NCBI RefSeq assembly: GCF_012184425.1
Contig: NZ_VTOW01000001.1
Location: forward strand, 1,116,001-1,180,000
DNA length: 64,000 nt
Reading direction: 5' to 3'
Source of the DNA: Candidatus Manganitrophus noduliformans
Lineage (GTDB): Bacteria > Nitrospirota > Nitrospiria > SBBL01 > Manganitrophaceae
Of this stretch, positions 1-64,000 are shown piece after piece (positions within the stretch are counted from its first letter, which is position 1; each line of letters starts with the position of its first letter). Below the pieces are notes generated by a model that saw only the letters and a list, made by a program, of their open reading frames with translations, had not been told where the DNA came from and searched no databases. Position numbers and translations under genes: made by a program.

Positions 1-1
1 C

Positions 2-508
2 GAGAAGAAAGAGATCATCCGGTATCTCTCGGAATCCTGCCGGCTGCCCCAGGAGGACATCCGAAAGACGATCGAGAAGTATGCCCAGCGGAAAAAGGAG
101 AATGCGGATCGATCCGTTCCGTCGACGGAGCAATCAAAGGAGGAAGACCCCAGGAAGACCTCCGCAAAGATGGAGCAGTTGGAAGAAAAGAACAAAACGC
201 TGAAAGAGAAAAATCAAAATCTTGCGGCGCAAAATAAAGCGTTGTTGCGCGCGTATGCGCATTGTGTGACGCGAATCAGGGAGCTCTCCCGATCCGGACT
301 GTTGTGGCACGTGAATCGGTTGACGGAAGGGCATAGCGCTGTCCTGAAGCAAATTCGGAAAGATCCGAAGCGGTCTTTATTGCTTCTGGAGAAAATAAAC
401 GAGACTTTTGACCGATCTTCCATCCAGGATGTCGGGAGAATCAAAGCTGAGATCGATCAATTGTGCAGAGAACAGGTCAACGAAGACGGGGAAGATAATG
501 AGTCTTAA
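2..508 (+). CDS. Partial coiled-coil protein, function unknown
   Basis: The reading frame is open at the left edge, so the N-terminus lies outside the window; 168 codons are visible before the TAA. The first third is charged and helical (E, K and R rich), resembling a small helix-turn-helix or linker. After about residue 55 there is a clear coiled coil with repeated L/K/E/N heptads, then a basic segment around 'RIRELSRSG'. No enzymatic motif is visible. It overlaps the start of the next gene by 11 nt, so the two are probably translated together. A DNA-associated accessory protein of the replication-relaxation partner is possible, but this is inference from position only. Confidence 0.6.
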   Translation, partial: EKKEIIRYLSESCRLPQEDIRKTIEKYAQRKKENADRSVPSTEQSKEEDPRKTSAKMEQLEEKNKTLKEKNQNLAAQNKALLRAYAHCVTRIRELSRSGLLWHVNRLTEGHSAVLKQIRKDPKRSLLLLEKINETFDRSSIQDVGRIKAEIDQLCREQVNEDGEDNES

Positions 509-1337
509 AGGACTGCATTTAACGGATCGTGACATCGATGTTCTCAAATACCTGGCATACGGGCCGGCGTTTTCTGACGATCTACACGCCCGGTTTTTTG
601 TGAAATCAGGCAAACCAATCGATCGCAGTAATTTCGAAAAGCGTATGAAGAAATTGAAGGATGCAAACCACCTCCAATCAATGAATCCTCAAATGTTACG
701 TCAAAGGAATGCCCCAAATCATCGTCCTGTGTATTCTATTGCTGAAAGAGGCGTGGAGGTATTAACCAGTGAAGGCATGAATGTGGATCGAATACGCCTG
801 GTCAATCTGAATAAGAGATCCATCCCCCATGAAATGATCCTCACCCGTCTGGTCCGAAAGATCTATGAATTCGACGGGGTCCGCTATCAAGTTATCCGCC
901 TGTACGATGACGTGATGTTGTCAAAATTAGCCCCAAGATGGAAGATGCAGCGGATTCCGGATGTTCGGTTTACCGTTCAACTGAAGAACGGATCGTACTT
1001 CTCGTTTCTCGTGGAAGTCGATGCGGGATCGACCCACCCCACAGAGTTTTCCAGGAAGTTGGTCGCTTTCACACAAGTGAATCGACTCCTAGCTCCCGTC
1101 AACAGCAAGGACCCTTTCGGAATTTTGGTTGTGTGCGACACCGAAAATCGCATGCGAGTTCTGCAGCGGGCGGTCCAGGAGAACTCTTTCACTGCGAAGA
1201 TAAAACCATGGATCGCATTTAATACAATTTACAATCTGGATAACAGTCTGGGTCTGTTTAATCCCTGGTATCGCTCGGATGGGACAAAAATCGAGACGAT
1301 TTTCAAGGAGATAAGAATGCCTTTAAAGATCGTTTGA
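498..1337 (+). CDS. Replication-relaxation family protein
   Basis: A 279-residue protein starting at the ATG behind a GGGGAAG ribosome site. The N-terminal 90 residues look like a winged helix ('LTDRDIDVLKYLAYG', then a basic recognition helix, then a wing ending near 'VYSIAERGVEVL'). The segment after 'IPHEMILTRLVRKIYE' continues into an alpha/beta domain with 'IPDVRF' and 'FLVEVDAGS', the restriction-nuclease-like core seen in the replication-relaxation (Replic_Relax) family of plasmids and integrative elements. Family members act in plasmid replication or mobilisation. It overlaps the preceding coiled-coil gene. The family call rests on the HEMILTR and EVD segments recognised by eye. Confidence 0.65.
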   Translation: MSLKGLHLTDRDIDVLKYLAYGPAFSDDLHARFFVKSGKPIDRSNFEKRMKKLKDANHLQSMNPQMLRQRNAPNHRPVYSIAERGVEVLTSEGMNVDRIRLVNLNKRSIPHEMILTRLVRKIYEFDGVRYQVIRLYDDVMLSKLAPRWKMQRIPDVRFTVQLKNGSYFSFLVEVDAGSTHPTEFSRKLVAFTQVNRLLAPVNSKDPFGILVVCDTENRMRVLQRAVQENSFTAKIKPWIAFNTIYNLDNSLGLFNPWYRSDGTKIETIFKEIRMPLKIV

Positions 1338-1730
1338 TTCCGGATTGAGGTCATTCTCTGATAACACGCCCTTTGCGGCTAGGATTCTAAACAGTACTGC
1401 TGTCCTCTCATCCAGAACTCGGATTTTCTCTATCATCTTTGCATTTAACTTCTCACTGTACTCGAACAGGACTTCATGTTGGGCCAGATGATGAACGATT
1501 TGCAGGATGATGAGGATCAACGCCTCCGCTGCCGCTTCCGGATCGTCCTTATTGGAGGCGATGATATCCCGCACGACAGGGCCTAGCTTTTCCTGCCATT
1601 CTTGAAATTTCTCTCTTGTAAAATCGGCCACCAGGCTGGCATACTTGGCGTCAATGTCGCCGCCGATCTTCTCCCCCCAATGCAGGTCTTTGATCTGTTT
1701 CTGCAACCGGTCCCAGTCAATATCGGCCAT
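1323..1730 (-). CDS. Hypothetical helical protein
   Basis: A 135-residue, mostly helical, soluble protein on the minus strand, with a good ribosome site (GGGAGGG) just upstream of its ATG. No known domain is recognised. It has a W/K/E-rich N-terminal helix ('ADFTREKFQEWQEKLG') and a hydrophobic middle helix. It meets the replication-relaxation gene tail to tail with a 15-nt overlap. A degraded second copy of its 'ADFTRE..EW' helix lies at about 2310-2395 on the same strand, so the family was once duplicated here. Confidence 0.6.
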   Translation of the reverse strand: MADIDWDRLQKQIKDLHWGEKIGGDIDAKYASLVADFTREKFQEWQEKLGPVVRDIIASNKDDPEAAAEALILIILQIVHHLAQHEVLFEYSEKLNAKMIEKIRVLDERTAVLFRILAAKGVLSENDLNPESNDL

Positions 1731-1803
1731 GGTCCCTCCCGGTGCAGATGGTATAACAAGGCGAGCGTCTATTCAACAGGAATAGTCCTGGGAAGAGGTG
1801 CGC

Positions 1804-2292
1804 ATGGGATGGAGACTGAACTGCATCGCCATCGCGGTCTATCTATTCATTCCGACTGTCGTCCTGGCCGAATCGTTCTCCGGCAAGGTCGTCAAAGTGA
1901 GCGACGGCGATACGATCTCGGTCATGCACCAAGGCCGCGCCCAGAAAGTACGTCTCCATGGAATCGATGCCCCTGAAAAGAGACAGGCCTTCGGAAACCG
2001 CGCAAAGAAGTTCACGTCTGATCTGGCCTTCGGCAGAGTCGTCACGGTTCAAGCGGTGGATGTCGATCGCTACGGGCGGATCGTCGGCGAGGTGATCCTC
2101 CCGGATGGGCGCTCCCTCAACCGGAAACTTGTAAAGGCCGGTCTTGCCTGGTGGTATCGCAAATACTCCAAAGACAAGAGCCTTGGAGAATTGGAAGAAG
2201 AAGCCAGGTCCGCCAGAAGAGGATTATGGATTGACCCGAACCCGATTCCTCCGTGGGAGTTCAGGAAAAAGGAGAAAGTGGGAAGCCGCTGA
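1804..2292 (+). CDS. Secreted thermonuclease-family (SNase-like) nuclease
   Basis: A 162-residue protein with an N-terminal signal peptide (basic start, hydrophobic core, cleavage after 'VVLA'). A staphylococcal-nuclease fold follows. The catalytic set is visible: Asp in 'SDGDTISV', Arg/Asp/Glu in 'VRLHGIDAPE' and Arg in 'DRYGRIVGEV'. Family members cut DNA or RNA with Ca2+, usually in the periplasm or outside the cell. I chose the ATG at 1804 with GAAGAGG upstream; a GTG two codons earlier (1798) is also possible. Such nucleases are common on conjugative plasmids, where they may act on incoming DNA or on the envelope. Confidence 0.88.
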   Translation: MGWRLNCIAIAVYLFIPTVVLAESFSGKVVKVSDGDTISVMHQGRAQKVRLHGIDAPEKRQAFGNRAKKFTSDLAFGRVVTVQAVDVDRYGRIVGEVILPDGRSLNRKLVKAGLAWWYRKYSKDKSLGELEEEARSARRGLWIDPNPIPPWEFRKKEKVGSR

Positions 2293-2309
2293 GAGATATT
2301 CTTGTCCCA

Positions 2310-2395
2310 AAGGTATCTTGCAGTCGGACTTAATCTCTTGTGCCATTCAGCCAACCTCTCACGGGTGAAATCAGCCATCAAGCTTGCACGTTTTA
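2310..2395 (-). pseudogene. Remnant of a paralogue of the 1323-1730 gene
   Basis: Read on the minus strand, this stretch begins 'MMADFTRERLAEWHKRL', which matches the 'ADFTREKFQEWQEKL' helix of the gene at 1323-1730. The similarity then stops and the frame runs antisense through the nuclease gene. Only one helix survives, so it is a relic of a duplicated copy. Confidence 0.6.
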
Positions 2396-2870
2396 TATCG
2401 ATATTGAGATCTTTTCGCCCGTATTCATTTCTCTCTATCTCTGAATTCTATCCCAATTTGTGTTTGTGTTCATTAAGGAATTCCGTTGTACAGAGTCATT
2501 GCCATTCAAGATGAGAAAAAAGCGGCTTTTGCCGAGGTCAACTTCGGTATGCACAGGGTTGCTCACCCCCTCTTTGAGTGGCGTCACAAACTCCCATTAA
2601 TTTGGACCGTTCTGCCAGCGGGGGAAAATATTTCTAGAAAATATCATAAGTGGACGTAAGTTCACGCACACTTTCACCCTAACCCTCACCAAGACCCATG
2701 CACACACTATCACACAACACTCACCTTGGTAGATGATTCATGTTACTGTATTAAAAGAGAAATCAGTTGAAACTACCCCTTATTATTTGAGTTGTTGTAA
2801 TGGGACTCTTTTCATTTTATACCTTTTGTGAATTATATTGCGGATCTTTTTAAATCTTTTTCCTTTTTTC

Positions 2871-2899
2871 TTGACATTTTTTCCCGAGCATGGTACTTA
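2871..2899 (+). promoter_or_regulatory. Promoter of candidate small RNA
   Basis: TTGACA (2871-2876), a 17-nt spacer and an extended -10 (TGG then TACTTA, 2891-2899). No open frame follows, but a structured, terminator-ended stretch does. Confidence 0.5.
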
Positions 2900-2905
2900 T
2901 TGGCT

Positions 2906-3022
2906 CATAATTTAGCAATAGCAAGGCCCTTCATCAAGGGTGACTGGGGCGAAAGCCCAAAATGTCAACACGTTAGACCTTTCTGCCTTTTTGAAAAATT
3001 GTGGTGTGGCGGAAAGGTTTTC
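2906..3022 (+). ncRNA. Candidate small structured RNA with its own terminator
   Basis: Downstream of a sigma-70-like promoter come three hairpins and no coding frame. The first pairs CCCTT (2927-2931) with AAGGG (2936-2940). The second is GGGC closed by a GAAA tetraloop and GCCC (2947-2958), enclosed by TGAC (2941-2944) pairing GTCA (2964-2967). The third is an 11-bp stem (2977-2987 with 3008-3018, one G-U pair) followed by TTTTCTT, which looks like a rho-independent terminator. No known RNA family is recognised. An antisense or copy-control RNA would fit a plasmid backbone, but this is inference. Confidence 0.45.
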
Positions 3023-3150
3023 TTGTGTCTAAAGAATGACTCTCCGTCCTTCCTCTTCTAAAACATCATAATATTTCAGCCTTTTTCATTCGTTAATCCC
3101 TCTGAAAGGTCGTCAATTTTTCGGGTCTTTTGTTTTGTTTTTAGCAGGGC

Positions 3151-3173
3151 GCCGCATTACGAGTTAATGCGGC
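3151..3173. repeat. 8-bp inverted repeat
   Basis: GCCGCATT and AATGCGGC flank a 7-nt loop inside the gene-poor stretch. There is no T-run after it, so a protein-binding site or cruciform is as likely as an RNA hairpin. Confidence 0.4.
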
Positions 3174-4075
3174 TGAATTCATGGACATTAGCGGCTGTTT
3201 GTTCCTCGATTTGCGGCCTTCCATCACTATGGTTTTGTAAATCCCTCTCAACGTTCGCCGGATGATTTGAAGATTGTCACCTCAGACGCGCACTCATTGC
3301 CGTCATCGCGTCATCATTTCCGGTTACCGGTGTCGCTGATAATCGTCATTATCCGCTCGAAAGTCGATGTCATTTTCAACCGGTTTGAGCGACTGAACGT
3401 TCAGAAATAGTTTCAGAGTTGCTCACCCGGTTTCAATCCCCGCGCAATCCGGTTACATTTTCATCGCCGAATGATGGTTTAATTTGTTCGGCTTCGTCAC
3501 TTTGTATTCGCAATTCTCGCCCAGAGATTTCCAATCTCCCGTCCGTGTTTGGCGCCGGAGTGATCGGAAAAGCTTGCAGAGTGGTTTCCAGAAGATGCAG
3601 ATCGTTTTAAAGTTTTCGTAATCTTGTTCCCGATTCAGCGCAAATGGCCCTCTGATTTGTATCCCTGAATGTTCTCTTTGTTCTTCGATCCGAGTTCACA
3701 ATCGTTTCTGACCAGGTCGGCATTATGCACACAGGTTGACCCGATCCATCTATCATCGTTTTTCACTTTGTTGTTCATGGCGGCATGACCTTCCTCCTAT
3801 TCGGAAGCGGCTTGCCGGTTTTGATGTTTGGAATCGGGAGCGGTTTGGCAGCCGATCAAAGATGGAACGAACCTCACTTCGTGGTAAGAAGGCACATCCT
3901 TTTCGGCGTTCCTCCTCACTGAACGACTTCCTTCGTTGTCTTCCCGGCTCTCGTCTGGTTCCCATAATCGAACTGGAGTCGTCACTCTCCCGAGGGCTTT
4001 TTTTGTGTCCGAAAGAGATGTTCGATGTATAGTCCGAGTGTCATGGAATGGTAAGAGATGATCTGGTCCGGTTTA

Positions 4076-4118
4076 TTGACAAGCTAGACATATTTCGTTA
4101 TAATAATGACAAGTGTCA
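4076..4118 (+). promoter_or_regulatory. Consensus sigma-70 promoter and operator of the Xre-RES pair
   Basis: Perfect TTGACA (4076-4081), a 17-nt spacer and perfect TATAAT (4099-4104). Immediately after lies the palindrome TGACA-AG-TGTCA (4107-4118), placed over the likely transcription start. This is the expected position for autorepression by the downstream antitoxin. Confidence 0.75.
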
Positions 4119-4142
4119 TATATGGTTCAAGGAGAGACGCTC

Positions 4143-4589
4143 ATGGAAACGCTTTTAATCAAGGAGCGCGACAAGCAAGCAGATGAGATCTTTAAAAAGG
4201 TCTTCCACAAGCAATTAAAGTCCTATACGGATGTCATCGAAATGAGCAAAGAGGGGATCACAAAGGCCTCACTCATGGACTTCGTCCGTTTTCTAAACTT
4301 TTCACCGGATCAGTTCGCGCGTCTGCTTCCGATCACCCTGCGCACGATTCAGAGATACTCCGGCAAGCAGAGGTTCAGCCCTACCGTGTCCGAACACATC
4401 ATCCAGTTGGTGTTTCTGGTGGGAAAAGGGATCGAGGTGTTTGGGTCGCTTGAAAAGTTTATGAGTTGGTTCAATGCGCCCAGCCAGGCTTTAGGGGGGA
4501 ACGTGCCGAGCGATCTGGTCAGTCTTAAGACCGGAACCCAAATGGTCATGGACGAACTAGGTCGAATCGAGCATGGTGTGTATGCATGA
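4143..4589 (+). CDS. Xre/MbcA/ParS-family antitoxin
   Basis: A 148-residue antitoxin. Residues about 40-100 hold the helix-turn-helix ('FVRFLNFSPDQFARLLPITLR' region, then 'TIQRYSGKQRFSP'). The C-terminal part ('IEVFGSLEKFMSWFNAPSQAL') is the DUF2384/MbcA toxin-binding domain that ends in a helical 'G...P' loop. Family members neutralise RES-domain NAD+-degrading toxins and repress their own promoter. I chose the ATG at 4143 because AAGGAG sits 8 nt upstream. It overlaps the toxin start by 4 nt (ATGA), which implies translational coupling. Confidence 0.85.
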   Translation: METLLIKERDKQADEIFKKVFHKQLKSYTDVIEMSKEGITKASLMDFVRFLNFSPDQFARLLPITLRTIQRYSGKQRFSPTVSEHIIQLVFLVGKGIEVFGSLEKFMSWFNAPSQALGGNVPSDLVSLKTGTQMVMDELGRIEHGVYA

Positions 4590-5059
4590 GGAGGGTTTAT
4601 CGGATCGCCCTCGCAAAACATGCCCACGATCTGTCAGGGAAAGGGGCGCGACTCACAGGCGGGCGATGGAATGCAAAAGATACGGCGGTCATCTACACCT
4701 CAGAGAGCAGATCGCTTGCGGCAATGGAATACCTCGTCCACGTCTCGCTGACAAACATTCCTCCTGAAATAAAAATTGTCACGATCGGCATTCCTGAAAC
4801 GATTGTCCCGAAACAAATCGATCCCTCTGATTTACCCAAGGATTGGCGTAAGAGTCCCGCGCCTTTCTTATTGGGAGACATCGGAACCCAGTGGGCATTA
4901 GGCATGGAAAGCCTCCTGCTCCGTGTTCCTTCTGCCGTTGTCATGCATGAATTTAACATCCTGATCAACCCGATTCACCCCGACATGAAGTCCGTCAAAA
5001 TCCTCGATGTGGAGAGCTTCATATATGATGAGAGACTCCACAAGCCGACCAAACAATAG
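4586..5059 (+). CDS. RES-domain toxin (NAD+ phosphorylase family)
   Basis: A 157-residue RES-domain protein of typical length. The family residues are visible: Arg in 'GARLTGGRWNAK', the Tyr/Ser/Glu segment 'VIYTSESRSLAAMEYLVH', and a late 'EFNILINPIHPD' strand. RES toxins of Xre-RES pairs deplete NAD+ by phosphorolysis or hydrolysis, and the MbcT/Res branch is the closest guess. The gene is coupled to the upstream antitoxin by a 4-nt overlap and shares its promoter. No frame damage is visible, so the pair looks functional. Confidence 0.87.
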   Translation: MRRVYRIALAKHAHDLSGKGARLTGGRWNAKDTAVIYTSESRSLAAMEYLVHVSLTNIPPEIKIVTIGIPETIVPKQIDPSDLPKDWRKSPAPFLLGDIGTQWALGMESLLLRVPSAVVMHEFNILINPIHPDMKSVKILDVESFIYDERLHKPTKQ

Positions 5060-5112
5060 AAGAGTTGTAACGCAATAACCAAGAGGTCCAAAGCCTACGT
5101 CGCTATACGCGC

Positions 5113-5190
5113 CGGATTCGGCAAGGGGAACACTGCCGGCGGATCATCTCGCCTTAATAGAGTCCGTTTCTAAATAGCCCGAAGCCCGGG
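5113..5190 (+). repeat. 78-nt intergenic repeat, copy 1
   Basis: This 78-nt stretch recurs at 10538-10615 with about 80% identity by eye. The first 30 nt (CGGATTCGGCAAGGGGAAC, then CTGCCGG) and the last 20 (AAATAGCCCG, then CCCGGG) are best conserved. CGGCA and TGCCG can pair. Both copies lie upstream of a small zinc-ribbon gene or its relic. The function is unknown. Confidence 0.65.
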
Positions 5191-5199
5191 TGATCATGA

Positions 5200-5237
5200 A
5201 AGCCCTTCGGAGGAGCGATTCTCCCCAGGGCTTTTTT
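5200..5237 (+). terminator. Intercistronic rho-independent-type hairpin
   Basis: AAGCCCT (5200-5206) pairs with AGGGCTT (5227-5233), with an inner GGAG/CTCC pairing, followed by a T-run. The next ribosome site begins within 10 nt, so no promoter fits between this hairpin and the gene at 5261. Confidence 0.7.
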
Positions 5238-5260
5238 ATTTTCTGAGAGGAGGTGATTTG

Positions 5261-5431
5261 ATGAGTTGTCCGAAATGCCAAGGAATGGTCGGAAGGGAGT
5301 TTATCGCGACGTATGAGGGGAAGTGCTTCATGCCTTATTGCGTCAACTGCGGCTGGCGGCCGACACGAGCTCCCCACCGCGGTTTTGAGCAGGAAGCACG
5401 GCTGAGGCAGCAGGTCCTTTCGATCCTGTAA
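5261..5431 (+). CDS. Small zinc-ribbon protein
   Basis: A 56-residue protein with a very strong ribosome site (GAGAGGAGGTG). Two Cys pairs, CPKC near the start and CVNC in the middle, plus one extra Cys make a zinc ribbon. The tail is basic and helical. Its partners are unknown. Other zinc ribbons of this element are encoded at 9414 and, as a relic, near 10690. Tiny zinc-ribbon proteins are typical of phage and plasmid accessory modules, where they bind nucleic acid or modulate host enzymes. Confidence 0.7.
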   Translation: MSCPKCQGMVGREFIATYEGKCFMPYCVNCGWRPTRAPHRGFEQEARLRQQVLSIL

Positions 5432-5484
5432 GCCAACCCCGAACCGAATAAACCATCCAACCCGAAAAGAGAGAGGAGCCACGC

Positions 5485-5634
5485 ATGAGGAGAACCGTGA
5501 TCGAACCAGCGAAAGAAGAGGTCCTGTTCAGGGAAATTAAGAAAGCGATTCCCTATATGGAGCGCGGAATCGATTGGAGCGATCTGAAGAGACACCGGCG
5601 GGAAATGCGCATCGACCGGGTACTGGGAAGGTAA
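5485..5634 (+). CDS. Small basic/acidic helical protein
   Basis: A 49-residue frame with a good ribosome site (AGAGGAG) upstream of the ATG. It is amphipathic, with many K, E and R residues ('FREIKKAIPYMERG', 'DLKRHRREMRIDRVLG'). No domain is recognised. The spacing to both neighbours (about 50 and 36 nt) suggests one operon with the zinc ribbon and the membrane protein. Confidence 0.5.
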   Translation: MRRTVIEPAKEEVLFREIKKAIPYMERGIDWSDLKRHRREMRIDRVLGR

Positions 5635-5670
5635 ACACTTTAACAACCCACCATAAGGAGGGAAGTGAAG

Positions 5671-5982
5671 ATGAAGACGTATCAGAACATTTTCCACGCC
5701 ACCATCGTATCGCTTTTGGTGATCAGCGGGATCGGCCTGATCTTAACCCTGATGTTGTTTATCGGGGTGGGAGCGGGAATGATCCTGGGCTACCCTTCCG
5801 GCACCTGGGGCAATCTTTGGGTCTCGGTGTTCATGCTGGGGCTCTCGGGGTTCTTCTTCGGCGGGATCTATCAGTTGTCCCACAGGCATTTTATGCCCTT
5901 CATCGATCCGGCGGGACATCCGGAAGAAAAGACGGTCGGAAAGGTCGTCCAAATAAAAAGGGATCAACCAGCGGCAAACTGA
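5671..5982 (+). CDS. Small membrane protein, two transmembrane helices
   Basis: A 103-residue protein with two hydrophobic helices (about residues 10-38 and 48-68, rich in L, I, G and F) and a charged cytoplasmic tail ending 'KVVQIKRDQPAAN'. An AAGGAGGG site precedes the ATG at 5671; a GTG two codons upstream is the alternative start. No family is recognised. A long inverted repeat follows directly and probably ends the transcript. Confidence 0.65.
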   Translation: MKTYQNIFHATIVSLLVISGIGLILTLMLFIGVGAGMILGYPSGTWGNLWVSVFMLGLSGFFFGGIYQLSHRHFMPFIDPAGHPEEKTVGKVVQIKRDQPAAN

Positions 5983-6068
5983 TTGACCCCTTCGAAGGCC
6001 CCTTATCGGGAGACCATCCTTTATACAACCAAGAGTCAGTCTACCGGTTTGGGGCCTTCTTGTCAATC
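5981..6068 (+). terminator. Long inverted repeat, probable terminator
   Basis: GATTGAC (5981-5987) and AAGGCCCC (5995-6002) pair with GGGGCCTT (6051-6058) and GTCAATC (6062-6068). The 48-nt loop is unusually long for a terminator and the T content after the stem is low, so another role (processing or protein binding) is possible. Confidence 0.5.
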
Positions 6069-6110
6069 GAAAAATCAACCATTCAAACAAGCTGACAAGG
6101 AGGAACACGC

Positions 6111-6278
6111 ATGAAAAATCAACACGCTCGCGGAGGAAAGTTTTTGGCCACTTGGCAAGGAGAAGCCCCGAAAGGAAGAGAGAGCTCACCGCTCTGCTAT
6201 CAGAAGGGACAGAGGGAAGAGGACCGGCGTCTTCGGTATTCCTTCGATTCGGAAGGGGCGCGGATCTGGAGCTTCTGA
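6111..6278 (+). CDS. Small hypothetical protein
   Basis: A 55-residue, charged, glycine- and arginine-rich frame with a strong AAGGAGG site 6 nt before the ATG. No motif is recognised beyond a 'YSFDSEGARIWSF' end resembling a beta-hairpin. It is included because of the ribosome site and its place in a run of small genes. Confidence 0.5.
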   Translation: MKNQHARGGKFLATWQGEAPKGRESSPLCYQKGQREEDRRLRYSFDSEGARIWSF

Positions 6279-6324
6279 GAATCCCACACACAACCGTATC
6301 TTATTAATACGAGGAGGAGAAAAC

Positions 6325-6771
6325 ATGAGCGTGAGCAAGATCAAAATCGAGGAAACCGGAAAGAGATGCGCGAACCATCCTGGATTCGCGGTTCTTGAGA
6401 ACCTCGTTGCGAGAAAACCAAAAAAGAGCCGCTCCGGCAGGTATCTCGCCTGGAGAATGTCCGCGGGATACTACATCAAGCACTTCGGTTTGAAATACAG
6501 GGAGTCTGATCGGATCTCTTCTTTTATATATGAGGTCAACGGAGAGGAAGATCGGACTTTTCTTTGGGCGATGGAGACCTGGGTCCGGGAAGTTGCTCTG
6601 GCGAAAGGGTCGATCGGCGAGATCCTCGATGCGATCGTCATCCTCCGGGTCTGCCGGATCGATCCCAGGAACGTCAGAACCTGTCCGCGCGTTCGCAAGG
6701 AAATTATCCGCCATGTCCGATCCCGCTATGCTCAACCGGGCGCGGTTGTTTCCAATGGGTCCCATTTCTGA
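6325..6771 (+). CDS. Hypothetical protein
   Basis: A 148-residue, soluble, basic protein with an AGGAGGAG site 6 nt upstream. The middle ('EEDRTFLWAMETWVREVALAKGSIGEILDAI') is helical and the C-terminus is strongly basic with two Cys residues. No family is recognised. A perfect 13-bp hairpin follows 15 nt after the stop and may end the small-gene operon that starts at 5261. Confidence 0.6.
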   Translation: MSVSKIKIEETGKRCANHPGFAVLENLVARKPKKSRSGRYLAWRMSAGYYIKHFGLKYRESDRISSFIYEVNGEEDRTFLWAMETWVREVALAKGSIGEILDAIVILRVCRIDPRNVRTCPRVRKEIIRHVRSRYAQPGAVVSNGSHF

Positions 6772-6786
6772 GTGATTCACCGTTGC

Positions 6787-6815
6787 GTGCAGGAAGGGGC
6801 AACCCCTTCCTGCAC
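6787..6815 (+). terminator. Perfect 13-bp hairpin, no T-run
   Basis: GTGCAGGAAGGGG and CCCCTTCCTGCAC are perfectly complementary around a 3-nt loop. The sequence after the stem is GGCTTC rather than a T-run, so termination would be inefficient. Minus-strand termination is no better supported. Confidence 0.5.
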
Positions 6816-7074
6816 GGCTTCAGCGGTGGGATCAGCGACACCTGTAGCAGATCGGCGACAGGCTTCCGATCCGAATGCCCCACGGCGATGCAGAGAGAAT
6901 CATTCAGTTGAACCTGGGACATCTCGAATCCACTATATTCCCGGTGTATTGACCGCCACGGTATGCCTTGTGAAACTTCAACAACTTTAAAAAATGGTGG
7001 CATGGAAGTTGCTCCGGGGAGGATCAGGAAAGGCGGCATAGTGAGAGCTGTTTCTAAATAAGAGGAGTCGATAG
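6816..7074. other. Unassigned leader region of the ribonucleotide reductase gene
   Basis: No gene is supported here. A minus-strand frame through about 6811-7041 has protein-like patches but no ribosome site and no recognised domain. Because the next gene is B12-dependent, I looked for the cobalamin riboswitch B12 box and its GCCACTG partner, and neither is present. A TTTCTAAATAAGAGGAG site precedes the reductase ATG. Confidence 0.4.
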
Positions 7075-9354
7075 ATGATTCAACGATCAGATCATTCGAT
7101 CTCGGAAAACGCCCTTCGTGTGTTGGCGAAGCGCTACCTGGCAAAAGATGAAGCGGGGGTGGTGATTGAAACCCCGGAGGCGCTCTTCCGAAGGGTAGCC
7201 CAAAATATCGCTCAGGCCGAGCGGCTTTATGATGCAGGAGCAGATATCGCAGCGGTCGAGGAGGAATTCTACCGTTTGTTCTCGGAATTAAAATTCCTTC
7301 CGAACTCACCGACCTTGATGAACGCCGGCCGGGACCTGCAGCAGCTTTCGGCCTGTTTTGTTCTGCCGGTGGAAGATTCGATGGAGGGAATCTTCGACGC
7401 GATCAAGCATACGGCGATCATTCACAAGACCGGAGGGGGCACCGGATTCTCGTTTTCCCGGCTTCGGCCGAAGAACGATCTGGTCCGGACCACCGGTGGG
7501 GTCGCTTCGGGGCCAATCTCGTTCATGAAGGTCTTCAATCATGCCACGGAGGCGGTGAAGCAGGGGGGAACCCGGCGCGGCGCCAATATGGGAATCCTGC
7601 GGGTCGACCACCCGGATATCCTGGAGTTCATCCGGTGCAAGGAAGATACCCGTGAGATCACCAATTTCAATATCTCCGTCGCGGTCACCGATGCCTTCAT
7701 GGAGGCCTTTGAAAAAGGGGGCGATTACGGACTGATCAATCCCCGGACCGGAGAGCGGGTTGGGACCCTGCCGGCGTGTGAGGTCCTCGACCGGATCGCG
7801 GTGCAGGCTCACAAGACCGGGGAGCCGGGTCTTTTCTTCATCGACCGGGCCAATGAGGTCAATCCGACACCTCACGCCGGCATCATCGAGGCGACGAATC
7901 CTTGCGGAGAGCAGCCGTTGCTCCCTTACGAGAGCTGCAACCTCGGGAGCATCAATCTGGAGCGGCATCTGGTTGAAGTCGACACCCTGGAATCAGTGGC
8001 GGGTGCTAGCGGTCAATACCGGCTCGATTGGGCTGCCTTGGAAAAGAGCGTCCGGACCGCCGTCCGCTTCCTCGACAATGTGATCGACATGAACCGCTAT
8101 CCGATCGAAGAGATCGAACGGATTACCAAAGCCAACCGGAAGATCGGGCTGGGGGTGATGGGCTTCGCCCGGATGCTCTTCAAGCTGGCGATCCCGTACG
8201 GTTCGGAAAGGGGAATCGAGGCAGCCAAAACGGTCATGAACTTCATCCGGGAAACCGGCTGCGACGAATCGGTCAAGCTGGCGGAGCGGAGGGGGGTCTA
8301 TCCGAACTGGAAGGGATCATTACACGAAAAGCGGGGAGAGAAAATCCGAAACGCTTATGTCACGACCGTCGCGCCGACCGGCACCATCTCGATGATCGCC
8401 GATACTTCGGGCGGATGCGAGCCCGAGTTCTCCCTGATCTGGTACAAAAACGTTCTGGATGGGGAGCGCCTTCCCTATGTGCTCGATTATTTCATCGAGG
8501 TTGCAAAAAAAGAAGGGTTCTGGAGCGACGACCTGCTCGACCAAATCGTCAAAAACCATGGCTCGTTGCAGGGGCTGAGCTCCATTCCGGAAAAATGGCG
8601 GGAGATTTTTGTGGTCTCGCATGACATTGCGCCGGAGTGGCATGTGCGGATGCAGGCGGCCTTTCAGTCATTCTCCGATTCGGCCGTCTCTAAGACCATC
8701 AATCTGCCCTCGTCGGCCACGGTCGAGGAGGTGAAGAAGGCCTATCTTCTGGCTTACCGCCTCGGCTGCAAAGGGATCACCGTCTACCGGGACGGGGCGC
8801 GGGTGGATCAGGTCATGAACGTCGGAGTTATTCCTCAAAATACCTCTGACAATGGGGGAATGCCGGCGACAGAAAGTAAAAAAGAAGATCTGATGACATC
8901 GGAACTGCCCGACCTTATCCCGGAGCTGAGAATCAAGGTCAAGACGAAACGAGGCAATTCCTATGTCCATGTCGGATTCCTGATCAAAGAGGAGAGCATG
9001 GGAGACATTTTCGAAACCCTTCGCTCTGATGGGAGCATCCGGGAGCTTTTTCTCTCTCCTTCTCCGCACGTCAAGAACAGAGAGTTGCTCGATATGGTCT
9101 GTCGTCTGGGAAGCAAGCTGCTCCGGGCGGGCTCTCCGATCGAGGAGGTTTTAGAGCAGCTGGTGAAGTCGAACGATCAGTTCGGGGATATCAGCTCGGA
9201 TGCGTATGCGTTGGTCAAGGGGCTCACGACGGTGGTCTCCCGCGTGCAGGGAGCGACCACAATGCAACTGCCGTGTCCGGAGTGCGGTGTTTCTCCCCTT
9301 CGGATGCAGGAAGGGTGTCTTCTCTGCGGGAGCTGTTCCTGGACGAAGTGTTAA
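7075..9354 (+). CDS. nrdJ: Adenosylcobalamin-dependent (class II) ribonucleotide reductase
   Basis: A 759-residue single-chain class II enzyme that reduces ribonucleotides to deoxyribonucleotides using adenosylcobalamin. The N-terminal cone holds 'NSPTLMNAGR' and the first redox Cys ('LSACFVLPV'). Then come the loop 'GGGTGFSFS', the radical-site segment 'NPCGEQPLLPYESCNLG' with the thiyl Cys and catalytic Glu, and 'APTGTISMIADTSGG'. Around residues 620-720 a TSCPD-like domain is visible, followed by a C-terminal zinc ribbon with the CPEC and CGSC thiols that re-reduce the active site. It is an accessory-element gene that would supply dNTPs independently of oxygen when B12 is available. The frame is intact. 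Confidence 0.93.
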   Translation: MIQRSDHSISENALRVLAKRYLAKDEAGVVIETPEALFRRVAQNIAQAERLYDAGADIAAVEEEFYRLFSELKFLPNSPTLMNAGRDLQQLSACFVLPVEDSMEGIFDAIKHTAIIHKTGGGTGFSFSRLRPKNDLVRTTGGVASGPISFMKVFNHATEAVKQGGTRRGANMGILRVDHPDILEFIRCKEDTREITNFNISVAVTDAFMEAFEKGGDYGLINPRTGERVGTLPACEVLDRIAVQAHKTGEPGLFFIDRANEVNPTPHAGIIEATNPCGEQPLLPYESCNLGSINLERHLVEVDTLESVAGASGQYRLDWAALEKSVRTAVRFLDNVIDMNRYPIEEIERITKANRKIGLGVMGFARMLFKLAIPYGSERGIEAAKTVMNFIRETGCDESVKLAERRGVYPNWKGSLHEKRGEKIRNAYVTTVAPTGTISMIADTSGGCEPEFSLIWYKNVLDGERLPYVLDYFIEVAKKEGFWSDDLLDQIVKNHGSLQGLSSIPEKWREIFVVSHDIAPEWHVRMQAAFQSFSDSAVSKTINLPSSATVEEVKKAYLLAYRLGCKGITVYRDGARVDQVMNVGVIPQNTSDNGGMPATESKKEDLMTSELPDLIPELRIKVKTKRGNSYVHVGFLIKEESMGDIFETLRSDGSIRELFLSPSPHVKNRELLDMVCRLGSKLLRAGSPIEEVLEQLVKSNDQFGDISSDAYALVKGLTTVVSRVQGATTMQLPCPECGVSPLRMQEGCLLCGSCSWTKC

Positions 9355-9365
9355 TGAATCAATGC

Positions 9366-9398
9366 GGAGGGGGAGGCAGCTCCCCTCCTGTTTTCTTT
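9366..9398 (+). terminator. Terminator between nrdJ and a zinc-ribbon gene
   Basis: GGAGGGG pairs with CTCCCCTCC around a short loop and is followed by TGTTTTCTTT. The next start codon lies 16 nt downstream, leaving no promoter space. Confidence 0.7.
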
Positions 9399-9413
9399 GA
9401 AAGGATATGAGTC

Positions 9414-9617
9414 GTGAGGGAAGCCATTACACAATCGGAGAGGAGAGCACCTATCGAAGAATCTTTCCCGGAACATAAAGGAGAATCGAAGTATCGATCA
9501 GGAATTTGTCCGCATTGCAAGTCCGGAGGAGTGATAGGAAAAGATGATATCATCGCGCTCTACTGGGATCCCCGGGATCAAGCCTGGCGGTGCATCATGT
9601 GCGGCTATTTCAAATAA
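9414..9617 (+). CDS. Small zinc-ribbon protein
   Basis: A 67-residue protein with a GTG start behind GAAAGGA. A Cys pair in 'CPHCKSGGVIG' and a second pair in 'RCIMCGYF' form a zinc ribbon. 'IALYWDPRDQAWRC' lies between them. The same ribbon recurs as a decayed copy at about 10690-10790, which lacks the second Cys pair. Its place after nrdJ may be coincidental. The role is unknown. Confidence 0.65.
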   Translation: MREAITQSERRAPIEESFPEHKGESKYRSGICPHCKSGGVIGKDDIIALYWDPRDQAWRCIMCGYFK

Positions 9618-9686
9618 GCAAACGCCCATGATCTGATCCCAAGCGAGTAATCCAGGGGCCCCAGTTTTCCCCTATTTCCAAGTCGG

Positions 9687-9724
9687 TTGATTTTAATTTG
9701 ATTCTGATATATACTGAATATCAG
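9687..9724 (+). promoter_or_regulatory. Promoter and operator of the AbrB-PIN pair
   Basis: TTGATT (9687-9692), a 17-nt spacer and TATACT (9710-9715). The -10 is embedded in an inverted repeat, CTGATAT (9704-9710) and ATATCAG (9718-9724), which fits repression by the AbrB-type antitoxin. Confidence 0.65.
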
Positions 9725-9762
9725 ACATTATCAGAAAAGTATCAATACTGGGAGGATGCGTG

Positions 9763-10026
9763 ATGGCCGTTGTTAAAGTATGGGGGCGGGGGCAGTTGAC
9801 GATTCCGGCGTCGTTGCGGAAAGAGCTTCACATCGAGGAAGACGCGACCGTCAGCGTTGTCAGAGTGGGAGAGTCACTGATCCTTACAACGAAGAAACTG
9901 GTCGGGGACACCATAGCCAAGAAGGCCCAGAAAGAGCTGAAAAAAGCAGGTTTGAGGTTGGAAGATATTTTGAAGGATTTGGAGGAACAGCGGGAGCGCT
10001 ATAACCGGGAACGGTATGGAAGGTAG
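9763..10026 (+). CDS. AbrB/MazE-type antitoxin (VapB-like)
   Basis: An 87-residue protein. The first 45 residues form a swapped-hairpin AbrB domain ('VWGRGQLTIPASLRKELHI', then 'ATVSVVRVGESLILT'). A charged helical tail follows that would wrap the PIN toxin. The ATG at 9763 sits behind GGGAGG. It overlaps the toxin gene by 11 nt and shares its promoter. Family members bind the operator as dimers and are degraded by proteases under stress. Confidence 0.82.
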   Translation: MAVVKVWGRGQLTIPASLRKELHIEEDATVSVVRVGESLILTTKKLVGDTIAKKAQKELKKAGLRLEDILKDLEEQRERYNRERYGR

Positions 10027-10471
10027 GCGGTGGAGGGTTTTTCTCGATACCAGTGCCCTTATCGCCGGAATTATTTCAACAACCGGCGCAGCGCGAGAGC
10101 TATTGCGGTTATCTGAGGCGGGAATCATAGAGACTCTCCTCTCCAGGCAGGTTCTGACCGAGGCGGACCGGAACCTTTCAGAAAAACTTCCGGCTTTGAT
10201 TTCCGATTTTCACCTTTTGGTTCGGCAAATAGAGCCTGTCGTGGTAGAAGATCCTTCTCGGAGTGTGATTGCGCAAGCCGCTCGGGTGATTCACCATAAA
10301 GACGCGCCGATCCTCGCGGCGGCGGTTAATGCGAAGGCGGATTATTTGGTAACGTGGAACACAAGACATTTTCACAAATCTTCGGTCAAGGGAGCGGTTC
10401 GTTTTAAAATTATGACTCCCGGCGAGTTCTTGGAGGAGTTTAGACGATCTCTTCCTGAGCATGACGTATAG
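10016..10471 (+). CDS. PIN-domain toxin (VapC-like ribonuclease)
   Basis: A 151-residue PIN-domain protein. The acidic metal-binding residues are visible in 'FLDTSALIAG', in the Glu of 'QVLTEADRNL', and in the 'HKDAPILAAAVNAKADYLVTWNT' stretch, whose Asp residues complete the site. The ending 'TPGEFLEEF' is typical. PIN toxins cleave tRNA or rRNA with Mg2+. A 12-bp terminator hairpin follows 27 nt after the stop, so the pair forms a closed two-gene unit. Confidence 0.85.
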   Translation: MEGRRWRVFLDTSALIAGIISTTGAARELLRLSEAGIIETLLSRQVLTEADRNLSEKLPALISDFHLLVRQIEPVVVEDPSRSVIAQAARVIHHKDAPILAAAVNAKADYLVTWNTRHFHKSSVKGAVRFKIMTPGEFLEEFRRSLPEHDV

Positions 10472-10497
10472 GGCAACTACTTTAAGACAACGGCCGG

Positions 10498-10530
10498 GGC
10501 CTGAGGAGATCTTCTCTTTAGGCCTTTTTT
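10498..10530 (+). terminator. Terminator of the AbrB-PIN unit
   Basis: A 12-bp stem (GGCCTGAGGAGA with TCTCTTTAGGCC, two G-U pairs) around TCT, followed by six T residues. Confidence 0.8.
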
Positions 10531-10537
10531 AATTTTT

Positions 10538-10615
10538 CGGATTCGGCAAGGGGAACGCTGCCGGGGGGACTCTCTCGCTTTAATAGAATCTTGACGAAAT
10601 AGCCCGGTACCCGGG
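10538..10615 (+). repeat. 78-nt intergenic repeat, copy 2
   Basis: Second copy of the element at 5113-5190, in the same orientation and again placed next to a zinc-ribbon sequence. The ends are better conserved than the middle, as expected if the two ends pair or bind protein. Confidence 0.65.
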
Positions 10616-10685
10616 GGAGCAGCCGACAAGGCTGCAACCCAGCTGGTGAGAGTCCAGCCGTGTCAATTACCCAGGGGATCGATCC
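10616..10685 (+). other. Possible group II intron 5' fragment
   Basis: The stretch contains GGCTGCAACCCAGCTGGTGA directly followed by GAGTCC. Bacterial group II intron domain I often carries a similar 'GCTGCAACC ... GGTGAGAGTCC' arrangement. No reverse transcriptase, domain V or splice boundary is visible, so at most a fragment remains. Chance resemblance cannot be excluded. Confidence 0.25.
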
Positions 10686-10686
10686 G

Positions 10687-10795
10687 GTTCCCCCGCACTG
10701 TAAGGCGGGCGGCGTCGATGGAGATCGCCGCCTGATCGTCGCCCTCTATTGGGATTCCCGAGATCAGGCCTATCGCTGCGTCAACGATACTGGCA
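10687..10795 (+). pseudogene. Decayed zinc-ribbon gene copy
   Basis: Translation in the plus strand gives 'HCKAGGVDGDRRLIVALYW' followed by 'DSRDQAYRCVN', parallel to the gene at 9414. The first Cys of the first pair and the second Cys pair are lost, and the frame then runs into unrelated sequence. It has no convincing start or ribosome site. Confidence 0.6.
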
Positions 10796-10833
10796 ATAAA
10801 CGGGACGCTGCATGGTGTGCTAAGGGCCGATCG

Positions 10834-10863
10834 TTGACAGGGTTTGATCTCGGTGATTATAGT
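10834..10863 (+). promoter_or_regulatory. Promoter of the orphan Phd-like antitoxin
   Basis: TTGACA (10834-10839), an 18-nt spacer and TATAGT (10858-10863), about 40 nt upstream of the ATG at 10903. Confidence 0.6.
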
Positions 10864-10902
10864 GGCTACATTTTATAAATGCGGCAGGTGGAGAGAGACG
10901 AG

Positions 10903-11181
10903 ATGATCAAGGAGGCAACTGCAACGACCGTGCGCAGGAACCTGGGCGACCTGATCAAGAGGATCCAGCATCGGCACGATTCCATTCTGGTCACCAAAGC
11001 CGGAAAACCGGTGGCGGCGATCGTCGATATCGAACTGTTCAACAAGATGCGGGCCCTCGAATCGGAATTCGACCGATTGGTGGGCGGCTTGCAAGGGGCC
11101 TTTAAGGGGGAGACGATCGAAACGGTCGAGAAGGCGTTGCGAAAAGCCAAGACGGTATCGCGCCGACGCGGCCGTAGATGA
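10903..11181 (+). CDS. Phd/YefM-family antitoxin without an adjacent toxin
   Basis: A 92-residue protein. The N-terminal 60 residues have the Phd/YefM pattern: 'ATTVRRNLGDLIKRIQHR', then 'DSILVTKAGKPVAAIVDI', then 'ELFNKM'. A basic tail follows. I chose the ATG at 10903; an in-frame ATG at 10879 would add 8 residues but lies too near the promoter start. No toxin gene follows: the next unit has its own promoter and encodes an RHH-MazF pair. It is therefore an orphan, or an antidote to a toxin elsewhere. Confidence 0.75.
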   Translation: MIKEATATTVRRNLGDLIKRIQHRHDSILVTKAGKPVAAIVDIELFNKMRALESEFDRLVGGLQGAFKGETIETVEKALRKAKTVSRRRGRR

Positions 11182-11206
11182 GGTTTTCGACGCGGACGTG
11201 TCTGTG

Positions 11207-11247
11207 TTGACATAATAATATCCTATTTTGTATACTGATATGTATAC
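11207..11247 (+). promoter_or_regulatory. Promoter and operator of the RHH-MazF pair
   Basis: TTGACA (11207-11212), an 18-nt spacer and TATACT (11231-11236). Two GTATAC half-sites (11230-11235 and 11242-11247) overlap and follow the -10, as expected for a ribbon-helix-helix repressor. Confidence 0.7.
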
Positions 11248-11264
11248 AGAGGGGAGGTGTTGAA

Positions 11265-11567
11265 ATGCAAAGCGCCACGGTAAGAATCAGCGAATTGTCT
11301 CGTAAGGCCCTTCGGGATCTTTCTGAGAAGACAGGGGAGCCGATGCAGGCGATCTTGGACAAGGCGATTGAGCTTTACCGGAGGCAGCGGTTTCTGGAGG
11401 AGGTCAATACGGCCTATGCCGCCGTACGCCAGGATGAAAAGGCGTGGTCGGCAATTGAAAAGGAACGGGGAGAATGGGACGCGACCCTTCTGGACGGCCT
11501 TCAGGAGGTCGAGAAGTCGAGTAAAGTTGCGAAGGTGAGCCGGAAGAAAGGTGTCCCCCGTGGTTAG
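11265..11567 (+). CDS. Ribbon-helix-helix antitoxin of a MazF pair
   Basis: A 100-residue protein. The start is a ribbon-helix-helix DNA-binding module ('ATVRISELSRKALRDLSEKT', then 'GEPMQAILDKAIELYRRQ'). It is followed by an acidic linker with 'WDATLLDGL' that would occupy the MazF groove, and a basic tail. A GGGGAGG site precedes the ATG. It overlaps the toxin start and shares the promoter with GTATAC operators. Confidence 0.82.
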   Translation: MQSATVRISELSRKALRDLSEKTGEPMQAILDKAIELYRRQRFLEEVNTAYAAVRQDEKAWSAIEKERGEWDATLLDGLQEVEKSSKVAKVSRKKGVPRG

Positions 11568-11901
11568 CCCCGCGCGAGGTGATGTGTGGCTTGCCGATTT
11601 GAACCCGACTCGGGGGCATGAGCAGGCGGGTCAGCGACCCGTCCTTATCGTCTCGGAGGACCTTTTCAACCAGGGTCCGGCGGGATTAGTCATCGTGTTG
11701 CCGATCACCTCGACCCATCGAGGTATTCCGGCGCATGTTCCGGTCTCCCCGCCCGAGGGAGGATTGAAAAACGCAAGCGTCATCCTATGCGATTCGATCC
11801 GGTCCATTTCCAAAGGACGTCTCTCGAGAAGATTGGGCAGGGTATCCGGGGCCGTCATGGAGGAGGTCGAAGATCGAATTCGGATTCTGATGGCGCTTTA
11901 A
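11560..11901 (+). CDS. MazF/PemK-family endoribonuclease toxin
   Basis: A 113-residue SH3-like toxin of typical length. Visible marks are 'PARGDVWLADLNPTRGHEQ' with the catalytic Arg, then 'RPVLIVSEDLFN', then the Thr/Ser strand 'VLPITSTHRGIPAHVPV', and 'SVILCDSIRSISKGRL'. MazF toxins cut single-stranded RNA at short motifs. Two GTG starts are possible, 11551 and 11560; AGAAAGG is spaced 8 nt from the second. A terminator follows at 11927. Confidence 0.88.
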   Translation: MVSPARGDVWLADLNPTRGHEQAGQRPVLIVSEDLFNQGPAGLVIVLPITSTHRGIPAHVPVSPPEGGLKNASVILCDSIRSISKGRLSRRLGRVSGAVMEEVEDRIRILMAL

Positions 11902-11926
11902 ACGGATCATAAATAAGGAGCAAAGG

Positions 11927-11960
11927 AGGCCTGAGTCATTTTCTTCAGGCCTTTGTTTTT
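11927..11960 (+). terminator. Terminator of the RHH-MazF unit
   Basis: AGGCCTGA (11927-11934) pairs with TTCAGGCCT (11944-11952), followed by TTGTTTTTT. Confidence 0.8.
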
Positions 11961-12050
11961 TCAGGAGTCTGAAACGGGAAGGCCGGCGGGTGATATGACC
12001 TGACATCGTCGTAGTCGAGAATAAGACCCGACCGGGTTGAATAATGGATA

Positions 12051-12089
12051 GCCCTTCGAAGAGGTTCTGCCTCTTTGAAGGGCTTTTTT
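12051..12089 (+). terminator. Intercistronic terminator-type hairpin
   Basis: A 14-bp stem starting GCCCTTCGAAGAGG, a 5-nt loop and six T residues. An AAAGGAGG ribosome site follows 7 nt later, so readthrough would be needed to express the gene beyond unless a promoter lies elsewhere. Confidence 0.8.
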
Positions 12090-12113
12090 ATTTCAAAAGG
12101 AGGTTCCAAGGCG

Positions 12114-12146
12114 GTGTACGAAGTGTATTGGAAACGCGGGAGATGA
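12114..12146 (+). CDS. Possible 10-residue leader peptide
   Basis: The strong AAAGGAGG at 12096 is 10 nt before a GTG that encodes MYEVYWKRGR and stops at TGA inside ATGACC, the likely start of the next gene. The next gene has no comparably strong site of its own, so coupling from a leader is plausible. It is too short to prove. Confidence 0.3.
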   Translation: MYEVYWKRGR

Positions 12147-12568
12147 CCATGGAAGGACCGAGAGCAAAACGATATCTGCATGACATTCTTCATGATGCGA
12201 ATTTCAGGCCGGTTCATATGTCTCTTGAGGAGAGGCTTCTGTCTCACGCCATCAGCGATGCGGAGTTCAAGGATTATTTAAGGAGGCTGCATCCGAAACT
12301 CTACGAGCGGATGCGAGGCAAACTCGACTCGGCGGCGCGGGACCTGAAGCGCCTTTATCGCAGACAGCAAAACCGCGCGTTGTGCATTGAGGTCGAAAAG
12401 CTCGGACTGGATCCCAATCAACCCTTGCCGCGCGAATTGGTGGAACGACACGAGGAAAAGTTTGACCTGCGCGTGAAGGACCTTGAGAAACGGTTGGGAG
12501 ATATCATTTGTCCCATCTTTAAAGAGATCAAGCAGGATGGGACACTGCATGTGAAGGAGGCGAATTGA
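12143..12568 (+). CDS. Hypothetical helical protein
   Basis: A 141-residue, highly charged helical protein. I start it at the ATG at 12143; a second ATG two codons later (12149) is equally good. No domain is recognised. Regions 'DYLRRLHPKLYERMRGKL' and 'DLRVKDLEKRLGDI' look like coiled coils. It overlaps the next gene by 4 nt (TTGA), so it is probably co-translated with the RDF-like protein. Confidence 0.6.
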   Translation: MTMEGPRAKRYLHDILHDANFRPVHMSLEERLLSHAISDAEFKDYLRRLHPKLYERMRGKLDSAARDLKRLYRRQQNRALCIEVEKLGLDPNQPLPRELVERHEEKFDLRVKDLEKRLGDIICPIFKEIKQDGTLHVKEAN

Positions 12569-14283
12569 AAAGACAGCTCGATGATCAGAGCAACGTGGTT
12601 CACTTCTCAGACGCCGTCGCCGATGGGAAGGCCGATCTGCTGGCCGAGCCCGAATCGGTATTGGGACACCGCCTGCTGCCGACCTACGCGGGCGTGCTGC
12701 GCTCCGGCATCAAAGTTCCATACGAATCCGGCAGGAACGCGCTGACCCCGAAAGAGAGAGCACTTTATGAAAAACGGATCTCAGAGGGGCGGTCTCCGCG
12801 CGAGATCGAGAAGGAAATTAAGAAGGAGCTTCGGCCGACGAACGTGCCATATTTCTCCGTCTACCGATCGGAATGTAAAAACAATCCGGAGCATGCGGAT
12901 TTGATCCGGGCGCTCTATGGTAACGAGCGCGGAGAAATCCACCGGCTTCGAATCACGCTGATTTCGGATAAGTGGTGGGAATCTATCCCGCATCAGTTAA
13001 TGGCCTTCCGGAAGTCGGGTCTTTACTGCTCCTCTGAGCCGATCGGCGGTCGGCTGATTGCGACACGGGATCCCGATATGGACCGGGTGGGGGAGAAGCA
13101 GGACAAGAAGGAGAAGACACGCCGGGAATTCAAGAGGAAGAAGATAACGCTGGCCTGTATTCCCGACGAGTGTCCCATCTATATGGCCAGCGATTGTCGC
13201 TTCTCCAGCGTGCTTCATTTCATGATCCTGGGAGTGCCCGGAACGGATGTGTGGCGGCTTCCGACGAATTCCTGGTACTCGGTGAGGGGCATCATGCAGA
13301 AGATCGACATGTTCCAGTCAGCACTCGCAGCCAAGGGGCGGTCTATCGTGGGAATCCCGTTTGAGCTCTTCAAATACGAGGCGGAGATCTCGCGATGGGA
13401 TACTGAGAAAGGCCGGGTCCGCACCAAGCAGTGGATCATCCGGATCGACTGCCCGGAACTGCCGCTGGCGGATTTGATCGTCCAGAGCGCCGGGTTTGGA
13501 TTGATCCGGCAACCGCAAGCGCTCTTACCCATGACAGGGACCAACGGTCCAGAATCAAGAGGGGCCACCGGAAGATCATCGGATGTTCAGATAGCCCAGG
13601 GGAAGGGGCGGCCACCAGAGGCGGCCGAGGCACCTGGCACCACACTTCCCGCTCTGCCGCCGGATCTTCCATCGGAGGGGAAAGTGACTCCGGATAACAC
13701 CAATGCAGATCATGAAAAGGGGGAGAGGGAAAAACCCCAAAATAGGCAGGATGGAACACTGGATGTCAAAGAGGAGGCGAAGGCTCCGCCTGTGTCTTCC
13801 GGAAAAGAAGAGAAAGAAAAAGGGAGCACGGAACCGGCGCATTACCCTGTGGCAGAGACAGCCACTGGAGAAGAGATGACGTTGGAGGAGTTACGAGTAG
13901 CCATTCAGGGAGAGGTGCCTCCGATCGGAAGCATTCCTTTGGAGACGGTCTGGAATTACCTGCGCTCTGTTGGGAAAAGCCATTTCAAGGAGTTGTCGAT
14001 AGAGGAGGCGAGGATCCTCCACAAACACATTCTGAAAGCCAAGGCGGAAATGACGGACGCAGGCAAACCCGCTGGGGGAACGCCTGATGCAGGCAGCGCC
14101 CAGAGGGCGAAGGTCTGTTCGGCCTGCCAGGCGGGGATCCCCGGTGAGGTGGAACAATATTCCCTCAAGCGTTTCCGGCGAGCGCTCTGCCGGAGCTGCC
14201 AGGGGAAGGAAAAGGGCGCTCTTCCGAGCCAGACGACTGCGCAGCGCAAGGCCCCGGGGCAGGTGCCGGATGCCCTATTCTAA
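12565..14283 (+). CDS. Large protein with recombination-directionality-factor-like domain and C-terminal zinc finger
   Basis: A 572-residue protein with a TTG start behind GAAGGAGG. Residues about 1-300 show the pattern of the Gp3-like recombination directionality factor family. A 'LIRALYGN' helix comes first, then strands with scattered Cys ('LYCSSEP', 'CIPDECPIYMASDCRF'), then 'PGTDVWRLPTNSWYSVRGI'. Residues about 310-440 form a Pro/Glu/Lys-rich linker, followed by a helical module and a zinc finger (CSAC and CRSC). RDFs steer serine or tyrosine integrases toward excision. No integrase is visible in the window, so the assignment is tentative. A general phage or plasmid DNA-binding role is the alternative. 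Confidence 0.5.
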   Translation: MKRQLDDQSNVVHFSDAVADGKADLLAEPESVLGHRLLPTYAGVLRSGIKVPYESGRNALTPKERALYEKRISEGRSPREIEKEIKKELRPTNVPYFSVYRSECKNNPEHADLIRALYGNERGEIHRLRITLISDKWWESIPHQLMAFRKSGLYCSSEPIGGRLIATRDPDMDRVGEKQDKKEKTRREFKRKKITLACIPDECPIYMASDCRFSSVLHFMILGVPGTDVWRLPTNSWYSVRGIMQKIDMFQSALAAKGRSIVGIPFELFKYEAEISRWDTEKGRVRTKQWIIRIDCPELPLADLIVQSAGFGLIRQPQALLPMTGTNGPESRGATGRSSDVQIAQGKGRPPEAAEAPGTTLPALPPDLPSEGKVTPDNTNADHEKGEREKPQNRQDGTLDVKEEAKAPPVSSGKEEKEKGSTEPAHYPVAETATGEEMTLEELRVAIQGEVPPIGSIPLETVWNYLRSVGKSHFKELSIEEARILHKHILKAKAEMTDAGKPAGGTPDAGSAQRAKVCSACQAGIPGEVEQYSLKRFRRALCRSCQGKEKGALPSQTTAQRKAPGQVPDALF

Positions 14284-14294
14284 GACTTTAAGCG

Positions 14295-14327
14295 GGAGGC
14301 TCCCGAATCCTTCGGGGCCTCCTTTTT
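14295..14327 (+). terminator. Terminator directly before the primase RBS
   Basis: GGAGGC-TCCCGAA pairs with TTCGGGG-CCTCC and is followed by TTTTT. The CAGGAGG ribosome site starts at the next base and the ATG is 11 nt after the T-run. Confidence 0.8.
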
Positions 14328-14337
14328 CAGGAGGAAG

Positions 14338-15342
14338 ATGGAACTCAAGGAGATCAAATCGATTCCGATCTTAAATGTCGCGGAGAAGCTTGGGCTGAAA
14401 ATAAAAGGCCGGTCGGCGCACTGCTTCGCGCATCAGCCCGACCGAAATCCCTCTCTTCGTTTCAACATCGAGAAGAACACCTTTCGCTGCTACGTCTGTC
14501 CGCAAGTCGGCGGATCGGTGATCGACCTGGTGATGCAGGTTTTGAATGTCCCCTTTCATGAGGCATTGGAATATCTCTGCGGAAGGAGTGTATCTGTTCC
14601 AAAGAGATCGGAGAGGAAACCGGAGATCGGAGCGGAAGAGAGAAACGAGATCCTTCAAGCCCTTTTATCGGAAGCCCCCTTGGAAAAGGAAGGGGTCAAC
14701 TACCTGGCGGGCAGAGGGATCCGGACCGAGATCGCGCGGAAGATGGGGGTCGGCTTCCTCCGTCCGGAAGATTACCGGAATCTCTTTTGGAGGATGAGCC
14801 GAAGATTCGGGCGAAGCCGCCTGAGGGCGGCAGGCCTCACCCGGTTCTATCTCTTCGCGAAAGAGGGTTTAAGCTTTCTGCTCTTCCCGTATCGGCTGGA
14901 AGGACGTGTCCATGCGATCAAGGGGCGCTGCCTTCTGACGAAAGCGGAAGCGAAGGAGCGGGGGGTCAGCCGGTTCGTCATGACGGAGCGGGCGCGGATC
15001 TTCTACAACCAGGAGATCATCGAATCGACCCGGGACCTCTACCTTTGTGAAGGGGAGATCGACACGCTGACCCTCTTGCAAGGGGGCTACCCCGCCGTCG
15101 GGATCCCGGGGACCGGGAGTTTCAGAGAAGAGTGGCTCGATCTGCTCACTGGGAAACGGGTCGTGCTCAGCTTGGATTCCGATCCAGCCGGTTGTGAGGC
15201 GTCGGCCTATTTGGCGGAACAATTCAGCAAGCGGGGGATTACCCATCTAAAACTCGATCTTCCGGATGGGAAAGACGTGAACGACTGTTACCTGGATGCG
15301 GCGCTGCTGTATGGGAAGGAGGGGACTGTTGCTCAACGATGA
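14338..15342 (+). CDS. DnaG-like primase (CHC2 zinc finger plus Toprim)
   Basis: A 334-residue primase, shorter than chromosomal DnaG because it has no C-terminal helicase-binding domain. Residues about 25-65 carry the CHC2 zinc finger ('AHCFAHQPDRNPSL', then 'FRCYVCPQVGGSVID'). A middle helical region precedes the RNA-polymerase core ('YLCEGEIDTLTLLQGG', 'VVLSLDSDPAG'), with the Toprim Glu and DxD acids. It would make primers for element replication. It overlaps the helicase gene by 14 nt, so primase and helicase are co-translated. Confidence 0.88.
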   Translation: MELKEIKSIPILNVAEKLGLKIKGRSAHCFAHQPDRNPSLRFNIEKNTFRCYVCPQVGGSVIDLVMQVLNVPFHEALEYLCGRSVSVPKRSERKPEIGAEERNEILQALLSEAPLEKEGVNYLAGRGIRTEIARKMGVGFLRPEDYRNLFWRMSRRFGRSRLRAAGLTRFYLFAKEGLSFLLFPYRLEGRVHAIKGRCLLTKAEAKERGVSRFVMTERARIFYNQEIIESTRDLYLCEGEIDTLTLLQGGYPAVGIPGTGSFREEWLDLLTGKRVVLSLDSDPAGCEASAYLAEQFSKRGITHLKLDLPDGKDVNDCYLDAALLYGKEGTVAQR

Positions 15343-17182
15343 ACAGAAGGAAGCCGTTTTGACCCGGGATGTCCCGTTATTGATTCTGGCGGGCCCCGGA
15401 ACCGGAAAGACCGAGACGATCGCCCACCGGATCGCCGCATTGATCGGGGAGGGAGAAGATCCGGAGAAAATCCTGGCGATCACTTTTACCAACAAAGCCT
15501 CCCAGGCGATGAGAGACCGGGTTCTCTCCCTGACCGGAAAGCGCCTCTCCTGGATCCGTACGATCCACGGGACCTGCGCACAACTGCTGAGAAGTCACAT
15601 CCACAAACTCGGATACAATACCGCCTTCAATATCGCCTCGATGGAACAGAGCAATAAAATCCTCAAAGATTGCATCCGCGAGATTGGATTGAACGAGGCC
15701 TTGCTCGATATTAGAGAGCTGGCCGGAACGATCGCCCGGATCAAGTCAAAGGCCAAACCGGAGGAGCAGCTTGCCTCCGAATCCCACCCATTTCCGGAGA
15801 TCTTCAACGCCTATCAGGAGAAGATGCGATCCCAGGGGTGTATCGATTTCAACGATCTGATCTATCTCTGTCTGAAGCTATTGAAAGAGGACCCCAACAC
15901 CCTGGCGGAGGCGAGGGATCAATGGCGTCACATCATCATCGACGAGTTCCAGGACAGTGATCCGGCCCAATATCAGCTGATCTCCCACCTGGGACGGGAA
16001 CGCGGGATCGCCGTGGTCGGGGACGACGACCAGTCGATCTACTCGTTCCGGTCATCGACCCCGGAGGTTATCGCCCTGTTCGTCGCCGATTTCTCTCCGA
16101 AGATCATCACGCTGAAGAAGAGCTACCGTCTTCCCCGGATCTTACTGGAAGCGGCCTCTTCTCTGATCAGGAATAATTTGAAGCGGTTTGAGAAGGAGCT
16201 CGTCTGCGCTCAAGAAGCGGAAGGGCATCTGGAGGTCAGAGGATTCGGATCCGAAACGGAGGAGGGGGATTTCGTGGCGCAGGAGGTCCTCGCCCTTCAG
16301 GCCCAGGGGGTCCCTTCCGATGAGATCGCCGTCCTGGGGAGACGGCATGCGCCGCTTGCGATCGTCGAAGCGTCGTTGAAAAAGATGAATATTCCCTGCC
16401 GGAAGATGGGGGAGCGCTCCTTCTACGAGCTGCGGGAGGTGCGCGACATGATGGCGCTGATCACGGCCGTCGCGCTGCCGGAGAACTCTCCCGCGCTGGA
16501 GCGGATTTTCAAATTGACGCCCGGAATCACCGCCCGGGCGATCGATCTGCTCGAAGATATCGCGGAGCAAAACGAAGTCAGCCTCTATCGGGCGGCGGAG
16601 CTGGCGATTGAGCATCAGTATCTGCAGGGAGAAGCTTCCAAAAGTCTGCAAGAGGCGTTGACCCGGCTGGATCAACTCCGTCCCAGAATGGAGCAGCTGT
16701 GCATTTCGGATCTGATGCGGGCGGCCGCGAAGGAGTTCGACTACCTCTCTCATCTGCAGAAAATCTCAAGAGGACCTTCAGATTACGAAAAGCGGCTCGG
16801 TCATCTCAAAGATCTCGCCCAGATGGCCGATCAATTCGAGCTGTCATCCGGACCGAGTCTGACCAATTTCATTAACGAAATGGCGATCTCGGCGATCCAG
16901 GGCGGGACCCCGAAGGAGAAGGGAGGAATTCGGCTGATCACGCTTCACGGGGCGAAGGGCCTGGAGTTTCGGGTGGTCTTTCTGATCGGGGCTTTTCAGG
17001 GAAACATCCCGCATGTGAAGGGGAATCTGGAAGAAGAGCGCCGGCTGATGTTTGTGGGGGTGACCCGGGCGAAAGAGCGGCTCTATATCACGCATGCCCG
17101 GTATATCCAGAACGAAGTGCGGCAGCGATCGTACTTTGTCGACGAGATGGGACGGATGCTCAGTCCGAAGTCGCAGGTCTGA
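15329..17182 (+). CDS. UvrD/Rep-type SF1A DNA helicase
   Basis: A 617-residue 3'-5' helicase. Motifs in order: I 'LAGPGTGKTET', Ia 'AITFTNKASQAM', II 'IIDEFQDSD', III 'VVGDDDQSIYSFR', V 'ITLHGAKGLEF' and VI 'LMFVGVTRAKERLYI'. The 2B domain is shorter than in Escherichia coli UvrD. I chose the TTG at 15329, 6 nt after AAGGAGG; an ATG at 15296 would give an N-terminus buried in the primase frame. It works with the primase in element replication or repair. All helicase motifs are intact. Confidence 0.92.
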   Translation: MLNDEQKEAVLTRDVPLLILAGPGTGKTETIAHRIAALIGEGEDPEKILAITFTNKASQAMRDRVLSLTGKRLSWIRTIHGTCAQLLRSHIHKLGYNTAFNIASMEQSNKILKDCIREIGLNEALLDIRELAGTIARIKSKAKPEEQLASESHPFPEIFNAYQEKMRSQGCIDFNDLIYLCLKLLKEDPNTLAEARDQWRHIIIDEFQDSDPAQYQLISHLGRERGIAVVGDDDQSIYSFRSSTPEVIALFVADFSPKIITLKKSYRLPRILLEAASSLIRNNLKRFEKELVCAQEAEGHLEVRGFGSETEEGDFVAQEVLALQAQGVPSDEIAVLGRRHAPLAIVEASLKKMNIPCRKMGERSFYELREVRDMMALITAVALPENSPALERIFKLTPGITARAIDLLEDIAEQNEVSLYRAAELAIEHQYLQGEASKSLQEALTRLDQLRPRMEQLCISDLMRAAAKEFDYLSHLQKISRGPSDYEKRLGHLKDLAQMADQFELSSGPSLTNFINEMAISAIQGGTPKEKGGIRLITLHGAKGLEFRVVFLIGAFQGNIPHVKGNLEEERRLMFVGVTRAKERLYITHARYIQNEVRQRSYFVDEMGRMLSPKSQV

Positions 17183-17211
17183 CAAAAAAATAAAGGGTGT
17201 GGAGGAACGCG

Positions 17212-17673
17212 ATGACCCAAAATGTTCTGAAGGACATTCACCCGCTTGTCCGGGAAGCATGGGAGGCGGGATTCAATCCGATCATCCGGGATCAGGATCT
17301 GATCGTGTTGGACCCCCTCCCGGTTTCGGATGACGAGGTCTTGGCGAGAGAAGCGATGAAAGAGGACCTGCAAAGGCGGATCCAGGAAAAGAGGCAAGAC
17401 GTTCTTGTTTATCTGCAGAGCCTAGAACAGGTCAAAGTGCTCATCCATAGCAAGCGATTAAACGACAAAGTCTGGATCGTGGGGACAGAGGCGCTCCTGA
17501 AAACGATCCCGGAGGGGGAGGTCGGTTATTTGCCTGCGGAGGTGTATCGAATCAAGCAGGCGAAATTCCTAGATGAGATCTTACAGAAAATGCATCTGAC
17601 GAAAAAGATTCTGGGAGGCAGCATCCTTCATATACAACAAAGGGCTGAAGGGAAGGCGCTTCCGAAGGGATAG
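17212..17673 (+). CDS. Hypothetical protein
   Basis: A 153-residue soluble protein with a GGAGG site before the ATG. The N-terminal part is mixed alpha/beta ('EAGFNPIIRDQDLIVLDPL'), followed by a charged helix and a C-terminal 'IQQRAEGKALPKG' tail. No family is recognised. It lies between the helicase and the RadC-like gene with spacing of 30-50 nt, so it is part of the replication-repair run. Confidence 0.6.
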   Translation: MTQNVLKDIHPLVREAWEAGFNPIIRDQDLIVLDPLPVSDDEVLAREAMKEDLQRRIQEKRQDVLVYLQSLEQVKVLIHSKRLNDKVWIVGTEALLKTIPEGEVGYLPAEVYRIKQAKFLDEILQKMHLTKKILGGSILHIQQRAEGKALPKG

Positions 17674-17723
17674 GCGCCCCTTGCAGTGTCGTCAAGTGAA
17701 ATCCAACAAGGAGATAAAGCTGG

Positions 17724-18140
17724 ATGCAATGGGTCAGAGTGAAGCTGGTCAAAGAGGCCCGTCCCCCATGGGCGACACGAGTCAGAGACAGAGAAGATGT
17801 TCATGCGATGCTCAAGCGCTACTACCGGTTCCATGACCGGGAGGAGGCGCTGGTCGTCTGCTTGGATAACAAGAACGTGCCGACGCATATTCATTCCCTG
17901 TCGGTCGGCGGCATCAGCCTGTGTATCATCGATCCCCGGGTCGTGTTCACTGTCGCGCTGCTTGCCGGCGCGGCGCAAATCATGTTTATCCACAATCATC
18001 CAAGCGGAGATCCGACCCCATCGAAGGAGGATCAACAAATCAGCAGGCGGCTCAGAGAAGCGGGGGAGTTGATGGGGATGAGGCTGATCGATTCCTTAAT
18101 CGTAGGGGGAGACCGGATCGAATCGATCCTGCATAAATAA
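17724..18140 (+). CDS. RadC-like JAB-domain protein
   Basis: A 138-residue protein with the RadC-type JAB fold. The metal-binding motif is complete: upstream Glu in 'HDREEALVVCLDNK', then 'IHNHPSGDPTPSKEDQQISR'. Length and motif match the plasmid- and phage-borne RadC-like proteins, whose precise activity is not settled; peptidase or nucleic-acid-linked roles have been proposed. It starts at the ATG behind AAGGAGA. A terminator hairpin follows. Confidence 0.87.
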   Translation: MQWVRVKLVKEARPPWATRVRDREDVHAMLKRYYRFHDREEALVVCLDNKNVPTHIHSLSVGGISLCIIDPRVVFTVALLAGAAQIMFIHNHPSGDPTPSKEDQQISRRLREAGELMGMRLIDSLIVGGDRIESILHK

Positions 18141-18166
18141 AACGCCATAAACGACGAGACATCCAA

Positions 18167-18208
18167 GGAGGTCCTGTGGGGGTTGTTCCCACGGGACCTC
18201 CGTTTTTT
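18167..18208 (+). terminator. Terminator before the AAA+ operon
   Basis: GGAGGTCC-GTGGG pairs with CCCAC-GGGACCTCC around GGTTGTT and is followed by six T residues. The next ATG is 31 nt after the T-run. Confidence 0.8.
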
Positions 18209-18238
18209 ACGGGTATGAGTAACAGGAGGAAGAGACTG

Positions 18239-18400
18239 ATGCCTGAGTTCAAATCGTATCTTCGCGCGGGGTATCCCGCGCTGTATGTCCAGACCGTGGA
18301 GCCCGAACGGGCCTTCGAGACGCTCGGCAAGGAAGTCCTGATCGTTTCGGGGGCGCCGGTTTTCTGGAAGGAAGGACAGCTCGAAGGAGAGCGACGATGA
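18239..18400 (+). CDS. Small N-terminal partner of the AAA+ ATPase
   Basis: A 53-residue frame beginning 'MPEFKSYLRAGYPALYVQT', then 'VEPERAFETL'. This is the usual first segment of Ycf46-like AAA+ proteins, where it forms the start of an N-terminal degenerate ATPase-like domain. Here it is a separate gene that overlaps the ATPase start by 4 nt (ATGA). Either the ancestral protein was split in two or this is a short partner. An AGGAGGAAGAG site precedes the ATG. Confidence 0.6.
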   Translation: MPEFKSYLRAGYPALYVQTVEPERAFETLGKEVLIVSGAPVFWKEGQLEGERR

Positions 18401-19674
18401 CGACATCATTAATAGAGCAGCTACGCGCCGCCCGCCGGGTTTCCGTTCCTCTGGCGGCGATCATCACCGCGGATCCGGCCGAAACGATCAGCGCCATCCA
18501 GAAGTCGGCGGCCGACAGTCCCCTCGTTGGGTGGGATATCATCCGTGGCATGCTTGGCATCAACGAAAAAGGAATCGATGCGGTCAATGCGGCCGTATCA
18601 GGCGGCGCCTCCGAGGGTGGACTGCTGGGAGCAGAGGCCCTCACCAACAACCCCATCGACGCGCTGACCCGAGCCGAGAAGCTCCCGGAAGGGACCATCT
18701 TGTTCTTTCACATGGCGCATCGGCTTCTTCAGGGGGAGGGGGTCTCGCAAGCGATCTGGAACCTGCGCGATCAATTCAAGCGGGATAACCGGATGCTCGT
18801 CCTGCTGGCTCCGGAGCTGACCCTGCCGGCAGAGCTGAGTCAGGATGTGCTCCTTCTGGAAGAGCCGCTTCCATCGGCCGAAGACCTCGCCCGGATCATT
18901 CGAGAGGTGCATGCCGCAGCGGACGTCCCGGAGCCCGACCCCAAGACGCTGGAGCGGGCGGTGAACGCGATCCGGGGCCTCGCCGCCTTCCCGGCGGAGC
19001 AGGTTGCCGCGATGAGTCTGACCAAAAAGGGGGTCCGGATTTCCGATCTCTGGGATCGAAAACGGCAGATGATCCGGCAGACCCCCGGTCTCTCCGTCTG
19101 GGACGGCCCGGAGCGATTCTCGAATATCGGCGGCGTCACCTATGTCAAGGAGTTCTTGACCCGCATCCTCTTTGGCAACGCGGCCCCGCGCGCGATCGTC
19201 TTCATCGACGAGATTGAAAAGCATCTCGGCGGGGTGGCCGGTGACACTTCCGGTGTTTCCCAGGCGATGCTCGGGACCCTTCTGACCTACATGTCCGACC
19301 GGCAGACCACCGGGTTGATCTTCATCGGCCCGGGGGGAACGGCGAAATCGGTCGTCGCCAAAGCGGCCGGAAGAGAGGCCGACATTCCGACGATCACATT
19401 CGACATGAGCGGGATGAAGACCGCCTATGTCGGCTCCTCCGAGGAGAACATGCGGCGGGCGTTGCGTGTGGTCACAGCGGTTTCCGATAACGCGGTCCTC
19501 TTTATCGCGACCTGCAATTCTATCGGAGCGCTTCCCCCCGAACTTCGCCGGCGCTTTTCTCTTGGGACCTTCTTCTTCGACCTTCCTTCAGCGGAGGAGA
19601 GAAAGAAGATCTGGGAGATTTATCTGAAGGCCTACAATCTCGATCCCCAGCCTCTCCCAAATGATAAGGGGTAG
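18397..19674 (+). CDS. Ycf46-like AAA+ ATPase with permuted Walker B / Walker A order
   Basis: A 425-residue reading frame. Residues 1-250 match the N-terminal part of Ycf46-like AAA+ proteins, ending 'DLWDRKRQMIRQTPGLSVWD', then 'FSNIGGV'. The AAA core is then out of order: Walker B 'IVFIDEIEK' is at residues 267-275 and Walker A 'GPGGTAKS' at 311-318. Sensor 1 'LFIATCNSIG' and the 'LRRRF' arginine segment follow. In the family the order is A, then B, then sensor 1. The frame is continuous through both junctions. It stops at an amber codon at 19672-19674, where a conserved Trp of the lid ('G-W-TG.EIR') is expected. DUF1257 and DUF2997 genes follow directly. Confidence 0.8.
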   Translation: MTTSLIEQLRAARRVSVPLAAIITADPAETISAIQKSAADSPLVGWDIIRGMLGINEKGIDAVNAAVSGGASEGGLLGAEALTNNPIDALTRAEKLPEGTILFFHMAHRLLQGEGVSQAIWNLRDQFKRDNRMLVLLAPELTLPAELSQDVLLLEEPLPSAEDLARIIREVHAAADVPEPDPKTLERAVNAIRGLAAFPAEQVAAMSLTKKGVRISDLWDRKRQMIRQTPGLSVWDGPERFSNIGGVTYVKEFLTRILFGNAAPRAIVFIDEIEKHLGGVAGDTSGVSQAMLGTLLTYMSDRQTTGLIFIGPGGTAKSVVAKAAGREADIPTITFDMSGMKTAYVGSSEENMRRALRVVTAVSDNAVLFIATCNSIGALPPELRRRFSLGTFFFDLPSAEERKKIWEIYLKAYNLDPQPLPNDKG

Positions 19675-19911
19675 ACCGGAGATGAAATCAGACGCTGCTG
19701 CGACATCGCCTGGAGATTGAGATGGTCGCTTAAGGAAGCAGCGAGCTCCATTGTCCCGATTGTCCGATCCGATTCCGATATTCTTCAGAAGCTTCGCACC
19801 CTGGCCGATGGAAAGTTTCTTTCAGCGAGCGACCCCGGCGTCTACCGGATGGAGCGACAGACCGCTTTGGCCGGCCCCCGGCGCCAGGTGAGCGTGACCC
19901 CGGAGGATTAA
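19675..19911 (+). pseudogene. AAA+ lid domain cut off by in-frame amber codon
   Basis: The same frame continues after TAG with 'TGDEIRRCCDIAWRL', then 'SLKEAASSI', the usual lid helices of this AAA+ family, and ends 'VSVTPED' just before the DUF1257 gene. Changing TAG to TGG would restore a 504-residue protein. The codons downstream look constrained, which suggests a recent mutation, suppression or a base-call error rather than old decay. Confidence 0.8.
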
Positions 19912-19912
19912 A

Positions 19913-20227
19913 ATGCCTTGCGACACAGTCCAGACCAGCAGCATCGAATTTAAAGCGGAGAATACGCCTCTCCTTGTTCAGGCCCTTGGCAGCCTCGGCT
20001 CATACAAAGCGACTTATCGAGGCGGAAGACTCGTTTCGGCGGCTCTCGATGGTATTCGGATCTTCTTTGAAGACGGTCGGATCATCGTCCCGCGAGGAAG
20101 TGAGGGCCTCATTGACCGGATCAAGCAGGCCTACTCCAGACAGATCGTCATCGCGGCCGCCAAACGCTTTGGATTTCAACTCAAGCGAACCGGAGAGAAC
20201 CGTTTCCTGGCCTTAAGAAGAAGATAA
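19913..20227 (+). CDS. DUF1257 (Ycf35-like) protein
   Basis: A 104-residue protein with the small alpha/beta fold of the DUF1257/Ycf35 family: 'SSIEFKAENTPLLVQALGSL' at the start, a middle 'GRLVSAALDGIRIFFEDG' strand pair, and 'YSRQIVIAAAKRFGFQLKR' at the end. Ycf35, DUF2997 and Ycf46-like AAA+ genes occur together in cyanobacteria, plastids and phages. Their shared role is unknown. A GGAGG site precedes the ATG 2 nt after the AAA+ lid frame ends. Confidence 0.7.
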   Translation: MPCDTVQTSSIEFKAENTPLLVQALGSLGSYKATYRGGRLVSAALDGIRIFFEDGRIIVPRGSEGLIDRIKQAYSRQIVIAAAKRFGFQLKRTGENRFLALRRR

Positions 20228-20240
20228 AGGAGTATCCTCC

Positions 20241-20447
20241 ATGGCCGATGACATTCTCGAAATAGAAATCCTTGAGGATGGCACGATCAAGACCGTCAGC
20301 GGCAAGATCGGTGTCTCAAACCACAAAGCCGCCGATGAATTCTTCAGGTTCATCGCTCAGCATAGCGGTGGAAAGATTGAGGCGCTCCGACGCCGCGGCG
20401 AGGTTCACATCCACCGTCAGCGGGCTGATCAGAAACAGAAATCGTAG
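20241..20447 (+). CDS. DUF2997 protein
   Basis: A 68-residue protein beginning 'EIEILEDGTIKTVSGKIGVS', the signature beta-hairpin of the short DUF2997 family, followed by a helix 'HKAADEFFRFIAQHSGGKIE' and a basic tail. It is the third member of the AAA+/DUF1257/DUF2997 set, spaced 14 nt from DUF1257. An AAAGGAG site precedes the ATG. A terminator follows. Confidence 0.7.
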   Translation: MADDILEIEILEDGTIKTVSGKIGVSNHKAADEFFRFIAQHSGGKIEALRRRGEVHIHRQRADQKQKS

Positions 20448-20490
20448 CCTTGCTATCGACGAAAAGCCTATCTGAGAAGATACCTTCAGC

Positions 20491-20515
20491 CCGGCGGAGA
20501 GCCCGCCGGTTTTTT
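20491..20515 (+). terminator. Terminator after the AAA+/DUF1257/DUF2997 operon
   Basis: CCGGCGG and CCGCCGG around a 5-nt loop, then six T residues. The CCAGGAGG ribosome site of the next gene starts at once and its ATG lies 14 nt after the T-run. Confidence 0.85.
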
Positions 20516-20528
20516 CCAGGAGGAAAAA

Positions 20529-21548
20529 ATGGTGACGTTTACAACGATGGAAGATCAGACCCGCGCAAGCCTCGGCTCCGATCTTCTCAACCGTTCTGTC
20601 TGCCTTTTGGTTTCATTGCGAAAACTGGGTGTCCATCGCACCGTCCGGCGAGAGAAGATCAGCCGCATCTTAAAAAATGAGGGAAACACCCTTCCTTTCC
20701 CGGAGCAGACACCCCGAGATCCGGTTCAGGTCGACGCGGATCCGCAGATGGTCCGCATTCTGAAAGTGCTCTTTAAATCTCCCGAGTATGATGCGATCTG
20801 CCGGATCGATCGGAAGATCGGAAAGTACCTGCAAACGCGCTGTCTTCCCTCTCTGCTGCGCAAGGGGGCTTACCTTCTTCCGATACCGCTGATTGAGGAG
20901 GTCGACCGGGCGCTGAGTAATTTGGCGGAGCAGCGGAAAGGATTGGTGCGGGTTTTGGCGGGGAAGTTTCCCCAGATCGTGCGGGAATCGCAGAGGCCGC
21001 TGGGGGGTCTCTTTAACCCGAGCGATTATCCTTCCGCCGAGCAGTTGGAAGAATTGTTCAGTATGGTCGTTCGATACATTACCTTCGGGGTGCCCGACAA
21101 TCTGCGGGAAGCGAGCCCATTGATCTTTCAGAGGGAACAAAATAAGGCCCAGTCGATGTGGGCGGAGGCGACGCAAGAAGTGCGCCAGGTGCTCCGTCTC
21201 GGTCTTTTAGAATTTGTGGATCGGTTGATCAATGGATTGAACCCTCGAAGCGATGGAAAGCAAAAGACGTTCAGAACGAAACTTCTTAGCCAGATTACCG
21301 ATTTTCTCGGAGTGTTCGCGGCGCGAAATATCACCAATGATGCCGAACTCGCGCAGCTTGTCGATCGGGCGAAAGAACTCCTCGCGGGAATCGATGCCAA
21401 GGCCCTCTCAAATGATCAGGATCTGAGGAGAACCCTTCAAAAGGGTTTTAACGAGGTCAAGCAGAGCCTCGATGCCATGGTCGGAAAGCAGCCTACCCGG
21501 CGGATCCTCCTCTCCGATGAAGATCCCGGCCCTTGCGAAATTTCATAA
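20529..21548 (+). CDS. DUF3150-like protein
   Basis: A 339-residue soluble helical protein. The first half follows the DUF3150 pattern: 'ICRIDRKIGKYLQTRCLPS', then 'LLRKGAYLLPIPLIEEVD', then 'LGGLFNPSDYPSAEQL'. The C-terminal half is helical with no recognised motif. The family is found on phages and plasmids, often near AAA+ or VWA genes, and its role is unknown. The family call is from memory of the motif pattern. Confidence 0.5.
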   Translation: MVTFTTMEDQTRASLGSDLLNRSVCLLVSLRKLGVHRTVRREKISRILKNEGNTLPFPEQTPRDPVQVDADPQMVRILKVLFKSPEYDAICRIDRKIGKYLQTRCLPSLLRKGAYLLPIPLIEEVDRALSNLAEQRKGLVRVLAGKFPQIVRESQRPLGGLFNPSDYPSAEQLEELFSMVVRYITFGVPDNLREASPLIFQREQNKAQSMWAEATQEVRQVLRLGLLEFVDRLINGLNPRSDGKQKTFRTKLLSQITDFLGVFAARNITNDAELAQLVDRAKELLAGIDAKALSNDQDLRRTLQKGFNEVKQSLDAMVGKQPTRRILLSDEDPGPCEIS

Positions 21549-21559
21549 ACTGATGAAGT

Positions 21560-21591
21560 GGGATCCGGAGGCCACCCTCCGGATCCCTTTT
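21560..21591 (+). terminator. Terminator before the methyltransferase gene
   Basis: A perfect 12-bp stem (GGGATCCGGAGG with CCTCCGGATCCC) around a 4-nt loop, then TTTT. The next ATG is 19 nt further. Confidence 0.85.
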
Positions 21592-21609
21592 CTATGGAGA
21601 TAAGGATCT

Positions 21610-24171
21610 ATGACCGAACAGTTGGGTCTGTTCTCTTTGTTGGATGGACCGGTGTTGCAATCACAAGAATCACAATCGACGTTTTACACCCCATCTGATA
21701 TTCAGGATAAGACGGAGGTTTACCCGTTTCTCTCCTACCCACTGGCACCTTCCGCGTGGGTGACGGATTTTAACGGAAGTGAGGAGCGGATCGTGCGGTA
21801 TATCGCCGCGGTAAATCAACTCCTGGCCATCAGGTCTGGATTAAACGAATTGATTGCGAAATCGAAAAGGAGCCCCAGTCCCGCGTTGTATGAGGCTTGG
21901 ATGCGGATGGCGACCGCCCAGCAGAGGCTTTATCTCGATTATTCCGGCGAGGGGGGACTCGCCATTAGCCCCGATCTGATTCGGGCGCAACTGACCTATA
22001 TCCGGGATCAGCAGCCCCCGGCCGCTCAAAGAAAGCTGCTGCTTGCAGGTCTATATGTGCTCCTTGAGTCGGAATTTCCCTCGAGAGTCGCGCCTCTGGC
22101 CGAATCATTGAGAAGCCAGGCGAGGCAGTTCTCTTCAGGAGAACTATCCGCGACTCGCATGGACCACTTTCTGGAAGAGATTCAAGAGCTGGAAGAGGAG
22201 TTGGGCGCAAGAGGCGTCTTCGAATCTGCCGGGAGATCTTTAAATTCCGACGAAGGAAACGGCGCATACTACTCCCCGGAGGTCTTCCAGCACCTTCTTC
22301 GGCTGACTCCTCTCTCGGCCATCCCGGGTCAGCAGATCAATGTCCTGGAGCCGAACGTCGGAAAGGGGGGCCTGATCCGGCCGATGGTGCATCATCCGGG
22401 CTTTTTCATTGTCGCGAACGATCTCAATCCGATCTCCGCGGAGATCACGGAGGTGACCACGATGGTGGATCCTTCGGCGTGTGCCACCGCCTGCCGGGAA
22501 AGGGAGACGATCCCTTCGTTGAAGAATTGCGTTATTTTAAAATCCCATGCGTTCGATCTGATGACCCATCTGCCGGATCATCTCTTCGATCTGCTGATCG
22601 CCAACCCGCCGTATACCTTCGATCACCCGAAGAGCGGTGGGCAGTTTCGGGCGATGGGGCTGTCGAGGAATCCGCAGGGATTCTCTGTGGCCGCCTACAC
22701 CCGCCAGATCCTGCCGATGAAGCTGCGGGAAGGGGGGATTTCGATCCTGATCACCTCCGCGCGGTCCCGCAACTTCAAAAGAGTTCGCCATGCGTCGGGG
22801 CACGTCAGCCACCCGATGATGATCCTGGCGATCACCGGCCAGCCGTTCTCCCATAACGATGCCGAGCTGGTTCCTGTCTCGATGCCGGCCTACCAGTTCG
22901 ATGGAGAGGGTCTCACGGAGAAGAGACAGATCCGGGCGGAATGTTTCATCTCGATCAATGTCTTCCTCTCCTCAAGAGAGGCCAACGGAAAGCAGAGCGT
23001 TTTTTCAGAGTGCGCGATCATCCAGATCCACCATGAGCAGCTAGCTTCTTTCGTCGATTTGTGCCTTTCCTCCTCGCGATGGAAGAGCTTGGAGCGCCAG
23101 CTGCTCGGTCCTTCCTTGCGGATGATGCAATCGGCAAACTTGCTTCGGATCTTCGGCCGAATGAAAGAGGGCTTACGCGCTTACTTAGAGGCGAAGCGGG
23201 CTTCCGCGAAGCGGCGATACGATGTCGATGAGGCGGGCCAGTTTGAGAAGTGGATCGAAGAGGTCAACGATAAGCGGTTTCATCAGATCGGGACATTCGA
23301 GGATCTGAGCAACTGGATGGCAGAACTGGGGAAGAGATGGAATATTCCGGTCGGAAAGGAGATCGAGAAAGCGCTTCGGACCAACCCGCTTCGGGAGATT
23401 TTCTCGAAGAAGAGAAAAAAGACATCTTTCTCCTCCGACGTGGCGGTCGAAGTGAAGAGGGCCTTCCGCGCGATTCTCTCTTCTTCCGATCGCTTCTTCT
23501 CCCGGTTCTACATCCTCTCTGCCATCTACCCTGCCCTGGCCCTGCGTGAGATCGCAGAGCGGCATGGCCCCTTCAACGGGATCTCTTTCGATGCCGCACA
23601 CCCGGTTCTGAAACAGGCGCCGTATCCGCTCTCGCTCTATCTGCTTTCAGAGAAAGAGATCGCGGAACTCCTGGAATCATTCCCGGAGGCGGAGCAAAAG
23701 GAGATCCTCGGAAAGATTCGGGGAAGGCGGCTTCTTCTTACAACACATGTGGCGCAGTTCAATACGATCAGTCGAGCTGCGAGCGCCGAATTCGCATCTG
23801 CCCTGGGAGAGCCCTGGCGGCAGGACTTGATCGAGGGGGCTTTGCCGGAGAGACAGAGGATTCTTTCTCTGGTGGATTCAGGAAACCCTCTGGCGGCGGA
23901 GTTAGCACGGCTTCTAATCGTTCTGGCGGAGCAGGATGTGGTGAAAGTCAGGCAGAAGAATGAAGCGCTATCCGCGCTCGATTTGATGGCCATCCAGGAG
24001 CAGTATCAGAGGTATCTGAGGGATTTCAACTCCGGTGGTCTGACACAAAAGCGGATCGGGAACCTGGTTCAAAAGACGGAGGAGGCCATCGCCGTCATGC
24101 AAAAGGCTCAGCGGATTCTGTCCGGTGATGGAACGGCGCCGAAGAGAAAGGTCCAACCCGTCGTCGGATAA
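21610..24171 (+). CDS. DUF6094-like adenine-specific DNA methyltransferase
   Basis: An 853-residue protein. The central third is a class I methyltransferase: the SAM-binding segment 'INVLEPNVGKGGLIRPM' near residue 243 (with the Asn-Val variant of the usual GxG loop) and the catalytic 'LLIANPPYTFD' near residue 332. The NPPY motif indicates N6-adenine methylation. Long helical N- and C-terminal regions (about 230 and 450 residues) have no recognised domain and may hold target recognition. No restriction endonuclease is adjacent, so it could be a solitary methylase protecting the element or marking its replication. Confidence 0.78.
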   Translation: MTEQLGLFSLLDGPVLQSQESQSTFYTPSDIQDKTEVYPFLSYPLAPSAWVTDFNGSEERIVRYIAAVNQLLAIRSGLNELIAKSKRSPSPALYEAWMRMATAQQRLYLDYSGEGGLAISPDLIRAQLTYIRDQQPPAAQRKLLLAGLYVLLESEFPSRVAPLAESLRSQARQFSSGELSATRMDHFLEEIQELEEELGARGVFESAGRSLNSDEGNGAYYSPEVFQHLLRLTPLSAIPGQQINVLEPNVGKGGLIRPMVHHPGFFIVANDLNPISAEITEVTTMVDPSACATACRERETIPSLKNCVILKSHAFDLMTHLPDHLFDLLIANPPYTFDHPKSGGQFRAMGLSRNPQGFSVAAYTRQILPMKLREGGISILITSARSRNFKRVRHASGHVSHPMMILAITGQPFSHNDAELVPVSMPAYQFDGEGLTEKRQIRAECFISINVFLSSREANGKQSVFSECAIIQIHHEQLASFVDLCLSSSRWKSLERQLLGPSLRMMQSANLLRIFGRMKEGLRAYLEAKRASAKRRYDVDEAGQFEKWIEEVNDKRFHQIGTFEDLSNWMAELGKRWNIPVGKEIEKALRTNPLREIFSKKRKKTSFSSDVAVEVKRAFRAILSSSDRFFSRFYILSAIYPALALREIAERHGPFNGISFDAAHPVLKQAPYPLSLYLLSEKEIAELLESFPEAEQKEILGKIRGRRLLLTTHVAQFNTISRAASAEFASALGEPWRQDLIEGALPERQRILSLVDSGNPLAAELARLLIVLAEQDVVKVRQKNEALSALDLMAIQEQYQRYLRDFNSGGLTQKRIGNLVQKTEEAIAVMQKAQRILSGDGTAPKRKVQPVVG

Positions 24172-24206
24172 CCGGATTTGATAGATGAAAATCAAGGAGG
24201 TAGTGG

Positions 24207-25874
24207 ATGCAAACCGAAGAGAATCGATCGATTAAGATCGATGTGAATCTGAATGCCATGATGAAGAATTTCGGGGAGGTCTTCTCCGGGGAGCGGATCT
24301 GGATTCGGGAGCTTCTGCAAAACACCCGGCGCGCCGGAGCCACCCGGATCAACATCCATACCGACCGGAGCGACCCGAACTATTTTAGGATCGATGACAA
24401 CGGATCCGGCGTCTCGGATTTCCAGGCGCTTCTCACCCTGGGTAGTTCCGGATGGGAGCCGGAGGTGATCGAGCAAGAGAACCCGTTCGGAATGGGGTTC
24501 TATGCGGCTCTCTATGCCGCCGTGACGGTCGAGATCCGATCCCGGGGACAGCGCGCGGTGCTGCACAGCGGCCGGATTCTCTCGGGCGAGCCGATCACGT
24601 TGCAGACGTGCGAAATCCAGTCCGGAACATCGATCATCCTGCATCTGAAGAAATCGATCATCGATGGGGATCGGGATGGATCACCGCAAGGGATGAAGCA
24701 GTTTTTCGAGAGGCTCAAAGAGTCTCTGGAAGCGATCGTCCGCGGATTCCCGGTCCCCGTGTATCTGAATACCGAGCAGCTCCGGCGGCCTTTCGCGCTG
24801 GATGTCTGGAGAGGGCTTCGGTTCGATCTTCCGGACGGGGTGGCTCTGGTGGAATTGAACCCGGAGTTCGACTCTACCACAAAAGGGGTAACTTTCCTGC
24901 AGGGCCTGGTCATCTCAAATGCGGAAGACGGTTTGCGGACCTGGCCGAACTTCTCCCGCAGCGGCCTGCGGGTCTACATGCATCTGTCCGGCGATCGATG
25001 GCGTGTGCGGGTGCCGGACCGGGACAGGTTGTATCAGTCGACCAACACATCGGAGAGAGTCAAAACGCTACAAGAGAAGGTGGTGAAAGCCGCCGCGAAT
25101 CACATCAAAGCCTCGGGAGAGGCACAGAAGTATTTCGAATGCCTTCTGGAGTGGGGGTGTTATGAGGTAATCCAGGATCTTCCGATTCCGGCCTCCCGCT
25201 GGGGCCAGCTGATCGCGCCGATGCATCTGCGTCATTACGAATACGAGGATCAGGAGGATTCGTTTGGCTCTCCTGTGGAAATTCCCGCCGCCGGCAAGGA
25301 ACGGTACTTCCTGAAAGACAGATCGAATCTCTACCCATCGGAGGAGACCCTCGATCATCTCTTCGCCATGTATGTGTTCGGCTTTCCGATTCTGGACACC
25401 TGGAGTGATCCGGATCACTGGTTCTCGAAATCCCCCTTCGGGGAGGAGATCGAGGCGTTCTACAAACGCGAAGTGTCGGCATCGGCCAATCAGAGCGACA
25501 TCGTGGCGGAAGGAGCCTGGTGGGGAAAGCGGGTGGTGGTCTGCAAACAGTTTTCCCTGACCCTGGAAGGATACGGGACAAAGGAGATCACGGAAGACGC
25601 CTTCCTCAACGACACCTTCTGGATCATCGATCGGCCGCTGGACTGGGGTTATCCGATCGACCAGGCGTTTTATTTCCAGACCGATGGAGACGATTTCGAC
25701 GAATCGGGCTTCGATGCCGCGATGGAGAACTTCCGTGCGAATCTCGCGATTATCAAGGGAGATCCGGCTGCTCTGATTCAAAGCGCCCTTCGGGACTATG
25801 CGGAAGCGCTCGAAGGCGGCCGGTTTGTGGTCGAGGCAAAGCAGGGGGCGATTCGGGTGGAAGCACTGCGATAA
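24207..25874 (+). CDS. GHKL (Hsp90-like) ATPase
   Basis: A 555-residue protein with an N-terminal ATP-binding Bergerat fold. The N box is 'ELLQNTRRAGATRI' (Glu35, Asn39), the G1 box 'IDDNGSGV' (Asp63, Gly66, Gly68) and the G2 box 'NPFGMGFYAALY' (Gly95, Gly97). The layout resembles Hsp90 and other HATPase_c proteins rather than histidine kinases, since no phosphoacceptor domain is present. The 400 residues that follow are not recognised. It is preceded by the methyltransferase gene (36 nt gap) with no terminator between, so the pair may act together. A chaperone, a topology or a defence role is possible. Confidence 0.75.
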   Translation: MQTEENRSIKIDVNLNAMMKNFGEVFSGERIWIRELLQNTRRAGATRINIHTDRSDPNYFRIDDNGSGVSDFQALLTLGSSGWEPEVIEQENPFGMGFYAALYAAVTVEIRSRGQRAVLHSGRILSGEPITLQTCEIQSGTSIILHLKKSIIDGDRDGSPQGMKQFFERLKESLEAIVRGFPVPVYLNTEQLRRPFALDVWRGLRFDLPDGVALVELNPEFDSTTKGVTFLQGLVISNAEDGLRTWPNFSRSGLRVYMHLSGDRWRVRVPDRDRLYQSTNTSERVKTLQEKVVKAAANHIKASGEAQKYFECLLEWGCYEVIQDLPIPASRWGQLIAPMHLRHYEYEDQEDSFGSPVEIPAAGKERYFLKDRSNLYPSEETLDHLFAMYVFGFPILDTWSDPDHWFSKSPFGEEIEAFYKREVSASANQSDIVAEGAWWGKRVVVCKQFSLTLEGYGTKEITEDAFLNDTFWIIDRPLDWGYPIDQAFYFQTDGDDFDESGFDAAMENFRANLAIIKGDPAALIQSALRDYAEALEGGRFVVEAKQGAIRVEALR

Positions 25875-25896
25875 CCGCATAAAGAACCGGAAAGTC

Positions 25897-25942
25897 AAAG
25901 AGGGGCTCTCTCCTTAAACAGGAGTAGGGCCCCTCTTTATTT
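25897..25942 (+). terminator. Terminator after the GHKL gene
   Basis: AAAGAGGGGC pairs with GCCCCTCTTT, with an inner pairing in between, followed by ATTTTA. The next start (GTG) lies 15 nt further behind TGGAGG. Confidence 0.75.
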
Positions 25943-25956
25943 TATGGAGGAATATC

Positions 25957-27126
25957 GTGGAAGTGAAATTCTTGTACGAATTGACGAACCGAATGGGATG
26001 CAATCTGTACGAGGCGCTGAAGGAAGAGGATTTCGATCGGATCATCGAGCGTGAGACTGAATATTATATCCAGCAGTCGAAGGTCGGGGGTGAGGGAAGG
26101 CAATCTTTTGTGGAATGGCTCGAAGGACATCTTCCTGCGCGGGATTGGCGGAAGATCAAAGAGTGTGTCGGATGCGACGACCTTGCGAAATGGTTGTTGG
26201 AGAATCCGGTTCCCGGGCGGGAGGAAGAATTAAGAAGGACCTATTCGGAAGAGGAGATCGAATTTCTAACAACGACACTGACGAAGACCCAAAGTGGCGT
26301 CCAGCTGCCTCTGCTGTGGGATCATGTCGATCCAAGTGACGACGCCGACGTGGCGCTCGGTTTCAGTCTGATCGAATATCCTCCGGTGGATGAAAGCGGC
26401 CATTATATCCAGACCGGAAACAGCCGGCATATACCGGCCGATGTCGCGAACCGGATTAAAGCATGTATGGAGGAGGCCAACGAACTGGCAAGAAAGACCG
26501 GCCGCGGCGTCGGATCTCCTGATCCGAAGGACGGCCTGGACCGGGCCATCGACGAGAAGATCGCATCTCTCTATCGGGAGGCGTCGTGTTTATCGAAGAA
26601 GACCGTGCTGTCCTTAATCCGGATAGAGGGGTTTTATTGCGGGATTCACGGAGGAACTGTGAAGTATCAACGACCGATCCCAAGATCGGAGGTGTTGGCC
26701 TGTCCTGCGTGTAATCATCCGATCTGCCCGTTCTGCGCCAACTGCTATGAAAAGGATCCGGCGACGATCGAGGAGGCGCGGGCCTATCTCGCCTCCTGTG
26801 ATGAGGTCTCCGGCATGGCCTATTGCGGCCATTGCGGGGATTGGGGTGTGGAATGGATGCTTCGGTTCCTGCGATTGAAGTGCTGTCCCATCCCGCCGGA
26901 ATACGAGCATTACAAACCGGCGCCGAGATCCGTGCGGTTCGTCGCCACCGCCACTGTCGCTTCCCTTCCGGATTGTCATCTCATCCTGGAATCGGTCTCC
27001 CGGAGCTTCGGGAAAGGGATCTCGGGGATCATTCATTATCCGCATTCCACGGGGGAAATCTGGGGCATTCCGGAGAGGCACCCTGAAGGGTGGGTTGTGA
27101 CGATCTGCTATCCGGAGGAGCGATGA
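25957..27126 (+). CDS. Hypothetical protein with Cys-rich centre
   Basis: A 389-residue protein with a GTG start behind TGGAGG. The N-terminal 150 residues are acidic and helical. The middle (about residues 230-300) holds clustered Cys/His pairs ('CPACNHPICPFCANC', then 'AYCGHCGDW'), suggesting one or two zinc sites. No family is recognised. It overlaps the next gene by 4 nt (ATGA). A regulator or nucleic-acid-binding role is possible from the zinc cluster alone. Confidence 0.6.
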   Translation: MEVKFLYELTNRMGCNLYEALKEEDFDRIIERETEYYIQQSKVGGEGRQSFVEWLEGHLPARDWRKIKECVGCDDLAKWLLENPVPGREEELRRTYSEEEIEFLTTTLTKTQSGVQLPLLWDHVDPSDDADVALGFSLIEYPPVDESGHYIQTGNSRHIPADVANRIKACMEEANELARKTGRGVGSPDPKDGLDRAIDEKIASLYREASCLSKKTVLSLIRIEGFYCGIHGGTVKYQRPIPRSEVLACPACNHPICPFCANCYEKDPATIEEARAYLASCDEVSGMAYCGHCGDWGVEWMLRFLRLKCCPIPPEYEHYKPAPRSVRFVATATVASLPDCHLILESVSRSFGKGISGIIHYPHSTGEIWGIPERHPEGWVVTICYPEER

Positions 27127-27470
27127 ACACGAAATGGACCTATCCGTTCGTAAAAGAGTATCTCAGATTTGTCCGCAAGGCGTTTGAGATTACCCGCGCC
27201 GGCGGCCGAATCAAGATACGCTGGAGTGACAGCCCGATGGATCTGCAGGCCTGGCGGAGGGAGTTTATCAATGCCCTCGACCGTCGCATCACCAAATATG
27301 GAGGCCTCGATGGGAGGGGCCGGAAATTCGATCCCGACTGGCAATTATGGATGTGTAGGGACCGCCATCGTTTGGAGGACATTCGAAAGCGAATCCGTGT
27401 TTATCAGTTCGAAACCCGGGAGATGCAACGTCGGTACGGGCATCTGCTCGCGCGCCGGGATAATTTCTGA
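27123..27470 (+). CDS. Hypothetical protein, basic
   Basis: A 115-residue basic protein (many R and K, with W and Y) co-translated with the preceding Cys-rich gene through a 4-nt overlap. The middle 'DLQAWRREFINALDRRI' and the C-terminal 'REMQRRYGHLLARRDNF' are helical. No family is recognised. Confidence 0.55.
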   Translation: MNTKWTYPFVKEYLRFVRKAFEITRAGGRIKIRWSDSPMDLQAWRREFINALDRRITKYGGLDGRGRKFDPDWQLWMCRDRHRLEDIRKRIRVYQFETREMQRRYGHLLARRDNF

Positions 27471-27562
27471 TCGCCAAGCGGGAAAGAAAGCTGCATCACG
27501 CCTGTTTTCAGCTTGAGCCTGACTTCAGACCAACAATAAGACGGAATAAGAATAGAGGGAAC

Positions 27563-27850
27563 ATGAAAATCACATCGAAATCAAAACGCAAGGTTCTGCG
27601 GCTTCTGAGGCCGCCGACGGCGACAGGCGTCGATGAGCCCGCTCCACCCGGGCTCACCATCCGAAAACTCATCCACCACAAGCGCTACCGCGCCTTGCGC
27701 GATCGGGGGACTATTATCCGGGTGGAGGGAGACCACCTCCTGTGCATCTCCAATCTCATATGCTTCGGTTTCGATCTCTGCGGCTCGGATCGGAGGGGCT
27801 GTGAGCGTTTGAAGGATTTGGAACGCCATTATCCAGGGGAGGAAAAATGA
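27563..27850 (+). CDS. Hypothetical small protein
   Basis: A 95-residue protein with a short ribosome site (AGAGGG) before the ATG. A basic N-terminus is followed by 'LRDRGTIIRVEGDHLLCISN' strands and three Cys residues near the end. It overlaps the next gene by 4 nt (ATGA). No family is recognised. The 90-nt gap upstream holds no hairpin that I can see. Confidence 0.55.
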   Translation: MKITSKSKRKVLRLLRPPTATGVDEPAPPGLTIRKLIHHKRYRALRDRGTIIRVEGDHLLCISNLICFGFDLCGSDRRGCERLKDLERHYPGEEK

Positions 27851-28263
27851 TTGAGGAGAAAAGAGACCACAACACCGGAGCACGGCATCCGGAGGCGGTC
27901 GGAGAGCTGATTTCGGCGCTGCGGGAAATGCTGGGGTATGCCGAGGCCAGAAATACGGATAAGAGGGCGCGCAGCGTCTATCTGAAGTTCTCGCGTCTGA
28001 CATTGGAAATGTGGATGGAGAAAGCGCGCGCAGCGCTCTCCAAGGCGGAAGCACCTGCGGCCGATGCGTCTATCGCCAAGCTGGAGCTACCCCTGCCGCC
28101 GCAGGACGACGCGGGACACCAAGTCATATACGACATCTCTTCGGGACAGCCAGGCTTCCGCTGCCATCGCTGCAAGGATACGATGATCCGGCCCCCCGAC
28201 ATGAGCGATGAGATGTGGAATGAGGCCGTTGAGGTTTTCAAACGGCAGCACGGCGTCATCTAG
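27847..28263 (+). CDS. Hypothetical protein with CxxC
   Basis: A 138-residue protein. Helices fill the first 80 residues; the rest has a Pro-rich linker, the Cys pair 'RCHRCKDTMIRPP' and a helical end. The single Cys pair would need a partner to bind zinc. It is coupled to the previous gene by a 4-nt overlap. No family is recognised. Confidence 0.55.
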   Translation: MIEEKRDHNTGARHPEAVGELISALREMLGYAEARNTDKRARSVYLKFSRLTLEMWMEKARAALSKAEAPAADASIAKLELPLPPQDDAGHQVIYDISSGQPGFRCHRCKDTMIRPPDMSDEMWNEAVEVFKRQHGVI

Positions 28264-28309
28264 AACACGGAGGTACTACCCGATATCTTCAGAGAAGGAA
28301 AGACCGGAA

Positions 28310-29191
28310 ATGCAAAAATCAAAAACAATTCAGGCATGCTTGTCCGAGAAAACGTTTGTTCTGAAAGAGCCGATCGATGGCCCCTGGAAGGGAATTCGTC
28401 CGTATCTGGACGCCACGGGCCATGGCGGGATTCTTTCTGAGAGAATCCGCCAGGAGGTGAAAGATCGGGCGGCCCGATGGCGGAAGATCTCTCCCGCAAC
28501 GTTATTTTCCGTCTGGTTTTGGATCTGGGGAAAAGAAACCCCTTCTCCCGGATACGTGCAATGGAGCGTCCGTCCTTATTTGCAGGGGATGGGATGCGAC
28601 GGCACGACCGGTGGAGTGATTCACCTGATTGCAAGGAGGATCTGCTCTCGATACGGCTTGGATTACAAGAAACTGTATTCAAAAGCCTATCCGGGGAATC
28701 CGGCCGATTGGATCGATAGCCTGGATGACCATACGGCTGAGACCGATTCCAGTCTCTCTTTGGATCCTGCCTTGGCCATTATCGATCTGAGGGAGATCAA
28801 CAATCACAGTCTGGCCTCCCTGTTATCGGATCTGTTTGGTGCGCGTGGGATCCTAAAGAAAGAGGAAGTGTTGATCGCGAACGGTTGGGCCCGCGCGCGT
28901 CGATTGGCCGGTCTTCCCCCCGAAGAAGAAAAACCGCCTCCGACATTGGAAGAGCAGGTCTTGGCCTATCTGAATCATCCGACCGAAGAGAACTGGGATC
29001 GCCTTGCCCATCTGAACACATCTTACGGGACGGTCTGGCAGAGATATACGGCTTACACCGGCAGAGAGCTTCAAGGGCCCACGCTCTGTTTTGGGGTTCG
29101 CATCAAGGGATGGAAGCGTCTTCCTGACCCGGGGGAAGTATTCGCTTCTTTAAAAGAGGAGTTCGCGCATGAATGTAGAGACGATGATTAA
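28310..29191 (+). CDS. Hypothetical protein upstream of PRTRC ParB
   Basis: A 293-residue protein with AGAAGGAAAGACCGG upstream of the ATG at 28310. It is mixed in structure, with 'LFSVWFWIWGKETPSPGYV' in the first third and helices in the last. No family is recognised. Its frame overlaps the ParB gene by 23 nt, so it may be the first gene of the PRTRC transcript. Confidence 0.55.
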   Translation: MQKSKTIQACLSEKTFVLKEPIDGPWKGIRPYLDATGHGGILSERIRQEVKDRAARWRKISPATLFSVWFWIWGKETPSPGYVQWSVRPYLQGMGCDGTTGGVIHLIARRICSRYGLDYKKLYSKAYPGNPADWIDSLDDHTAETDSSLSLDPALAIIDLREINNHSLASLLSDLFGARGILKKEEVLIANGWARARRLAGLPPEEEKPPPTLEEQVLAYLNHPTEENWDRLAHLNTSYGTVWQRYTAYTGRELQGPTLCFGVRIKGWKRLPDPGEVFASLKEEFAHECRDDD

Positions 29192-30875
29192 ATCGATTCC
29201 TGTAACGGAGATTCATCGGGACCACAAGAATAGCCGTCAGTTTATCGATCCAAGGGCATTGGGACAGTTGCAGGACGACATTCGGAAAAACGGCCTGATC
29301 AACCCCATCACGGTAATTCCCCGGCAGGAGGGAGGGTTTTGCTTGATCGCAGGGGAGCGACGGTATCTTGCCTGCGTCAATATCGGATATCAGACGATTG
29401 CTGCCCATATCCTGGGATCTGCCGGCGAGGAGGAGGTGGAGGCGATCCATCTTGCCGAAAACCTTCAGCGGGAAGAGCTCTCCCCGATCGATGAGGCGGA
29501 AGCCTTTGAGAAGCAGTTGGCCCAAAAATCGATTCAGGACCTCGCCGCGATGATCAACCGGAGCGAAGAGTATATTCGCCGGCGGATAAAGCTGCTTCAT
29601 CTGATCCCGGAGGCGCGGGAGAAGGTGAGAGTCGGCGCGATCGGCCTCGCAGTCAGCGAGTTGCTCTCCTGTCTTCCCGACGACCGGCAGAAAACGATGC
29701 TGGCCGCGGTGGAGGAGCAAGGCCTCAACGCGGTGCAACTCTCCAATCTGCTGAACCATCAGAACGACCGGCAGTTGGTCAACGCCGTCTTTGACACGAA
29801 GGAGTGCCTCCAATGCCCCCATAACAGCGCCGGTCAGCCCGATCTCTTCGCCCGTGAGGCCTCCGGCCTTGGGAAGTGCCTCTATGATCCGTGCTGGAGC
29901 GGGAAAGAGCTTGAGAAAGCGAAATCGCTGGCCAAGCAGATCGAAGAGAGGGGACCGCGCGCGGTTATCTCTGAGAAGATGAAGATCGGCATCGACGACC
30001 TTCCCCCTGAGATCGATCAGACCCAGGCGGTCATGCACAACAAGGGAGAACTCGGCGATGAGAATCTGCGGGACTGCCAGAGTTGCAAGTTTCTGGTCGT
30101 CTTCATCTCCACGCAAGGCCACCCGCTGCGGCAGAATATCTGCACGAATCGCCCCTGCTATGAGGAGCGCGCGGCGCGGTTCCGGGGAGGAAATGCAGAG
30201 AGGAAGCCCGGCTCTATAAAGGGGGGAGCCAAGACCGCAAAAGATCCCGGTTTAAAGAATGTATCCACAGCCGGTCCGGTTCCCAAAAAGATGACCCCCG
30301 CAAACGCTCCCCAGCGGGTGAAGGATTTCAAGAGAAACAGATACCGGGAATATCTGGCCGCCCATCTCATCGAAACCCCGGAGAATCGATTGCGGCTGAT
30401 CCTCCTTGCCATGAAAGACACCTCCTGGGGGAGGATCTGGACGGGGGATCCCACTCTGAAAGAACTCAACCTGGCCTGCGACGGCTTTGAAAGCAATCCG
30501 GAGAAGCTCTATCCCAAATTGCGCGCCTTGAACGCGGAGCAGTTGATGACCGCGGCGGGGAGAATGGCCTTAAAGGCGCTCGATAAATTCTCTCTCCCTT
30601 TAATCGAGGAGATGGTCTTCACCGATCTTGGAGCCACCCCGGAGACTCTTTTTAAGATCGATCGGACCTACCTGGAACTGCTCACCAAAGCGGAGATCGA
30701 GGCCACCGCGAAGGAGATCGGCCTGACCGCCTATCTTCAAAGCAGAGGAGAATCGATCTCGAAGCTGTCCGCCCGGCCGAAGAAGGAATTCATCGATTCT
30801 CTTCTCACCTGCGGCTTTACGGCCCCAATCATGCCGGCCTGGCTTACGCGGGAGACCGCTTTTCAAAAGGGATAA
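29169..30875 (+). CDS. PRTRC-system ParB-family protein
   Basis: A 568-residue protein. The N-terminal 100 residues are the ParB/Srx nuclease-like domain with 'GERRYLACVNIGY' and 'AENLQREELSPIDEAEAF', the CTP-binding and DNA-clamp motifs of the family. A helix-turn-helix follows ('IQDLAAMINRSEEYIRRRI'). The second half adds Cys clusters ('CLQCPHNSAGQPD' and 'CQSCKFLVVF' with 'CTNRPCYEE'), typical of the PRTRC variety. It is the first recognisable member of the PRTRC set, which on plasmids is thought to aid stable maintenance. No ParA is adjacent. Confidence 0.85.
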   Translation: MNVETMIKSIPVTEIHRDHKNSRQFIDPRALGQLQDDIRKNGLINPITVIPRQEGGFCLIAGERRYLACVNIGYQTIAAHILGSAGEEEVEAIHLAENLQREELSPIDEAEAFEKQLAQKSIQDLAAMINRSEEYIRRRIKLLHLIPEAREKVRVGAIGLAVSELLSCLPDDRQKTMLAAVEEQGLNAVQLSNLLNHQNDRQLVNAVFDTKECLQCPHNSAGQPDLFAREASGLGKCLYDPCWSGKELEKAKSLAKQIEERGPRAVISEKMKIGIDDLPPEIDQTQAVMHNKGELGDENLRDCQSCKFLVVFISTQGHPLRQNICTNRPCYEERAARFRGGNAERKPGSIKGGAKTAKDPGLKNVSTAGPVPKKMTPANAPQRVKDFKRNRYREYLAAHLIETPENRLRLILLAMKDTSWGRIWTGDPTLKELNLACDGFESNPEKLYPKLRALNAEQLMTAAGRMALKALDKFSLPLIEEMVFTDLGATPETLFKIDRTYLELLTKAEIEATAKEIGLTAYLQSRGESISKLSARPKKEFIDSLLTCGFTAPIMPAWLTRETAFQKG

Positions 30876-30921
30876 ATCGATTCTGTAATTAAGACACCCA
30901 TATAAAAGAGGAGAAGCGACT

Positions 30922-31143
30922 ATGCAAGGCCCGGTAAAAATCATCATCCTCATCGAGGAGGGCGTCGTCGAAAACATCTATGTTCCCGGCGACATTGACG
31001 CCCGGTACATCGTCATCGACAGAGATGCAGAACTCTCCGACGAAATCCACAGTACTGGCCCCCAACTCGCCGGAAGCTACGGCGATCTGGAGGCCTTAAG
31101 CCCTCAGTTCTACCGGCTCGCATTCGAGGAGGAGACGGAGTGA
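30922..31143 (+). CDS. Small hypothetical protein
   Basis: A 73-residue acidic protein with an AGAGGAG site before the ATG. The first 45 residues read as alternating beta strands ('VKIIILIEEGVVENIYVPG'), and the rest is acidic. It overlaps the histone-fold gene by 4 nt, so the two are coupled. No family is recognised; the position inside a PRTRC set is the only clue. Confidence 0.6.
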   Translation: MQGPVKIIILIEEGVVENIYVPGDIDARYIVIDRDAELSDEIHSTGPQLAGSYGDLEALSPQFYRLAFEEETE

Positions 31144-31361
31144 TCCAAAAATCCAAAGTTCGGGCCTACATCCGCGAGAAGGGCTATCGTCTCTCCGCCG
31201 ACGTCCTGCCGGCGCTGAAAGATTCCGTCCAAATCATTCTCGCAGGGGCCATGGTCTACACAAAGCCTCAGAAGACCCTCCACGGGAAAGAGATCCTCAT
31301 GGCCGTCAGCCGGGAATCTCTTCTTCCGAGAAAGGAATCTCATGACAGAAGAAAAAAATAG
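31140..31361 (+). CDS. Histone-fold protein (Bd0055-like)
   Basis: A 73-residue protein whose first 52 residues fit one histone fold: a short helix 'KVRAYIREKG', loop 1 with 'YRLSADVLPAL', a long helix 'KDSVQIILAGAMVYTK', and loop 2 'QKTLHGKEIL' with the basic-Thr pattern. The run and spacing resemble the bacterial histone Bd0055 and related single-fold proteins, which bind DNA as dimers. The tail is basic ('RKESHDRRKK'). It is coupled to both neighbours by overlaps. The assignment is by motif only and the fold needs prediction. Confidence 0.55.
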   Translation: MIQKSKVRAYIREKGYRLSADVLPALKDSVQIILAGAMVYTKPQKTLHGKEILMAVSRESLLPRKESHDRRKK

Positions 31362-31752
31362 AAAACAGAGGCTTCACGAAGCCATCCGAAACGCCAAAGG
31401 GAAGCAGACCAAGCACAGGTTTTTAGCCATTGCCGTAACCGACCAGAGTGTCGAGATCCTCTCGTGCGCCGCAGGAGGGGCCTATCTGGAACTGCACGAT
31501 TACTCCACGGGTTCGGTTTCATTGGATGAAGAGGCAATTACACGGGATCTGGAGGAGTGGTTCCCGATCCTCTTGGCGAAGCAAGAAGAGAAGTATCGAT
31601 GCCCAGTATGCAGCGATGAAAAAAATGGCCTTTTCGGCCTTATCACCTGCCTCAATGACAATCACGATTACACTCGGACCCAGGTCGCCGACGTCATCCG
31701 GCCGATCGAGGAGGCGTGGGAGGCGGAAAGGAGTGTCCAGAGAGAGATATGA
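31342..31752 (+). CDS. Hypothetical protein with CxxC
   Basis: A 136-residue protein. The first 40 residues are basic ('RLHEAIRNAKGKQTKHRF'), then a beta-rich part, and near residue 85 a 'RCPVCSDEKNG' pair suggests zinc. It overlaps the histone-fold gene by 20 nt and the next gene by 4 nt. No family is recognised. Confidence 0.55.
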   Translation: MTEEKNRKQRLHEAIRNAKGKQTKHRFLAIAVTDQSVEILSCAAGGAYLELHDYSTGSVSLDEEAITRDLEEWFPILLAKQEEKYRCPVCSDEKNGLFGLITCLNDNHDYTRTQVADVIRPIEEAWEAERSVQREI

Positions 31753-31958
31753 AACTGACAAAACGGGAAACCGCCACGGTGTTGGCGGCGCTGAGGAATT
31801 GGCAGCAGGATGTACAGGAAGGGGGTTTTGTACCCAAAGAGGACTTCCCCTATCACTTCGAATCGGACGAACCGTTAAAAACCGAAGAGATCGACGCGTT
31901 GTGTGAGAAAATCAACTGCGATGACATTTCCACGGAATCGCTCGAAAATGGGTTGTGA
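31749..31958 (+). CDS. Small acidic hypothetical protein
   Basis: A 69-residue protein with an N-terminal helix ('LTKRETATVLAALRNWQQD') and an acidic C-terminus. It overlaps the preceding gene by 4 nt (ATGA). The 146 nt after the stop hold no supported feature. No family is recognised. Confidence 0.5.
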   Translation: MKLTKRETATVLAALRNWQQDVQEGGFVPKEDFPYHFESDEPLKTEEIDALCEKINCDDISTESLENGL

Positions 31959-32104
31959 GGAAGCTGGTGGAGGCCACTGGCAATCTTTCTCTTGCGTTGC
32001 GCCATATCAATTATTGGAAACCGCCGATCAGAAATTAGGGAAAAGGCTCTTCGCAAGACCAGGAGAGAATAGTCGCGCCTCGTCCAGCTCAAAACCATGA
32101 GGAG

Positions 32105-32419
32105 ATGATGAAAAATAATGATCCGAAGATCATTGTGGATCCGATCGTCTATGCCAAAAAACCAGCCCGGTATAAGGCTGTCGCTGAACCGGCCGGAGAT
32201 GGACCTGTCCTGAGCGCCGTCGAAGGAGACGCCTACCGGGAACTTCGGGTTGGCTTTTTCGATGAGAAAGGGAAGTGTGTGGCAGACGCCTATTTTACCG
32301 TCGATTCTGATACCGGCAAGCCGAGGATTCTGATCACCACCGACGGCGATGGAGACGGCGATCCGGCGATTGAAGTCTTTCCTTTACGATCTGGCGAAGC
32401 AGTCGTCAAATACTACTGA
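32105..32419 (+). CDS. Hypothetical protein upstream of PRTRC E
   Basis: A 104-residue beta-rich protein with a Pro/Lys N-terminus and 'RELRVGFFDEKGKCVADAYF', then 'GKPRILITTDGDGD', near the middle. Two adjacent ATGs follow TGAGGAG; the start could be either. An inverted repeat separates it from PRTRC E. No family is recognised. Like other PRTRC-adjacent small genes, it may be cassette-specific. Confidence 0.5.
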   Translation: MMKNNDPKIIVDPIVYAKKPARYKAVAEPAGDGPVLSAVEGDAYRELRVGFFDEKGKCVADAYFTVDSDTGKPRILITTDGDGDGDPAIEVFPLRSGEAVVKYY

Positions 32420-32438
32420 GGGATTTTGAATTAAGAAA

Positions 32439-32464
32439 GCCGGAAGAAGAAACATACTTCCGGC
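32439..32464 (+). repeat. Inverted repeat upstream of PRTRC E
   Basis: GCCGGAAG (32439-32446) and CTTCCGGC (32457-32464) around a 10-nt loop, 20 nt before the PRTRC E start. There is no T-run after it, so a regulatory or processing hairpin is as likely as a terminator. Confidence 0.45.
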
Positions 32465-32483
32465 CAAAACGAGGAGGTTCACC

Positions 32484-32966
32484 ATGTTTGATTTTAACAA
32501 GATCGCGAATCTCATCCCGCCCCAGGGAAAAGTGACCTTCACCATTACCACGGGAGAGCGGGGAAAACTGGTTGTGCTCTTCCATCCGATGTATCCGGAG
32601 GTGAAGGAACTCTCCGGGAAGGAGAAGGAGTTGTATGAGCAGGCGCGGGTGCCGCTGGTCTTCAAGGCGACCCCGGAGGAGCTCAACGAAGGGTTTATGT
32701 CGCTGATCGAGCAGAACTACGAGGAAGAGGGGAGGCTGCACCGCGCCTTCTCGGTCAAACGGGAGGCGGTCGGCAAGGCGATCGCAGGGGTTGAGAGGGA
32801 AAAGACCCAAAAGAGAGAATCAAGCCACGAGGAGAAGAGGTCTCAGTCTGATCCGACTCACCCGGATTTTCCACAGTCGGAGGAGCCTCAAAAGGTTGCG
32901 TCATCGATAGAGAAGCAGGAGACCGGCGCTGAAAAAGAGCCTTCGGCTTTCGATCTGTTCGGTTAA
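32484..32966 (+). CDS. PRTRC-system protein E
   Basis: A 160-residue protein. The first 90 residues match the PRTRC-E pattern: a helical start, a beta meander with 'KVTFTITTGERGKLVVLFHP', and 'ARVPLVFKATPEELNEGFMS'. The C-terminal 70 residues are charged and low in complexity. It opens the E-C-F-B-A-ThiF run, with a GAGGAGG site upstream. Its role in the PRTRC complex is not known. Confidence 0.75.
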   Translation: MFDFNKIANLIPPQGKVTFTITTGERGKLVVLFHPMYPEVKELSGKEKELYEQARVPLVFKATPEELNEGFMSLIEQNYEEEGRLHRAFSVKREAVGKAIAGVEREKTQKRESSHEEKRSQSDPTHPDFPQSEEPQKVASSIEKQETGAEKEPSAFDLFG

Positions 32967-32977
32967 TGGAGGAGAGA

Positions 32978-33394
32978 ATGGAAGTTCAAAGAATGGAAAG
33001 GTTTTTCGAATATGGCCAGTTGAGGCTCAGCGATCCGGACCCCGGGATGACGCCGGAGCAGGTGCGCGACTTCTACGCGGCGGTCTACCCGGAACTGGCC
33101 CAGGCGGTCGTAGGGGAGCCGGAACGCCGGGGAGCGACCCAGGTCTACAAGATCACCCGGGCGGTCGGAACCAAGGGGGGCGAGCCATCGCCCCCCCATC
33201 TTCACATGCAGTGTTCCGTCCTGCTCACCGTCGAGCAGTTGGCAGAAATATCGGAAGCAGGTCTTGAGGAAGAGAAAGGAGGAGCATGCCCGCACGACAT
33301 ACTCACGCGGTTTCTGGGAACGATACAACGGGATTCAGAACGAATGCCCCAGGAGGGGCCGCTCCCCGGCCGATTTCTCCCCCTGCTCCATTAA
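32978..33394 (+). CDS. PRTRC-system protein C (prokaryotic ubiquitin-like) with a C-terminal extension
   Basis: A 138-residue protein. Residues 1-68 match the short PRTRC-C family, the prokaryotic ubiquitin-like fold: 'MERFFEYGQLRLSDPDPGMT', then 'VRDFYAAVYPEL', then 'VYKITRAVGTKGG'. Family members usually end at or near 'GTKG'. Here Gly67-Gly68 (33176-33181) is followed by a further 70 residues with no known domain, read in frame into the next gene. Removal of that tail would expose a di-glycine end as in ubiquitin precursors. It lies beside E1-like, E2-like and JAMM genes. I chose the ATG at 32978 behind GGAGGAG. Confidence 0.78.
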   Translation: MEVQRMERFFEYGQLRLSDPDPGMTPEQVRDFYAAVYPELAQAVVGEPERRGATQVYKITRAVGTKGGEPSPPHLHMQCSVLLTVEQLAEISEAGLEEEKGGACPHDILTRFLGTIQRDSERMPQEGPLPGRFLPLLH

Positions 33395-34410
33395 TTCCCC
33401 TTCCAAAGCTCGATCCGATGTTCGCGACGGTCGACTACGCCGACAGCGGCCTTTCCGCCGGCGTCCTTGCCCGGGCGGGCTTGTGGATCTCTCGGGCTCT
33501 TCGCCGGAGCCGCTCCATTATGCCAGGTCCGTGGACCGATTCGATGCGGCCGGATCGGATTCAGGTGGAACTGGAGGCGTGGCTCACAGGGCTGTGCCAT
33601 GATATCCGATCGGAATGCTTCGGTGAAAGCGGACATCGGGTGGAGACCGGAAAATCGATCTCCTCGCGATCGTGCGCGTTGATCGTCACGCATCCGATCG
33701 AATGCAATGCGCTCTTCTGCGATGTTCTCCCTGAGATCGGGCGGGCCGACAAGCGATTGGTGGAGGCGGTGGTGGCCGCCTTGCAGACGCTGGCGTGGGT
33801 GAAGTCGTATTACACCTATGACGACCAGATCGAGCGGTGCCAGGATCTCTATGAGGAATATCTTCACGAAGCGGAAAAGGGGAGCGAAGACGAGAGATAT
33901 TTTCAGGAGAGACTCATGTGGCTTCAGAACGGCATCCCCTCGGCGTACCGGTTTCTCTTCCGGGGGAAAGACAAGCCGGTCTTTCCGGAGTTTCCGCCCC
34001 CTTCCCCGGAAGACTCCTGGTTATACGGATGGCGCCTCTGGGCGGAGGAGGTCTGCCAGATCAGCGCGAAGTGGACCCGGCCCATCCGGGAGGAAGCGGA
34101 GTCTGCGGACCGCTACGACGAGAATTTCTACCCGGAGTATCTTACACCGATCCTCTGGTCCACCTCCGATCTGCTGGTCGAAGCGTTCGAACAGGAAGTG
34201 CAAGGGCTTTATGAGAATTGTCTTGGATCGAAATCGGTCTTTCCGATCAAGAGCGCTCAGCAGGTTTCCGAGGTCCTCGCGGATCTCAGAAATCTTGGAG
34301 AGTGCTTTCGGCTGCATCTGAAAGCGTGCTCTCTGGAGAGGCCTCCGATCGCCCCGAGCAATGGGCGAGCGCCAGAGGAGGGTGAAAATGGCACAGACAC
34401 TTCATCTTAG
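33286..34410 (+). CDS. PRTRC-system protein F
   Basis: A 374-residue protein of the PRTRC-F type. After a Pro-rich leader ('PISPPAPLIPLPKLDP') comes 'MFATVDYADSGLSAGVLARA', the start of the conserved body, with helical repeats afterwards and a 'RDNLGECFRLHLK'-like end ('LRNLGECFRLHLKA'). An AAAGGAGG site lies just before the ATG at 33286, which sits 108 nt inside the extension of protein C in another frame. An ATG at 33418 is a second possible start. The function is unknown; the family occurs only with PRTRC genes. Confidence 0.7.
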   Translation: MPARHTHAVSGNDTTGFRTNAPGGAAPRPISPPAPLIPLPKLDPMFATVDYADSGLSAGVLARAGLWISRALRRSRSIMPGPWTDSMRPDRIQVELEAWLTGLCHDIRSECFGESGHRVETGKSISSRSCALIVTHPIECNALFCDVLPEIGRADKRLVEAVVAALQTLAWVKSYYTYDDQIERCQDLYEEYLHEAEKGSEDERYFQERLMWLQNGIPSAYRFLFRGKDKPVFPEFPPPSPEDSWLYGWRLWAEEVCQISAKWTRPIREEAESADRYDENFYPEYLTPILWSTSDLLVEAFEQEVQGLYENCLGSKSVFPIKSAQQVSEVLADLRNLGECFRLHLKACSLERPPIAPSNGRAPEEGENGTDTSS

Positions 34411-35113
34411 CGCCGCACTGCTCTACTACACGGGAGAAGATCCCCTGCCTGCTGAAGCGATCCATTACTGGCAGATCCATCCGATCGAGATGTCTGAAAA
34501 GGGGATTCCGCTCCTGAGGGAAGGGAGGCCCGTTCAGATGAAAGACCTGGAATCTCTTTGCAAAGCAACCCTGCCGAATCTGATCCAAAACGTCGGATGG
34601 ATCGATCCCGCTTTGCTGGCCTATGGAGCGGGAGTGGAAGGGCCCCTGGTCTTCTTCCGGCCGGAAGTTCGAAGACCCATCTATTTCGGCCGGCAGACGT
34701 CGCTGAAGTCTGGCATGGTTCTATGGCCATCGCTGGTGATGGTGGCATTCTGCCGGAAGCTCTATGTCTTCGCGACGAAGGGCCGCATGCGGCCCACACA
34801 ATCCACCTCGCTTCTGATGGCCCCTTTTCTTAACGTCGACGTCCATCATGAAGTCTGTCTGGGGTCAAGCCGGCTACCGAATGGGTGCAGGCCTCAGAAT
34901 ATGGAGGCCTGGGCCGAAGCGTTTTACGCAAGCGCTTTCACCCACAACAATGCCCCGGATCACCACTTCCTGAAAAAAGGGACGATGGTGGAACTCTGGG
35001 AAGCGCTGCTTTCGGGTAAACTAAAACGCTTTCCATATCACCTTTTGAAACCAGCCGGGATAACTCTCCGGCAGCTTCTACAAAGGATCGGATTGGATGA
35101 ATGCAAAAGATGA
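34388..35113 (+). CDS. PRTRC-system protein B (E2-like)
   Basis: A 241-residue protein matching PRTRC-B, a prokaryotic E2-like family. Residues about 90-170 hold the E2-type core: 'PIYFGRQTSLKSGMVLWPSL' with following strands, then 'LLMAPFLNVDVHHEVCLGSS', in which the Cys after 'HHEV' sits where the E2 catalytic Cys is expected. In the E2 analogy this Cys would carry the ubiquitin-like protein passed on by the ThiF protein. It overlaps both F and A. Whether thiolester chemistry occurs is not known. Confidence 0.72.
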   Translation: MAQTLHLSAALLYYTGEDPLPAEAIHYWQIHPIEMSEKGIPLLREGRPVQMKDLESLCKATLPNLIQNVGWIDPALLAYGAGVEGPLVFFRPEVRRPIYFGRQTSLKSGMVLWPSLVMVAFCRKLYVFATKGRMRPTQSTSLLMAPFLNVDVHHEVCLGSSRLPNGCRPQNMEAWAEAFYASAFTHNNAPDHHFLKKGTMVELWEALLSGKLKRFPYHLLKPAGITLRQLLQRIGLDECKR

Positions 35114-35717
35114 AATTCTTCAAACACGTCTCCCCACGGTGATGGTTCCGGTGTTTGAGCCGTTACCGGTCTTGAAAGCAGGGGAGACGCGGCTGTTGAT
35201 GGCCGAGGACGGTTTGTGGATCGAAGCGGAGGGGGACTTTGGACACTTCCGCCGGCCCCTCTGGAAGAGCCGAAGAAAATTACCCTATGGACAGGTTGAG
35301 ATAGCATCAGAGCTTCGCTGCGGCCCCATCCCACGGAAATTGGTCGAGCGATTCGCCGAGCTGGCCAACGAATGGACCGAATGGGGATGTGAGACCGCAG
35401 CCTGGATCACCTGGGGTCCAAACGTTGGTTGGGAGCTTCTAGAGCCGGAGATTCTGATTCGTGCGGCGGTCTCGGTACGATATACGTGGCCCGATTTAGG
35501 TCCCGATACCGCACTTGTTGTAGACCTTCACAGCCATGGAATCGGATCCGCATTCTTCTCCCCAACCGATGATCAATCCGATCTGGGCTTCCCCCATTAC
35601 TCGTTGGTTTTGGGCCGCTGCGGCAGGGGAAGGCCGCTCACTCAGCTTGATTGCAAGCTGCGGCTCTGTCTTGCGGGCTACTATTTCGACGAGCTGGTCC
35701 CTTGGATCCATACCTGA
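35097..35717 (+). CDS. PRTRC-system protein A (JAMM peptidase-like)
   Basis: A 206-residue protein. Its C-terminal third is a JAB/JAMM domain: 'VVDLHSHGIGSAFFSPTDDQ' fits the HxHx7SxxD metal motif exactly, with an upstream Glu in 'WITWGPNVGWELLEPE'. JAMM peptidases of this kind remove ubiquitin-like proteins from targets or mature their precursors. In this cassette, protein C with its tail after a di-glycine is the obvious candidate substrate. It overlaps B by 17 nt. Confidence 0.78.
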   Translation: MNAKDEILQTRLPTVMVPVFEPLPVLKAGETRLLMAEDGLWIEAEGDFGHFRRPLWKSRRKLPYGQVEIASELRCGPIPRKLVERFAELANEWTEWGCETAAWITWGPNVGWELLEPEILIRAAVSVRYTWPDLGPDTALVVDLHSHGIGSAFFSPTDDQSDLGFPHYSLVLGRCGRGRPLTQLDCKLRLCLAGYYFDELVPWIHT

Positions 35718-35730
35718 TTTGGAGAGACCC

Positions 35731-36531
35731 GTGCGGCATTATGTCGGTTTCAACAACAACTTGCGGCCGGTGGAGATCCATCTGGTCGGCTGCGGGGGGA
35801 CAGGGAGCGCCCTCGCCGTCCGGCTGGCACAGATCAATACCGCGCTGATCTCCCTGGGACATCCAGGGATGAAAGTCACCGTTTATGATCCGGATCTGGT
35901 GAGCGAGGCCAATATCGGCCGGCAGATGTTCTATGCTGCGGACATCGGCCATCCGAAAGCTTCGGTCCTGGTGACTCGGATCAACCAGTGCGCGGGGTTT
36001 TCCTGGGAGGCGGCGCCGATGAGATACTCCCCCAGGGGCGGTCGTTCTCCGAACCTGGTGATCAGCGCGGTCGACACCGGCAAGGCGAGAGTGGAAATCG
36101 CGGAGGTCATCCGGAAGGGAACCGCCTGTTCTAACTGGCTCGATTGTGGGAACAGCCGAAGCCAGGGACAAGTGGTTTTCGGAACCGTGCGCGGGGTGGA
36201 GCAGCCGAAAATAAAAGATGTGATCGGGCGGCTCCCGACGGTGATCGATCTCTACCCGGAGATCAGAGACCCTGCGCGGGAGTGGGATCAGGGGCCTTCG
36301 TGCTCTCTGGCGGAGGCGATCGAGCATCAGGATCTCTTCATCAATCAGTTTGTCGCAATCGAAGCGGCGGAGATGCTCTGGAAGGCCTTTCGATACGGTT
36401 TTCTGGAGTATTCCGCGGCGTATGTCAGTCTCACTCCACGGAGTACCTCGGTTCTTCCGATCGATCCGAAGGCGTGGGAGCGGTTCGGATATCGGACCTT
36501 GCGCAGAAGGAAGAGGAGAGCGGCGGACTGA
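35731..36531 (+). CDS. PRTRC-system ThiF-family (E1-like) protein
   Basis: A 266-residue ThiF/E1 fold protein starting at the GTG behind GGAGAG. The adenylation site is visible: 'IHLVGCGGTGSALAVRLAQI', 'VTVYDPDLVSEANIGRQMF' and 'LVISAVDTGKARVEI'. A Cys in 'NWLDCGNSRSQGQ' lies where E1 proteins place the catalytic or near-catalytic thiol. It would activate the ubiquitin-like protein C by adenylation. It is the last gene of the PRTRC run here. A ParM-like PRTRC protein D was not found in the window. Confidence 0.85.
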   Translation: MRHYVGFNNNLRPVEIHLVGCGGTGSALAVRLAQINTALISLGHPGMKVTVYDPDLVSEANIGRQMFYAADIGHPKASVLVTRINQCAGFSWEAAPMRYSPRGGRSPNLVISAVDTGKARVEIAEVIRKGTACSNWLDCGNSRSQGQVVFGTVRGVEQPKIKDVIGRLPTVIDLYPEIRDPAREWDQGPSCSLAEAIEHQDLFINQFVAIEAAEMLWKAFRYGFLEYSAAYVSLTPRSTSVLPIDPKAWERFGYRTLRRRKRRAAD

Positions 36532-36613
36532 GTGATCATCGACATGGGAGGAGAATTAAAAGATAATTAAATGTGTAAGCGGACAGGCCGTTTGGGTTGA
36601 TTCCCGCGGCGGC

Positions 36614-36651
36614 TTGACTTAACTACGACCGGTCTATATACTGGTCTATAT
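36614..36651 (+). promoter_or_regulatory. Promoter and operator of the Phd-PIN pair
   Basis: TTGACT (36614-36619), a 17-nt spacer and TATACT (36637-36642). GGTCTATAT occurs twice, at 36631-36639 and 36643-36651, as direct repeats over and after the -10. Confidence 0.68.
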
Positions 36652-36675
36652 GAAACGAAATAACGGGGAAAAACC

Positions 36676-36918
36676 ATGAAAAGAGAAATTGGTTCCTACG
36701 AAGCGAAGACGAAGCTTCCAGAGTTGCTGAGGCAGGTCAGGGCAGGAAAGCGTTTCACGATCACAAGTCGGGGGGAAGCCGTCGCGGATCTTGTGCCGAG
36801 CGCTGGGGCGAAGACAAAAGACAAAGCTGCGGCGGTGAGAAAGATGAAGGCGTTCATGCTGGAGAATCCGGTGCGCGGGGTGAACATCAAGGAGCTGATC
36901 GAAGAGGGGCGGGCGTGA
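36676..36918 (+). CDS. Phd/YefM-family antitoxin
   Basis: An 80-residue protein. The first 45 residues are the Phd/YefM DNA-binding domain ('IGSYEAKTKLPELLRQVRAG', then 'FTITSRGEAVADLVP'), and the tail 'NIKELIEEGRA' would bind the toxin. It starts behind a GGGGAAA site and overlaps the PIN gene by 4 nt (GTGA). Its promoter carries direct repeats as operators. Confidence 0.83.
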   Translation: MKREIGSYEAKTKLPELLRQVRAGKRFTITSRGEAVADLVPSAGAKTKDKAAAVRKMKAFMLENPVRGVNIKELIEEGRA

Positions 36919-37340
36919 GGTTCGTCATCGACAATTCCGTTTCGATGCGATGGTTCTTCGGAGACGGCAAGCCGCAGGAGCTCGCCTATGCCACGGAAGC
37001 GCTTGACGCGATGCGGGAGGGAAGCGCGCTTGTCCCGGTCACATGGGGGCTCGAAGTGGCGAATGTCATCGCCCGGGCGGAAGCGAAGGGATGGGTCACC
37101 GAGGCTCGCAGCGAGACCTTCCTCGGGATGCTTGAAGAGGTGGAGATCGAAGTCGATGATGCGACTTTCTCGCATGCGCTGTCGGAGACCCTTCAGTTGT
37201 CCCGGCGTTACCGGCTTTCCGCTTATGACGCCTCCTATCTTGAACTGGCGTTGCGGGAGGGGATCCCTCTGGCGACGCTGGATGAAGATCTGCAGAAGGC
37301 GGCCAAGAAGGCGGGCGTAAAACGATTTGCAAGAAGATAA
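36915..37340 (+). CDS. PIN-domain toxin (VapC-like)
   Basis: A 141-residue PIN-domain toxin starting at GTG. The acidic residues are placed as in VapC: 'FVIDNSVSMRWFF' (Asp), 'WGLEVANVI' (Glu), 'LSAYDASYLELALREGIPLA' (Asp) and 'TLDEDLQKAA' (Asp). It is expected to cleave tRNA or rRNA. It is coupled to the Phd antitoxin by a 4-nt overlap and both share one promoter. The frame is intact. Confidence 0.86.
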   Translation: MRFVIDNSVSMRWFFGDGKPQELAYATEALDAMREGSALVPVTWGLEVANVIARAEAKGWVTEARSETFLGMLEEVEIEVDDATFSHALSETLQLSRRYRLSAYDASYLELALREGIPLATLDEDLQKAAKKAGVKRFARR

Positions 37341-37446
37341 GTGAAAGGCATAACGCTGCAACGCAGATCCGCGAGCGCCTTGCGGTCCTGGAGTCGAGGG
37401 TCGCCACGCTGAGGCATTAAGGTTTAGACGAAAGCAGATTAACGTG

Positions 37447-37491
37447 AAGAGGCCCGGTTTCCCGGAGAGGGAGGCTGGGCCTCTTCCTTTT
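37447..37491 (+). terminator. Terminator before the large helicase gene
   Basis: AAGAGGCCC pairs with GGGCCTCTT across a 21-nt loop that can pair internally, then CCTTTTT. The 37514 start is 23 nt after the T-run. The 37341-37446 stretch upstream has no supported gene. Confidence 0.7.
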
Positions 37492-37513
37492 TCAGACCAT
37501 GATGGAGATATGC

Positions 37514-40500
37514 ATGAGCGAGAGCGCAGTCAAAGAATTGCAGAAGGCGATAAAACAACTTCAGAGGTTTCAGAGAAAACTCAAGGAAGCCGAAGATCGC
37601 CCGGACGAGATCGAGGAATTGGTGGAAGAGGAGGCATCCAATCTCTGGAAGCCGGTCGATCCGATTCAGCGTATCCGAATACCGGCCGCCCCGGAGATTC
37701 GGCTCCCTTTTTTCGTCCCCGGGCGGCAGAGAGAAGTCTCTCACATCGAGGCCTCTCCTCATGAAGCGGGGCTCTTCCTCCTTCCCTACACAAATACGTT
37801 TCGGGAGCGATTCATCGAACGATTCGGAGAGAAGGTCGCATCCCTGAAGCGGCTGATGCAGAGATTGCGGGATCTGGAACTGCAATATTACCAAGAAGTC
37901 AGGGCGCAGGCCTCTCAGAGTGAAGATTCCAACAAAGAGAAGAAGAATGAGAACTTCGAGCGCCTGGAGAGTGATTACAACTTCTTCAAATACCTCCATA
38001 CGGTGACCCTGGATAACAGCAAGTTGGGACGGCTCTTTGACGAGATCGGATCGCACCTGGGTGGAGATTCTCTTCAGGATAAAGGGATCGTCGGATTTCT
38101 GAAAAGTTTAAAGGTCGACGGCAGGACCAGCGACGCTCTCTCGGAGGTCTTGTCGACGTTCGATCAGATCGCCCCCTTGTGCGTCAATATGTATCTTTCC
38201 TCCATCGCCTCCTGGGCCTCTCTGTCCAACTTCATCTCTGCCGAAGTAAAGAAGCTCGAGAGGGAGATGCTCGATGGAGTAGGCCCTGAGATTTACCGGC
38301 CTGATTATCTTGCCTTCCGGGAGACGATCAAGCGGACCATAGAGGGGTTATCGGGAGCGCCGACCTCCATGCAGGAGAAAGCGCTTTACTATGCCTATCT
38401 GAGTTTTCAGGCGTACCTATCGGAGAAAAGAAAGGATCCCTTCCGGCTGAATAACTTCGCCCAGGTCGGCGCCGGCAAGACCTACACCACGCCGATCTTT
38501 CTGAAGATGTTCTCCGACCAAATTCGTGAAAAATGGGAGAAGCGGCAACGCCAGCCCATCAAACTGCTCACACTCTATTTCACCGAGGCGAACCTCTGCC
38601 AGAATGTCATCAACTCCATGGTCGAGATCGATGTCCCTCAAGACGCGCTGCATCAGATCCAAATGAAGAAGCTACCCACACTTTCCGTGAAGGACGGCGA
38701 TTGCGTCGTCCTCAGCCGCCATGAGTTTGGGCTCAAGGAGGAGGAAGAGATTATTCGGCCGCTGGAGATCCTCGTCCGAAGAGGGTTTCAGTTCATGATC
38801 GTGGCCGATGAATCGTCGTTCTTGAAGAACTCCGAGAGCGGAATCTCGTATGCGATGGAGCGCCTTTACGCCTATCTGCGGCGAAGAGGGGTTCTCTGGG
38901 TGGACTATCGCCTCTCCGCCACCCCCACGAACAATGACACAGGCGATTTCCTCTATCTGCTGGCGACGAATCGGATTAACATCGGCTCCTTTCTTCATGC
39001 CGATCCCGAGATTGCGCTGAAAATGGAGGTGCATCTGGCCGCAGGACAGGAGCGCTCCGATCCCGAGCACAGGATCACATTGAACCAGCTCCTGAGACTG
39101 TTGAATCACGGAAGTTCCCGGACCGGAATTCTCTTGATGATGAACCTCGTCGAAAAATCGGCGAAGAGCACACAGGACAAAGGCGGAGAGAACGGAGAGA
39201 AAAGAGGAGAGGATACGGAGAAGTACGTCCTGGAACTGGTCTATACCGACTGCGCAGGTGCTGTTCTTGCGCTCTATTACATGGCGGTTTACGACTCGCA
39301 TCGTTTCAACATCCCCTCCTGGCTGGGAAAGGATAAGGAGGGTCACAGTATCGAGCCGACTCTGCTTGACGTCATGAATAAGCTCGGCGTCGGCTTTACC
39401 AGAATTACTCAGCCGACGGAAGAGAGAGTGAAGCGTCTCATCGGGCTTGAGCGGCCTCTGGTCCATCCCGGATCGCGGGAGATGAACTGCCTGATCCCCT
39501 GCCTCCCTCTGCTCAAAGAGATCGCATCTGCCTTGACCTACGATCGGGCGTTAAACGCCGATGAAGAAGTTCATTTCCAGATCAACGCCAAACAGCTGAA
39601 ATCGAATCTCCTGGAGGCGGTTACCAATCTCGAGGTGTTGGAGAAGATCAGAGAGTTTCTCAATCTGATGATGTTCGTGAATCTGGTCCGAAAGGTCAGA
39701 GGCAGTCAGCGCGCCTGGTGGACGGTCGGAGAGGCCGTGGAAGCGGAATTCCGGAAGCTGCGCTTGGAATTCGTGGCGGCCTATGCGCAGGTTCGGGGCT
39801 TCCCGCTGATCCAGAAAGAAGAGGTGGTCCGTCGGAAGGTTCATAAGGGGTTTCAGATCGTCGAGGAGACGGAGTGCTACCCGTACTTGGCGATCGAGTC
39901 GCATAAAAAGGGCGACCTCATTCGTCTTTTGCGAGGTCTTTCTCAAGAGGGGCTATTGGGGCATCGGCTCCTGGACGACCTAGCCCAGTATTTTGCTCCG
40001 GTCCGTTTTTTTGAGATGGTCGATCTTCTGGAGGAACGGAAGACCGAAGGAAAGACCCTGCGAGAGAGGGAGAAGCTCGATGAGGAGATCGAGAAAAAGC
40101 GATCCCTGATCACGGAGATGCTGATCGACGCCTTGGGGCTCTCTTGCGAGATTGGGGAGTATGCAAAGGTGCTGGCCCTTTTAGAGGGCGATGTCACAGA
40201 GCTTCCAGCGGAAGAAGACGGCCTGCTGCATTTTCGGCCGTCGATCCTCTCGAAATACCCGATCTTTTTAAAGGAGGTCCTCGATCTGCTCAAGAGTGTG
40301 CTGGAGGATCTGCCGGGGTCCGAGCAGTTTGCTCTCGCGGATGTGATTTCGGATATCGGCAGTGAGAACGTCGATTTGGCGCAGACCCTGGCCGAATACG
40401 GGATCATCTTCAAGGCCTCCGAGTCGGTCAATTTCCCGCTGGTCTTGCGGTTTGCAGACCGGATTCTACAGAAGCTCGGGTCGATCTTTGCAAAAAAGGA

Positions 40501-41368
40501 GATACAGCTGACCCTCCGGGAGGAGGATGTCGATGGCATCCGGCGGACCATCGCGAGGAGCGCAAGCTTTGAGAATTTCGCAAGGAAGCTCTCACAGATG
40601 GCGAAGGTTCATGAATCTCCAGTGTTGATCTCCTGCCGCTATCGCTTCTCCCAGAAAAGTATCGCGGCAACGACCGGGGCGATGTACTCGGTGACCGGGG
40701 AGACGGATAAGGCGGAGCGGTATCGCATCTTGGAATCGTTCGATCATCTGGATGAGAAGATGGGGCGGGTCTTGGTAGCGACCACCCGGTCGATCATGAA
40801 GGGATTCAACCTGTTCTACGCCCAGTACGGCTGCATGAGTGAGGGACTCGACAACGCCGAAGTGCGGATGCAGATGGCGGGAAGGCTTCGGCCCTTATTT
40901 CCGCAGCATCTCGAGGAGATTCAAAGGATGTTGCAAGTATTGAGAAGAGAGAAGCCGGGAGCGTCGGCAATCCGGCATTTGGATCGGTTGTCGAAGAATG
41001 TGAAAGTCTTCGATGTGATCTCGCCGCAGATCATATCGGGTTTTCCGGATATTCAGAATACGAAAGCATTTCTGCTTCATACCTTTCTTTTCTCCCAGAC
41101 CCATCAGCGATCTTTTCCGGCTATCTTCTCTGATGAGGAGGTCTTCCACTATGTCGACACCGAGCCCGTGTTTTCCGCAAAAACGGTGGAGACCTTCTGC
41201 CGGAAGATCATCGAAGAAGCGATCGAGGGATATATTGGAAAACTGCATGGGAGGAAGGAGATTGCGGTTTCGGAGCTGATCGAGATGATGGAAGAGGAGA
41301 TTGAAGCAGTCGCCTGCGAGAATATCAAGGCATCGAGCTATCTTCCTCTGCTTCAGGCGGCGTCATAA
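37514..41368 (+). CDS. Large SF2 helicase-like ATPase with a long insert
   Basis: A 1284-residue protein. Superfamily 2 motifs are visible: motif I 'AQVGAGKTYTT' with Lys322, motif II 'IVADESSFLKN' (DESS in place of DEAH/DEXH) at Asp432, motif III 'YRLSATPTNND', and motif VI 'QMAGRLRPLFPQH' near residue 1120. About 650 residues separate motif III from motif VI, more than the roughly 250 normal for two RecA domains, so a large insertion lies between the lobes. The N-terminal 250 residues include a coiled coil. It starts at the ATG at 37514, behind TGGAG. It probably works on DNA; a replication, defence or repair role is open. Confidence 0.75.
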   Translation: MSESAVKELQKAIKQLQRFQRKLKEAEDRPDEIEELVEEEASNLWKPVDPIQRIRIPAAPEIRLPFFVPGRQREVSHIEASPHEAGLFLLPYTNTFRERFIERFGEKVASLKRLMQRLRDLELQYYQEVRAQASQSEDSNKEKKNENFERLESDYNFFKYLHTVTLDNSKLGRLFDEIGSHLGGDSLQDKGIVGFLKSLKVDGRTSDALSEVLSTFDQIAPLCVNMYLSSIASWASLSNFISAEVKKLEREMLDGVGPEIYRPDYLAFRETIKRTIEGLSGAPTSMQEKALYYAYLSFQAYLSEKRKDPFRLNNFAQVGAGKTYTTPIFLKMFSDQIREKWEKRQRQPIKLLTLYFTEANLCQNVINSMVEIDVPQDALHQIQMKKLPTLSVKDGDCVVLSRHEFGLKEEEEIIRPLEILVRRGFQFMIVADESSFLKNSESGISYAMERLYAYLRRRGVLWVDYRLSATPTNNDTGDFLYLLATNRINIGSFLHADPEIALKMEVHLAAGQERSDPEHRITLNQLLRLLNHGSSRTGILLMMNLVEKSAKSTQDKGGENGEKRGEDTEKYVLELVYTDCAGAVLALYYMAVYDSHRFNIPSWLGKDKEGHSIEPTLLDVMNKLGVGFTRITQPTEERVKRLIGLERPLVHPGSREMNCLIPCLPLLKEIASALTYDRALNADEEVHFQINAKQLKSNLLEAVTNLEVLEKIREFLNLMMFVNLVRKVRGSQRAWWTVGEAVEAEFRKLRLEFVAAYAQVRGFPLIQKEEVVRRKVHKGFQIVEETECYPYLAIESHKKGDLIRLLRGLSQEGLLGHRLLDDLAQYFAPVRFFEMVDLLEERKTEGKTLREREKLDEEIEKKRSLITEMLIDALGLSCEIGEYAKVLALLEGDVTELPAEEDGLLHFRPSILSKYPIFLKEVLDLLKSVLEDLPGSEQFALADVISDIGSENVDLAQTLAEYGIIFKASESVNFPLVLRFADRILQKLGSIFAKKEIQLTLREEDVDGIRRTIARSASFENFARKLSQMAKVHESPVLISCRYRFSQKSIAATTGAMYSVTGETDKAERYRILESFDHLDEKMGRVLVATTRSIMKGFNLFYAQYGCMSEGLDNAEVRMQMAGRLRPLFPQHLEEIQRMLQVLRREKPGASAIRHLDRLSKNVKVFDVISPQIISGFPDIQNTKAFLLHTFLFSQTHQRSFPAIFSDEEVFHYVDTEPVFSAKTVETFCRKIIEEAIEGYIGKLHGRKEIAVSELIEMMEEEIEAVACENIKASSYLPLLQAAS

Positions 41369-41390
41369 GAGATTTTTGTTCTTGAAAAAG

Positions 41391-41422
41391 GGTCCCTCCG
41401 GTTGGGGGGGCCTCTTTTTTTT
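41391..41422 (+). terminator. Terminator at the end of the helicase gene
   Basis: GGTCCCTCC pairs with GGGGGGGCC (two G-U pairs) around GGTT, then CTCTTTTTTTT. This is the strongest T-run in the accessory block. Confidence 0.8.
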
Positions 41423-41469
41423 GCCTTTTTTCTGGCATATTTGCCGAAACCATCTAAGGGAGGAATCTA

Positions 41470-41613
41470 TTGAAAGTGAAAGCCGATCAGATGGATAACG
41501 ATCAGTTCGATACGATCCAGGAGATTCTGAACAGTTACCGCTATACTGCCGGAGAGAAGGGATATGTGAAGTTCCAGCACGGCATGCCGGGTGGCTTCCA
41601 CGCAAATTTCTAG
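41470..41613 (+). CDS. Small hypothetical protein
   Basis: A 47-residue frame with a TTG start 6 nt after AAGGGAGG. It has a charged start and a 'FQHGMPGGFHANF' end. No family is recognised. Its position at the right edge of the accessory block marks the change toward the mercury region. Confidence 0.4.
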   Translation: MKVKADQMDNDQFDTIQEILNSYRYTAGEKGYVKFQHGMPGGFHANF

Positions 41614-41735
41614 GGGCGATCGCGCATGCAGATGATGAGAATCAATTTCGTCTGGAGGGTCGTCTATATAGATGTTGATTCTAAAACAACACCGTGCTTG
41701 AACCTCTCCGCGCTTACTCCAGGTTCAATCGAGGC

Positions 41736-41788
41736 TTGACAGGATCTAAAAGTTTAGGTTATATTACAATTAATCAATTTATATTGAT
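41736..41788 (+). promoter_or_regulatory. Promoter and operator of the ArsR-mer operon
   Basis: TTGACA (41736-41741), an 18-nt spacer and TATATT (41760-41765). Downstream is the inverted repeat ATCAAT-N4-ATTGAT (41773-41788), the type of site used by ArsR/SmtB repressors. Confidence 0.65.
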
Positions 41789-41804
41789 ATATAGGAGTCT
41801 GTCC

Positions 41805-42176
41805 ATGATTCAGGATGAGTTACTCTCCGCCCAGGTGGCCCTCTTCTCGGCGCTCTCCGATCCGACCCGGCTTCAGATTTTGAAATTGCTTCACCAGAAA
41901 GGGCCGATGCATGTGACCAAAATATATGAAATGCTAGGAAAGCCGCAGAATCTGATCTCCCATCATCTCAACTGTCTCAAGACCTGCGGGTTAGCGGCGG
42001 TGGAGAAGCAGGGTCGAAAGGCAATCTATCGGATTGCCGATCCTGAAATCGATCAGATCCTTGATTGGGCGGAAAAGCAGGTGGTTGCCCAAGCCGAGCG
42101 GATTCTTTCCTGTAGCCTGGTCGGGAATCGGGCGTCGAGGCGCACAGGAAAACGATCGGGAGGAAAACATGGCTAG
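41805..42176 (+). CDS. ArsR/SmtB-family regulator of the mer operon
   Basis: A 123-residue winged-helix repressor: 'LFSALSDPTRLQILKLLHQK', then the recognition helix 'QNLISHHLNCLKTCGL' and the wing 'KQGRKAIYRI'. The usual ELCVCD metal site is replaced by 'HVTKIYEM'; two Cys in the recognition helix and one near the C-terminus are the possible metal ligands. It leads merF, merT and merB, so it is likely the mercury-responsive repressor in place of MerR. The overlap with merF is 8 nt. Confidence 0.82.
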   Translation: MIQDELLSAQVALFSALSDPTRLQILKLLHQKGPMHVTKIYEMLGKPQNLISHHLNCLKTCGLAAVEKQGRKAIYRIADPEIDQILDWAEKQVVAQAERILSCSLVGNRASRRTGKRSGGKHG

Positions 42177-42420
42177 TGAGACCTACATTAAAACCGGCGG
42201 AGTCGGAGCCGTCATTGCCGCGATCTGCTGCTTCACCCCTGTGTTGGTGATTCTGCTAGGGATCATCGGCCTCGGGGCAATCACCGGGTATCTGGATTAT
42301 GTGCTCCTTCCGGCCCTTTTGATCTGCCTGGGATTATTGGCCTATGGAATCGTCCTTCGAAAGAAGGAGCAGGCGGCCTGCTGCGATCAAAAAAACCTTT
42401 CGGAGGGAGGGCGTCCATGA
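42169..42420 (+). CDS. merF: Mercury transport protein MerF
   Basis: An 83-residue inner-membrane protein with two transmembrane helices. The first contains the vicinal Cys pair 'AAICCFTPVLV' and the tail has a second Cys pair 'AACCDQ', the arrangement by which MerF hands Hg2+ to the reductase. It overlaps both its neighbours in a tight operon with the regulator and MerT. Confidence 0.85.
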   Translation: MASETYIKTGGVGAVIAAICCFTPVLVILLGIIGLGAITGYLDYVLLPALLICLGLLAYGIVLRKKEQAACCDQKNLSEGGRP

Positions 42421-42773
42421 AAGAGGGATGGTCCACTATCGGCGGGCTCTTCTCTGCCTTTCTCTCCTCGGTCTGCTGTATCGGTCCTTTGATCCTCTCC
42501 GCCCTCGGGATCGGGGCCGGGGCGACCGGGCTTCTCGGAGGATCGGCCCGTTTTGCGGCGTCGATGGTTCCTTACCGGCCCCTCTTCGTTCTATTAACCT
42601 TTGCCTTTTTGGGTCTGGGGTTCTACAGCGTTTACCGAAGGCAGCCTATTTGTGGTGGAGCCTCGGCCTGCTCTCCGGAGCGGCTTAAAAGGACAAAGCG
42701 CATTCTGTGGGTGATCGCGCTTATTTCACTGATCCTAACGATCTCCCCTTATTTATTGGCCATCGGATCTTAA
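42417..42773 (+). CDS. merT: Mercury transport protein MerT
   Basis: A 118-residue inner-membrane protein with three hydrophobic helices. The first holds the vicinal Cys pair 'SSVCCIGPLILSALG', and the cytoplasmic loop has further Cys residues ('PICGGASACSPERL'), as in MerT. It takes Hg2+ from the periplasm and passes it to the cytosol. It is coupled to merF by an ATGA overlap. Confidence 0.88.
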   Translation: MKEGWSTIGGLFSAFLSSVCCIGPLILSALGIGAGATGLLGGSARFAASMVPYRPLFVLLTFAFLGLGFYSVYRRQPICGGASACSPERLKRTKRILWVIALISLILTISPYLLAIGS

Positions 42774-42894
42774 AGGGGCTCAAACAATAAGAGAAACATC
42801 GCTGTAATGATCAGATGGACGCTTTTTATTTTTTCTTTCGTTTTCTTACGCCCTGTCCGATGAGTTGAAGATGAGTTGAAAAGGAGCGGATCAA

Positions 42895-43557
42895 ATGCAA
42901 TCTCTCAATCTTTCTGAGATCGCCACGACATTGAAGGAGGGGCTTCGGGAGAGTCTTTTCCCAGACAAGATCGGACTTTTTCACCCTCTCTTGCGCCTCT
43001 TGGCAAAAGGGAGCCCCGTAGCCCTCGGCCAAATTGCCGCCACGCTTCATCTCTTCCCTAGCGACGTTGCCGCGGCCCTTGGTATGTTGCGAAACGTCGA
43101 GTTTGATCAGGACGGGAACATTGTCGGCGCGGGGATCACCCTGAACCCGACCCGGCACCGTTTTGAGGTGAATGGCCGGAAGCTGTTCACCTGGTGCGCG
43201 ATGGACACGTTGATCTTCCCGATGATTCTCAACCAAACGGCCCGTGTGGCGTCGACCTGTCCTGCGACCGGAATCACGGTCCGGCTGACGGTCACACCGG
43301 GGGGTGTGGAGCACCTCGAACCCGCCGACGCCGTTGTCTCCCTGCCCAAGCTTTCAGAAACGTGTTGTGATGTGCGGGCGAACTTTTGCAATCAGGTCCA
43401 CTTCTTCAGTTCCTCCGACGCCGCGTCGGCGTGGCTCTCCGAACGCCCCGGAGCGACGCTTCTTTCCATCCAAGAGGCGTGGCGAATCGGAAGTATTTTG
43501 GTGAGCTCCCTTTTCAGGAGCGATTTGGAAATAGGTGGGACCCTTGAGTGTTGTTAA
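42895..43557 (+). CDS. merB: Organomercurial lyase MerB
   Basis: A 220-residue MerB of normal length that breaks the carbon-mercury bond of organomercurials. All catalytic residues are visible: Cys101 and Asp104 in 'LFTWCAMDTL' and Cys165 in 'RANFCNQVHFF'. The N-terminal winged-helix-like part and the 'TRHRFEVNGR' strand are in place. It starts at the ATG behind AAGGAGCG, 120 nt after merT, so organic as well as inorganic mercury resistance is predicted. Confidence 0.92.
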   Translation: MQSLNLSEIATTLKEGLRESLFPDKIGLFHPLLRLLAKGSPVALGQIAATLHLFPSDVAAALGMLRNVEFDQDGNIVGAGITLNPTRHRFEVNGRKLFTWCAMDTLIFPMILNQTARVASTCPATGITVRLTVTPGGVEHLEPADAVVSLPKLSETCCDVRANFCNQVHFFSSSDAASAWLSERPGATLLSIQEAWRIGSILVSSLFRSDLEIGGTLECC

Positions 43558-43580
43558 TCTTTTTAGGAAGGAGGCCGTTC

Positions 43581-43949
43581 ATGATAAAAGGTTTTATGAA
43601 AGCTTCCCTGTTATTTTCAGTCCTGTTATTCTTGGTCACCGGTGCGCCGGCAACCGATCACTTCAGCCTTGCGGAGGAACCCGGTGCTCTTCAAACGATC
43701 ACCTTGAAGATCGACGGGATGGATTGCGGCGCTTGCGCGAAAGAGATCCGATCGGCTCTGATGGAGAGGCCGGGTGTCAGGACGGCGGAGGTAAAGGTCA
43801 GGAAGAAATGGCTTTTCTTCGATGATTTTTCAGATGCGCGGGCCGTGGTCGAATACGAACAGAGCAAGACGACGGTGGATGATCTGATCAAGGCGGTGGA
43901 AGGGGCGAGCAATTCAATGTTCACCTACCATGCCCGGCTCATCGAGTAA
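43581..43949 (+). CDS. MerP-like periplasmic heavy-metal-binding protein
   Basis: A 122-residue protein with a signal peptide and one HMA domain. The metal motif is 'IDGMDCGACAKEIR', and the rest of the ferredoxin-like fold follows ('GVRTAEVKVRKKW', 'SKTTVDDLIKAVEG'). MerP binds periplasmic Hg2+ and hands it to MerT. It is longer than classical MerP (about 90) because of an added strand region before the end. A GAAGGAGG site precedes the ATG. Confidence 0.78.
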   Translation: MIKGFMKASLLFSVLLFLVTGAPATDHFSLAEEPGALQTITLKIDGMDCGACAKEIRSALMERPGVRTAEVKVRKKWLFFDDFSDARAVVEYEQSKTTVDDLIKAVEGASNSMFTYHARLIE

Positions 43950-43971
43950 AAATATAAGGAGGTCATAAATA

Positions 43972-44352
43972 ATGATGAAAACAAACCAAGAAAAAGCAGA
44001 AAGCGACACCCTCTTCGTCGAAATGCGGAAACTCTCCCCCCGGGTCACCGGGGGAATCATGCGGGCCCGGGAGGCCTCGTATGAAGACGGGAAAGCGCCC
44101 GGAAAGTACAAACTCCTGACCGCCCTGGCGATCTCCATTGCGATCCGGTGTGAGCCCTGCATCCGGGCCTACGTGAAGATGGCCGTGGAGCGCGGAACAA
44201 CCCAAGAGGAGCTGATCGAGTTCCTGAATGTAGCGATGACGATGCAGGGATGTCCCGGCGAGGAGTGGTCGATCAAGGCCTATGCCGCCTATAAAGAGAT
44301 CGCCGGCGGGAAAGCCCCTTCGGACAATGAGACCTCCTGCTGCGGACACTGA
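43972..44352 (+). CDS. AhpD/carboxymuconolactone-decarboxylase-like protein
   Basis: A 126-residue alpha-helical protein of the AhpD-like family with the active Cys pair in 'IAIRCEPCIRAYVKMAVERG'. It ends 'SCCGH', an extra Cys pair that could bind Hg2+. Such proteins reduce peroxides or act as thiol relays. Two adjacent ATGs are possible starts. The mer operon setting suggests a redox or mercury-binding helper. A second AhpD-type protein is encoded at 52950. Confidence 0.75.
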   Translation: MMKTNQEKAESDTLFVEMRKLSPRVTGGIMRAREASYEDGKAPGKYKLLTALAISIAIRCEPCIRAYVKMAVERGTTQEELIEFLNVAMTMQGCPGEEWSIKAYAAYKEIAGGKAPSDNETSCCGH

Positions 44353-44495
44353 CGCTCCCTTAAATGTAGTCAAAGGATCGAGGCCGAGATCGGCAAGAGG
44401 TATGTGAGCCTCATGGGGAGCATCAAGGTCCATTCGAATCAATTTTATTTTTTGACTTGTGGATGGGGCTTTGGTTTTCAAGAGGAGAGGGAATC

Positions 44496-46160
44496 ATGAA
44501 GGATCGCGTTCAAGTGACCCTGAGGATTGAAGGGATGACCTGCGACGGTTGCGCCCGGCACGTGACCGAGGCGCTCAAATCGGTCGCGGGGGTGGAGGAG
44601 GCGACCGTCTCGAACTGGCAATCGGGAAGGGCTCAGGCGATTGTCGGTCCAAACGTCGCCGATCGGCCATTAATCGACGCCGTGGCGCGCGCCGGTTATC
44701 ATGCCCTGGTATTGCAGCGCCAGTCTCTGCAAAAGGGGCGACGGGCTCCCAAAGCCAAAGGGGCCGACTTCGACCTCTTGATCCTCGGCGGCGGCTCGGC
44801 CGCCTTCGCCGCCGCGATCAAAGGGGCGGAATTGGGGGCCAAGGTCGCCATCGTGGAGAAGGGGACGATCGGCGGGACCTGCGTCAACATCGGCTGCGTC
44901 CCCTCTAAAACGTTGATCCGCGCGGCCGAACTCTGCTACCGCTCCGCCTATCCCAATTTCGAAGGACTGGCCGCTTGTCCGCCTCCCTCGGACTGGGCGC
45001 GGGTCATTCAACAAAAGGACGATCTCGTCGCCTCCCTTCGGGAGGGGAAGTATGTCCGTGTCGCAGAATCCCATCCGAACATCTCGATCATCAAAGGAGA
45101 GGCCCGGCTGGCGGGAAACCGACAGGTATGGGTGAACGGCAAAGGCTACACCGCCGGCAAGATCGTGATCGCGACCGGCGCCCATCCCTGGACCCCGCCG
45201 ATCCCCGGTCTTGCGGAAGCGGGGTATCTCGACAGCACCGATGCGTTAAGCCTTCCGGCCCTCCCGAAGTCGATGATCGTCATCGGCGGCGGGGCGATCG
45301 GTCTGGAGCTGGGTCAGCTCTTCACCCGATTCGGGGTTCGGGTCATCCTCTTGGAAAGCGCCCCCCACATCGCGCCGGGAGAAGATCCGGAGCTCGGAGC
45401 GGCCCTAGCCCGGTATCTCCAGGAAGAAAAGATGCAGATCCATACCGGGGCGAGTATCATCCGGGTGGAGAGAGGCCCGGACGGATACCGCGTCGATGCC
45501 GAGGTGGCGGAGGCGTCGCGGAGCTTTGCCGCCGAGCAGCTCCTCGTGACGACGGGGCGCCGTCCGACGACGGAAGGGTTCGGATTGGAGGAGGCCGGCG
45601 TCCAGATGGGAAGGCGGGGCGAGGTCCTGGTGAATCAACATCTTCAGACCAGCCATCCAGAGATCTACGCCGCCGGAGATGTGATCGGCGATCCGATGTT
45701 CGTCTACGTGGCGGCCTACGCCGGAGGGCTCGTCGCCGAGAACGCTCTTGCTGGAATCGGCCGGGTCTATGATCTATCGACCGTGCCGCGGGTGACCTTC
45801 ACCGATCCCCAGATTGCGAGTGTGGGGCTCACGGAAAGCCAGGCGCGCGAAAAAGGGCTTTCGGTCAAGACAAGCGCGCTGAGCCTGAAAGAGGTCCCCA
45901 GGGCGATTGCCGCCCGGAACACGCGGGGCCTGATCAAACTGGTTGCGGAGGAAGGGACAGGAAAGCTCTTGGGGGCCCATCTCCTTGCGGCGGAGGGGGG
46001 AGAGATTATTCAGGAGGCGACCTTGGCCATCCGCTTCGGTCTGACGAAGCAAGACCTCATCGACACCTTTCACCCTTATCTCACGATGGCGGAGGGGCTG
46101 AAACTCGCCGCCCTGACGTTCGATCGTGATGTCAAAGCGCTTTCCTGTTGCGCCACCTGA
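44496..46160 (+). CDS. merA: Mercuric reductase MerA
   Basis: A 554-residue flavoenzyme that reduces Hg2+ to volatile Hg0 with NADPH. An N-terminal HMA domain ('IEGMTCDGCARHVTEALK') is followed by the FAD motif 'LILGGGSAAFAAAIKG', the redox Cys pair 'GGTCVNIGCVPSK', the NADPH-binding 'MIVIGGGAIGLELG', and a C-terminal vicinal Cys pair 'ALSCCAT' that delivers Hg2+. All key residues are present. A 140-nt gap with no supported gene lies upstream. Confidence 0.95.
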   Translation: MKDRVQVTLRIEGMTCDGCARHVTEALKSVAGVEEATVSNWQSGRAQAIVGPNVADRPLIDAVARAGYHALVLQRQSLQKGRRAPKAKGADFDLLILGGGSAAFAAAIKGAELGAKVAIVEKGTIGGTCVNIGCVPSKTLIRAAELCYRSAYPNFEGLAACPPPSDWARVIQQKDDLVASLREGKYVRVAESHPNISIIKGEARLAGNRQVWVNGKGYTAGKIVIATGAHPWTPPIPGLAEAGYLDSTDALSLPALPKSMIVIGGGAIGLELGQLFTRFGVRVILLESAPHIAPGEDPELGAALARYLQEEKMQIHTGASIIRVERGPDGYRVDAEVAEASRSFAAEQLLVTTGRRPTTEGFGLEEAGVQMGRRGEVLVNQHLQTSHPEIYAAGDVIGDPMFVYVAAYAGGLVAENALAGIGRVYDLSTVPRVTFTDPQIASVGLTESQAREKGLSVKTSALSLKEVPRAIAARNTRGLIKLVAEEGTGKLLGAHLLAAEGGEIIQEATLAIRFGLTKQDLIDTFHPYLTMAEGLKLAALTFDRDVKALSCCAT

Positions 46161-46183
46161 TCGAATCCAGCCGAAAAGAGCCC

Positions 46184-46214
46184 TTGACCCTTCCAGTGAC
46201 TGGAAGGTTTAAAT
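46184..46214 (+). promoter_or_regulatory. MerR-type promoter with 19-bp spacer and palindromic operator
   Basis: TTGACC (46184-46189) and TTAAAT (46209-46214) are 19 bp apart, the elongated spacing typical of MerR-family promoters. The spacer holds CCTTCCAGT-G-ACTGGAAGG, a perfect palindrome. The ATG at 46221 starts 7 nt after the -10, so the transcript would be leaderless. Confidence 0.8.
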
Positions 46215-46220
46215 AAAACC

Positions 46221-46649
46221 ATGAAAGCAGAAACGCTCTTTCATATCGGAGATCTTTCGAAAAAGACCGGCGTTCCTACCCGAACGATCCGGTACTACGA
46301 AGCGATGGGACTTCTGCGTCGGCCCGTTCGCAATCGCCATGGATATCGGCTCTACGCTTCGGAAGCGGCGGAGCGGCTCCGGTTTATCAGAGCAGCCCGA
46401 GGGGCTGGGTTTTCGTTGAATGAGATTCGGGAGATCTTGAACATCGCCGACGAAGGGGAGACCCCCTGTCGATCGGTCCTTCAGAGGGTCCGTCACCGAT
46501 CGGAAGATCTCGATCGGCAGATCGCCAAGATGATCGCGATGAAATCCAGGCTCGAAGGGCTCTTGAAGCGATGGACAACGGATCTTCCGCGACCGACCCC
46601 AAAGGAGATCTGCCCGCTGATTGAGAATCTAAACGAGAAGGAGGAATAG
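46221..46649 (+). CDS. MerR-family metal-responsive regulator
   Basis: A 142-residue regulator. The winged-helix part is 'IGDLSKKTGVPTRTIRYYEA', the second helix 'YRLYASEAAERLRFIRAARG'. A long dimer helix and a metal loop follow with Cys ('GETPCRSVLQ') and a C-terminal 'KEICPLIENL'. It lacks the exact Cys spacing of MerR proper, so a ZntR/CueR-like or divergent MerR member is likely. It sits between merA and a thiol/HMA gene pair, under a promoter it probably controls itself. Confidence 0.82.
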   Translation: MKAETLFHIGDLSKKTGVPTRTIRYYEAMGLLRRPVRNRHGYRLYASEAAERLRFIRAARGAGFSLNEIREILNIADEGETPCRSVLQRVRHRSEDLDRQIAKMIAMKSRLEGLLKRWTTDLPRPTPKEICPLIENLNEKEE

Positions 46650-46652
46650 AAG

Positions 46653-46916
46653 ATGGCAATCAAGAGGAAAATTGAAATCTTTACCGCCGGCTGTCCGCTT
46701 TGTGACGCGGCGATTCAGCTGGTCAACGAGATCGCCTGCCCCCGCTGCGAGGTGTCGGTCCTCGATCTGAGAGAAAAAGGGGCGATGGCGCGGGCCCGCG
46801 CGATTGGGGTTGTCTCCACTCCCACGGTGGCGGCCGACGGCCGCATCATCGACTGTTGCAAAAGGGGAGAGGTCGATCGCGCGGCCCTTGCTGCTGCCGG
46901 CGTGGGACAGCCATAA
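46653..46916 (+). CDS. Small thioredoxin-fold protein
   Basis: An 87-residue protein with the thioredoxin/glutaredoxin fold: 'KIEIFTAGCPLCDAAIQLV' holds the CxxC, 'EIACPRCEVSVLDL' a second CxxC, and 'VVSTPTVAADGRIID' the cis-Pro. The tail adds two more Cys ('DCCKRGE'). The four extra Cys suggest metal or mercury binding in addition to redox. It follows the MerR-family gene by 3 nt, so the two share a transcript. Confidence 0.72.
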   Translation: MAIKRKIEIFTAGCPLCDAAIQLVNEIACPRCEVSVLDLREKGAMARARAIGVVSTPTVAADGRIIDCCKRGEVDRAALAAAGVGQP

Positions 46917-46926
46917 GAGGTTTGCG

Positions 46927-47277
46927 ATGATCCGGCGCGTCAAGTTGGGAGAAACGGTGCTGTCTAAACAGCGGACGGTGTTTGTCCTTCTGATCCTGGC
47001 GACGCTCCTCTCCCCTCTGGTCGGTTGGGCCAAGGAGAGGATCACGGTGGAGGTGTCGGGTCTCTCTTGTCCCTTCTGCGCCTTTGGCCTGGAGAAGAAA
47101 TTAAAACAGCTTCCGGGCGTGGAGAAGGTGACGATCAAGGTGAACGAAGGGGTCGCCGAGATCGATGTAGCCGAGGGGAAGAAGATGACCGAGGAGCAGG
47201 TCGAGCAGGCGGTCAAAGAGGCCAGCTTTACGCCGGGGAAGGTGAAGATCGAAGAAGATGAAGGGGGCGCGCCGTGA
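46927..47277 (+). CDS. Exported HMA-domain protein
   Basis: A 116-residue protein with an N-terminal hydrophobic signal or anchor segment and one HMA domain: 'VEVSGLSCPFCAFGLEKKLK', then 'GVEKVTIKVNEGVAEIDV', then 'TEEQVEQAVKEASF'. The metal Cys pair is intact (SCPFC). A periplasmic metal-binding shuttle like MerP is likely. It overlaps the next gene (GTGA) and follows the small thiol protein by 10 nt. Confidence 0.75.
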   Translation: MIRRVKLGETVLSKQRTVFVLLILATLLSPLVGWAKERITVEVSGLSCPFCAFGLEKKLKQLPGVEKVTIKVNEGVAEIDVAEGKKMTEEQVEQAVKEASFTPGKVKIEEDEGGAP

Positions 47278-48206
47278 GCGTCCGAAAGTGGAGAAGGATC
47301 CATGTTCTATTTTTTGTGGCGGTGGTCCTCTTGATGGGAGAGTCGGCCTTTGCCCAGGGGCCGCCGATCAACACGGAGACTGCCCTGCTGGCCGGCTTCA
47401 CCAACGCCTTTCGGACCTTCGACCAAGAGATCGACCGGTCGGGCGATCTGCCGGGGGGAGTACGGGGGGACCTTCATGTCCGTGCCGTTCCGATGATCTT
47501 TCCTTATGCGATCACGCAAGGGAAGCTGGTGATTGCGGGTGTCATCCCTTATTTCAATAAAAAGCTTGACCTCCATCGACCCGCCGGAACAACCCGGCTT
47601 GAAGAGAACGGCTTCGGCGATCTTCGTCTCTTGGCCGAGTATGCTTATTACATCAAAGATGAGAAGGAGAAGACCACCCGCGCCATGGTCATCGGCGGAT
47701 TCGACCTGCCGACCGGGTCCCATGGCGATCACAATCTCCCCCCAGGGCTCTGGAACGGGAGCGGCGCGACAAATTATCTGATCGGGACCGCCTTCTCGTA
47801 TATTCCGGCCCGATGGGGATTTTATACCGACCTGATCTATCGGATCACCACGGAGGGAAGCGGTTTTGAATTCGGCGACACCCTCCGCTACGACCTGGCG
47901 GTCGGTTATCGCCCCTGGCCGGCGATCTACGAGATCTATCCATCTCCTCAGGTCAACCTCTTCTTAGAGCTCAACGGCTTCTGGGAGCAGAGGAGTCGGG
48001 ATTTTCGTCCCCCCGGCAGCGGCAACAAGGTCCCCGACTCCGGCGGGAACACGATCTTTCTTTCTCCGGGAATCCAGTGGGTCCCGACGGGGCGGGCCTT
48101 TCTGGTGGAAGCCTCGGTGCAGATTCCGACCGTCGAGAATCTCAACGGGGAGCAGCTTGAAACCGACGCTCAGTTCAACATCGGTCTTCGATGGTTGGTT
48201 TTTTAG
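47274..48206 (+). CDS. Outer-membrane beta-barrel-like protein
   Basis: A 310-residue protein with a signal peptide (cleavage near 'SAFAQG') and alternating beta-strand pattern to a terminal aromatic residue ('QFNIGLRWLVF'), the mark of an outer-membrane barrel. 'RWGFYTDLIYRITTEGSGFE' and similar strands recur. The overall layout resembles the transporter-like proteins of the phenol/alginate outer-membrane family. It is co-translated with the HMA protein, which suggests metal or toxic-ion export across the outer membrane. Confidence 0.62.
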   Translation: MSVRKWRRIHVLFFVAVVLLMGESAFAQGPPINTETALLAGFTNAFRTFDQEIDRSGDLPGGVRGDLHVRAVPMIFPYAITQGKLVIAGVIPYFNKKLDLHRPAGTTRLEENGFGDLRLLAEYAYYIKDEKEKTTRAMVIGGFDLPTGSHGDHNLPPGLWNGSGATNYLIGTAFSYIPARWGFYTDLIYRITTEGSGFEFGDTLRYDLAVGYRPWPAIYEIYPSPQVNLFLELNGFWEQRSRDFRPPGSGNKVPDSGGNTIFLSPGIQWVPTGRAFLVEASVQIPTVENLNGEQLETDAQFNIGLRWLVF

Positions 48207-48215
48207 AGGAGCAGA

Positions 48216-49178
48216 ATGGAGAGCCGACCGATCCTCTTGCTATTCATCTTCCTTCTCCTGGAGATCGGCTCCCTCGCCTTTGCGGGGGAGGTGCAGTGGA
48301 TCGCTTCGTTTGGCCACCCTGGTAAAGAACCGGGCGAGCTGAACGGACCTTATGACGTGGCAGTGGGCCAGGATGGAGCGCTTTACATCACCGATGCCAA
48401 CAATCATCGCGTTCAGAAATGGGATCGGGAAGGAAAACCGCTCCTGGTCATTGGAAATGAGGGTCAGGGAGAGGGGGAATTTGAAAAGCCGACCAGCGTG
48501 GCGATTGCCCCCGATGGCTCCCTCTACATCAGCGACTATTTTCTTGATCGGATTGCGAAGTTCACCCCCTATGGAAAATTCCTTCTCCAATGGGGGAAAA
48601 ACGGAAAGGGGGAGGGAGAGTTTGATTCCCCTTCCGGGATCGCAATCGATTCCAAAGGGAATGTCTATGTGATCGACACCTACAACCATCGTGTCCAGAA
48701 GTTTACCTCGGATGGCACGTTTCTCTTGCAATGGGGAGGGCAGGAAAAGGTGAACAACATCCGATCGGCCCTAAACTTCTTCTGGGATGAAGGTCTGGAG
48801 GGGAAATTCTACTTTCCTGCCAAGATCGCGGCCGGCCCCAACGATGAAATCTATGTCTCAGACTCCTATAACAACCGGGTACAGGTCTTCTCACCCGACG
48901 GGACATTCTTGCGAAAGTGGGGTGGGATGGGGCTCTGGGGAGGCCGCTTCCGGGTGTCCTCGGATATCGCCTTTGATCCCAACGGAAATGTGTATGTGGC
49001 CGATTTCTACAATCACCGTGTCGAGAAGTTTGATCCCCAAGGGAAGTCCCTCGAACAATTTGGATCCAAGGGAGAAAAGCAGGGGGAATTCAACGGTCCC
49101 ACCGGGCTGGCGATCGATGCCGACGGCTTTATCTATGTGACCGATTTTCATAACGCGCGGATTCAAAAGTTTCGATAA
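48216..49178 (+). CDS. Exported NHL-repeat protein
   Basis: A 320-residue protein with a signal peptide ending near 'GSLAFAGEV', then about six NHL repeats of the form 'GPYDVAVGQDGALYITDANN' and 'HRVQKW'. These build a beta-propeller, usually a binding scaffold in the periplasm or outer membrane. It starts behind AGAGGAG, 9 nt after the outer-membrane protein, so it probably acts with it. The last repeat has a damaged duplicate at 50455-50513. Confidence 0.85.
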   Translation: MESRPILLLFIFLLLEIGSLAFAGEVQWIASFGHPGKEPGELNGPYDVAVGQDGALYITDANNHRVQKWDREGKPLLVIGNEGQGEGEFEKPTSVAIAPDGSLYISDYFLDRIAKFTPYGKFLLQWGKNGKGEGEFDSPSGIAIDSKGNVYVIDTYNHRVQKFTSDGTFLLQWGGQEKVNNIRSALNFFWDEGLEGKFYFPAKIAAGPNDEIYVSDSYNNRVQVFSPDGTFLRKWGGMGLWGGRFRVSSDIAFDPNGNVYVADFYNHRVEKFDPQGKSLEQFGSKGEKQGEFNGPTGLAIDADGFIYVTDFHNARIQKFR

Positions 49179-49196
49179 GAAAGATCAGGAGCGATC

Positions 49197-49694
49197 ATGA
49201 AAGAAAAAAATCGAAACGCGACCGACATTGCCATCGAGTCGGCCGATGTGGTCCTGATCGGCGAGTGGCTCGGCGCAGTCGTCGATGCCTACCAGATCGG
49301 CAAAACCTCGTATCGGAAAACCTTCAGAACCTATCCCTCGCCTTTGCCTTCAACGGGATCGGCGGGCCGCTCGCGACGACCGGCCTCGTTCACCCGGTCT
49401 GGGCAATGGTGGCCATGCTTGCCAGCGTCAGCGCGGTGCTTGCCAACTCCTTCGCCGGGCGGCTGCTGCCGAAGCGGTGCCAGGGCCGTTCCGCGCAGCT
49501 TACCCTCAAGATTTCCAATATGCACTGAAGGGTGCCTGGCGGCGATTCGGGGGGCGGCCTGCAAACTCAAAGGGGTCGAGGAGGTCACCGGCGATCCGAA
49601 ACGTCAGATCGTGACGGTCACGTACCGGAAGGGGGAAGCGGTCCCGGACGGCATCCGCGAGGCGATTATCGAGCGGGGGTTTCAGGTCGCCTAA
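49197..49694 (+). pseudogene. Frameshifted heavy-metal P-type ATPase tail with HMA domain
   Basis: Frame 1 gives 'ATDIAIESADVVLIGEWLGA', then 'VVDAYQIGKTSYRKT', the conserved C-terminal segment of P1B ATPases. The match moves to a second frame for 'NLSLAFAFNGIGGPLATTGL' and 'ANSFAGRLLP', then back for the HMA end 'GVEEVTGDPKRQIVTVTYRK'. At least two frameshifts break it, and the ATP-binding and catalytic core is missing. It is a relic of a Cu/Hg-type ATPase once in the metal cluster. Confidence 0.8.
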
Positions 49695-49712
49695 ATTTTT
49701 AGGAGGAAGATC

Positions 49713-50011
49713 ATGCGACGTATTCTCGTCGTCACAACGCTTGTCGTGCTTTTAATGGCTGGGTTCGTCCTGGCCTCTGCCTCGGTCACACCGATGGGGG
49801 AGGCGATGACAGGGCCGAGGCCCCGCCCGTGAAGGGGTTCTCCGAGGGGATCGAGATCCGCTGCATCCCCACCGAGACGTCCAATCCGAAGATTGCCGAA
49901 CTGCTTGCGGACATGATGGATTCGCCCGTTCTCGTCGTTTTGGAGGTGGCCGAGGCGCCCAAATCGATGTTGGCGGAGGAGAAGCAACGGTCGAGCAGCC
50001 GGGTGTGGTGA
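49713..50011 (+). pseudogene. Broken exported protein
   Basis: A 38-codon frame with a signal-peptide-like start ('VVLLMAGFVLASA') ends at TGA at 49832. Sequence in another frame continues a beta-type domain ('GFSEGIEIRCIPTETSNPKI', then 'MMDSPVLVVLEVAEAPKSML'), close to a known group of exported proteins ending in 'VFTNGV'-like strands. The gene is frameshifted after the signal peptide and cut at the 3' end. Confidence 0.6.
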
Positions 50012-50096
50012 TCAACATGCCGCTACTTACCTGGCCCGGCGGAAAACGGTGAGAAGATGATGGATCACAGAAGAAGGATACGAGGAGGGATTGCCA

Positions 50097-50333
50097 ATGA
50101 TGGATGGAATGATGGGGTCGGGGATGATGGCGTGGATGCTCCTGTGGGGGCTGGTGGGACTGGCCCTTCTGGTCCTATTGATTGCGGGAATCGTCTGGGT
50201 CGTCCGATGGGGGTTTTCTTCCACCCAAGCGCGATCTTCCGAACGCGCGATTGAGCTTTTGAAGGAACGCTATGCGCGTGGTGAGATCAGTAAAGAGGAG
50301 TACGAGGAGAAAAAGAGGGATCTCGCGGCATAA
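50097..50333 (+). CDS. Small membrane protein with SHOCT domain
   Basis: A 78-residue protein. One transmembrane helix after a Met/Gly start ('MAWMLLWGLVGLALLVLLIA') is followed by the SHOCT module 'ELLKERYARGEISKEEYEEK'. SHOCT proteins are common beside metal and stress genes and may mediate oligomerisation. An AGGAGGG site lies 7 nt before the ATG. Confidence 0.75.
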   Translation: MMDGMMGSGMMAWMLLWGLVGLALLVLLIAGIVWVVRWGFSSTQARSSERAIELLKERYARGEISKEEYEEKKRDLAA

Positions 50334-50834
50334 ACGGGGTGAGGGTCGCTGCGGTTTCTGGGAGGGTTGCGGCGATGATCTTGTTTCCACGCCTTCTGGC
50401 GGCGGACGGGGGAGCGCTCCTCGTTCCTAAATTTTTATAAGTGTGTGCCCCCTCATCGGTGGATGCCAACGGCTTCATCGATGTCGCCGATTTTCATAAC
50501 GCGAGGATTGAACCTCCCCCGCCGCTTAGTAGTCCATCCTACATCTTTTTCGACGGCCCTCGCTTACGCTTCACATTATGCTGAAAGTTACCGATACAGA
50601 TCGAAATTTTGAATCGCCCAAAAGAAGGATATCCGATCGTGAGGATCGTCTCGACTTGGAAGAATCTCTATTATAGAGAATAGGGTGGTTTCTTGAACTT
50701 TGCCGATTTGGAGGACGACAGTAAAGCGTAGATCCGATCTAATTCAGCGATCTGGATAGGCTCAAGGTCGCCTGCGATCTTGGCAGGCGATCAAAGGCGC
50801 GTGTAATTAATGAGGTCAGTGAAGGAGGATCTCT
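50334..50834. other. Gap with an NHL relic and no supported gene
   Basis: Apart from the stray NHL repeat at 50455-50513, no gene, RNA or clear promoter is visible. The end (50820-50834) carries the AAGGAGG site of the next gene. Confidence 0.6.
50455..50513 (+). pseudogene. Stray NHL repeat fragment
   Basis: Encodes 'DANGFIDVADFHNARIE', nearly identical to the last repeat ('DADGFIYVTDFHNARIQ') of the NHL protein at 48216-49178. It has no start, no ribosome site and no other repeats. It marks an old duplication or rearrangement. Confidence 0.7.
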
Positions 50835-51353
50835 ATGGCAACCTATTTTGAACGAAAACAAGTAACAGCGGGGGAGGTGGTTTACGCGGGGGTCCTCGCC
50901 GGGATTATCGCCGGAATTATTATGTCGATGATTGCAATGACGTTCGCAGTCATGATGGGGCAGGAGATCTGGGCGCCCCCCAAGATGATCGCCGTCACCT
51001 TCCTGGACGATGCATGGATGGAGCGCCCCGGGTTTCAGATGACGCCGATCCTGGCCGGTATGATGATCCATTTTGCGACGGCGATCGGCTTCGGGGTGAT
51101 CTTCGCCCTCCTTGGCGGCCGCCTCTCCTATGGCCGGGCGATCGGCTGGGGCATTTTCTACGGCCTGGCGATCTGGCTCTTTATGCAGTTCTTCTGGCTG
51201 CCGATCGTCAATCCGATGATGGCGCAGATGCCTTATCTTCCTTTTGCGATCGAACATGCGATCTTCGGAGGGTTTTTGGGGAGCTATCCGGCGTTTCTCC
51301 CCTCCGCGGCGGAGAGTCAGGCCAAGGCGGAAAGGGAGCGGCGGGCCGCGTAG
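50835..51353 (+). CDS. Integral membrane protein, four helices
   Basis: A 172-residue membrane protein. Four hydrophobic segments, near residues 15-42, 68-92, 97-123 and 135-152, contain aromatic and Gly residues ('ILAGMMIHFATAIGFGVIFA', 'IGWGIFYGLAIWLFMQFFWL'). The C-terminal tail is charged. No family is recognised with confidence. It has an AAGGAGG site. A general stress or transport role cannot be set from sequence. Confidence 0.65.
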   Translation: MATYFERKQVTAGEVVYAGVLAGIIAGIIMSMIAMTFAVMMGQEIWAPPKMIAVTFLDDAWMERPGFQMTPILAGMMIHFATAIGFGVIFALLGGRLSYGRAIGWGIFYGLAIWLFMQFFWLPIVNPMMAQMPYLPFAIEHAIFGGFLGSYPAFLPSAAESQAKAERERRAA

Positions 51354-51380
51354 ACTAAGAATCGGCGAGGTTGATCTCAG

Positions 51381-51650
51381 TCATTCTGGGCGGGCTTTTT
51401 CTAGAATTTCCGACAGGAACAGGGAAAACCCCACAAGATGGATACCCTTGCGCATCAATGCGTGCGCGAGATCGATCCCTTCCGAATCAATGAAAGTGAC
51501 CTCTGAAAAATCGAGGATCAGTCTTCTCTGCTGAGAGAACCATCGATCGGATTCGCCTCTGAGAACATTCACCCATGGACCAACGATGCGCCCCTCCAGT
51601 TTCAGGGTGATCGTCTTCTCATCAGAATCAACCAGGCTTACTTTGAACAT
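51381..51650 (-). CDS. STAS-domain anti-sigma-factor-antagonist-like protein
   Basis: An 89-residue STAS-domain protein on the minus strand. The pattern is complete: 'ITLKLEGRIVGPWVNVLRGE', then 'RLILDFSEVTFIDSEGIDLA', then 'GIHLVGFSLFLSEIL'. The Ser in 'IDSEG' sits where SpoIIAA-type proteins are phosphorylated. The start at 51650 (Met-Phe-Lys) is preferred; a longer start at 51698 is possible. A truncated Crp gene lies upstream on the same strand. Confidence 0.72.
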   Translation of the reverse strand: MFKVSLVDSDEKTITLKLEGRIVGPWVNVLRGESDRWFSQQRRLILDFSEVTFIDSEGIDLAHALMRKGIHLVGFSLFLSEILEKARPE

Positions 51651-51707
51651 GGTTCCGTTTCGAATCCGTTCACGGCTTTTTGTACAAGGGGGCGTCATCC
51701 GAGCGCA

Positions 51708-51968
51708 TCATCGGCCCATGTCGGCGCCGTGGTTGGCAACCAGGGTAAACCTCTCCAGATCCAGGATGGTGATGAACCGTTGCGACTGCTGAATCAGGCC
51801 CTGACGCCTAAAATCACTCAGAATCGAGGTCACGGTCTCTCGGATCGATCCGATGAGGTTCGCAAGCTCCTGGTGCGTCACCTTAAATTGGAGCCGCACG
51901 TTGTTCCCCACGGGTTCTCCAGTTTCGGAGCAGAGATCGATGAGAAACCGCGCCAAACGCTGACATTT
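51708..51968 (-). pseudogene. C-terminal fragment of a Crp/Fnr regulator
   Basis: Minus-strand sequence encodes the helix-turn-helix end of a Crp/Fnr protein: '[20 protein letters not shown]', then '[11 protein letters not shown]'. The cyclic-nucleotide-binding half is absent, and a stop lies just before '[13 protein letters not shown]'. A complete Crp/Fnr paralogue begins 100 nt away on the other strand. It is a truncated copy. Confidence 0.75.
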
Positions 51969-52064
51969 CCAGATTCAAATTGACCCTGATACTTGAAGCC
52001 TGTTTTCCTCCGACATCCGCATGAGTCTAGATCGGGTGATTGACTCTGCTACCCATTTGGGATT

Positions 52065-52763
52065 ATGATTCCCGCCATGCTGAAAAGCAAGATCTGGTAC
52101 CTTCAAAGAATTAGACTCTTTAAAGAGATGACCCCCGAAGAGATGGAAGAGCTTGATCGGAAGGTCCAGATGGTATCGGTCAGGAGAAAAACGGCGCTCT
52201 TCTTCCCAGGAGATCCAGGCCAGCATGTATACGCCTTGAAGGAGGGTCGCGTCAAGATAGGGCGGATTTCAAAAACCGGACGTGTAGTAACCCTTGCCAT
52301 TTTGGAGCCGGGGGAGATCTTCGGGGAGACGGAGCTTTTTGACGACACGTCACGGAGCACCCTGGCGGAAGCGCTGGAAGACAGCAAGCTCTGTGTCATC
52401 CCGAAGGATCACTTTCTTTCCATCCTCCGCAAAAAACCGGAGGTCTTTTTTCTCCTTACCAAGATGATCTGCTCACGCGCGAAGCAAATTGAAAGCCGTG
52501 TGGAAGACCTCGCCTTCCTGGATGTTCCTTCCCGGCTGCTGCGTCTTTTAACCCAGCTCTCAAGAGACTATGGGAAGAACCTCCCCCGGGGGATTCGCCT
52601 TGAACTTAAAATTACCCACCTTGAACTGGCCAACCTGATCGGATCCATCCGAGAGACGGTCAGCGCTACGTTGGGAGAATTTAGAAATCAGGGTCTCATT
52701 GATTTCGACGGCCGGCGGATCGTCCTTCTCCATCCGGACCGCCCCAAGCAGAAGACCGCCTGA
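52065..52763 (+). CDS. Crp/Fnr-family regulator
   Basis: A 232-residue regulator. The N-terminal cupin-like sensor ('VRRKTALFFPGDPGQHVYAL', 'ILEPGEIFGETELFDDTSRS') and the C-terminal helix-turn-helix ('[20 protein letters not shown]', then 'GEFRNQGLIDFDGRRIVLL') are complete. No Fe-S Cys set is visible, so an FNR-type oxygen sensor is unlikely and a Crp or redox-sensing member more so. Two in-frame ATGs (52065 and 52077) are possible starts. Its likely targets are the nearby stress genes. Confidence 0.82.
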   Translation: MIPAMLKSKIWYLQRIRLFKEMTPEEMEELDRKVQMVSVRRKTALFFPGDPGQHVYALKEGRVKIGRISKTGRVVTLAILEPGEIFGETELFDDTSRSTLAEALEDSKLCVIPKDHFLSILRKKPEVFFLLTKMICSRAKQIESRVEDLAFLDVPSRLLRLLTQLSRDYGKNLPRGIRLELKITHLELANLIGSIRETVSATLGEFRNQGLIDFDGRRIVLLHPDRPKQKTA

Positions 52764-52949
52764 GCCATCCCTCCCCGTATTCCGTCCAGGTGCTGTAGCC
52801 TTGCTTCCCATCCTGTCAACCGACATCTTTAAAAGCGATCAACTCCCTCTCGTGGACTCTCGCTGAACCCCTTCTGGGCCGTGAGGGTGAAAATTTATTT
52901 CGTAGCCTAACCTACATTTTGTTTTGATCAGATCGTTTATTCTTGCCCC

Positions 52950-53600
52950 ATGATTGTTCTTGAACTCTTCATTTCACCCGGTTGCGTTTCGGCCCCTTCC
53001 GCGCTGGCTCTGGCGGAGGAGGCGGTCCGTCGCGTTCCGCGAGTCGATCTGATCGTTCGATCCGACCGCCAGGACCGAGCGCGGGCGAGGGAATTGGGAA
53101 TCTTCATTTATCCCAGTTTTGTGCTGGATGGAGCGCTTTTTTCAATTGGAGAGCCGGGGTTGGAGCGATTAGTCCAAGCCATGGAGGAAAAAATCAGAGA
53201 GAAGGAGGAGCAGATGGCCACGATTAAACTCGTCGATGAAAAAGAGGCCGACGAAAAAGTAAAAGCGATTTATCAGGAGATCAAGAAGACATTCGGGATT
53301 CCGTTTGTGCCGAATCTTTTCAAAGCGATGGGGCACAACGCCGGCCTTCTGGAGGCGAACTGGAGGCGATTTCTCCAGGTCATGGGGCAGGGGACATTGG
53401 ATCGTAAAACCAAAGAGGTCATCGCCCTCGCCGTTTCCGCGACGAACAATTGCGGCTACTGCATCGACGCCCATACGTCGGGACTCCGCCGGATGGGGGC
53501 GGACGACGCCCAAGTCTTGGAGATCATGGCCGTTGTCGATCTCTACAATGGGTGGAATAAATTCCTCGACGGGTTGAAGGTTGAATCCGATCTTGGCTAG
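52950..53600 (+). CDS. Thioredoxin-like domain joined to an AhpD-like domain
   Basis: A 216-residue open frame. Residues 1-85 resemble a thioredoxin-fold module ('VLELFISPGCVSAPSALALA', 'IFIYPSFVLDGALF') without a CxxC. The rest is an AhpD/carboxymuconolactone-type domain with the active pair 'NNCGYCIDAHTSGLRRMGAD'. An internal ATG at 53215 follows a strong GGAGGAG and begins 'MATIKLVDEKEADEKVKAIY', the usual first residues of free-standing AhpD-like proteins. The frame may give both a fused and a short product, or be two genes without a stop between. Confidence 0.75.
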   Translation: MIVLELFISPGCVSAPSALALAEEAVRRVPRVDLIVRSDRQDRARARELGIFIYPSFVLDGALFSIGEPGLERLVQAMEEKIREKEEQMATIKLVDEKEADEKVKAIYQEIKKTFGIPFVPNLFKAMGHNAGLLEANWRRFLQVMGQGTLDRKTKEVIALAVSATNNCGYCIDAHTSGLRRMGADDAQVLEIMAVVDLYNGWNKFLDGLKVESDLG

Positions 53601-53688
53601 AGGAAAGTGAATCATTCGCCACCGACATGTCACGGCAGGCGACACGCGAAGCGTGAAAGAAAATCCTGACTTTTAAAGGAGAACGCAT

Positions 53689-54120
53689 ATGAAGATCATC
53701 AGTAATAAGATTATTTATGGCATCGCCCTTTTTCTCATTGCCCTATCCACGGCTCACGCTGCAATTCCGGAAAAAGTAACACTGACTCCGGAAAAGGCCG
53801 GCGGAGGAGCCAAAGGAGAGGCGGTCATCAAGGAAAAAGGGAAAGATCAGAAGGAGGTCACGGTCCATGCCACCGGACTGAAGCCGAATTCGGTCTACAC
53901 CGTCTGGGTGGTCAACATGAAGCCGAAGATGGACATGGCCGGCGTCGGCGAAGGGGATTACTCCTTCAAGTCCGATGCCAAGGGAGAAGGCCATTACACC
54001 GGAACCATCTCATTGTCAGAGCTGGAGAAGTGGCAGCTGCTTGAGATCGCGCTTCATCCGGACGGCAATCCGAAGAACATGAAGAAGATTGAGATCGCCC
54101 TGAAGGGGGATCTGAAATAA
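53689..54120 (+). CDS. Exported beta-rich protein
   Basis: A 143-residue protein with a signal peptide (cleavage near 'STAHAAIP'). The mature part is beta-rich and charged ('VTVHATGLKPNSVYTVWVVN', 'GEGHYTGTISLSELEKW'). It resembles small periplasmic Ig-like or CHRD-like proteins but no family can be assigned. A TTTTAAAGGAG site lies upstream. A 14-bp terminator follows 15 nt after the stop. Confidence 0.6.
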   Translation: MKIISNKIIYGIALFLIALSTAHAAIPEKVTLTPEKAGGGAKGEAVIKEKGKDQKEVTVHATGLKPNSVYTVWVVNMKPKMDMAGVGEGDYSFKSDAKGEGHYTGTISLSELEKWQLLEIALHPDGNPKNMKKIEIALKGDLK

Positions 54121-54135
54121 AACGGACGGTATGAT

Positions 54136-54197
54136 CCGATGATTCCGCTCGAAAGGTCGATCCGATCGGACACCGTCAGCGGAATCATCGGATTTTC
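54136..54197 (+). terminator. Terminator before the first VTT gene
   Basis: CCGATGATTCCGCT (54136-54149) and AGCGGAATCATCGG (54178-54191) pair perfectly, followed by ATTTTCTT. The next start (GTG) is 15 nt further. Confidence 0.7.
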
Positions 54198-54211
54198 TTG
54201 GAGGAGACGGA

Positions 54212-54922
54212 GTGAAATCGAACAAAACGCGGGCAGCACTCTTTCTTCTCATTCTGATCGGTCTGATCACAGTTGTTCGCGCGGCCGGGCTGACCGATTA
54301 CTTCGATCAGCAGCGGCTTCAAGATGCGATTGGCCGCTGGGGGATCTGGGGGCCGCTTGTTTACATTCTGATCTTCTCCGTTGCCCCCGCTCTTTTTCTT
54401 CCGGGTTTTCCCATTGCAATGGCCGGGGGCCTCGCATTCGGGCCGATCTGGGGAACCGTTTATGCCTCGGTCGGATCGAGTCTTGGAGCGGGCGTCGCGT
54501 TCCTGATTGCCCGCTATTTTATGCGGGATATCGTAGTAGAACGTTTGGGGGAGCGTTGGAAGAAAATTGATGAGGGGGTCACACGGAGGGGTTGGGCCTA
54601 TGTCGCGATCACACGGTTGATTCCTCTCTTCCCCTTCAATTTTTTGAATTACGCCTTTGGCCTGACGAAAATCGGATTCGGAACCTTCTTCTTCGCCACG
54701 ACACTCTTTAAGCTCCCCGGCGTCGCGGCCTATGTCGTCTTCTCCAGTTCGTTTCTCGATTTAATACAAGGGAAGATCTCCTTCGTATTTCTGATCGGGC
54801 TTGTCCTGTTTCTACTCGTTTCATTGACCCCGTTTTTATATCGAAAATGGAGAGGGGCCAAAGCTTCGCTCCCCACCGGGATGGGGATGATGGCTACGAC
54901 CTTTCTTTTGGCACAGATCTAA
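54212..54922 (+). CDS. VTT-domain (TVP38/TMEM64-like) membrane protein
   Basis: A 236-residue inner-membrane protein with a GTG start behind TTGGAGGAG. It has an N-terminal helix and then the VTT/SNARE-associated core: 'FSVAPALFLPGFPIAMAGGL', 'ARYFMRDIVVERLGERWKK', 'ITRLIPLFPFNFLNYAFGLT'. DedA-like VTT proteins are thought to scramble or flip lipids. It shares this family with the next gene. Its final residues resemble part of the chimeric start of the DUF3047 gene. Confidence 0.85.
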   Translation: MKSNKTRAALFLLILIGLITVVRAAGLTDYFDQQRLQDAIGRWGIWGPLVYILIFSVAPALFLPGFPIAMAGGLAFGPIWGTVYASVGSSLGAGVAFLIARYFMRDIVVERLGERWKKIDEGVTRRGWAYVAITRLIPLFPFNFLNYAFGLTKIGFGTFFFATTLFKLPGVAAYVVFSSSFLDLIQGKISFVFLIGLVLFLLVSLTPFLYRKWRGAKASLPTGMGMMATTFLLAQI

Positions 54923-55078
54923 AGAATGAGGCGATCTGAGACGGCGATTTTCCGCTTCATTCGGCGGCGAAGCAAAAGGACGACTCCGCCCTTAGAAATG
55001 AAGATCATCGAAGAGAGTAGAAATGCCTGGCGATATTCGAGATCGGGCCTCAAAAATAAAAATAGGGGGTTGATTCGA

Positions 55079-55801
55079 ATGGCAGAGAATGGGGACAAAG
55101 CCTCCACTGCAAAATGGTTGATACTCGGCCTCTTTATCCTGGGCATTGGAGCCTTTTTTTATCTCGATCTCGGGAAATTTCTCACGCTGAACGCGCTGAA
55201 AGAAAACAGAGACGCGCTTCAAAGCTATACCGAGTCTCATTATCTATCCACCGTGATCTTTTTTATTCTGATCTATTGCATCCAGACGGCCCTTTCACTT
55301 CCGGGGGCGACGATTCTCACGCTCGCCGCCGGACTCCTCTTCGGCACCCTGTTGGGGACTTTGTATGTGAATTTGGCCGCCACATCGGGGGCGACGCTGG
55401 CCTTCCTGGCGGCCCGATATCTGTTTAGGGACCTGGTGGAACGAAAATTTGGAAAGCGGCTGGAGCCGATTCATGAGGGAATCCGTCAAAATGCCTTTTA
55501 CTATCTTCTGACGCTCCGATTGATTCCTCTTTTTCCGTTCTTCCTGATCAATTTGGCTTCGGGTTTGACGCGAATGAGTTTGAGGACGTATGTGATTGCG
55601 ACGGCCATCGGGATTGTTCCGGGGAGTTTTGTCTATGCCAATGCGGGAAGACAGCTTGGAACGATCGATTCGTTAAACGAAATCGGCTCGCCCAGGGTCA
55701 TCGGCGCCTTTGTCCTCCTGGGACTCTTGGCGTTGTTGCCGGTCGTCTACAAAAAATGGAGCGGGAAGGCCGTAGCGGAGGCGCCTGAAAACGAAAAATA
55801 G
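55079..55801 (+). CDS. Second VTT-domain membrane protein
   Basis: A 240-residue inner-membrane protein of the same family as its upstream neighbour. Core marks: 'SLPGATILTLAAGLLFGTLL', 'AARYLFRDLVERKFGKRLEP', 'LRLIPLFPFFLINLASGLTR'. An upstream in-frame ATG at 54926 would add 51 charged residues, but AGGGGG lies just before 55079, so that start is preferred. The two VTT genes are likely a tandem duplication followed by divergence. Confidence 0.85.
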   Translation: MAENGDKASTAKWLILGLFILGIGAFFYLDLGKFLTLNALKENRDALQSYTESHYLSTVIFFILIYCIQTALSLPGATILTLAAGLLFGTLLGTLYVNLAATSGATLAFLAARYLFRDLVERKFGKRLEPIHEGIRQNAFYYLLTLRLIPLFPFFLINLASGLTRMSLRTYVIATAIGIVPGSFVYANAGRQLGTIDSLNEIGSPRVIGAFVLLGLLALLPVVYKKWSGKAVAEAPENEK

Positions 55802-55864
55802 GAGAAAGCCCTGGGGGTGGCGATGAATGGAATGGAAAGTGAAGCCTAACGGAAAAGGAGGGAG

Positions 55865-56713
55865 ATGAAGCGATATCACCGGGTGGTCATTGGGACGGGA
55901 AGCGGCGAATTTACCGCGCTGATCTCTCTGATCTCTCTCTTTTACCGAAAATGGAAAGGGGCCGGAGGGGCCCTGCCGGTTTGGATCGCGCTCTTTCTCG
56001 GCCTCTCGCTTTTGCAGGCGCCGGCGCTGACCGCGGGCGCAGACGAGGCGTTGCGGCTCATCGGCGACCGTCGCGGAGAGAATGACTGGCCGGAGGCATG
56101 GCGGGCGTTAACCTTTCAGAAGGTCCCGGCGCACACGGAGTATACCCTGCTTCACGAGGAGGGACGACCGGTCATCCGGGCCGTCAGCCGAAACGCGGCG
56201 TCGGGCCTCTACCGGCCGCTCGATCGTGACCCGAAAGTCTTCTCGGTCCTCTCCTGGTGTTGGAAGATCGACCGGATCATCTCAAACGGGGATGAGACCA
56301 GAAAGGAAGGAGACGACTACGCCGCGCGGATCTATGTGACGTTCAAGTACGATCCGGACAGAGCCACCTTTTGGGAGAAAGCGAAATTCGGCCTCATCAA
56401 AGCGGTCTACGGCGAATACCCGCCGAAAGGGGCGATCAACTATATCTGGGCCAACCGTCTTCCCAAGGGGAGGACGATTCCGAACGCCTACACCGACCGG
56501 GCGCAGATGGTTGCCGTGCAAAGCGGAGAGGAGAAGGTCGGAGAGTGGCTTTGCGAGGAGCGGAACCTCTACAGCGATTATCAACGGCTTTTCGGGGAAA
56601 AACCGCCGGCCATTTCGGGCGTGGCGGTGATGACCGACACCGACAATACCGGAGAGGAAGCGGTCGCGTATTATTCCGATATCGTTCTTCGGACGGCGGG
56701 AGGAGGAAAGTGA
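55865..56713 (+). CDS. DUF3047 exported protein with a chimeric 5' end
   Basis: A 282-residue frame. From about residue 37 it is a DUF3047 protein: its own signal peptide 'LPVWIALFLGLSLLQAPALT', then 'FSVLSWCWKIDRIISNGDET' and 'GDDYAARIYVTFKYD', the usual core. The first 36 residues do not belong: 'MKRYHRVVIGTGSGE' copies the start of the flavin reductase at 58790, and 'LFYRKWKGAGG' copies the end of the VTT proteins. They are remnants of two lost genes joined in frame by deletion. The strong GGAGGGAG site is inherited from the reductase relic. Confidence 0.75.
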   Translation: MKRYHRVVIGTGSGEFTALISLISLFYRKWKGAGGALPVWIALFLGLSLLQAPALTAGADEALRLIGDRRGENDWPEAWRALTFQKVPAHTEYTLLHEEGRPVIRAVSRNAASGLYRPLDRDPKVFSVLSWCWKIDRIISNGDETRKEGDDYAARIYVTFKYDPDRATFWEKAKFGLIKAVYGEYPPKGAINYIWANRLPKGRTIPNAYTDRAQMVAVQSGEEKVGEWLCEERNLYSDYQRLFGEKPPAISGVAVMTDTDNTGEEAVAYYSDIVLRTAGGGK

Positions 56714-56922
56714 CCGCGATGGAATGCGGGGCAGGCATACCCCTTTTCGGTAATCGGGCCGTTTCGGGCTTGACCTTTCCGCTCCTCTTACATGGTTTTG
56801 GAGGAGATCGATCCGCTGCATAAGAAAACGCGATCGTCTCAAAGGCGTTCAACCTTAACCGGTAATGACGAGGCAGATTCACTCACCCCTCTTCAATCTC
56901 GAGGGAAAGCAGGAGTAAAAAA

Positions 56923-57663
56923 ATGGACAGATTCCCCGATTTCGCCTTAGAACAGGGTCAAACGACTGATCTTCTGGAGAGACGACAGAATAGCAGACGG
57001 ATTTCAGATCGGGTAAATCATGTAAGCAGTCGAATCGCATTTTTCCCCGCGAGCTACCTTGTCTATTTTCTAACGACCGCAGCGGTGATCCAGGGGGTCG
57101 TTCTCCTCTCCCGCCGTGTGGATGCCCCTCTCCTTTTCGCTGAGAACGGGCCGGTGGAATGGTTTCAACTCGTGCTGCTGTTTGCCTGCTTTGGCTGCCT
57201 GCAGACCGCCGCATTCCGTATCGAAGAGCGACGCGAGATTTTCCATCTCCTGGCGCTGCTCCCCTTGGCCTCTGCCGTGCGGGAGATGGATGCAAACCTT
57301 GACCGCTATGTATTCGATGGTGCGTGGCAGATCATGGTTGCCATGGCGGCCTTCTATGCGTTCTTCTTCATCCGGCGTCACCGCCGGAGCGTGGCAGCAC
57401 AACTGCAACCGGTTCTCGCATCCGGGCCGTTCGGGTTTCTCTTTGCCGGATTTCTCACCGTCATGGTATTTTCCCGGCTCATCGGGCAGCAGCTCTTCTG
57501 GCGGGCGGCGCTTCAAGAGCAATACCTGCGGCTGGTGGGCCGCATCGTCGAAGAAAGTTCCGAATTGTTCGGCTACCTGCTCCTTCTGTTTGGATGTATC
57601 GAAATTTTGAGGTCATCTTTTTCCGACACGGCGATCCGTCGGCCTTTATACCGGGAGGAATGA
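56923..57663 (+). CDS. Integral membrane protein, about six helices
   Basis: A 246-residue inner-membrane protein. A charged N-terminal 40 residues precede about six hydrophobic segments, including 'YLVYFLTTAAVIQGVVLLSR' and 'GFLFAGFLTVMVFSRLIGQQ', with several basic loops. No enzymatic motif is seen and no family is recognised. An AGGAG site precedes the ATG. Neighbouring genes give no firm clue. Confidence 0.65.
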   Translation: MDRFPDFALEQGQTTDLLERRQNSRRISDRVNHVSSRIAFFPASYLVYFLTTAAVIQGVVLLSRRVDAPLLFAENGPVEWFQLVLLFACFGCLQTAAFRIEERREIFHLLALLPLASAVREMDANLDRYVFDGAWQIMVAMAAFYAFFFIRRHRRSVAAQLQPVLASGPFGFLFAGFLTVMVFSRLIGQQLFWRAALQEQYLRLVGRIVEESSELFGYLLLLFGCIEILRSSFSDTAIRRPLYREE

Positions 57664-57762
57664 TGACTCTAAAAGGGGGTGTCTTCATTACAATGGGAGA
57701 GGGGGATCGATCAGACCGTATTCGCCGCGGTTTCGCGGCGGCCCTTGAGAGGAGAGCAGACC

Positions 57763-58743
57763 ATGGATGGGATGTGGGGAATCGTTTTGGCGGGAGGTCG
57801 CGGGCGTCGTGTCGAGGAATTCATCCGGGAGCGGTCGGGCCGGTCGTGTCCGAAACAGTTTTTCGCCTTCACCGGTCGGCGGACGATGCTTGAGCATACC
57901 CTCGACCGGATGGAGCGGATGATTCGGGCGGATCGGATCTTCGTTGTCGTCGGCGCGGAACATGCTCCTTATGTAGCGTCTCTTTCGAAAGCCCGACCCG
58001 CTACCCGTTTTTTATTCCAGCCGCGGAATCGAGAGACCCTCCCGGGAGTTCTTCTGCCGCTGGTCCATGTCCTGAACCGGAACCCCGAAGGGAAGGTGGT
58101 GATCTTTCCATCGGATCACTTTGTCTGGGAGGAGACGCGATTCATCGACCCGATCCGGTGGAATGTTCGACTGCTCGATTCTTTTCCGGAGTCGTTGACG
58201 CTTCTCGGCATTCGTCCGGATCTTCCTGAGCCGGAGTACGGATGGATTGAGCCTCGGCGGGTTGTTTGCGAGTCGGACGGTTACAGCGCCCTCTCCGTCG
58301 GATCTTTTCATGAGAAACCGGCGAAGAGGAAAGCGCGCGCCTTGATGAAGCTGGGAGGTCTCTGGAATACCCTCATCTTTGCCGCTCGAGCGGCCACGCT
58401 CTATCGCCTCGCCCGAAGCGCGGCGCCGGAGATGGTCGGCTGCTTTGATCGCCTGATAAATGATATCGGCGGCGCCGGGGAGGGGGCGACCCTTCAGCGG
58501 ATTTACACCGAGATGGCGCCCGCGAATATTTCGAAGGATCTTTTTGAGAAGATCCCCGGCCACCTTCTCGTCACGCCGGTTGAGGAAGTCGGCTGGAGCG
58601 ACTGGGGAAGCCCGGAGCGGATTGTAAGGACCCTGCGGAGGTATGGAAAGGCGCTGCGTCTGAAGGGAGCGGCTGATTCACGGGGGGAGGGGTCCGAAAA
58701 GGACAACTGGGAGAAGATTCAGCAAAGCGGTGCGTCGGTCTGA
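57763..58743 (+). CDS. Mannose-1-phosphate guanylyltransferase-like enzyme
   Basis: A 326-residue nucleotidyltransferase. The N-terminus has the signature 'MWGIVLAGGRGRRVEEF' and 'CPKQFFAFTGRRTMLEHTLD', and the middle shows 'KVVIFPSDHFVWEE', 'PEYGWIEPRR' and 'SFHEKPAK', as in the GDP-mannose synthase family. It makes GDP-mannose from GTP and mannose-1-phosphate for glycans. The isomerase domain of ManC-type proteins is absent, so it is the single-domain form. It starts at 57763 behind GAGAGGAGAG. Confidence 0.8.
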   Translation: MDGMWGIVLAGGRGRRVEEFIRERSGRSCPKQFFAFTGRRTMLEHTLDRMERMIRADRIFVVVGAEHAPYVASLSKARPATRFLFQPRNRETLPGVLLPLVHVLNRNPEGKVVIFPSDHFVWEETRFIDPIRWNVRLLDSFPESLTLLGIRPDLPEPEYGWIEPRRVVCESDGYSALSVGSFHEKPAKRKARALMKLGGLWNTLIFAARAATLYRLARSAAPEMVGCFDRLINDIGGAGEGATLQRIYTEMAPANISKDLFEKIPGHLLVTPVEEVGWSDWGSPERIVRTLRRYGKALRLKGAADSRGEGSEKDNWEKIQQSGASV

Positions 58744-58789
58744 TGGAAATGCCGGTTCAGGAGTTTGGAAGATTTGGAGAAAGGGAGAG

Positions 58790-60187
58790 ATGAAGCGGTA
58801 CGATCTGGTGGTCATTGGGGCCGGAAGCGGCGGTTTCGCGGCGGCCCGCGTCGCGACAGGATACGGGAAAAAAGTGGCCCTGATCGATAAGGGTCCTTTC
58901 GGAGGGCTTTGCATTCTGAAGGGCTGTATGCCCTCCAAAACCCTTCTCCGTTCTTCGGAGTTGGCCCATCTCGCCGGAACCTCCAAGGCGCTGGGGGTGG
59001 CGGTTCACGGGCTTACCCTGGATTATCCTGGGATCATCTCCAGGAAGAATAAAATCATAAAAGGATTCATAGATTATCGATGGGAGGAGGTCCGATCGAA
59101 TCCGCGGATCGCTTTTATCGAAGGAGCTGCGCAATTTCGCTCACCCGGCGAAGTGCAGGTCGGAGCGAAGGTGATTCAGGGTGACCGATTCGTGATTTCG
59201 ACCGGATCGAGCCTCTTCATTCCCCCCATCCCCGGGCTGAGGGAAACCGGCTTCATCACCAGCGACGAGGCGCTGGAGCGGATCGATCTTCCCCGATCTC
59301 TGGCGGTCCTGGGAGGGGGCGCCGTTGCGCTCGAATTGGGACAGCATTTTTCCCGAATGGGGGTGAAGGTCTCGATCTTTGAGAGAAGAAACTCTCTTCT
59401 GAGCCGGGAGGACGGCGACATCGGCTTGGCGCTGGCCGGATACCTCCGTGAAGAGGGAATGGAGGTCTACACCAATGTCGTTTTTGAGCGGATCTCAGCG
59501 GACGGAACTTTAAAACAGGTCGAAGCGCGCGTCGATGGAAGGCCGATCTGTTTCAAAGCGGAAGAGATCCTGGTCGCCACCGGCCGTCAGGCGGCGCTTG
59601 AGAAACTGAATCTGGAAGCGGCGGGGGTCGCCTATACACCGAAGGGGGTGGTCGTGAATGAGGAGATGCGGACTACGGCCTCCTCGATCTTTGCGGCGGG
59701 CGATGCGACGGGAATCTACCCATTGACGCACGTCGCCGTCTATCAAGGGGAGATCGCGGGACACAATGCCTTCTCCCATGTCAAACGCAAGGCCGCCTAC
59801 CGGCTGGTTCCGCAGATCATCTTTACCGATCCGACCTTCGCGAAGGTCGGCATGACGGAAAGAGAGGCGAAGGAGAAGGGGTTGGAGGTGATCGTGGCCG
59901 CTTACCCGTTTGATGATCTCGGAAAGGCGATCTGCACCGGCCAGACGAAAGGATACGTCAAGATGCTGGCCGACGCCGGAAGCGGGGAGATTCTGGGGGT
60001 CCACCTCTTGGGGCCCGAGGGGGCGTCGCTGATTTACGGAATGAATGTCGCGATGCGCTTCCGGGCGACGGTTCATCAACTGCTTGAGATCCCGTATTTT
60101 CATCCGGCCCTCTCGGAAATTTTCACCTATCCGGCGGAAGAGATCGCTCGAAAGTTGTCCCATCCGATTCACAAAGAGGCTGACTGA
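58790..60187 (+). CDS. Pyridine nucleotide-disulfide oxidoreductase (lipoamide-dehydrogenase-like)
   Basis: A 465-residue flavoenzyme. FAD motif 'LVVIGAGSGGFAAARVA', redox Cys pair 'GGLCILKGCMPSKTLLRSS', NAD motif 'LAVLGGGAVALELGQHF', second FAD motif 'SSIFAAGDATGIYPLTHVA', and a dimer-interface 'HPALSEIF' with His. It belongs to the dihydrolipoamide-dehydrogenase / mercuric-reductase group but lacks the HMA and Cys-rich tails of MerA. It is followed immediately by a glutaredoxin gene, so a thiol-reducing pair is plausible. Confidence 0.88.
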   Translation: MKRYDLVVIGAGSGGFAAARVATGYGKKVALIDKGPFGGLCILKGCMPSKTLLRSSELAHLAGTSKALGVAVHGLTLDYPGIISRKNKIIKGFIDYRWEEVRSNPRIAFIEGAAQFRSPGEVQVGAKVIQGDRFVISTGSSLFIPPIPGLRETGFITSDEALERIDLPRSLAVLGGGAVALELGQHFSRMGVKVSIFERRNSLLSREDGDIGLALAGYLREEGMEVYTNVVFERISADGTLKQVEARVDGRPICFKAEEILVATGRQAALEKLNLEAAGVAYTPKGVVVNEEMRTTASSIFAAGDATGIYPLTHVAVYQGEIAGHNAFSHVKRKAAYRLVPQIIFTDPTFAKVGMTEREAKEKGLEVIVAAYPFDDLGKAICTGQTKGYVKMLADAGSGEILGVHLLGPEGASLIYGMNVAMRFRATVHQLLEIPYFHPALSEIFTYPAEEIARKLSHPIHKEAD

Positions 60188-60429
60188 TGCTTGAACTTTA
60201 CCAATTCGAGGAATGTCCCTATTGTCAAATCGTCCGGGCCAGGTTGACCGATTTAGGGATCGACTACCTGATCCGCAATGAACCCCGTGATAAACAGAAG
60301 CGGGAGCGGCTTCAGAGGATCTCCGGCCAAAAAGGAGTTCCGACGCTGGTCGATCCGGAAAGAGGGGTCGTTATCCCGGATGATGACGAGAAGATTATTC
60401 GTTATCTCGAGGAACAGTATCAAAAATAG
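60187..60429 (+). CDS. Glutaredoxin
   Basis: An 80-residue glutaredoxin. 'LYQFEECPYCQIVRARLTDL' carries the CPYC active site, 'KGVPTLVDPERG' the cis-Pro, and 'IPDDDEKIIRYLEE' the C-terminal helix. Glutaredoxins transfer electrons to protein disulfides, usually from glutathione. It overlaps the reductase stop (TGATG), so the two are co-translated and may work as one redox system. Confidence 0.9.
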   Translation: MLELYQFEECPYCQIVRARLTDLGIDYLIRNEPRDKQKRERLQRISGQKGVPTLVDPERGVVIPDDDEKIIRYLEEQYQK

Positions 60430-60447
60430 ACCATGGAGGGAGGAGAG

Positions 60448-62850
60448 ATGGAGATGCTGTTTCGTGGAACGGAGGCCTTCGGCGGGCCGGGGATGCCGCC
60501 CCGGTGGACGCGCAGCGAGAAAGAGGGAATCGGCACGGCGTATCATACGGCGAGCCGGGTTTGGTTCACCCTCTCGCACGGGATTCTCAATGAGGTCTAT
60601 TTCCCCACCGTCGATCTGCCGCAGATTCGGGATATGGAGTTCCTGATCAGCGACGGGGAGAGCTTCTTTCACGAGGAGAAACGGGACCTCGCCACCGAAC
60701 TCTCATATCTCGATGACCATTCGCTCGGCTATCGGATCGTCAAGAGCGATCCGCAGGGACGCTACCGGATCGTCAAGGAGGTGATCGCCGATCCCTATCT
60801 CCCCTGCGTGTTGATCCAGACCGAGCTTCAGGGGGAGGAGGAATTTCTCAAACGGCTCCATCTCTATCTCCTCTTGGCGCCGCATGTGGAAGGGCGCGGG
60901 TGGGGGAACGCCGCCGCCAAGGTGAAAGTGGCCGGCCGGGAGGTCCTGACGGCGTTTCGAAATCAGGTTTATCTGGCGCTGGGGGCGACGGTGCCGTTTC
61001 TCAAAAGTTCTTGCGGTTATGTCGGGGCCAGCGACGGCTGGACCGACCTGCGCGACAATTTCCGGATGGATTGGGAGTTCGACTACGCCCGGGACGGTAA
61101 TGTGGCGCTCATGGGAGAGCTTGATCTCTCCAAGACCCGGACATTCAAGGTCGGCCTCGGATTCGGATTCGGTCTCCACGGCGCCGCAACGACCTTGCTT
61201 CAGTGCCTCTCCAATCCCCACGAGGAGTACCGAAAAAGATTCCAGACGCAGTGGGAGCGGGCCTGCCGCGATATCCTGCCGATGGAGAAGGTGTCGGGAG
61301 ACGACGGGCGTCTCTATCACATCAGCCACAGCCTGCTGATGGCCCATGAAGACAAGACCTACCCGGGAGCGATCATCGCTTCGATGAGCATCCCCTGGGG
61401 AGAAGTCCACGGAGACGACGACGGCCTGGGGGGCTATCACCTGGTCTGGACGCGCGATCTCTGCAACAGCGCCACGGGGCTGCTCGCCGCGGAGAGCATC
61501 GGGACGCCGCTTCGCGCGCTCGTTTATCTGGCGGCCTCGCAGCAGCCGGACGGCGGCTTTCATCAAAACTTCTGGATCGACGGGCAGCCTTACTGGACCG
61601 GGATCCAGCTCGATGAAGTCGCCTTTCCGATCCTCCTCGCATGGCATCTGGAACACCGCGGGGCCTTGCGCGATTTTGATCCCTATCCGATGGTGCTGCG
61701 CGCCGCGCATTATCTGATCCGCCAGGGGCCGGCCACGCCGCAGGAGCGCTGGGAGGAGAACGGCGGCTACTCTCCTTCGACCCTCGCCTCGAATATCGCG
61801 GCGCTGATCTGCGCGGCCGAGTTCGCCCGGAAACGGAACGATCCCGAGACGGCGCGTTTCCTCGAAGAGTACGCCGACTTTCTCGAGTCTCACGTCGATG
61901 CCTGGACCGTGACGACCCAGGGGACCCTCGTGCCGGAGATTCCCCGCCATTTCATCCGAATTCTCCCGGCGGACTGTCAGGATCCGTACCCCTGTGAGGA
62001 TCCCGACACCGGAACCCTGATCCTTCACAATCAGCCACCGGGAGGGGAGTTTGAATTTCCGGCAAAAGAGATCGTCGATGCCGGTTTTTTGGAGCTGGTC
62101 CGCTATGGGATTCGGAAGGGGGGTGATCGGCTCATCGAGGATTCCCTCCGGGTGGTCGATGCGGTGCTGAAAGTGGAGACCGATTTCGGCCCCTGCTGGC
62201 GGCGCTACAATCACGACGGCTACGGACAGCGGCCCGACGGAGGCCCCTACATTGGCTGGGGGAAGGGGCGGGCCTGGCCGCTTCTGACGGGGGAGCGAGC
62301 CCACTACGAGCTGGCGGCCGGCCGGGACATCGGCCCGTTCATCAGGGCGATCGAAGGTTTTGCCTCCAAAGGGGGGATGCTCCCGGAGCAGATCTGGGAT
62401 GAGCCGGACCGGCCCGAATGGGGAATGTCTCAGGGGCGCCCGACCGGTTCGGCCATGCCGCTGATGTGGGCGCATGCGGAATATATCAAGCTGCTCCGCT
62501 CCGCCCGCGATGGATCTGTTTTCGACCGGATTCCCGCAGTGGCGGAGCGTTATCTGGGACGCAAGGGGCGCAAGGATCTGGAGGTTTGGAAGTTCAACCG
62601 GCGCATCCGGGCGGCGAAGGGGGGGAAGACCCTTCGGATCCAGGCGCCGGCCCCCTTTCGTCTCCGCTGGACCCTCGATGAGTGGAAGACCCTCCGCGAC
62701 GCCGATGCGAAGGGGACGGGAGTCGGCATCTATTATGTCGATATCGGGGTCTCGAAGCTCCAGAAAGCGCCGATCCGGTTTACGTTCTACTGGCTGGCAG
62801 AAAACAGATGGGAAGGAAACGATTTTTCTGTAACGGCGCAGGCGGTCTGA
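60448..62850 (+). CDS. GH15-family glucoamylase (glucan 1,4-alpha-glucosidase)
   Basis: An 800-residue enzyme. The N-terminal half is the beta-sandwich typical of bacterial GH15 ('AYHTASRVWFTLSHGILNEV'), and the catalytic (alpha/alpha)6 barrel follows: 'YHLVWTRDLCNSATGLLAAE' and 'WIDGQPYWTGIQLDEVAFPI', with a Glu in the 'PEQIWDEPDRPEWG' loop as the general base. It releases glucose from alpha-1,4-glucans. I chose the ATG at 60448 behind GGAGGAG rather than 60433. No signal peptide is visible, so it likely acts on intracellular glycogen-like polymer. Confidence 0.88.
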   Translation: MEMLFRGTEAFGGPGMPPRWTRSEKEGIGTAYHTASRVWFTLSHGILNEVYFPTVDLPQIRDMEFLISDGESFFHEEKRDLATELSYLDDHSLGYRIVKSDPQGRYRIVKEVIADPYLPCVLIQTELQGEEEFLKRLHLYLLLAPHVEGRGWGNAAAKVKVAGREVLTAFRNQVYLALGATVPFLKSSCGYVGASDGWTDLRDNFRMDWEFDYARDGNVALMGELDLSKTRTFKVGLGFGFGLHGAATTLLQCLSNPHEEYRKRFQTQWERACRDILPMEKVSGDDGRLYHISHSLLMAHEDKTYPGAIIASMSIPWGEVHGDDDGLGGYHLVWTRDLCNSATGLLAAESIGTPLRALVYLAASQQPDGGFHQNFWIDGQPYWTGIQLDEVAFPILLAWHLEHRGALRDFDPYPMVLRAAHYLIRQGPATPQERWEENGGYSPSTLASNIAALICAAEFARKRNDPETARFLEEYADFLESHVDAWTVTTQGTLVPEIPRHFIRILPADCQDPYPCEDPDTGTLILHNQPPGGEFEFPAKEIVDAGFLELVRYGIRKGGDRLIEDSLRVVDAVLKVETDFGPCWRRYNHDGYGQRPDGGPYIGWGKGRAWPLLTGERAHYELAAGRDIGPFIRAIEGFASKGGMLPEQIWDEPDRPEWGMSQGRPTGSAMPLMWAHAEYIKLLRSARDGSVFDRIPAVAERYLGRKGRKDLEVWKFNRRIRAAKGGKTLRIQAPAPFRLRWTLDEWKTLRDADAKGTGVGIYYVDIGVSKLQKAPIRFTFYWLAENRWEGNDFSVTAQAV

Positions 62851-62895
62851 TTAAAATATCTCATAGAGAATGACAATCTCAAACGGAGGGGGCCG

Positions 62896-63213
62896 ATGAA
62901 AAAGGGAATGCTGATTCTGATGGCGGTTTGGATCCTGTCTGGATGCGCGGCGACGGCCCGGCACGGAAAGTCGGTGGGGGGGCCGGTGGAAGGGGAGCCG
63001 GGAGGGTACGTATCGAAGATGTCGGAAGGGACCGATGTCTTCTTTTACCCCGTCACGGAGCCGACGCCCGCCAACGAATTGCTGGCGGAGCTGAAGAAGG
63101 AGAACAACTGTAAGGAACTGGTCAATACGGAGGTCGACTACCGGACGAAGGTCATGTGGTATCTCCTCCACGGCCATCCTCAGGTCAGGGTCTCCGGATA
63201 CTGTATCCGATAG
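62896..63213 (+). CDS. Lipoprotein, function unknown
   Basis: A 105-residue protein with a type II signal peptide: basic start, hydrophobic core, lipobox 'LSGCAATA' with Cys at about residue 17. The mature part is mixed, with 'VSKMSEGTDVFFYPVTEPTP' and a basic tail. No family is recognised. An ACGGAGGGGG site precedes the ATG. It lies between the glucoamylase and the transketolase. Confidence 0.7.
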   Translation: MKKGMLILMAVWILSGCAATARHGKSVGGPVEGEPGGYVSKMSEGTDVFFYPVTEPTPANELLAELKKENNCKELVNTEVDYRTKVMWYLLHGHPQVRVSGYCIR

Positions 63214-63386
63214 GGGCATCCCTGTTTTATTGTTCGGCCGGGGATTGTCCTCACCGAATGAAATTATTTTCCGTTTTGGGCTTCTCTTAAAGTAAAGAAG
63301 CGCAAGGGGGGAGGATTGCGTCGAACCGGATCGGCCAAGTTCCCGCGCGGCAACGAGAGGCTTTACGGACGGCGGAAGGAGAGAAA

Positions 63387-64000
63387 ATGAATCGAACAGA
63401 TCACGATCTGGACCCGCTCTGCGTCAATACCCTCCGATTTCTGGCGGCCGATGCGGTGCAGAAGGCGAACTCGGGCCACCCCGGCACGCCGATGGGACTC
63501 GCCCCGCTCGGCTATCTCCTCTGGACCCGGTTTTTAAAACACAATCCGAGAAACCCGCAGTGGCCCGACCGGGACCGCTTTGTCCTCTCGGCGGGACATG
63601 CCTCCATGCTCCTCTACAGTCTCCTCCACTTGACCGGTTATGACCTGCCGCTGGAAGAGATCCGGCGCTTTCGTCAATGGGGGAGCAAAACGCCGGGCCA
63701 TCCGGAATATGGCCACACCCCCGGGGTGGAGACGACGACCGGTCCGCTCGGGCAGGGGTTTGCCAACGGGGTCGGGATGGCGATGGCCGAGCGCTTCCTG
63801 GCGGCCCGCTTCAACCGCCCCGGCTACGATATCGTCGACCACAACACCTATGTCATCGCCGGCGACGGCGACATGATGGAGGGGATTACCTCAGAGGCGG
63901 CCTCGCTTGCCGGAAATCTCCGGCTGGGGAAACTGATCTGCTTCTACGACGACAACCACATCACGATCGAAGGGAGCACCGACCTCGCCTTCTGCGAGAA
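63387..64000 (+). CDS. tkt: Transketolase, N-terminal part (open at right edge)
   Basis: The first 204 codons of a thiamine-diphosphate-dependent transketolase, cut by the window edge. Family marks: '[20 protein letters not shown]', '[20 protein letters not shown]', '[20 protein letters not shown]', and the ThDP/Mg2+ site '[20 protein letters not shown]', then 'DDNHITIEG'. It moves two-carbon units in the pentose phosphate or Calvin pathway. GGAAGGAGAG precedes the ATG. Its position after glucoamylase suggests linked carbohydrate use. Confidence 0.93.

Follow-up and report, generated by a model that had tools for sequence, protein, structure and literature searches.

AAA+ ATPases are recognized in annotation and in textbooks by the order of their motifs, and the described proteins closest to the one reported here, the Ycf46-like AAA+ proteins of plasmids and phages (phrog_8638; loci L007, L124, and L187), run accordingly through Walker A, Walker B, and sensor 1. 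The usual AAA+ sheet is five-stranded and parallel, with strands in the order 5-1-4-3-2, and is accompanied by a helical lid. We analyzed a stretch of 64,000 nucleotides from Candidatus Manganitrophus noduliformans (hereafter the window) containing an AAA+ gene that shares with the Ycf46-like proteins its N-terminal body, catalytic residues, lid, and gene module, but in which β3-α3 comes before β1-α1-β2-α2. The family to which this gene belongs would be a natural exception to the rule of motif order.

The open reading frame of the window gene occupies 18397–19674 (+), encodes 425 aa, and ends at an in-frame TAG; along it follow the body, Walker B, Walker A, sensor 1, and the arginine finger. 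A sequence-only reading of the window had placed Walker B (IVFIDEIEK, residues 267–275; 19195–19221, +) ahead of Walker A (GPGGTAKS, residues 311–318; 19327–19350, +), with sensor 1 and an arginine segment after them, and these positions are exact in the frame. Sensor 1 reads VLFIATCN (residues 367–374, with N374 at 19516–19518, +), and the arginine finger is R386 (19552–19554, +) within LRRRF (residues 383–387). The N-terminal body (18403–19164, +; residues 3–256) matches positions 3–250 of the canonical profile collinearly with 89 bits, placing a Ycf46-like body at the start of the protein. The Walker B block (β3-α3; 19183–19305, +; residues 263–303) corresponds to canonical positions 325–365, moved upstream, and the Walker A block (β1-α1-β2-α2; 19309–19497, +; residues 305–367) to canonical positions 268–330; inside the latter lies a pore-loop-like motif, YVG in the window copy (19426–19434, +) and mostly LVG across the family. 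Sensor 1, the arginine finger, and the first part of the lid (19489–19674, +) resume the canonical series from position 366.

The canonical profile behind these assignments was built from 33 canonical relatives and has 501 positions, with Walker A at 274 and Walker B at 332. It fits 79 of the 80 aligned permuted members as four pieces with constant breakpoints, whose median canonical limits, taken in chain order, are 3–249, 328–366, 267–326, and 367–496, so that the Ycf46-like relatives align to the permuted proteins in swapped and not in collinear order. The 80th member (L075) has a diverged Walker B stretch that keeps its D and E at the same place. Canonical positions 251–266, the linker leading into β1, find no match in permuted members. 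Compared profile to profile, the permuted family and the canonical relatives match at E=2.1e-73; the window protein meets phrog_8638 in four stretches (E=1.3e-42) rather than in one collinear match over the whole profile, whereas the canonical relative L124 meets the same profile in a single stretch. The Pfam AAA model matches permuted proteins only in pieces or in part, and they can therefore be misread as broken. The suspected clean exchange of two blocks is thus borne out across the family, and we read these alignments as a non-circular permutation in which the β3-α3 and β1-α1-β2-α2 blocks are cleanly swapped. One could still suppose that the upstream DEIEK is a decoy and that another acidic motif, located after Walker A, acts as Walker B with the normal order kept. 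We found no support for such a decoy: the DEIEK segment matches canonical 328–366 (β3-α3), and the interval from Walker A to sensor 1 holds only the β2-α2 stretch (~50 aa), which matches its canonical counterpart. With both acidic residues invariant in all 80 members and mapping to canonical β3, we regard the decoy as ruled out, its probability being very slight.

The catalytic residues are kept throughout the swap. D271, E272, G311, G314, K317, N374, and R386 are invariant in the 80 permuted members and position 318 is Ser or Thr in every one; the members therefore carry the Walker A signature GxxxxGK[ST] or an accepted variant of it, the hhhhDE of Walker B, the polar residue of sensor 1, and the arginine finger. 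What departs from the AAA+ pattern is the order, as all 121 permuted loci that we identified run Walker B, Walker A, sensor 1. The P-loop, GPGGTAKS in the window, does differ from GPPGTGK, as had been remarked, but this is largely a feature of the family: Ala precedes the Walker A Lys in 41 of the 80 members, Gly in 34, Ser in 4, and Cys in 1. Ala at this position is also seen in MoxR-type AAA+ proteins and is therefore no sign of inactivity.

Classified by the canonical-relative profile, the swapped order occurs in the 121 loci as 110 distinct sequences and the canonical order in 75 loci, two counts that say nothing of relative abundance because the scans were queried with the permuted alignment. 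The permuted loci comprise 79 viral (IMG/VR) contigs, where first one case and then many came to light, 26 genome contigs, and a remainder of phage and genome loci, a few being overlapping stretches of one gene. Homologues with the same order had been proposed as a thing to look for in phages and plasmids, and tblastn and degenerate-pattern scans recovered it in gp103 of the isolated phage Tunturi_3. Bacterial contigs with a permuted gene are labeled Nitrospirales, Armatimonadetes, Acidobacteria/Bryobacterales, Deltaproteobacteria, and Myxococcales, and members are found in the window's own class too. A scan of genome contigs with the single window protein as query found none; with a three-member alignment as query, members were recovered. 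Separately, the permuted AAA+ gene at L082:5986-7944 (IMGVR_UViG_3300031772_000003) carries an intein-like insertion of ~150 aa exactly at sensor 1, which reads as a mini-intein (...AIAT / CLTGDTLV...VVHN / CNN...). Inteins favor the active sites of working enzymes.

These occurrences bear directly on the possibility that the window holds a canonical gene rearranged by chance, or misassembled, in this one genome. Such an event would suit the presence of a canonical relative in the same genome and of a canonical gene remnant directly upstream, but the order is shared with an isolated phage and more than 100 further loci, and the window protein is closer to permuted relatives (identity up to 57%) than to the canonical genes that occupy this operon position within its genus (about 27–29%). 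An order that recurs in 121 loci of independent assemblies can be attributed neither to chance nor to faulty assembly; this explanation is ruled out, and we leave it a negligible probability. On the sequence comparisons, then, the swapped order is a family trait and not a local rearrangement, and the earlier suggestion of a rearranged non-functional gene falls for the family as a whole. The family is widespread in phages and mobile elements and, as far as we found in the literature searched, is undescribed.

AlphaFold2 was given the 80-row alignment of permuted members, with Trp substituted for the TAG in the full chain, and returned confident models of both the full chain (pLDDT 94, pTM 0.88) and the core alone (pLDDT 92.7, pTM 0.88). 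DSSP assigns five strands to the model (β3 266–270, β1 305–310, β2 332–335, β4 367–373, and β5 391–393), the lid helices are predicted as well, and the joins of α3 into β1 and of α2 into β4 take ~3 residues each. A chain that begins with β3, laid onto the usual sheet, implies crossovers β3–β1, β1–β2, β2–β4, and β4–β5; we infer the sheet order accordingly and predict that the usual sheet forms, with β3-to-β1 and β2-to-β4 crossovers in place of β2-to-β3 and β3-to-β4. The best Foldseek matches are p97/Cdc48, Rix7, and NVL for the full-chain model and Vps4, FIGL-1, and p97 D2 for the core-only model, with TM reaching 0.66 even though the alignment is sequential; the inability of such alignment to follow the swap accounts for the high rmsd of the full-length fold searches. 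An alternative arrangement is a three-dimensional domain swap, in which the Walker B block packs into the neighboring subunit and the core forms between chains. AAA+ proteins form rings, and packing of this kind could ease the altered connections; however, AlphaFold2 closes the core within a single chain with high confidence, also when given the core alone, and α3 is joined to β1 by only ~3 residues. We consider the domain swap improbable and prefer a core closed within one chain. Of the two options originally put forward for this gene, a permuted core that folds with altered strand connections is the one supported, by the family, its invariant residues, the selection described next, and the confident predicted fold.

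Nei–Gojobori (NG86) estimates in close permuted pairs, where synonymous sites are unsaturated, give dN/dS of 0.05–0.11 and show the permuted genes to be under purifying selection. When the four blocks are concatenated in canonical order, the tree unites all the permuted members in a single clade (support 0.94), with the canonical L007/L187/L188, from Manganitrophus plasmids and the window's own taxonomic order, as its sister; these canonical sisters sit in the same gene module. Trees of the N-terminal body, of sensor 1 to lid, and of the core agree on this sister at lower support (very weak in the case of the body), and that of the Walker A block (60 columns) fails to recover the clade; the blocks are too short for single-block trees to be informative. 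The simplest reading of the tree is a single origin, via block transposition or via tandem duplication and loss. Intermediates with duplicated Walker A/B blocks, which would favor tandem duplication and loss, were sought and none came to light; repeated blocks turned up only in ordinary multi-AAA proteins. Overall, we think it very likely, from the alignments and the model together, that the window gene belongs to a monophyletic AAA+ family whose non-circularly permuted core is conserved and folds.

The window gene heads a module of AAA+, DUF1257, DUF2997, and DUF3150 genes at 18397–21548; in L007, the module is the same except that its AAA+ is canonical. Both small genes were assigned in the window by homologous clusters and position. 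The DUF1257-like protein (19913–20227, +) belongs to a family with members near 80 of 122 permuted loci, in every case on the same strand; PF06868 matches only some of these relatives (e.g., L110, E=2.9e-8), and the window copy gave no direct match to Pfam. The DUF2997-like protein (20241–20447, +), named by position and size without a Pfam match, has homologues near 47 permuted loci on the same strand. The DUF3150-family protein (20529–21548, +) has homologues close to 110 of the 122 permuted loci, without exception on the same strand; a relative matches PF11348 at 5.5e-8, and the window protein is 28% identical (E=1.8e-30) to the DUF3150 protein of the canonical module at L197. A radical SAM activating-enzyme-like gene (PF13353) is often found downstream of the permuted module, as at L100:9889-10539 and its relatives (~12 permuted loci).

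Just upstream, a short frame of 53 aa (18239–18400, +), whose stop overlaps the start of the permuted gene (ATGA), retains the 5' end (~43 codons) of a same-family AAA+ gene in canonical, unpermuted order; it is 60–89% identical over up to 44 aa to the N-termini of the canonical genes that L197, L199, and L200 carry at this operon position. Nucleotide homology of the backbone stops at 18335 (against L197) or 18367 (against L199), inside the canonical gene's first 43 codons, and picks up again at 21542. Between these points lies a cassette (18368–21541, +) consisting of the permuted AAA+, DUF1257-like, DUF2997-like, and DUF3150 genes and flanked by a backbone common to elements with the canonical module; genus member G399 has the same backbone, mostly at 73–91% protein identity, with a canonical module at the same place. 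We conclude from these breakpoints that the cassette replaced a canonical one in place, leaving the scrap at 18239–18367. Genus member G397 presents the reverse: its canonical gene is intact, and decayed fragments of permuted AAA+, DUF1257-like, and DUF2997-like genes lie nearby; at L199 (G397:C499:1-8000) these remnants of a permuted cassette lie between two backbone genes, beside the intact canonical module. Judging from the two arrangements, replacement between the module types has gone in both directions at one locus within the window's genus, and the remnants suggest that the permuted module can be lost again. Because replacement took place at the same position, the two modules probably do the same job. 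The window element also carries PRTRC genes at 29169–36531 (ParB, E, C, B, A, and ThiF), which point to a plasmid-like or integrative element. Inspection of the window by eye additionally indicated mercury resistance-like genes at 43548–46649 (a metal-binding protein, a mercuric reductase-like protein with an N-terminal metal-binding domain, and a MerR-like regulator) and a B12-dependent-type ribonucleotide reductase at 7075–9354.

The state of the window copy itself is a separate matter. Its frame had been taken as continuous over 18397–19911, but it is open only to 19671: a TAG at 19672–19674 (+) falls on the conserved Trp codon of WTGxEI (residue 426) and makes that frame discontinuous. In the alignment of permuted members, 77 of 80 relatives have Trp at this position, encoded by ordinary codons. 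Past the TAG, the frame stays open to 19911 as recognizable lid sequence (19675–19911, +; TGDEIRRCCDIAWRLRW... / TGDEIRRCCDIAW...), now cut off, so the window copy may be truncated; as both sides of the TAG are open and conserved, any loss would be recent. We give an even chance to the view that the permuted family is real and the window copy a pseudogene, in which the TAG has cost the protein part of its lid and its function, which host functions or another, canonical copy in the genome would supply instead; this is compatible with our main explanation. In its favor are the position of the TAG, in frame and on a conserved Trp, the decay of the permuted cassette in G397, a member of the same genus, and a canonical family copy on contig C7 of the window's own genome; on the other hand, the TAG may be a sequencing error or be read through, and the C7 copy is itself split by a probable group II intron. 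If the window copy has lost function, as is possible, the loss would have come through the TAG and not through rearrangement. The canonical gene on C7 (L005; G000:C7:98500-106188, reverse strand) carries an insertion of ~2.3 kb with a 570-aa reverse transcriptase/maturase-HNH frame, probably a group II intron.

Our preferred explanation, which we hold to be likely, is a clade of working AAA+ motors whose non-circularly permuted core arose once and whose module is interchangeable with the canonical one at the same locus. The chain runs from the N-terminal body through β3-α3 with Walker B, β1–Walker A–α1-β2-α2, β4 with sensor 1, and β5 to the lid, and the protein would bind and hydrolyze ATP between ring subunits by means of the arginine finger. 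More tentatively, it could serve phages and PRTRC-type mobile elements as a p97/MoxR-type remodeling motor with DUF3150 and DUF1257-like partners, acting on a protein complex of the phage or plasmid. The permuted cassette of the window has replaced a canonical one in place, and this copy may later have been shortened by the TAG. The literature searched gave no function for the AAA+/DUF1257/DUF2997/DUF3150 module, canonical members included; in cyanobacteria, DUF1257 and DUF2997 genes adjoin a ferredoxin gene (PMC4284462).

The classic AAA proteins (p97/Cdc48, Vps4, Rix7, and NVL; PDB) resemble the window protein as the best Foldseek matches of its model, as the best sequence matches of its Walker A block, in the arginine finger, and in an aromatic-hydrophobic-Gly pore-loop-like motif, but differ from it in motif order, at about 13–19% identity. 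In the open-access literature searched for a permuted AAA+ core, swapped Walker motifs, or non-circular permutation, we found no AAA+ case. If our explanation is right, the family represents a natural non-circular permutation of the AAA+ core; with its swapped blocks, conserved catalytic residues, and canonical sisters in the same module, it amounts to a natural experiment on folding topology and on how topologies originate, in which replacements in both directions directly test the tolerance of the fold to rewiring. Changed motif order in P-loop NTPase cores has been described for the circularly permuted GTPases (YlqF/YRG family and cpRAS), in which YRG proteins keep fold and activity (PMC2430557); those cases are circular permutations, whereas here two internal blocks are swapped without rotation. 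A non-circular permutation does occur in another phage protein, the capsid protein of BPP-1, a natural variant of the HK97 fold in which the fold is kept (PMC3863775), though that protein is structural and no ATPase. Together, the permuted GTPases and the BPP-1 capsid protein indicate that rewiring of the kind proposed here for an AAA+ core can persist.
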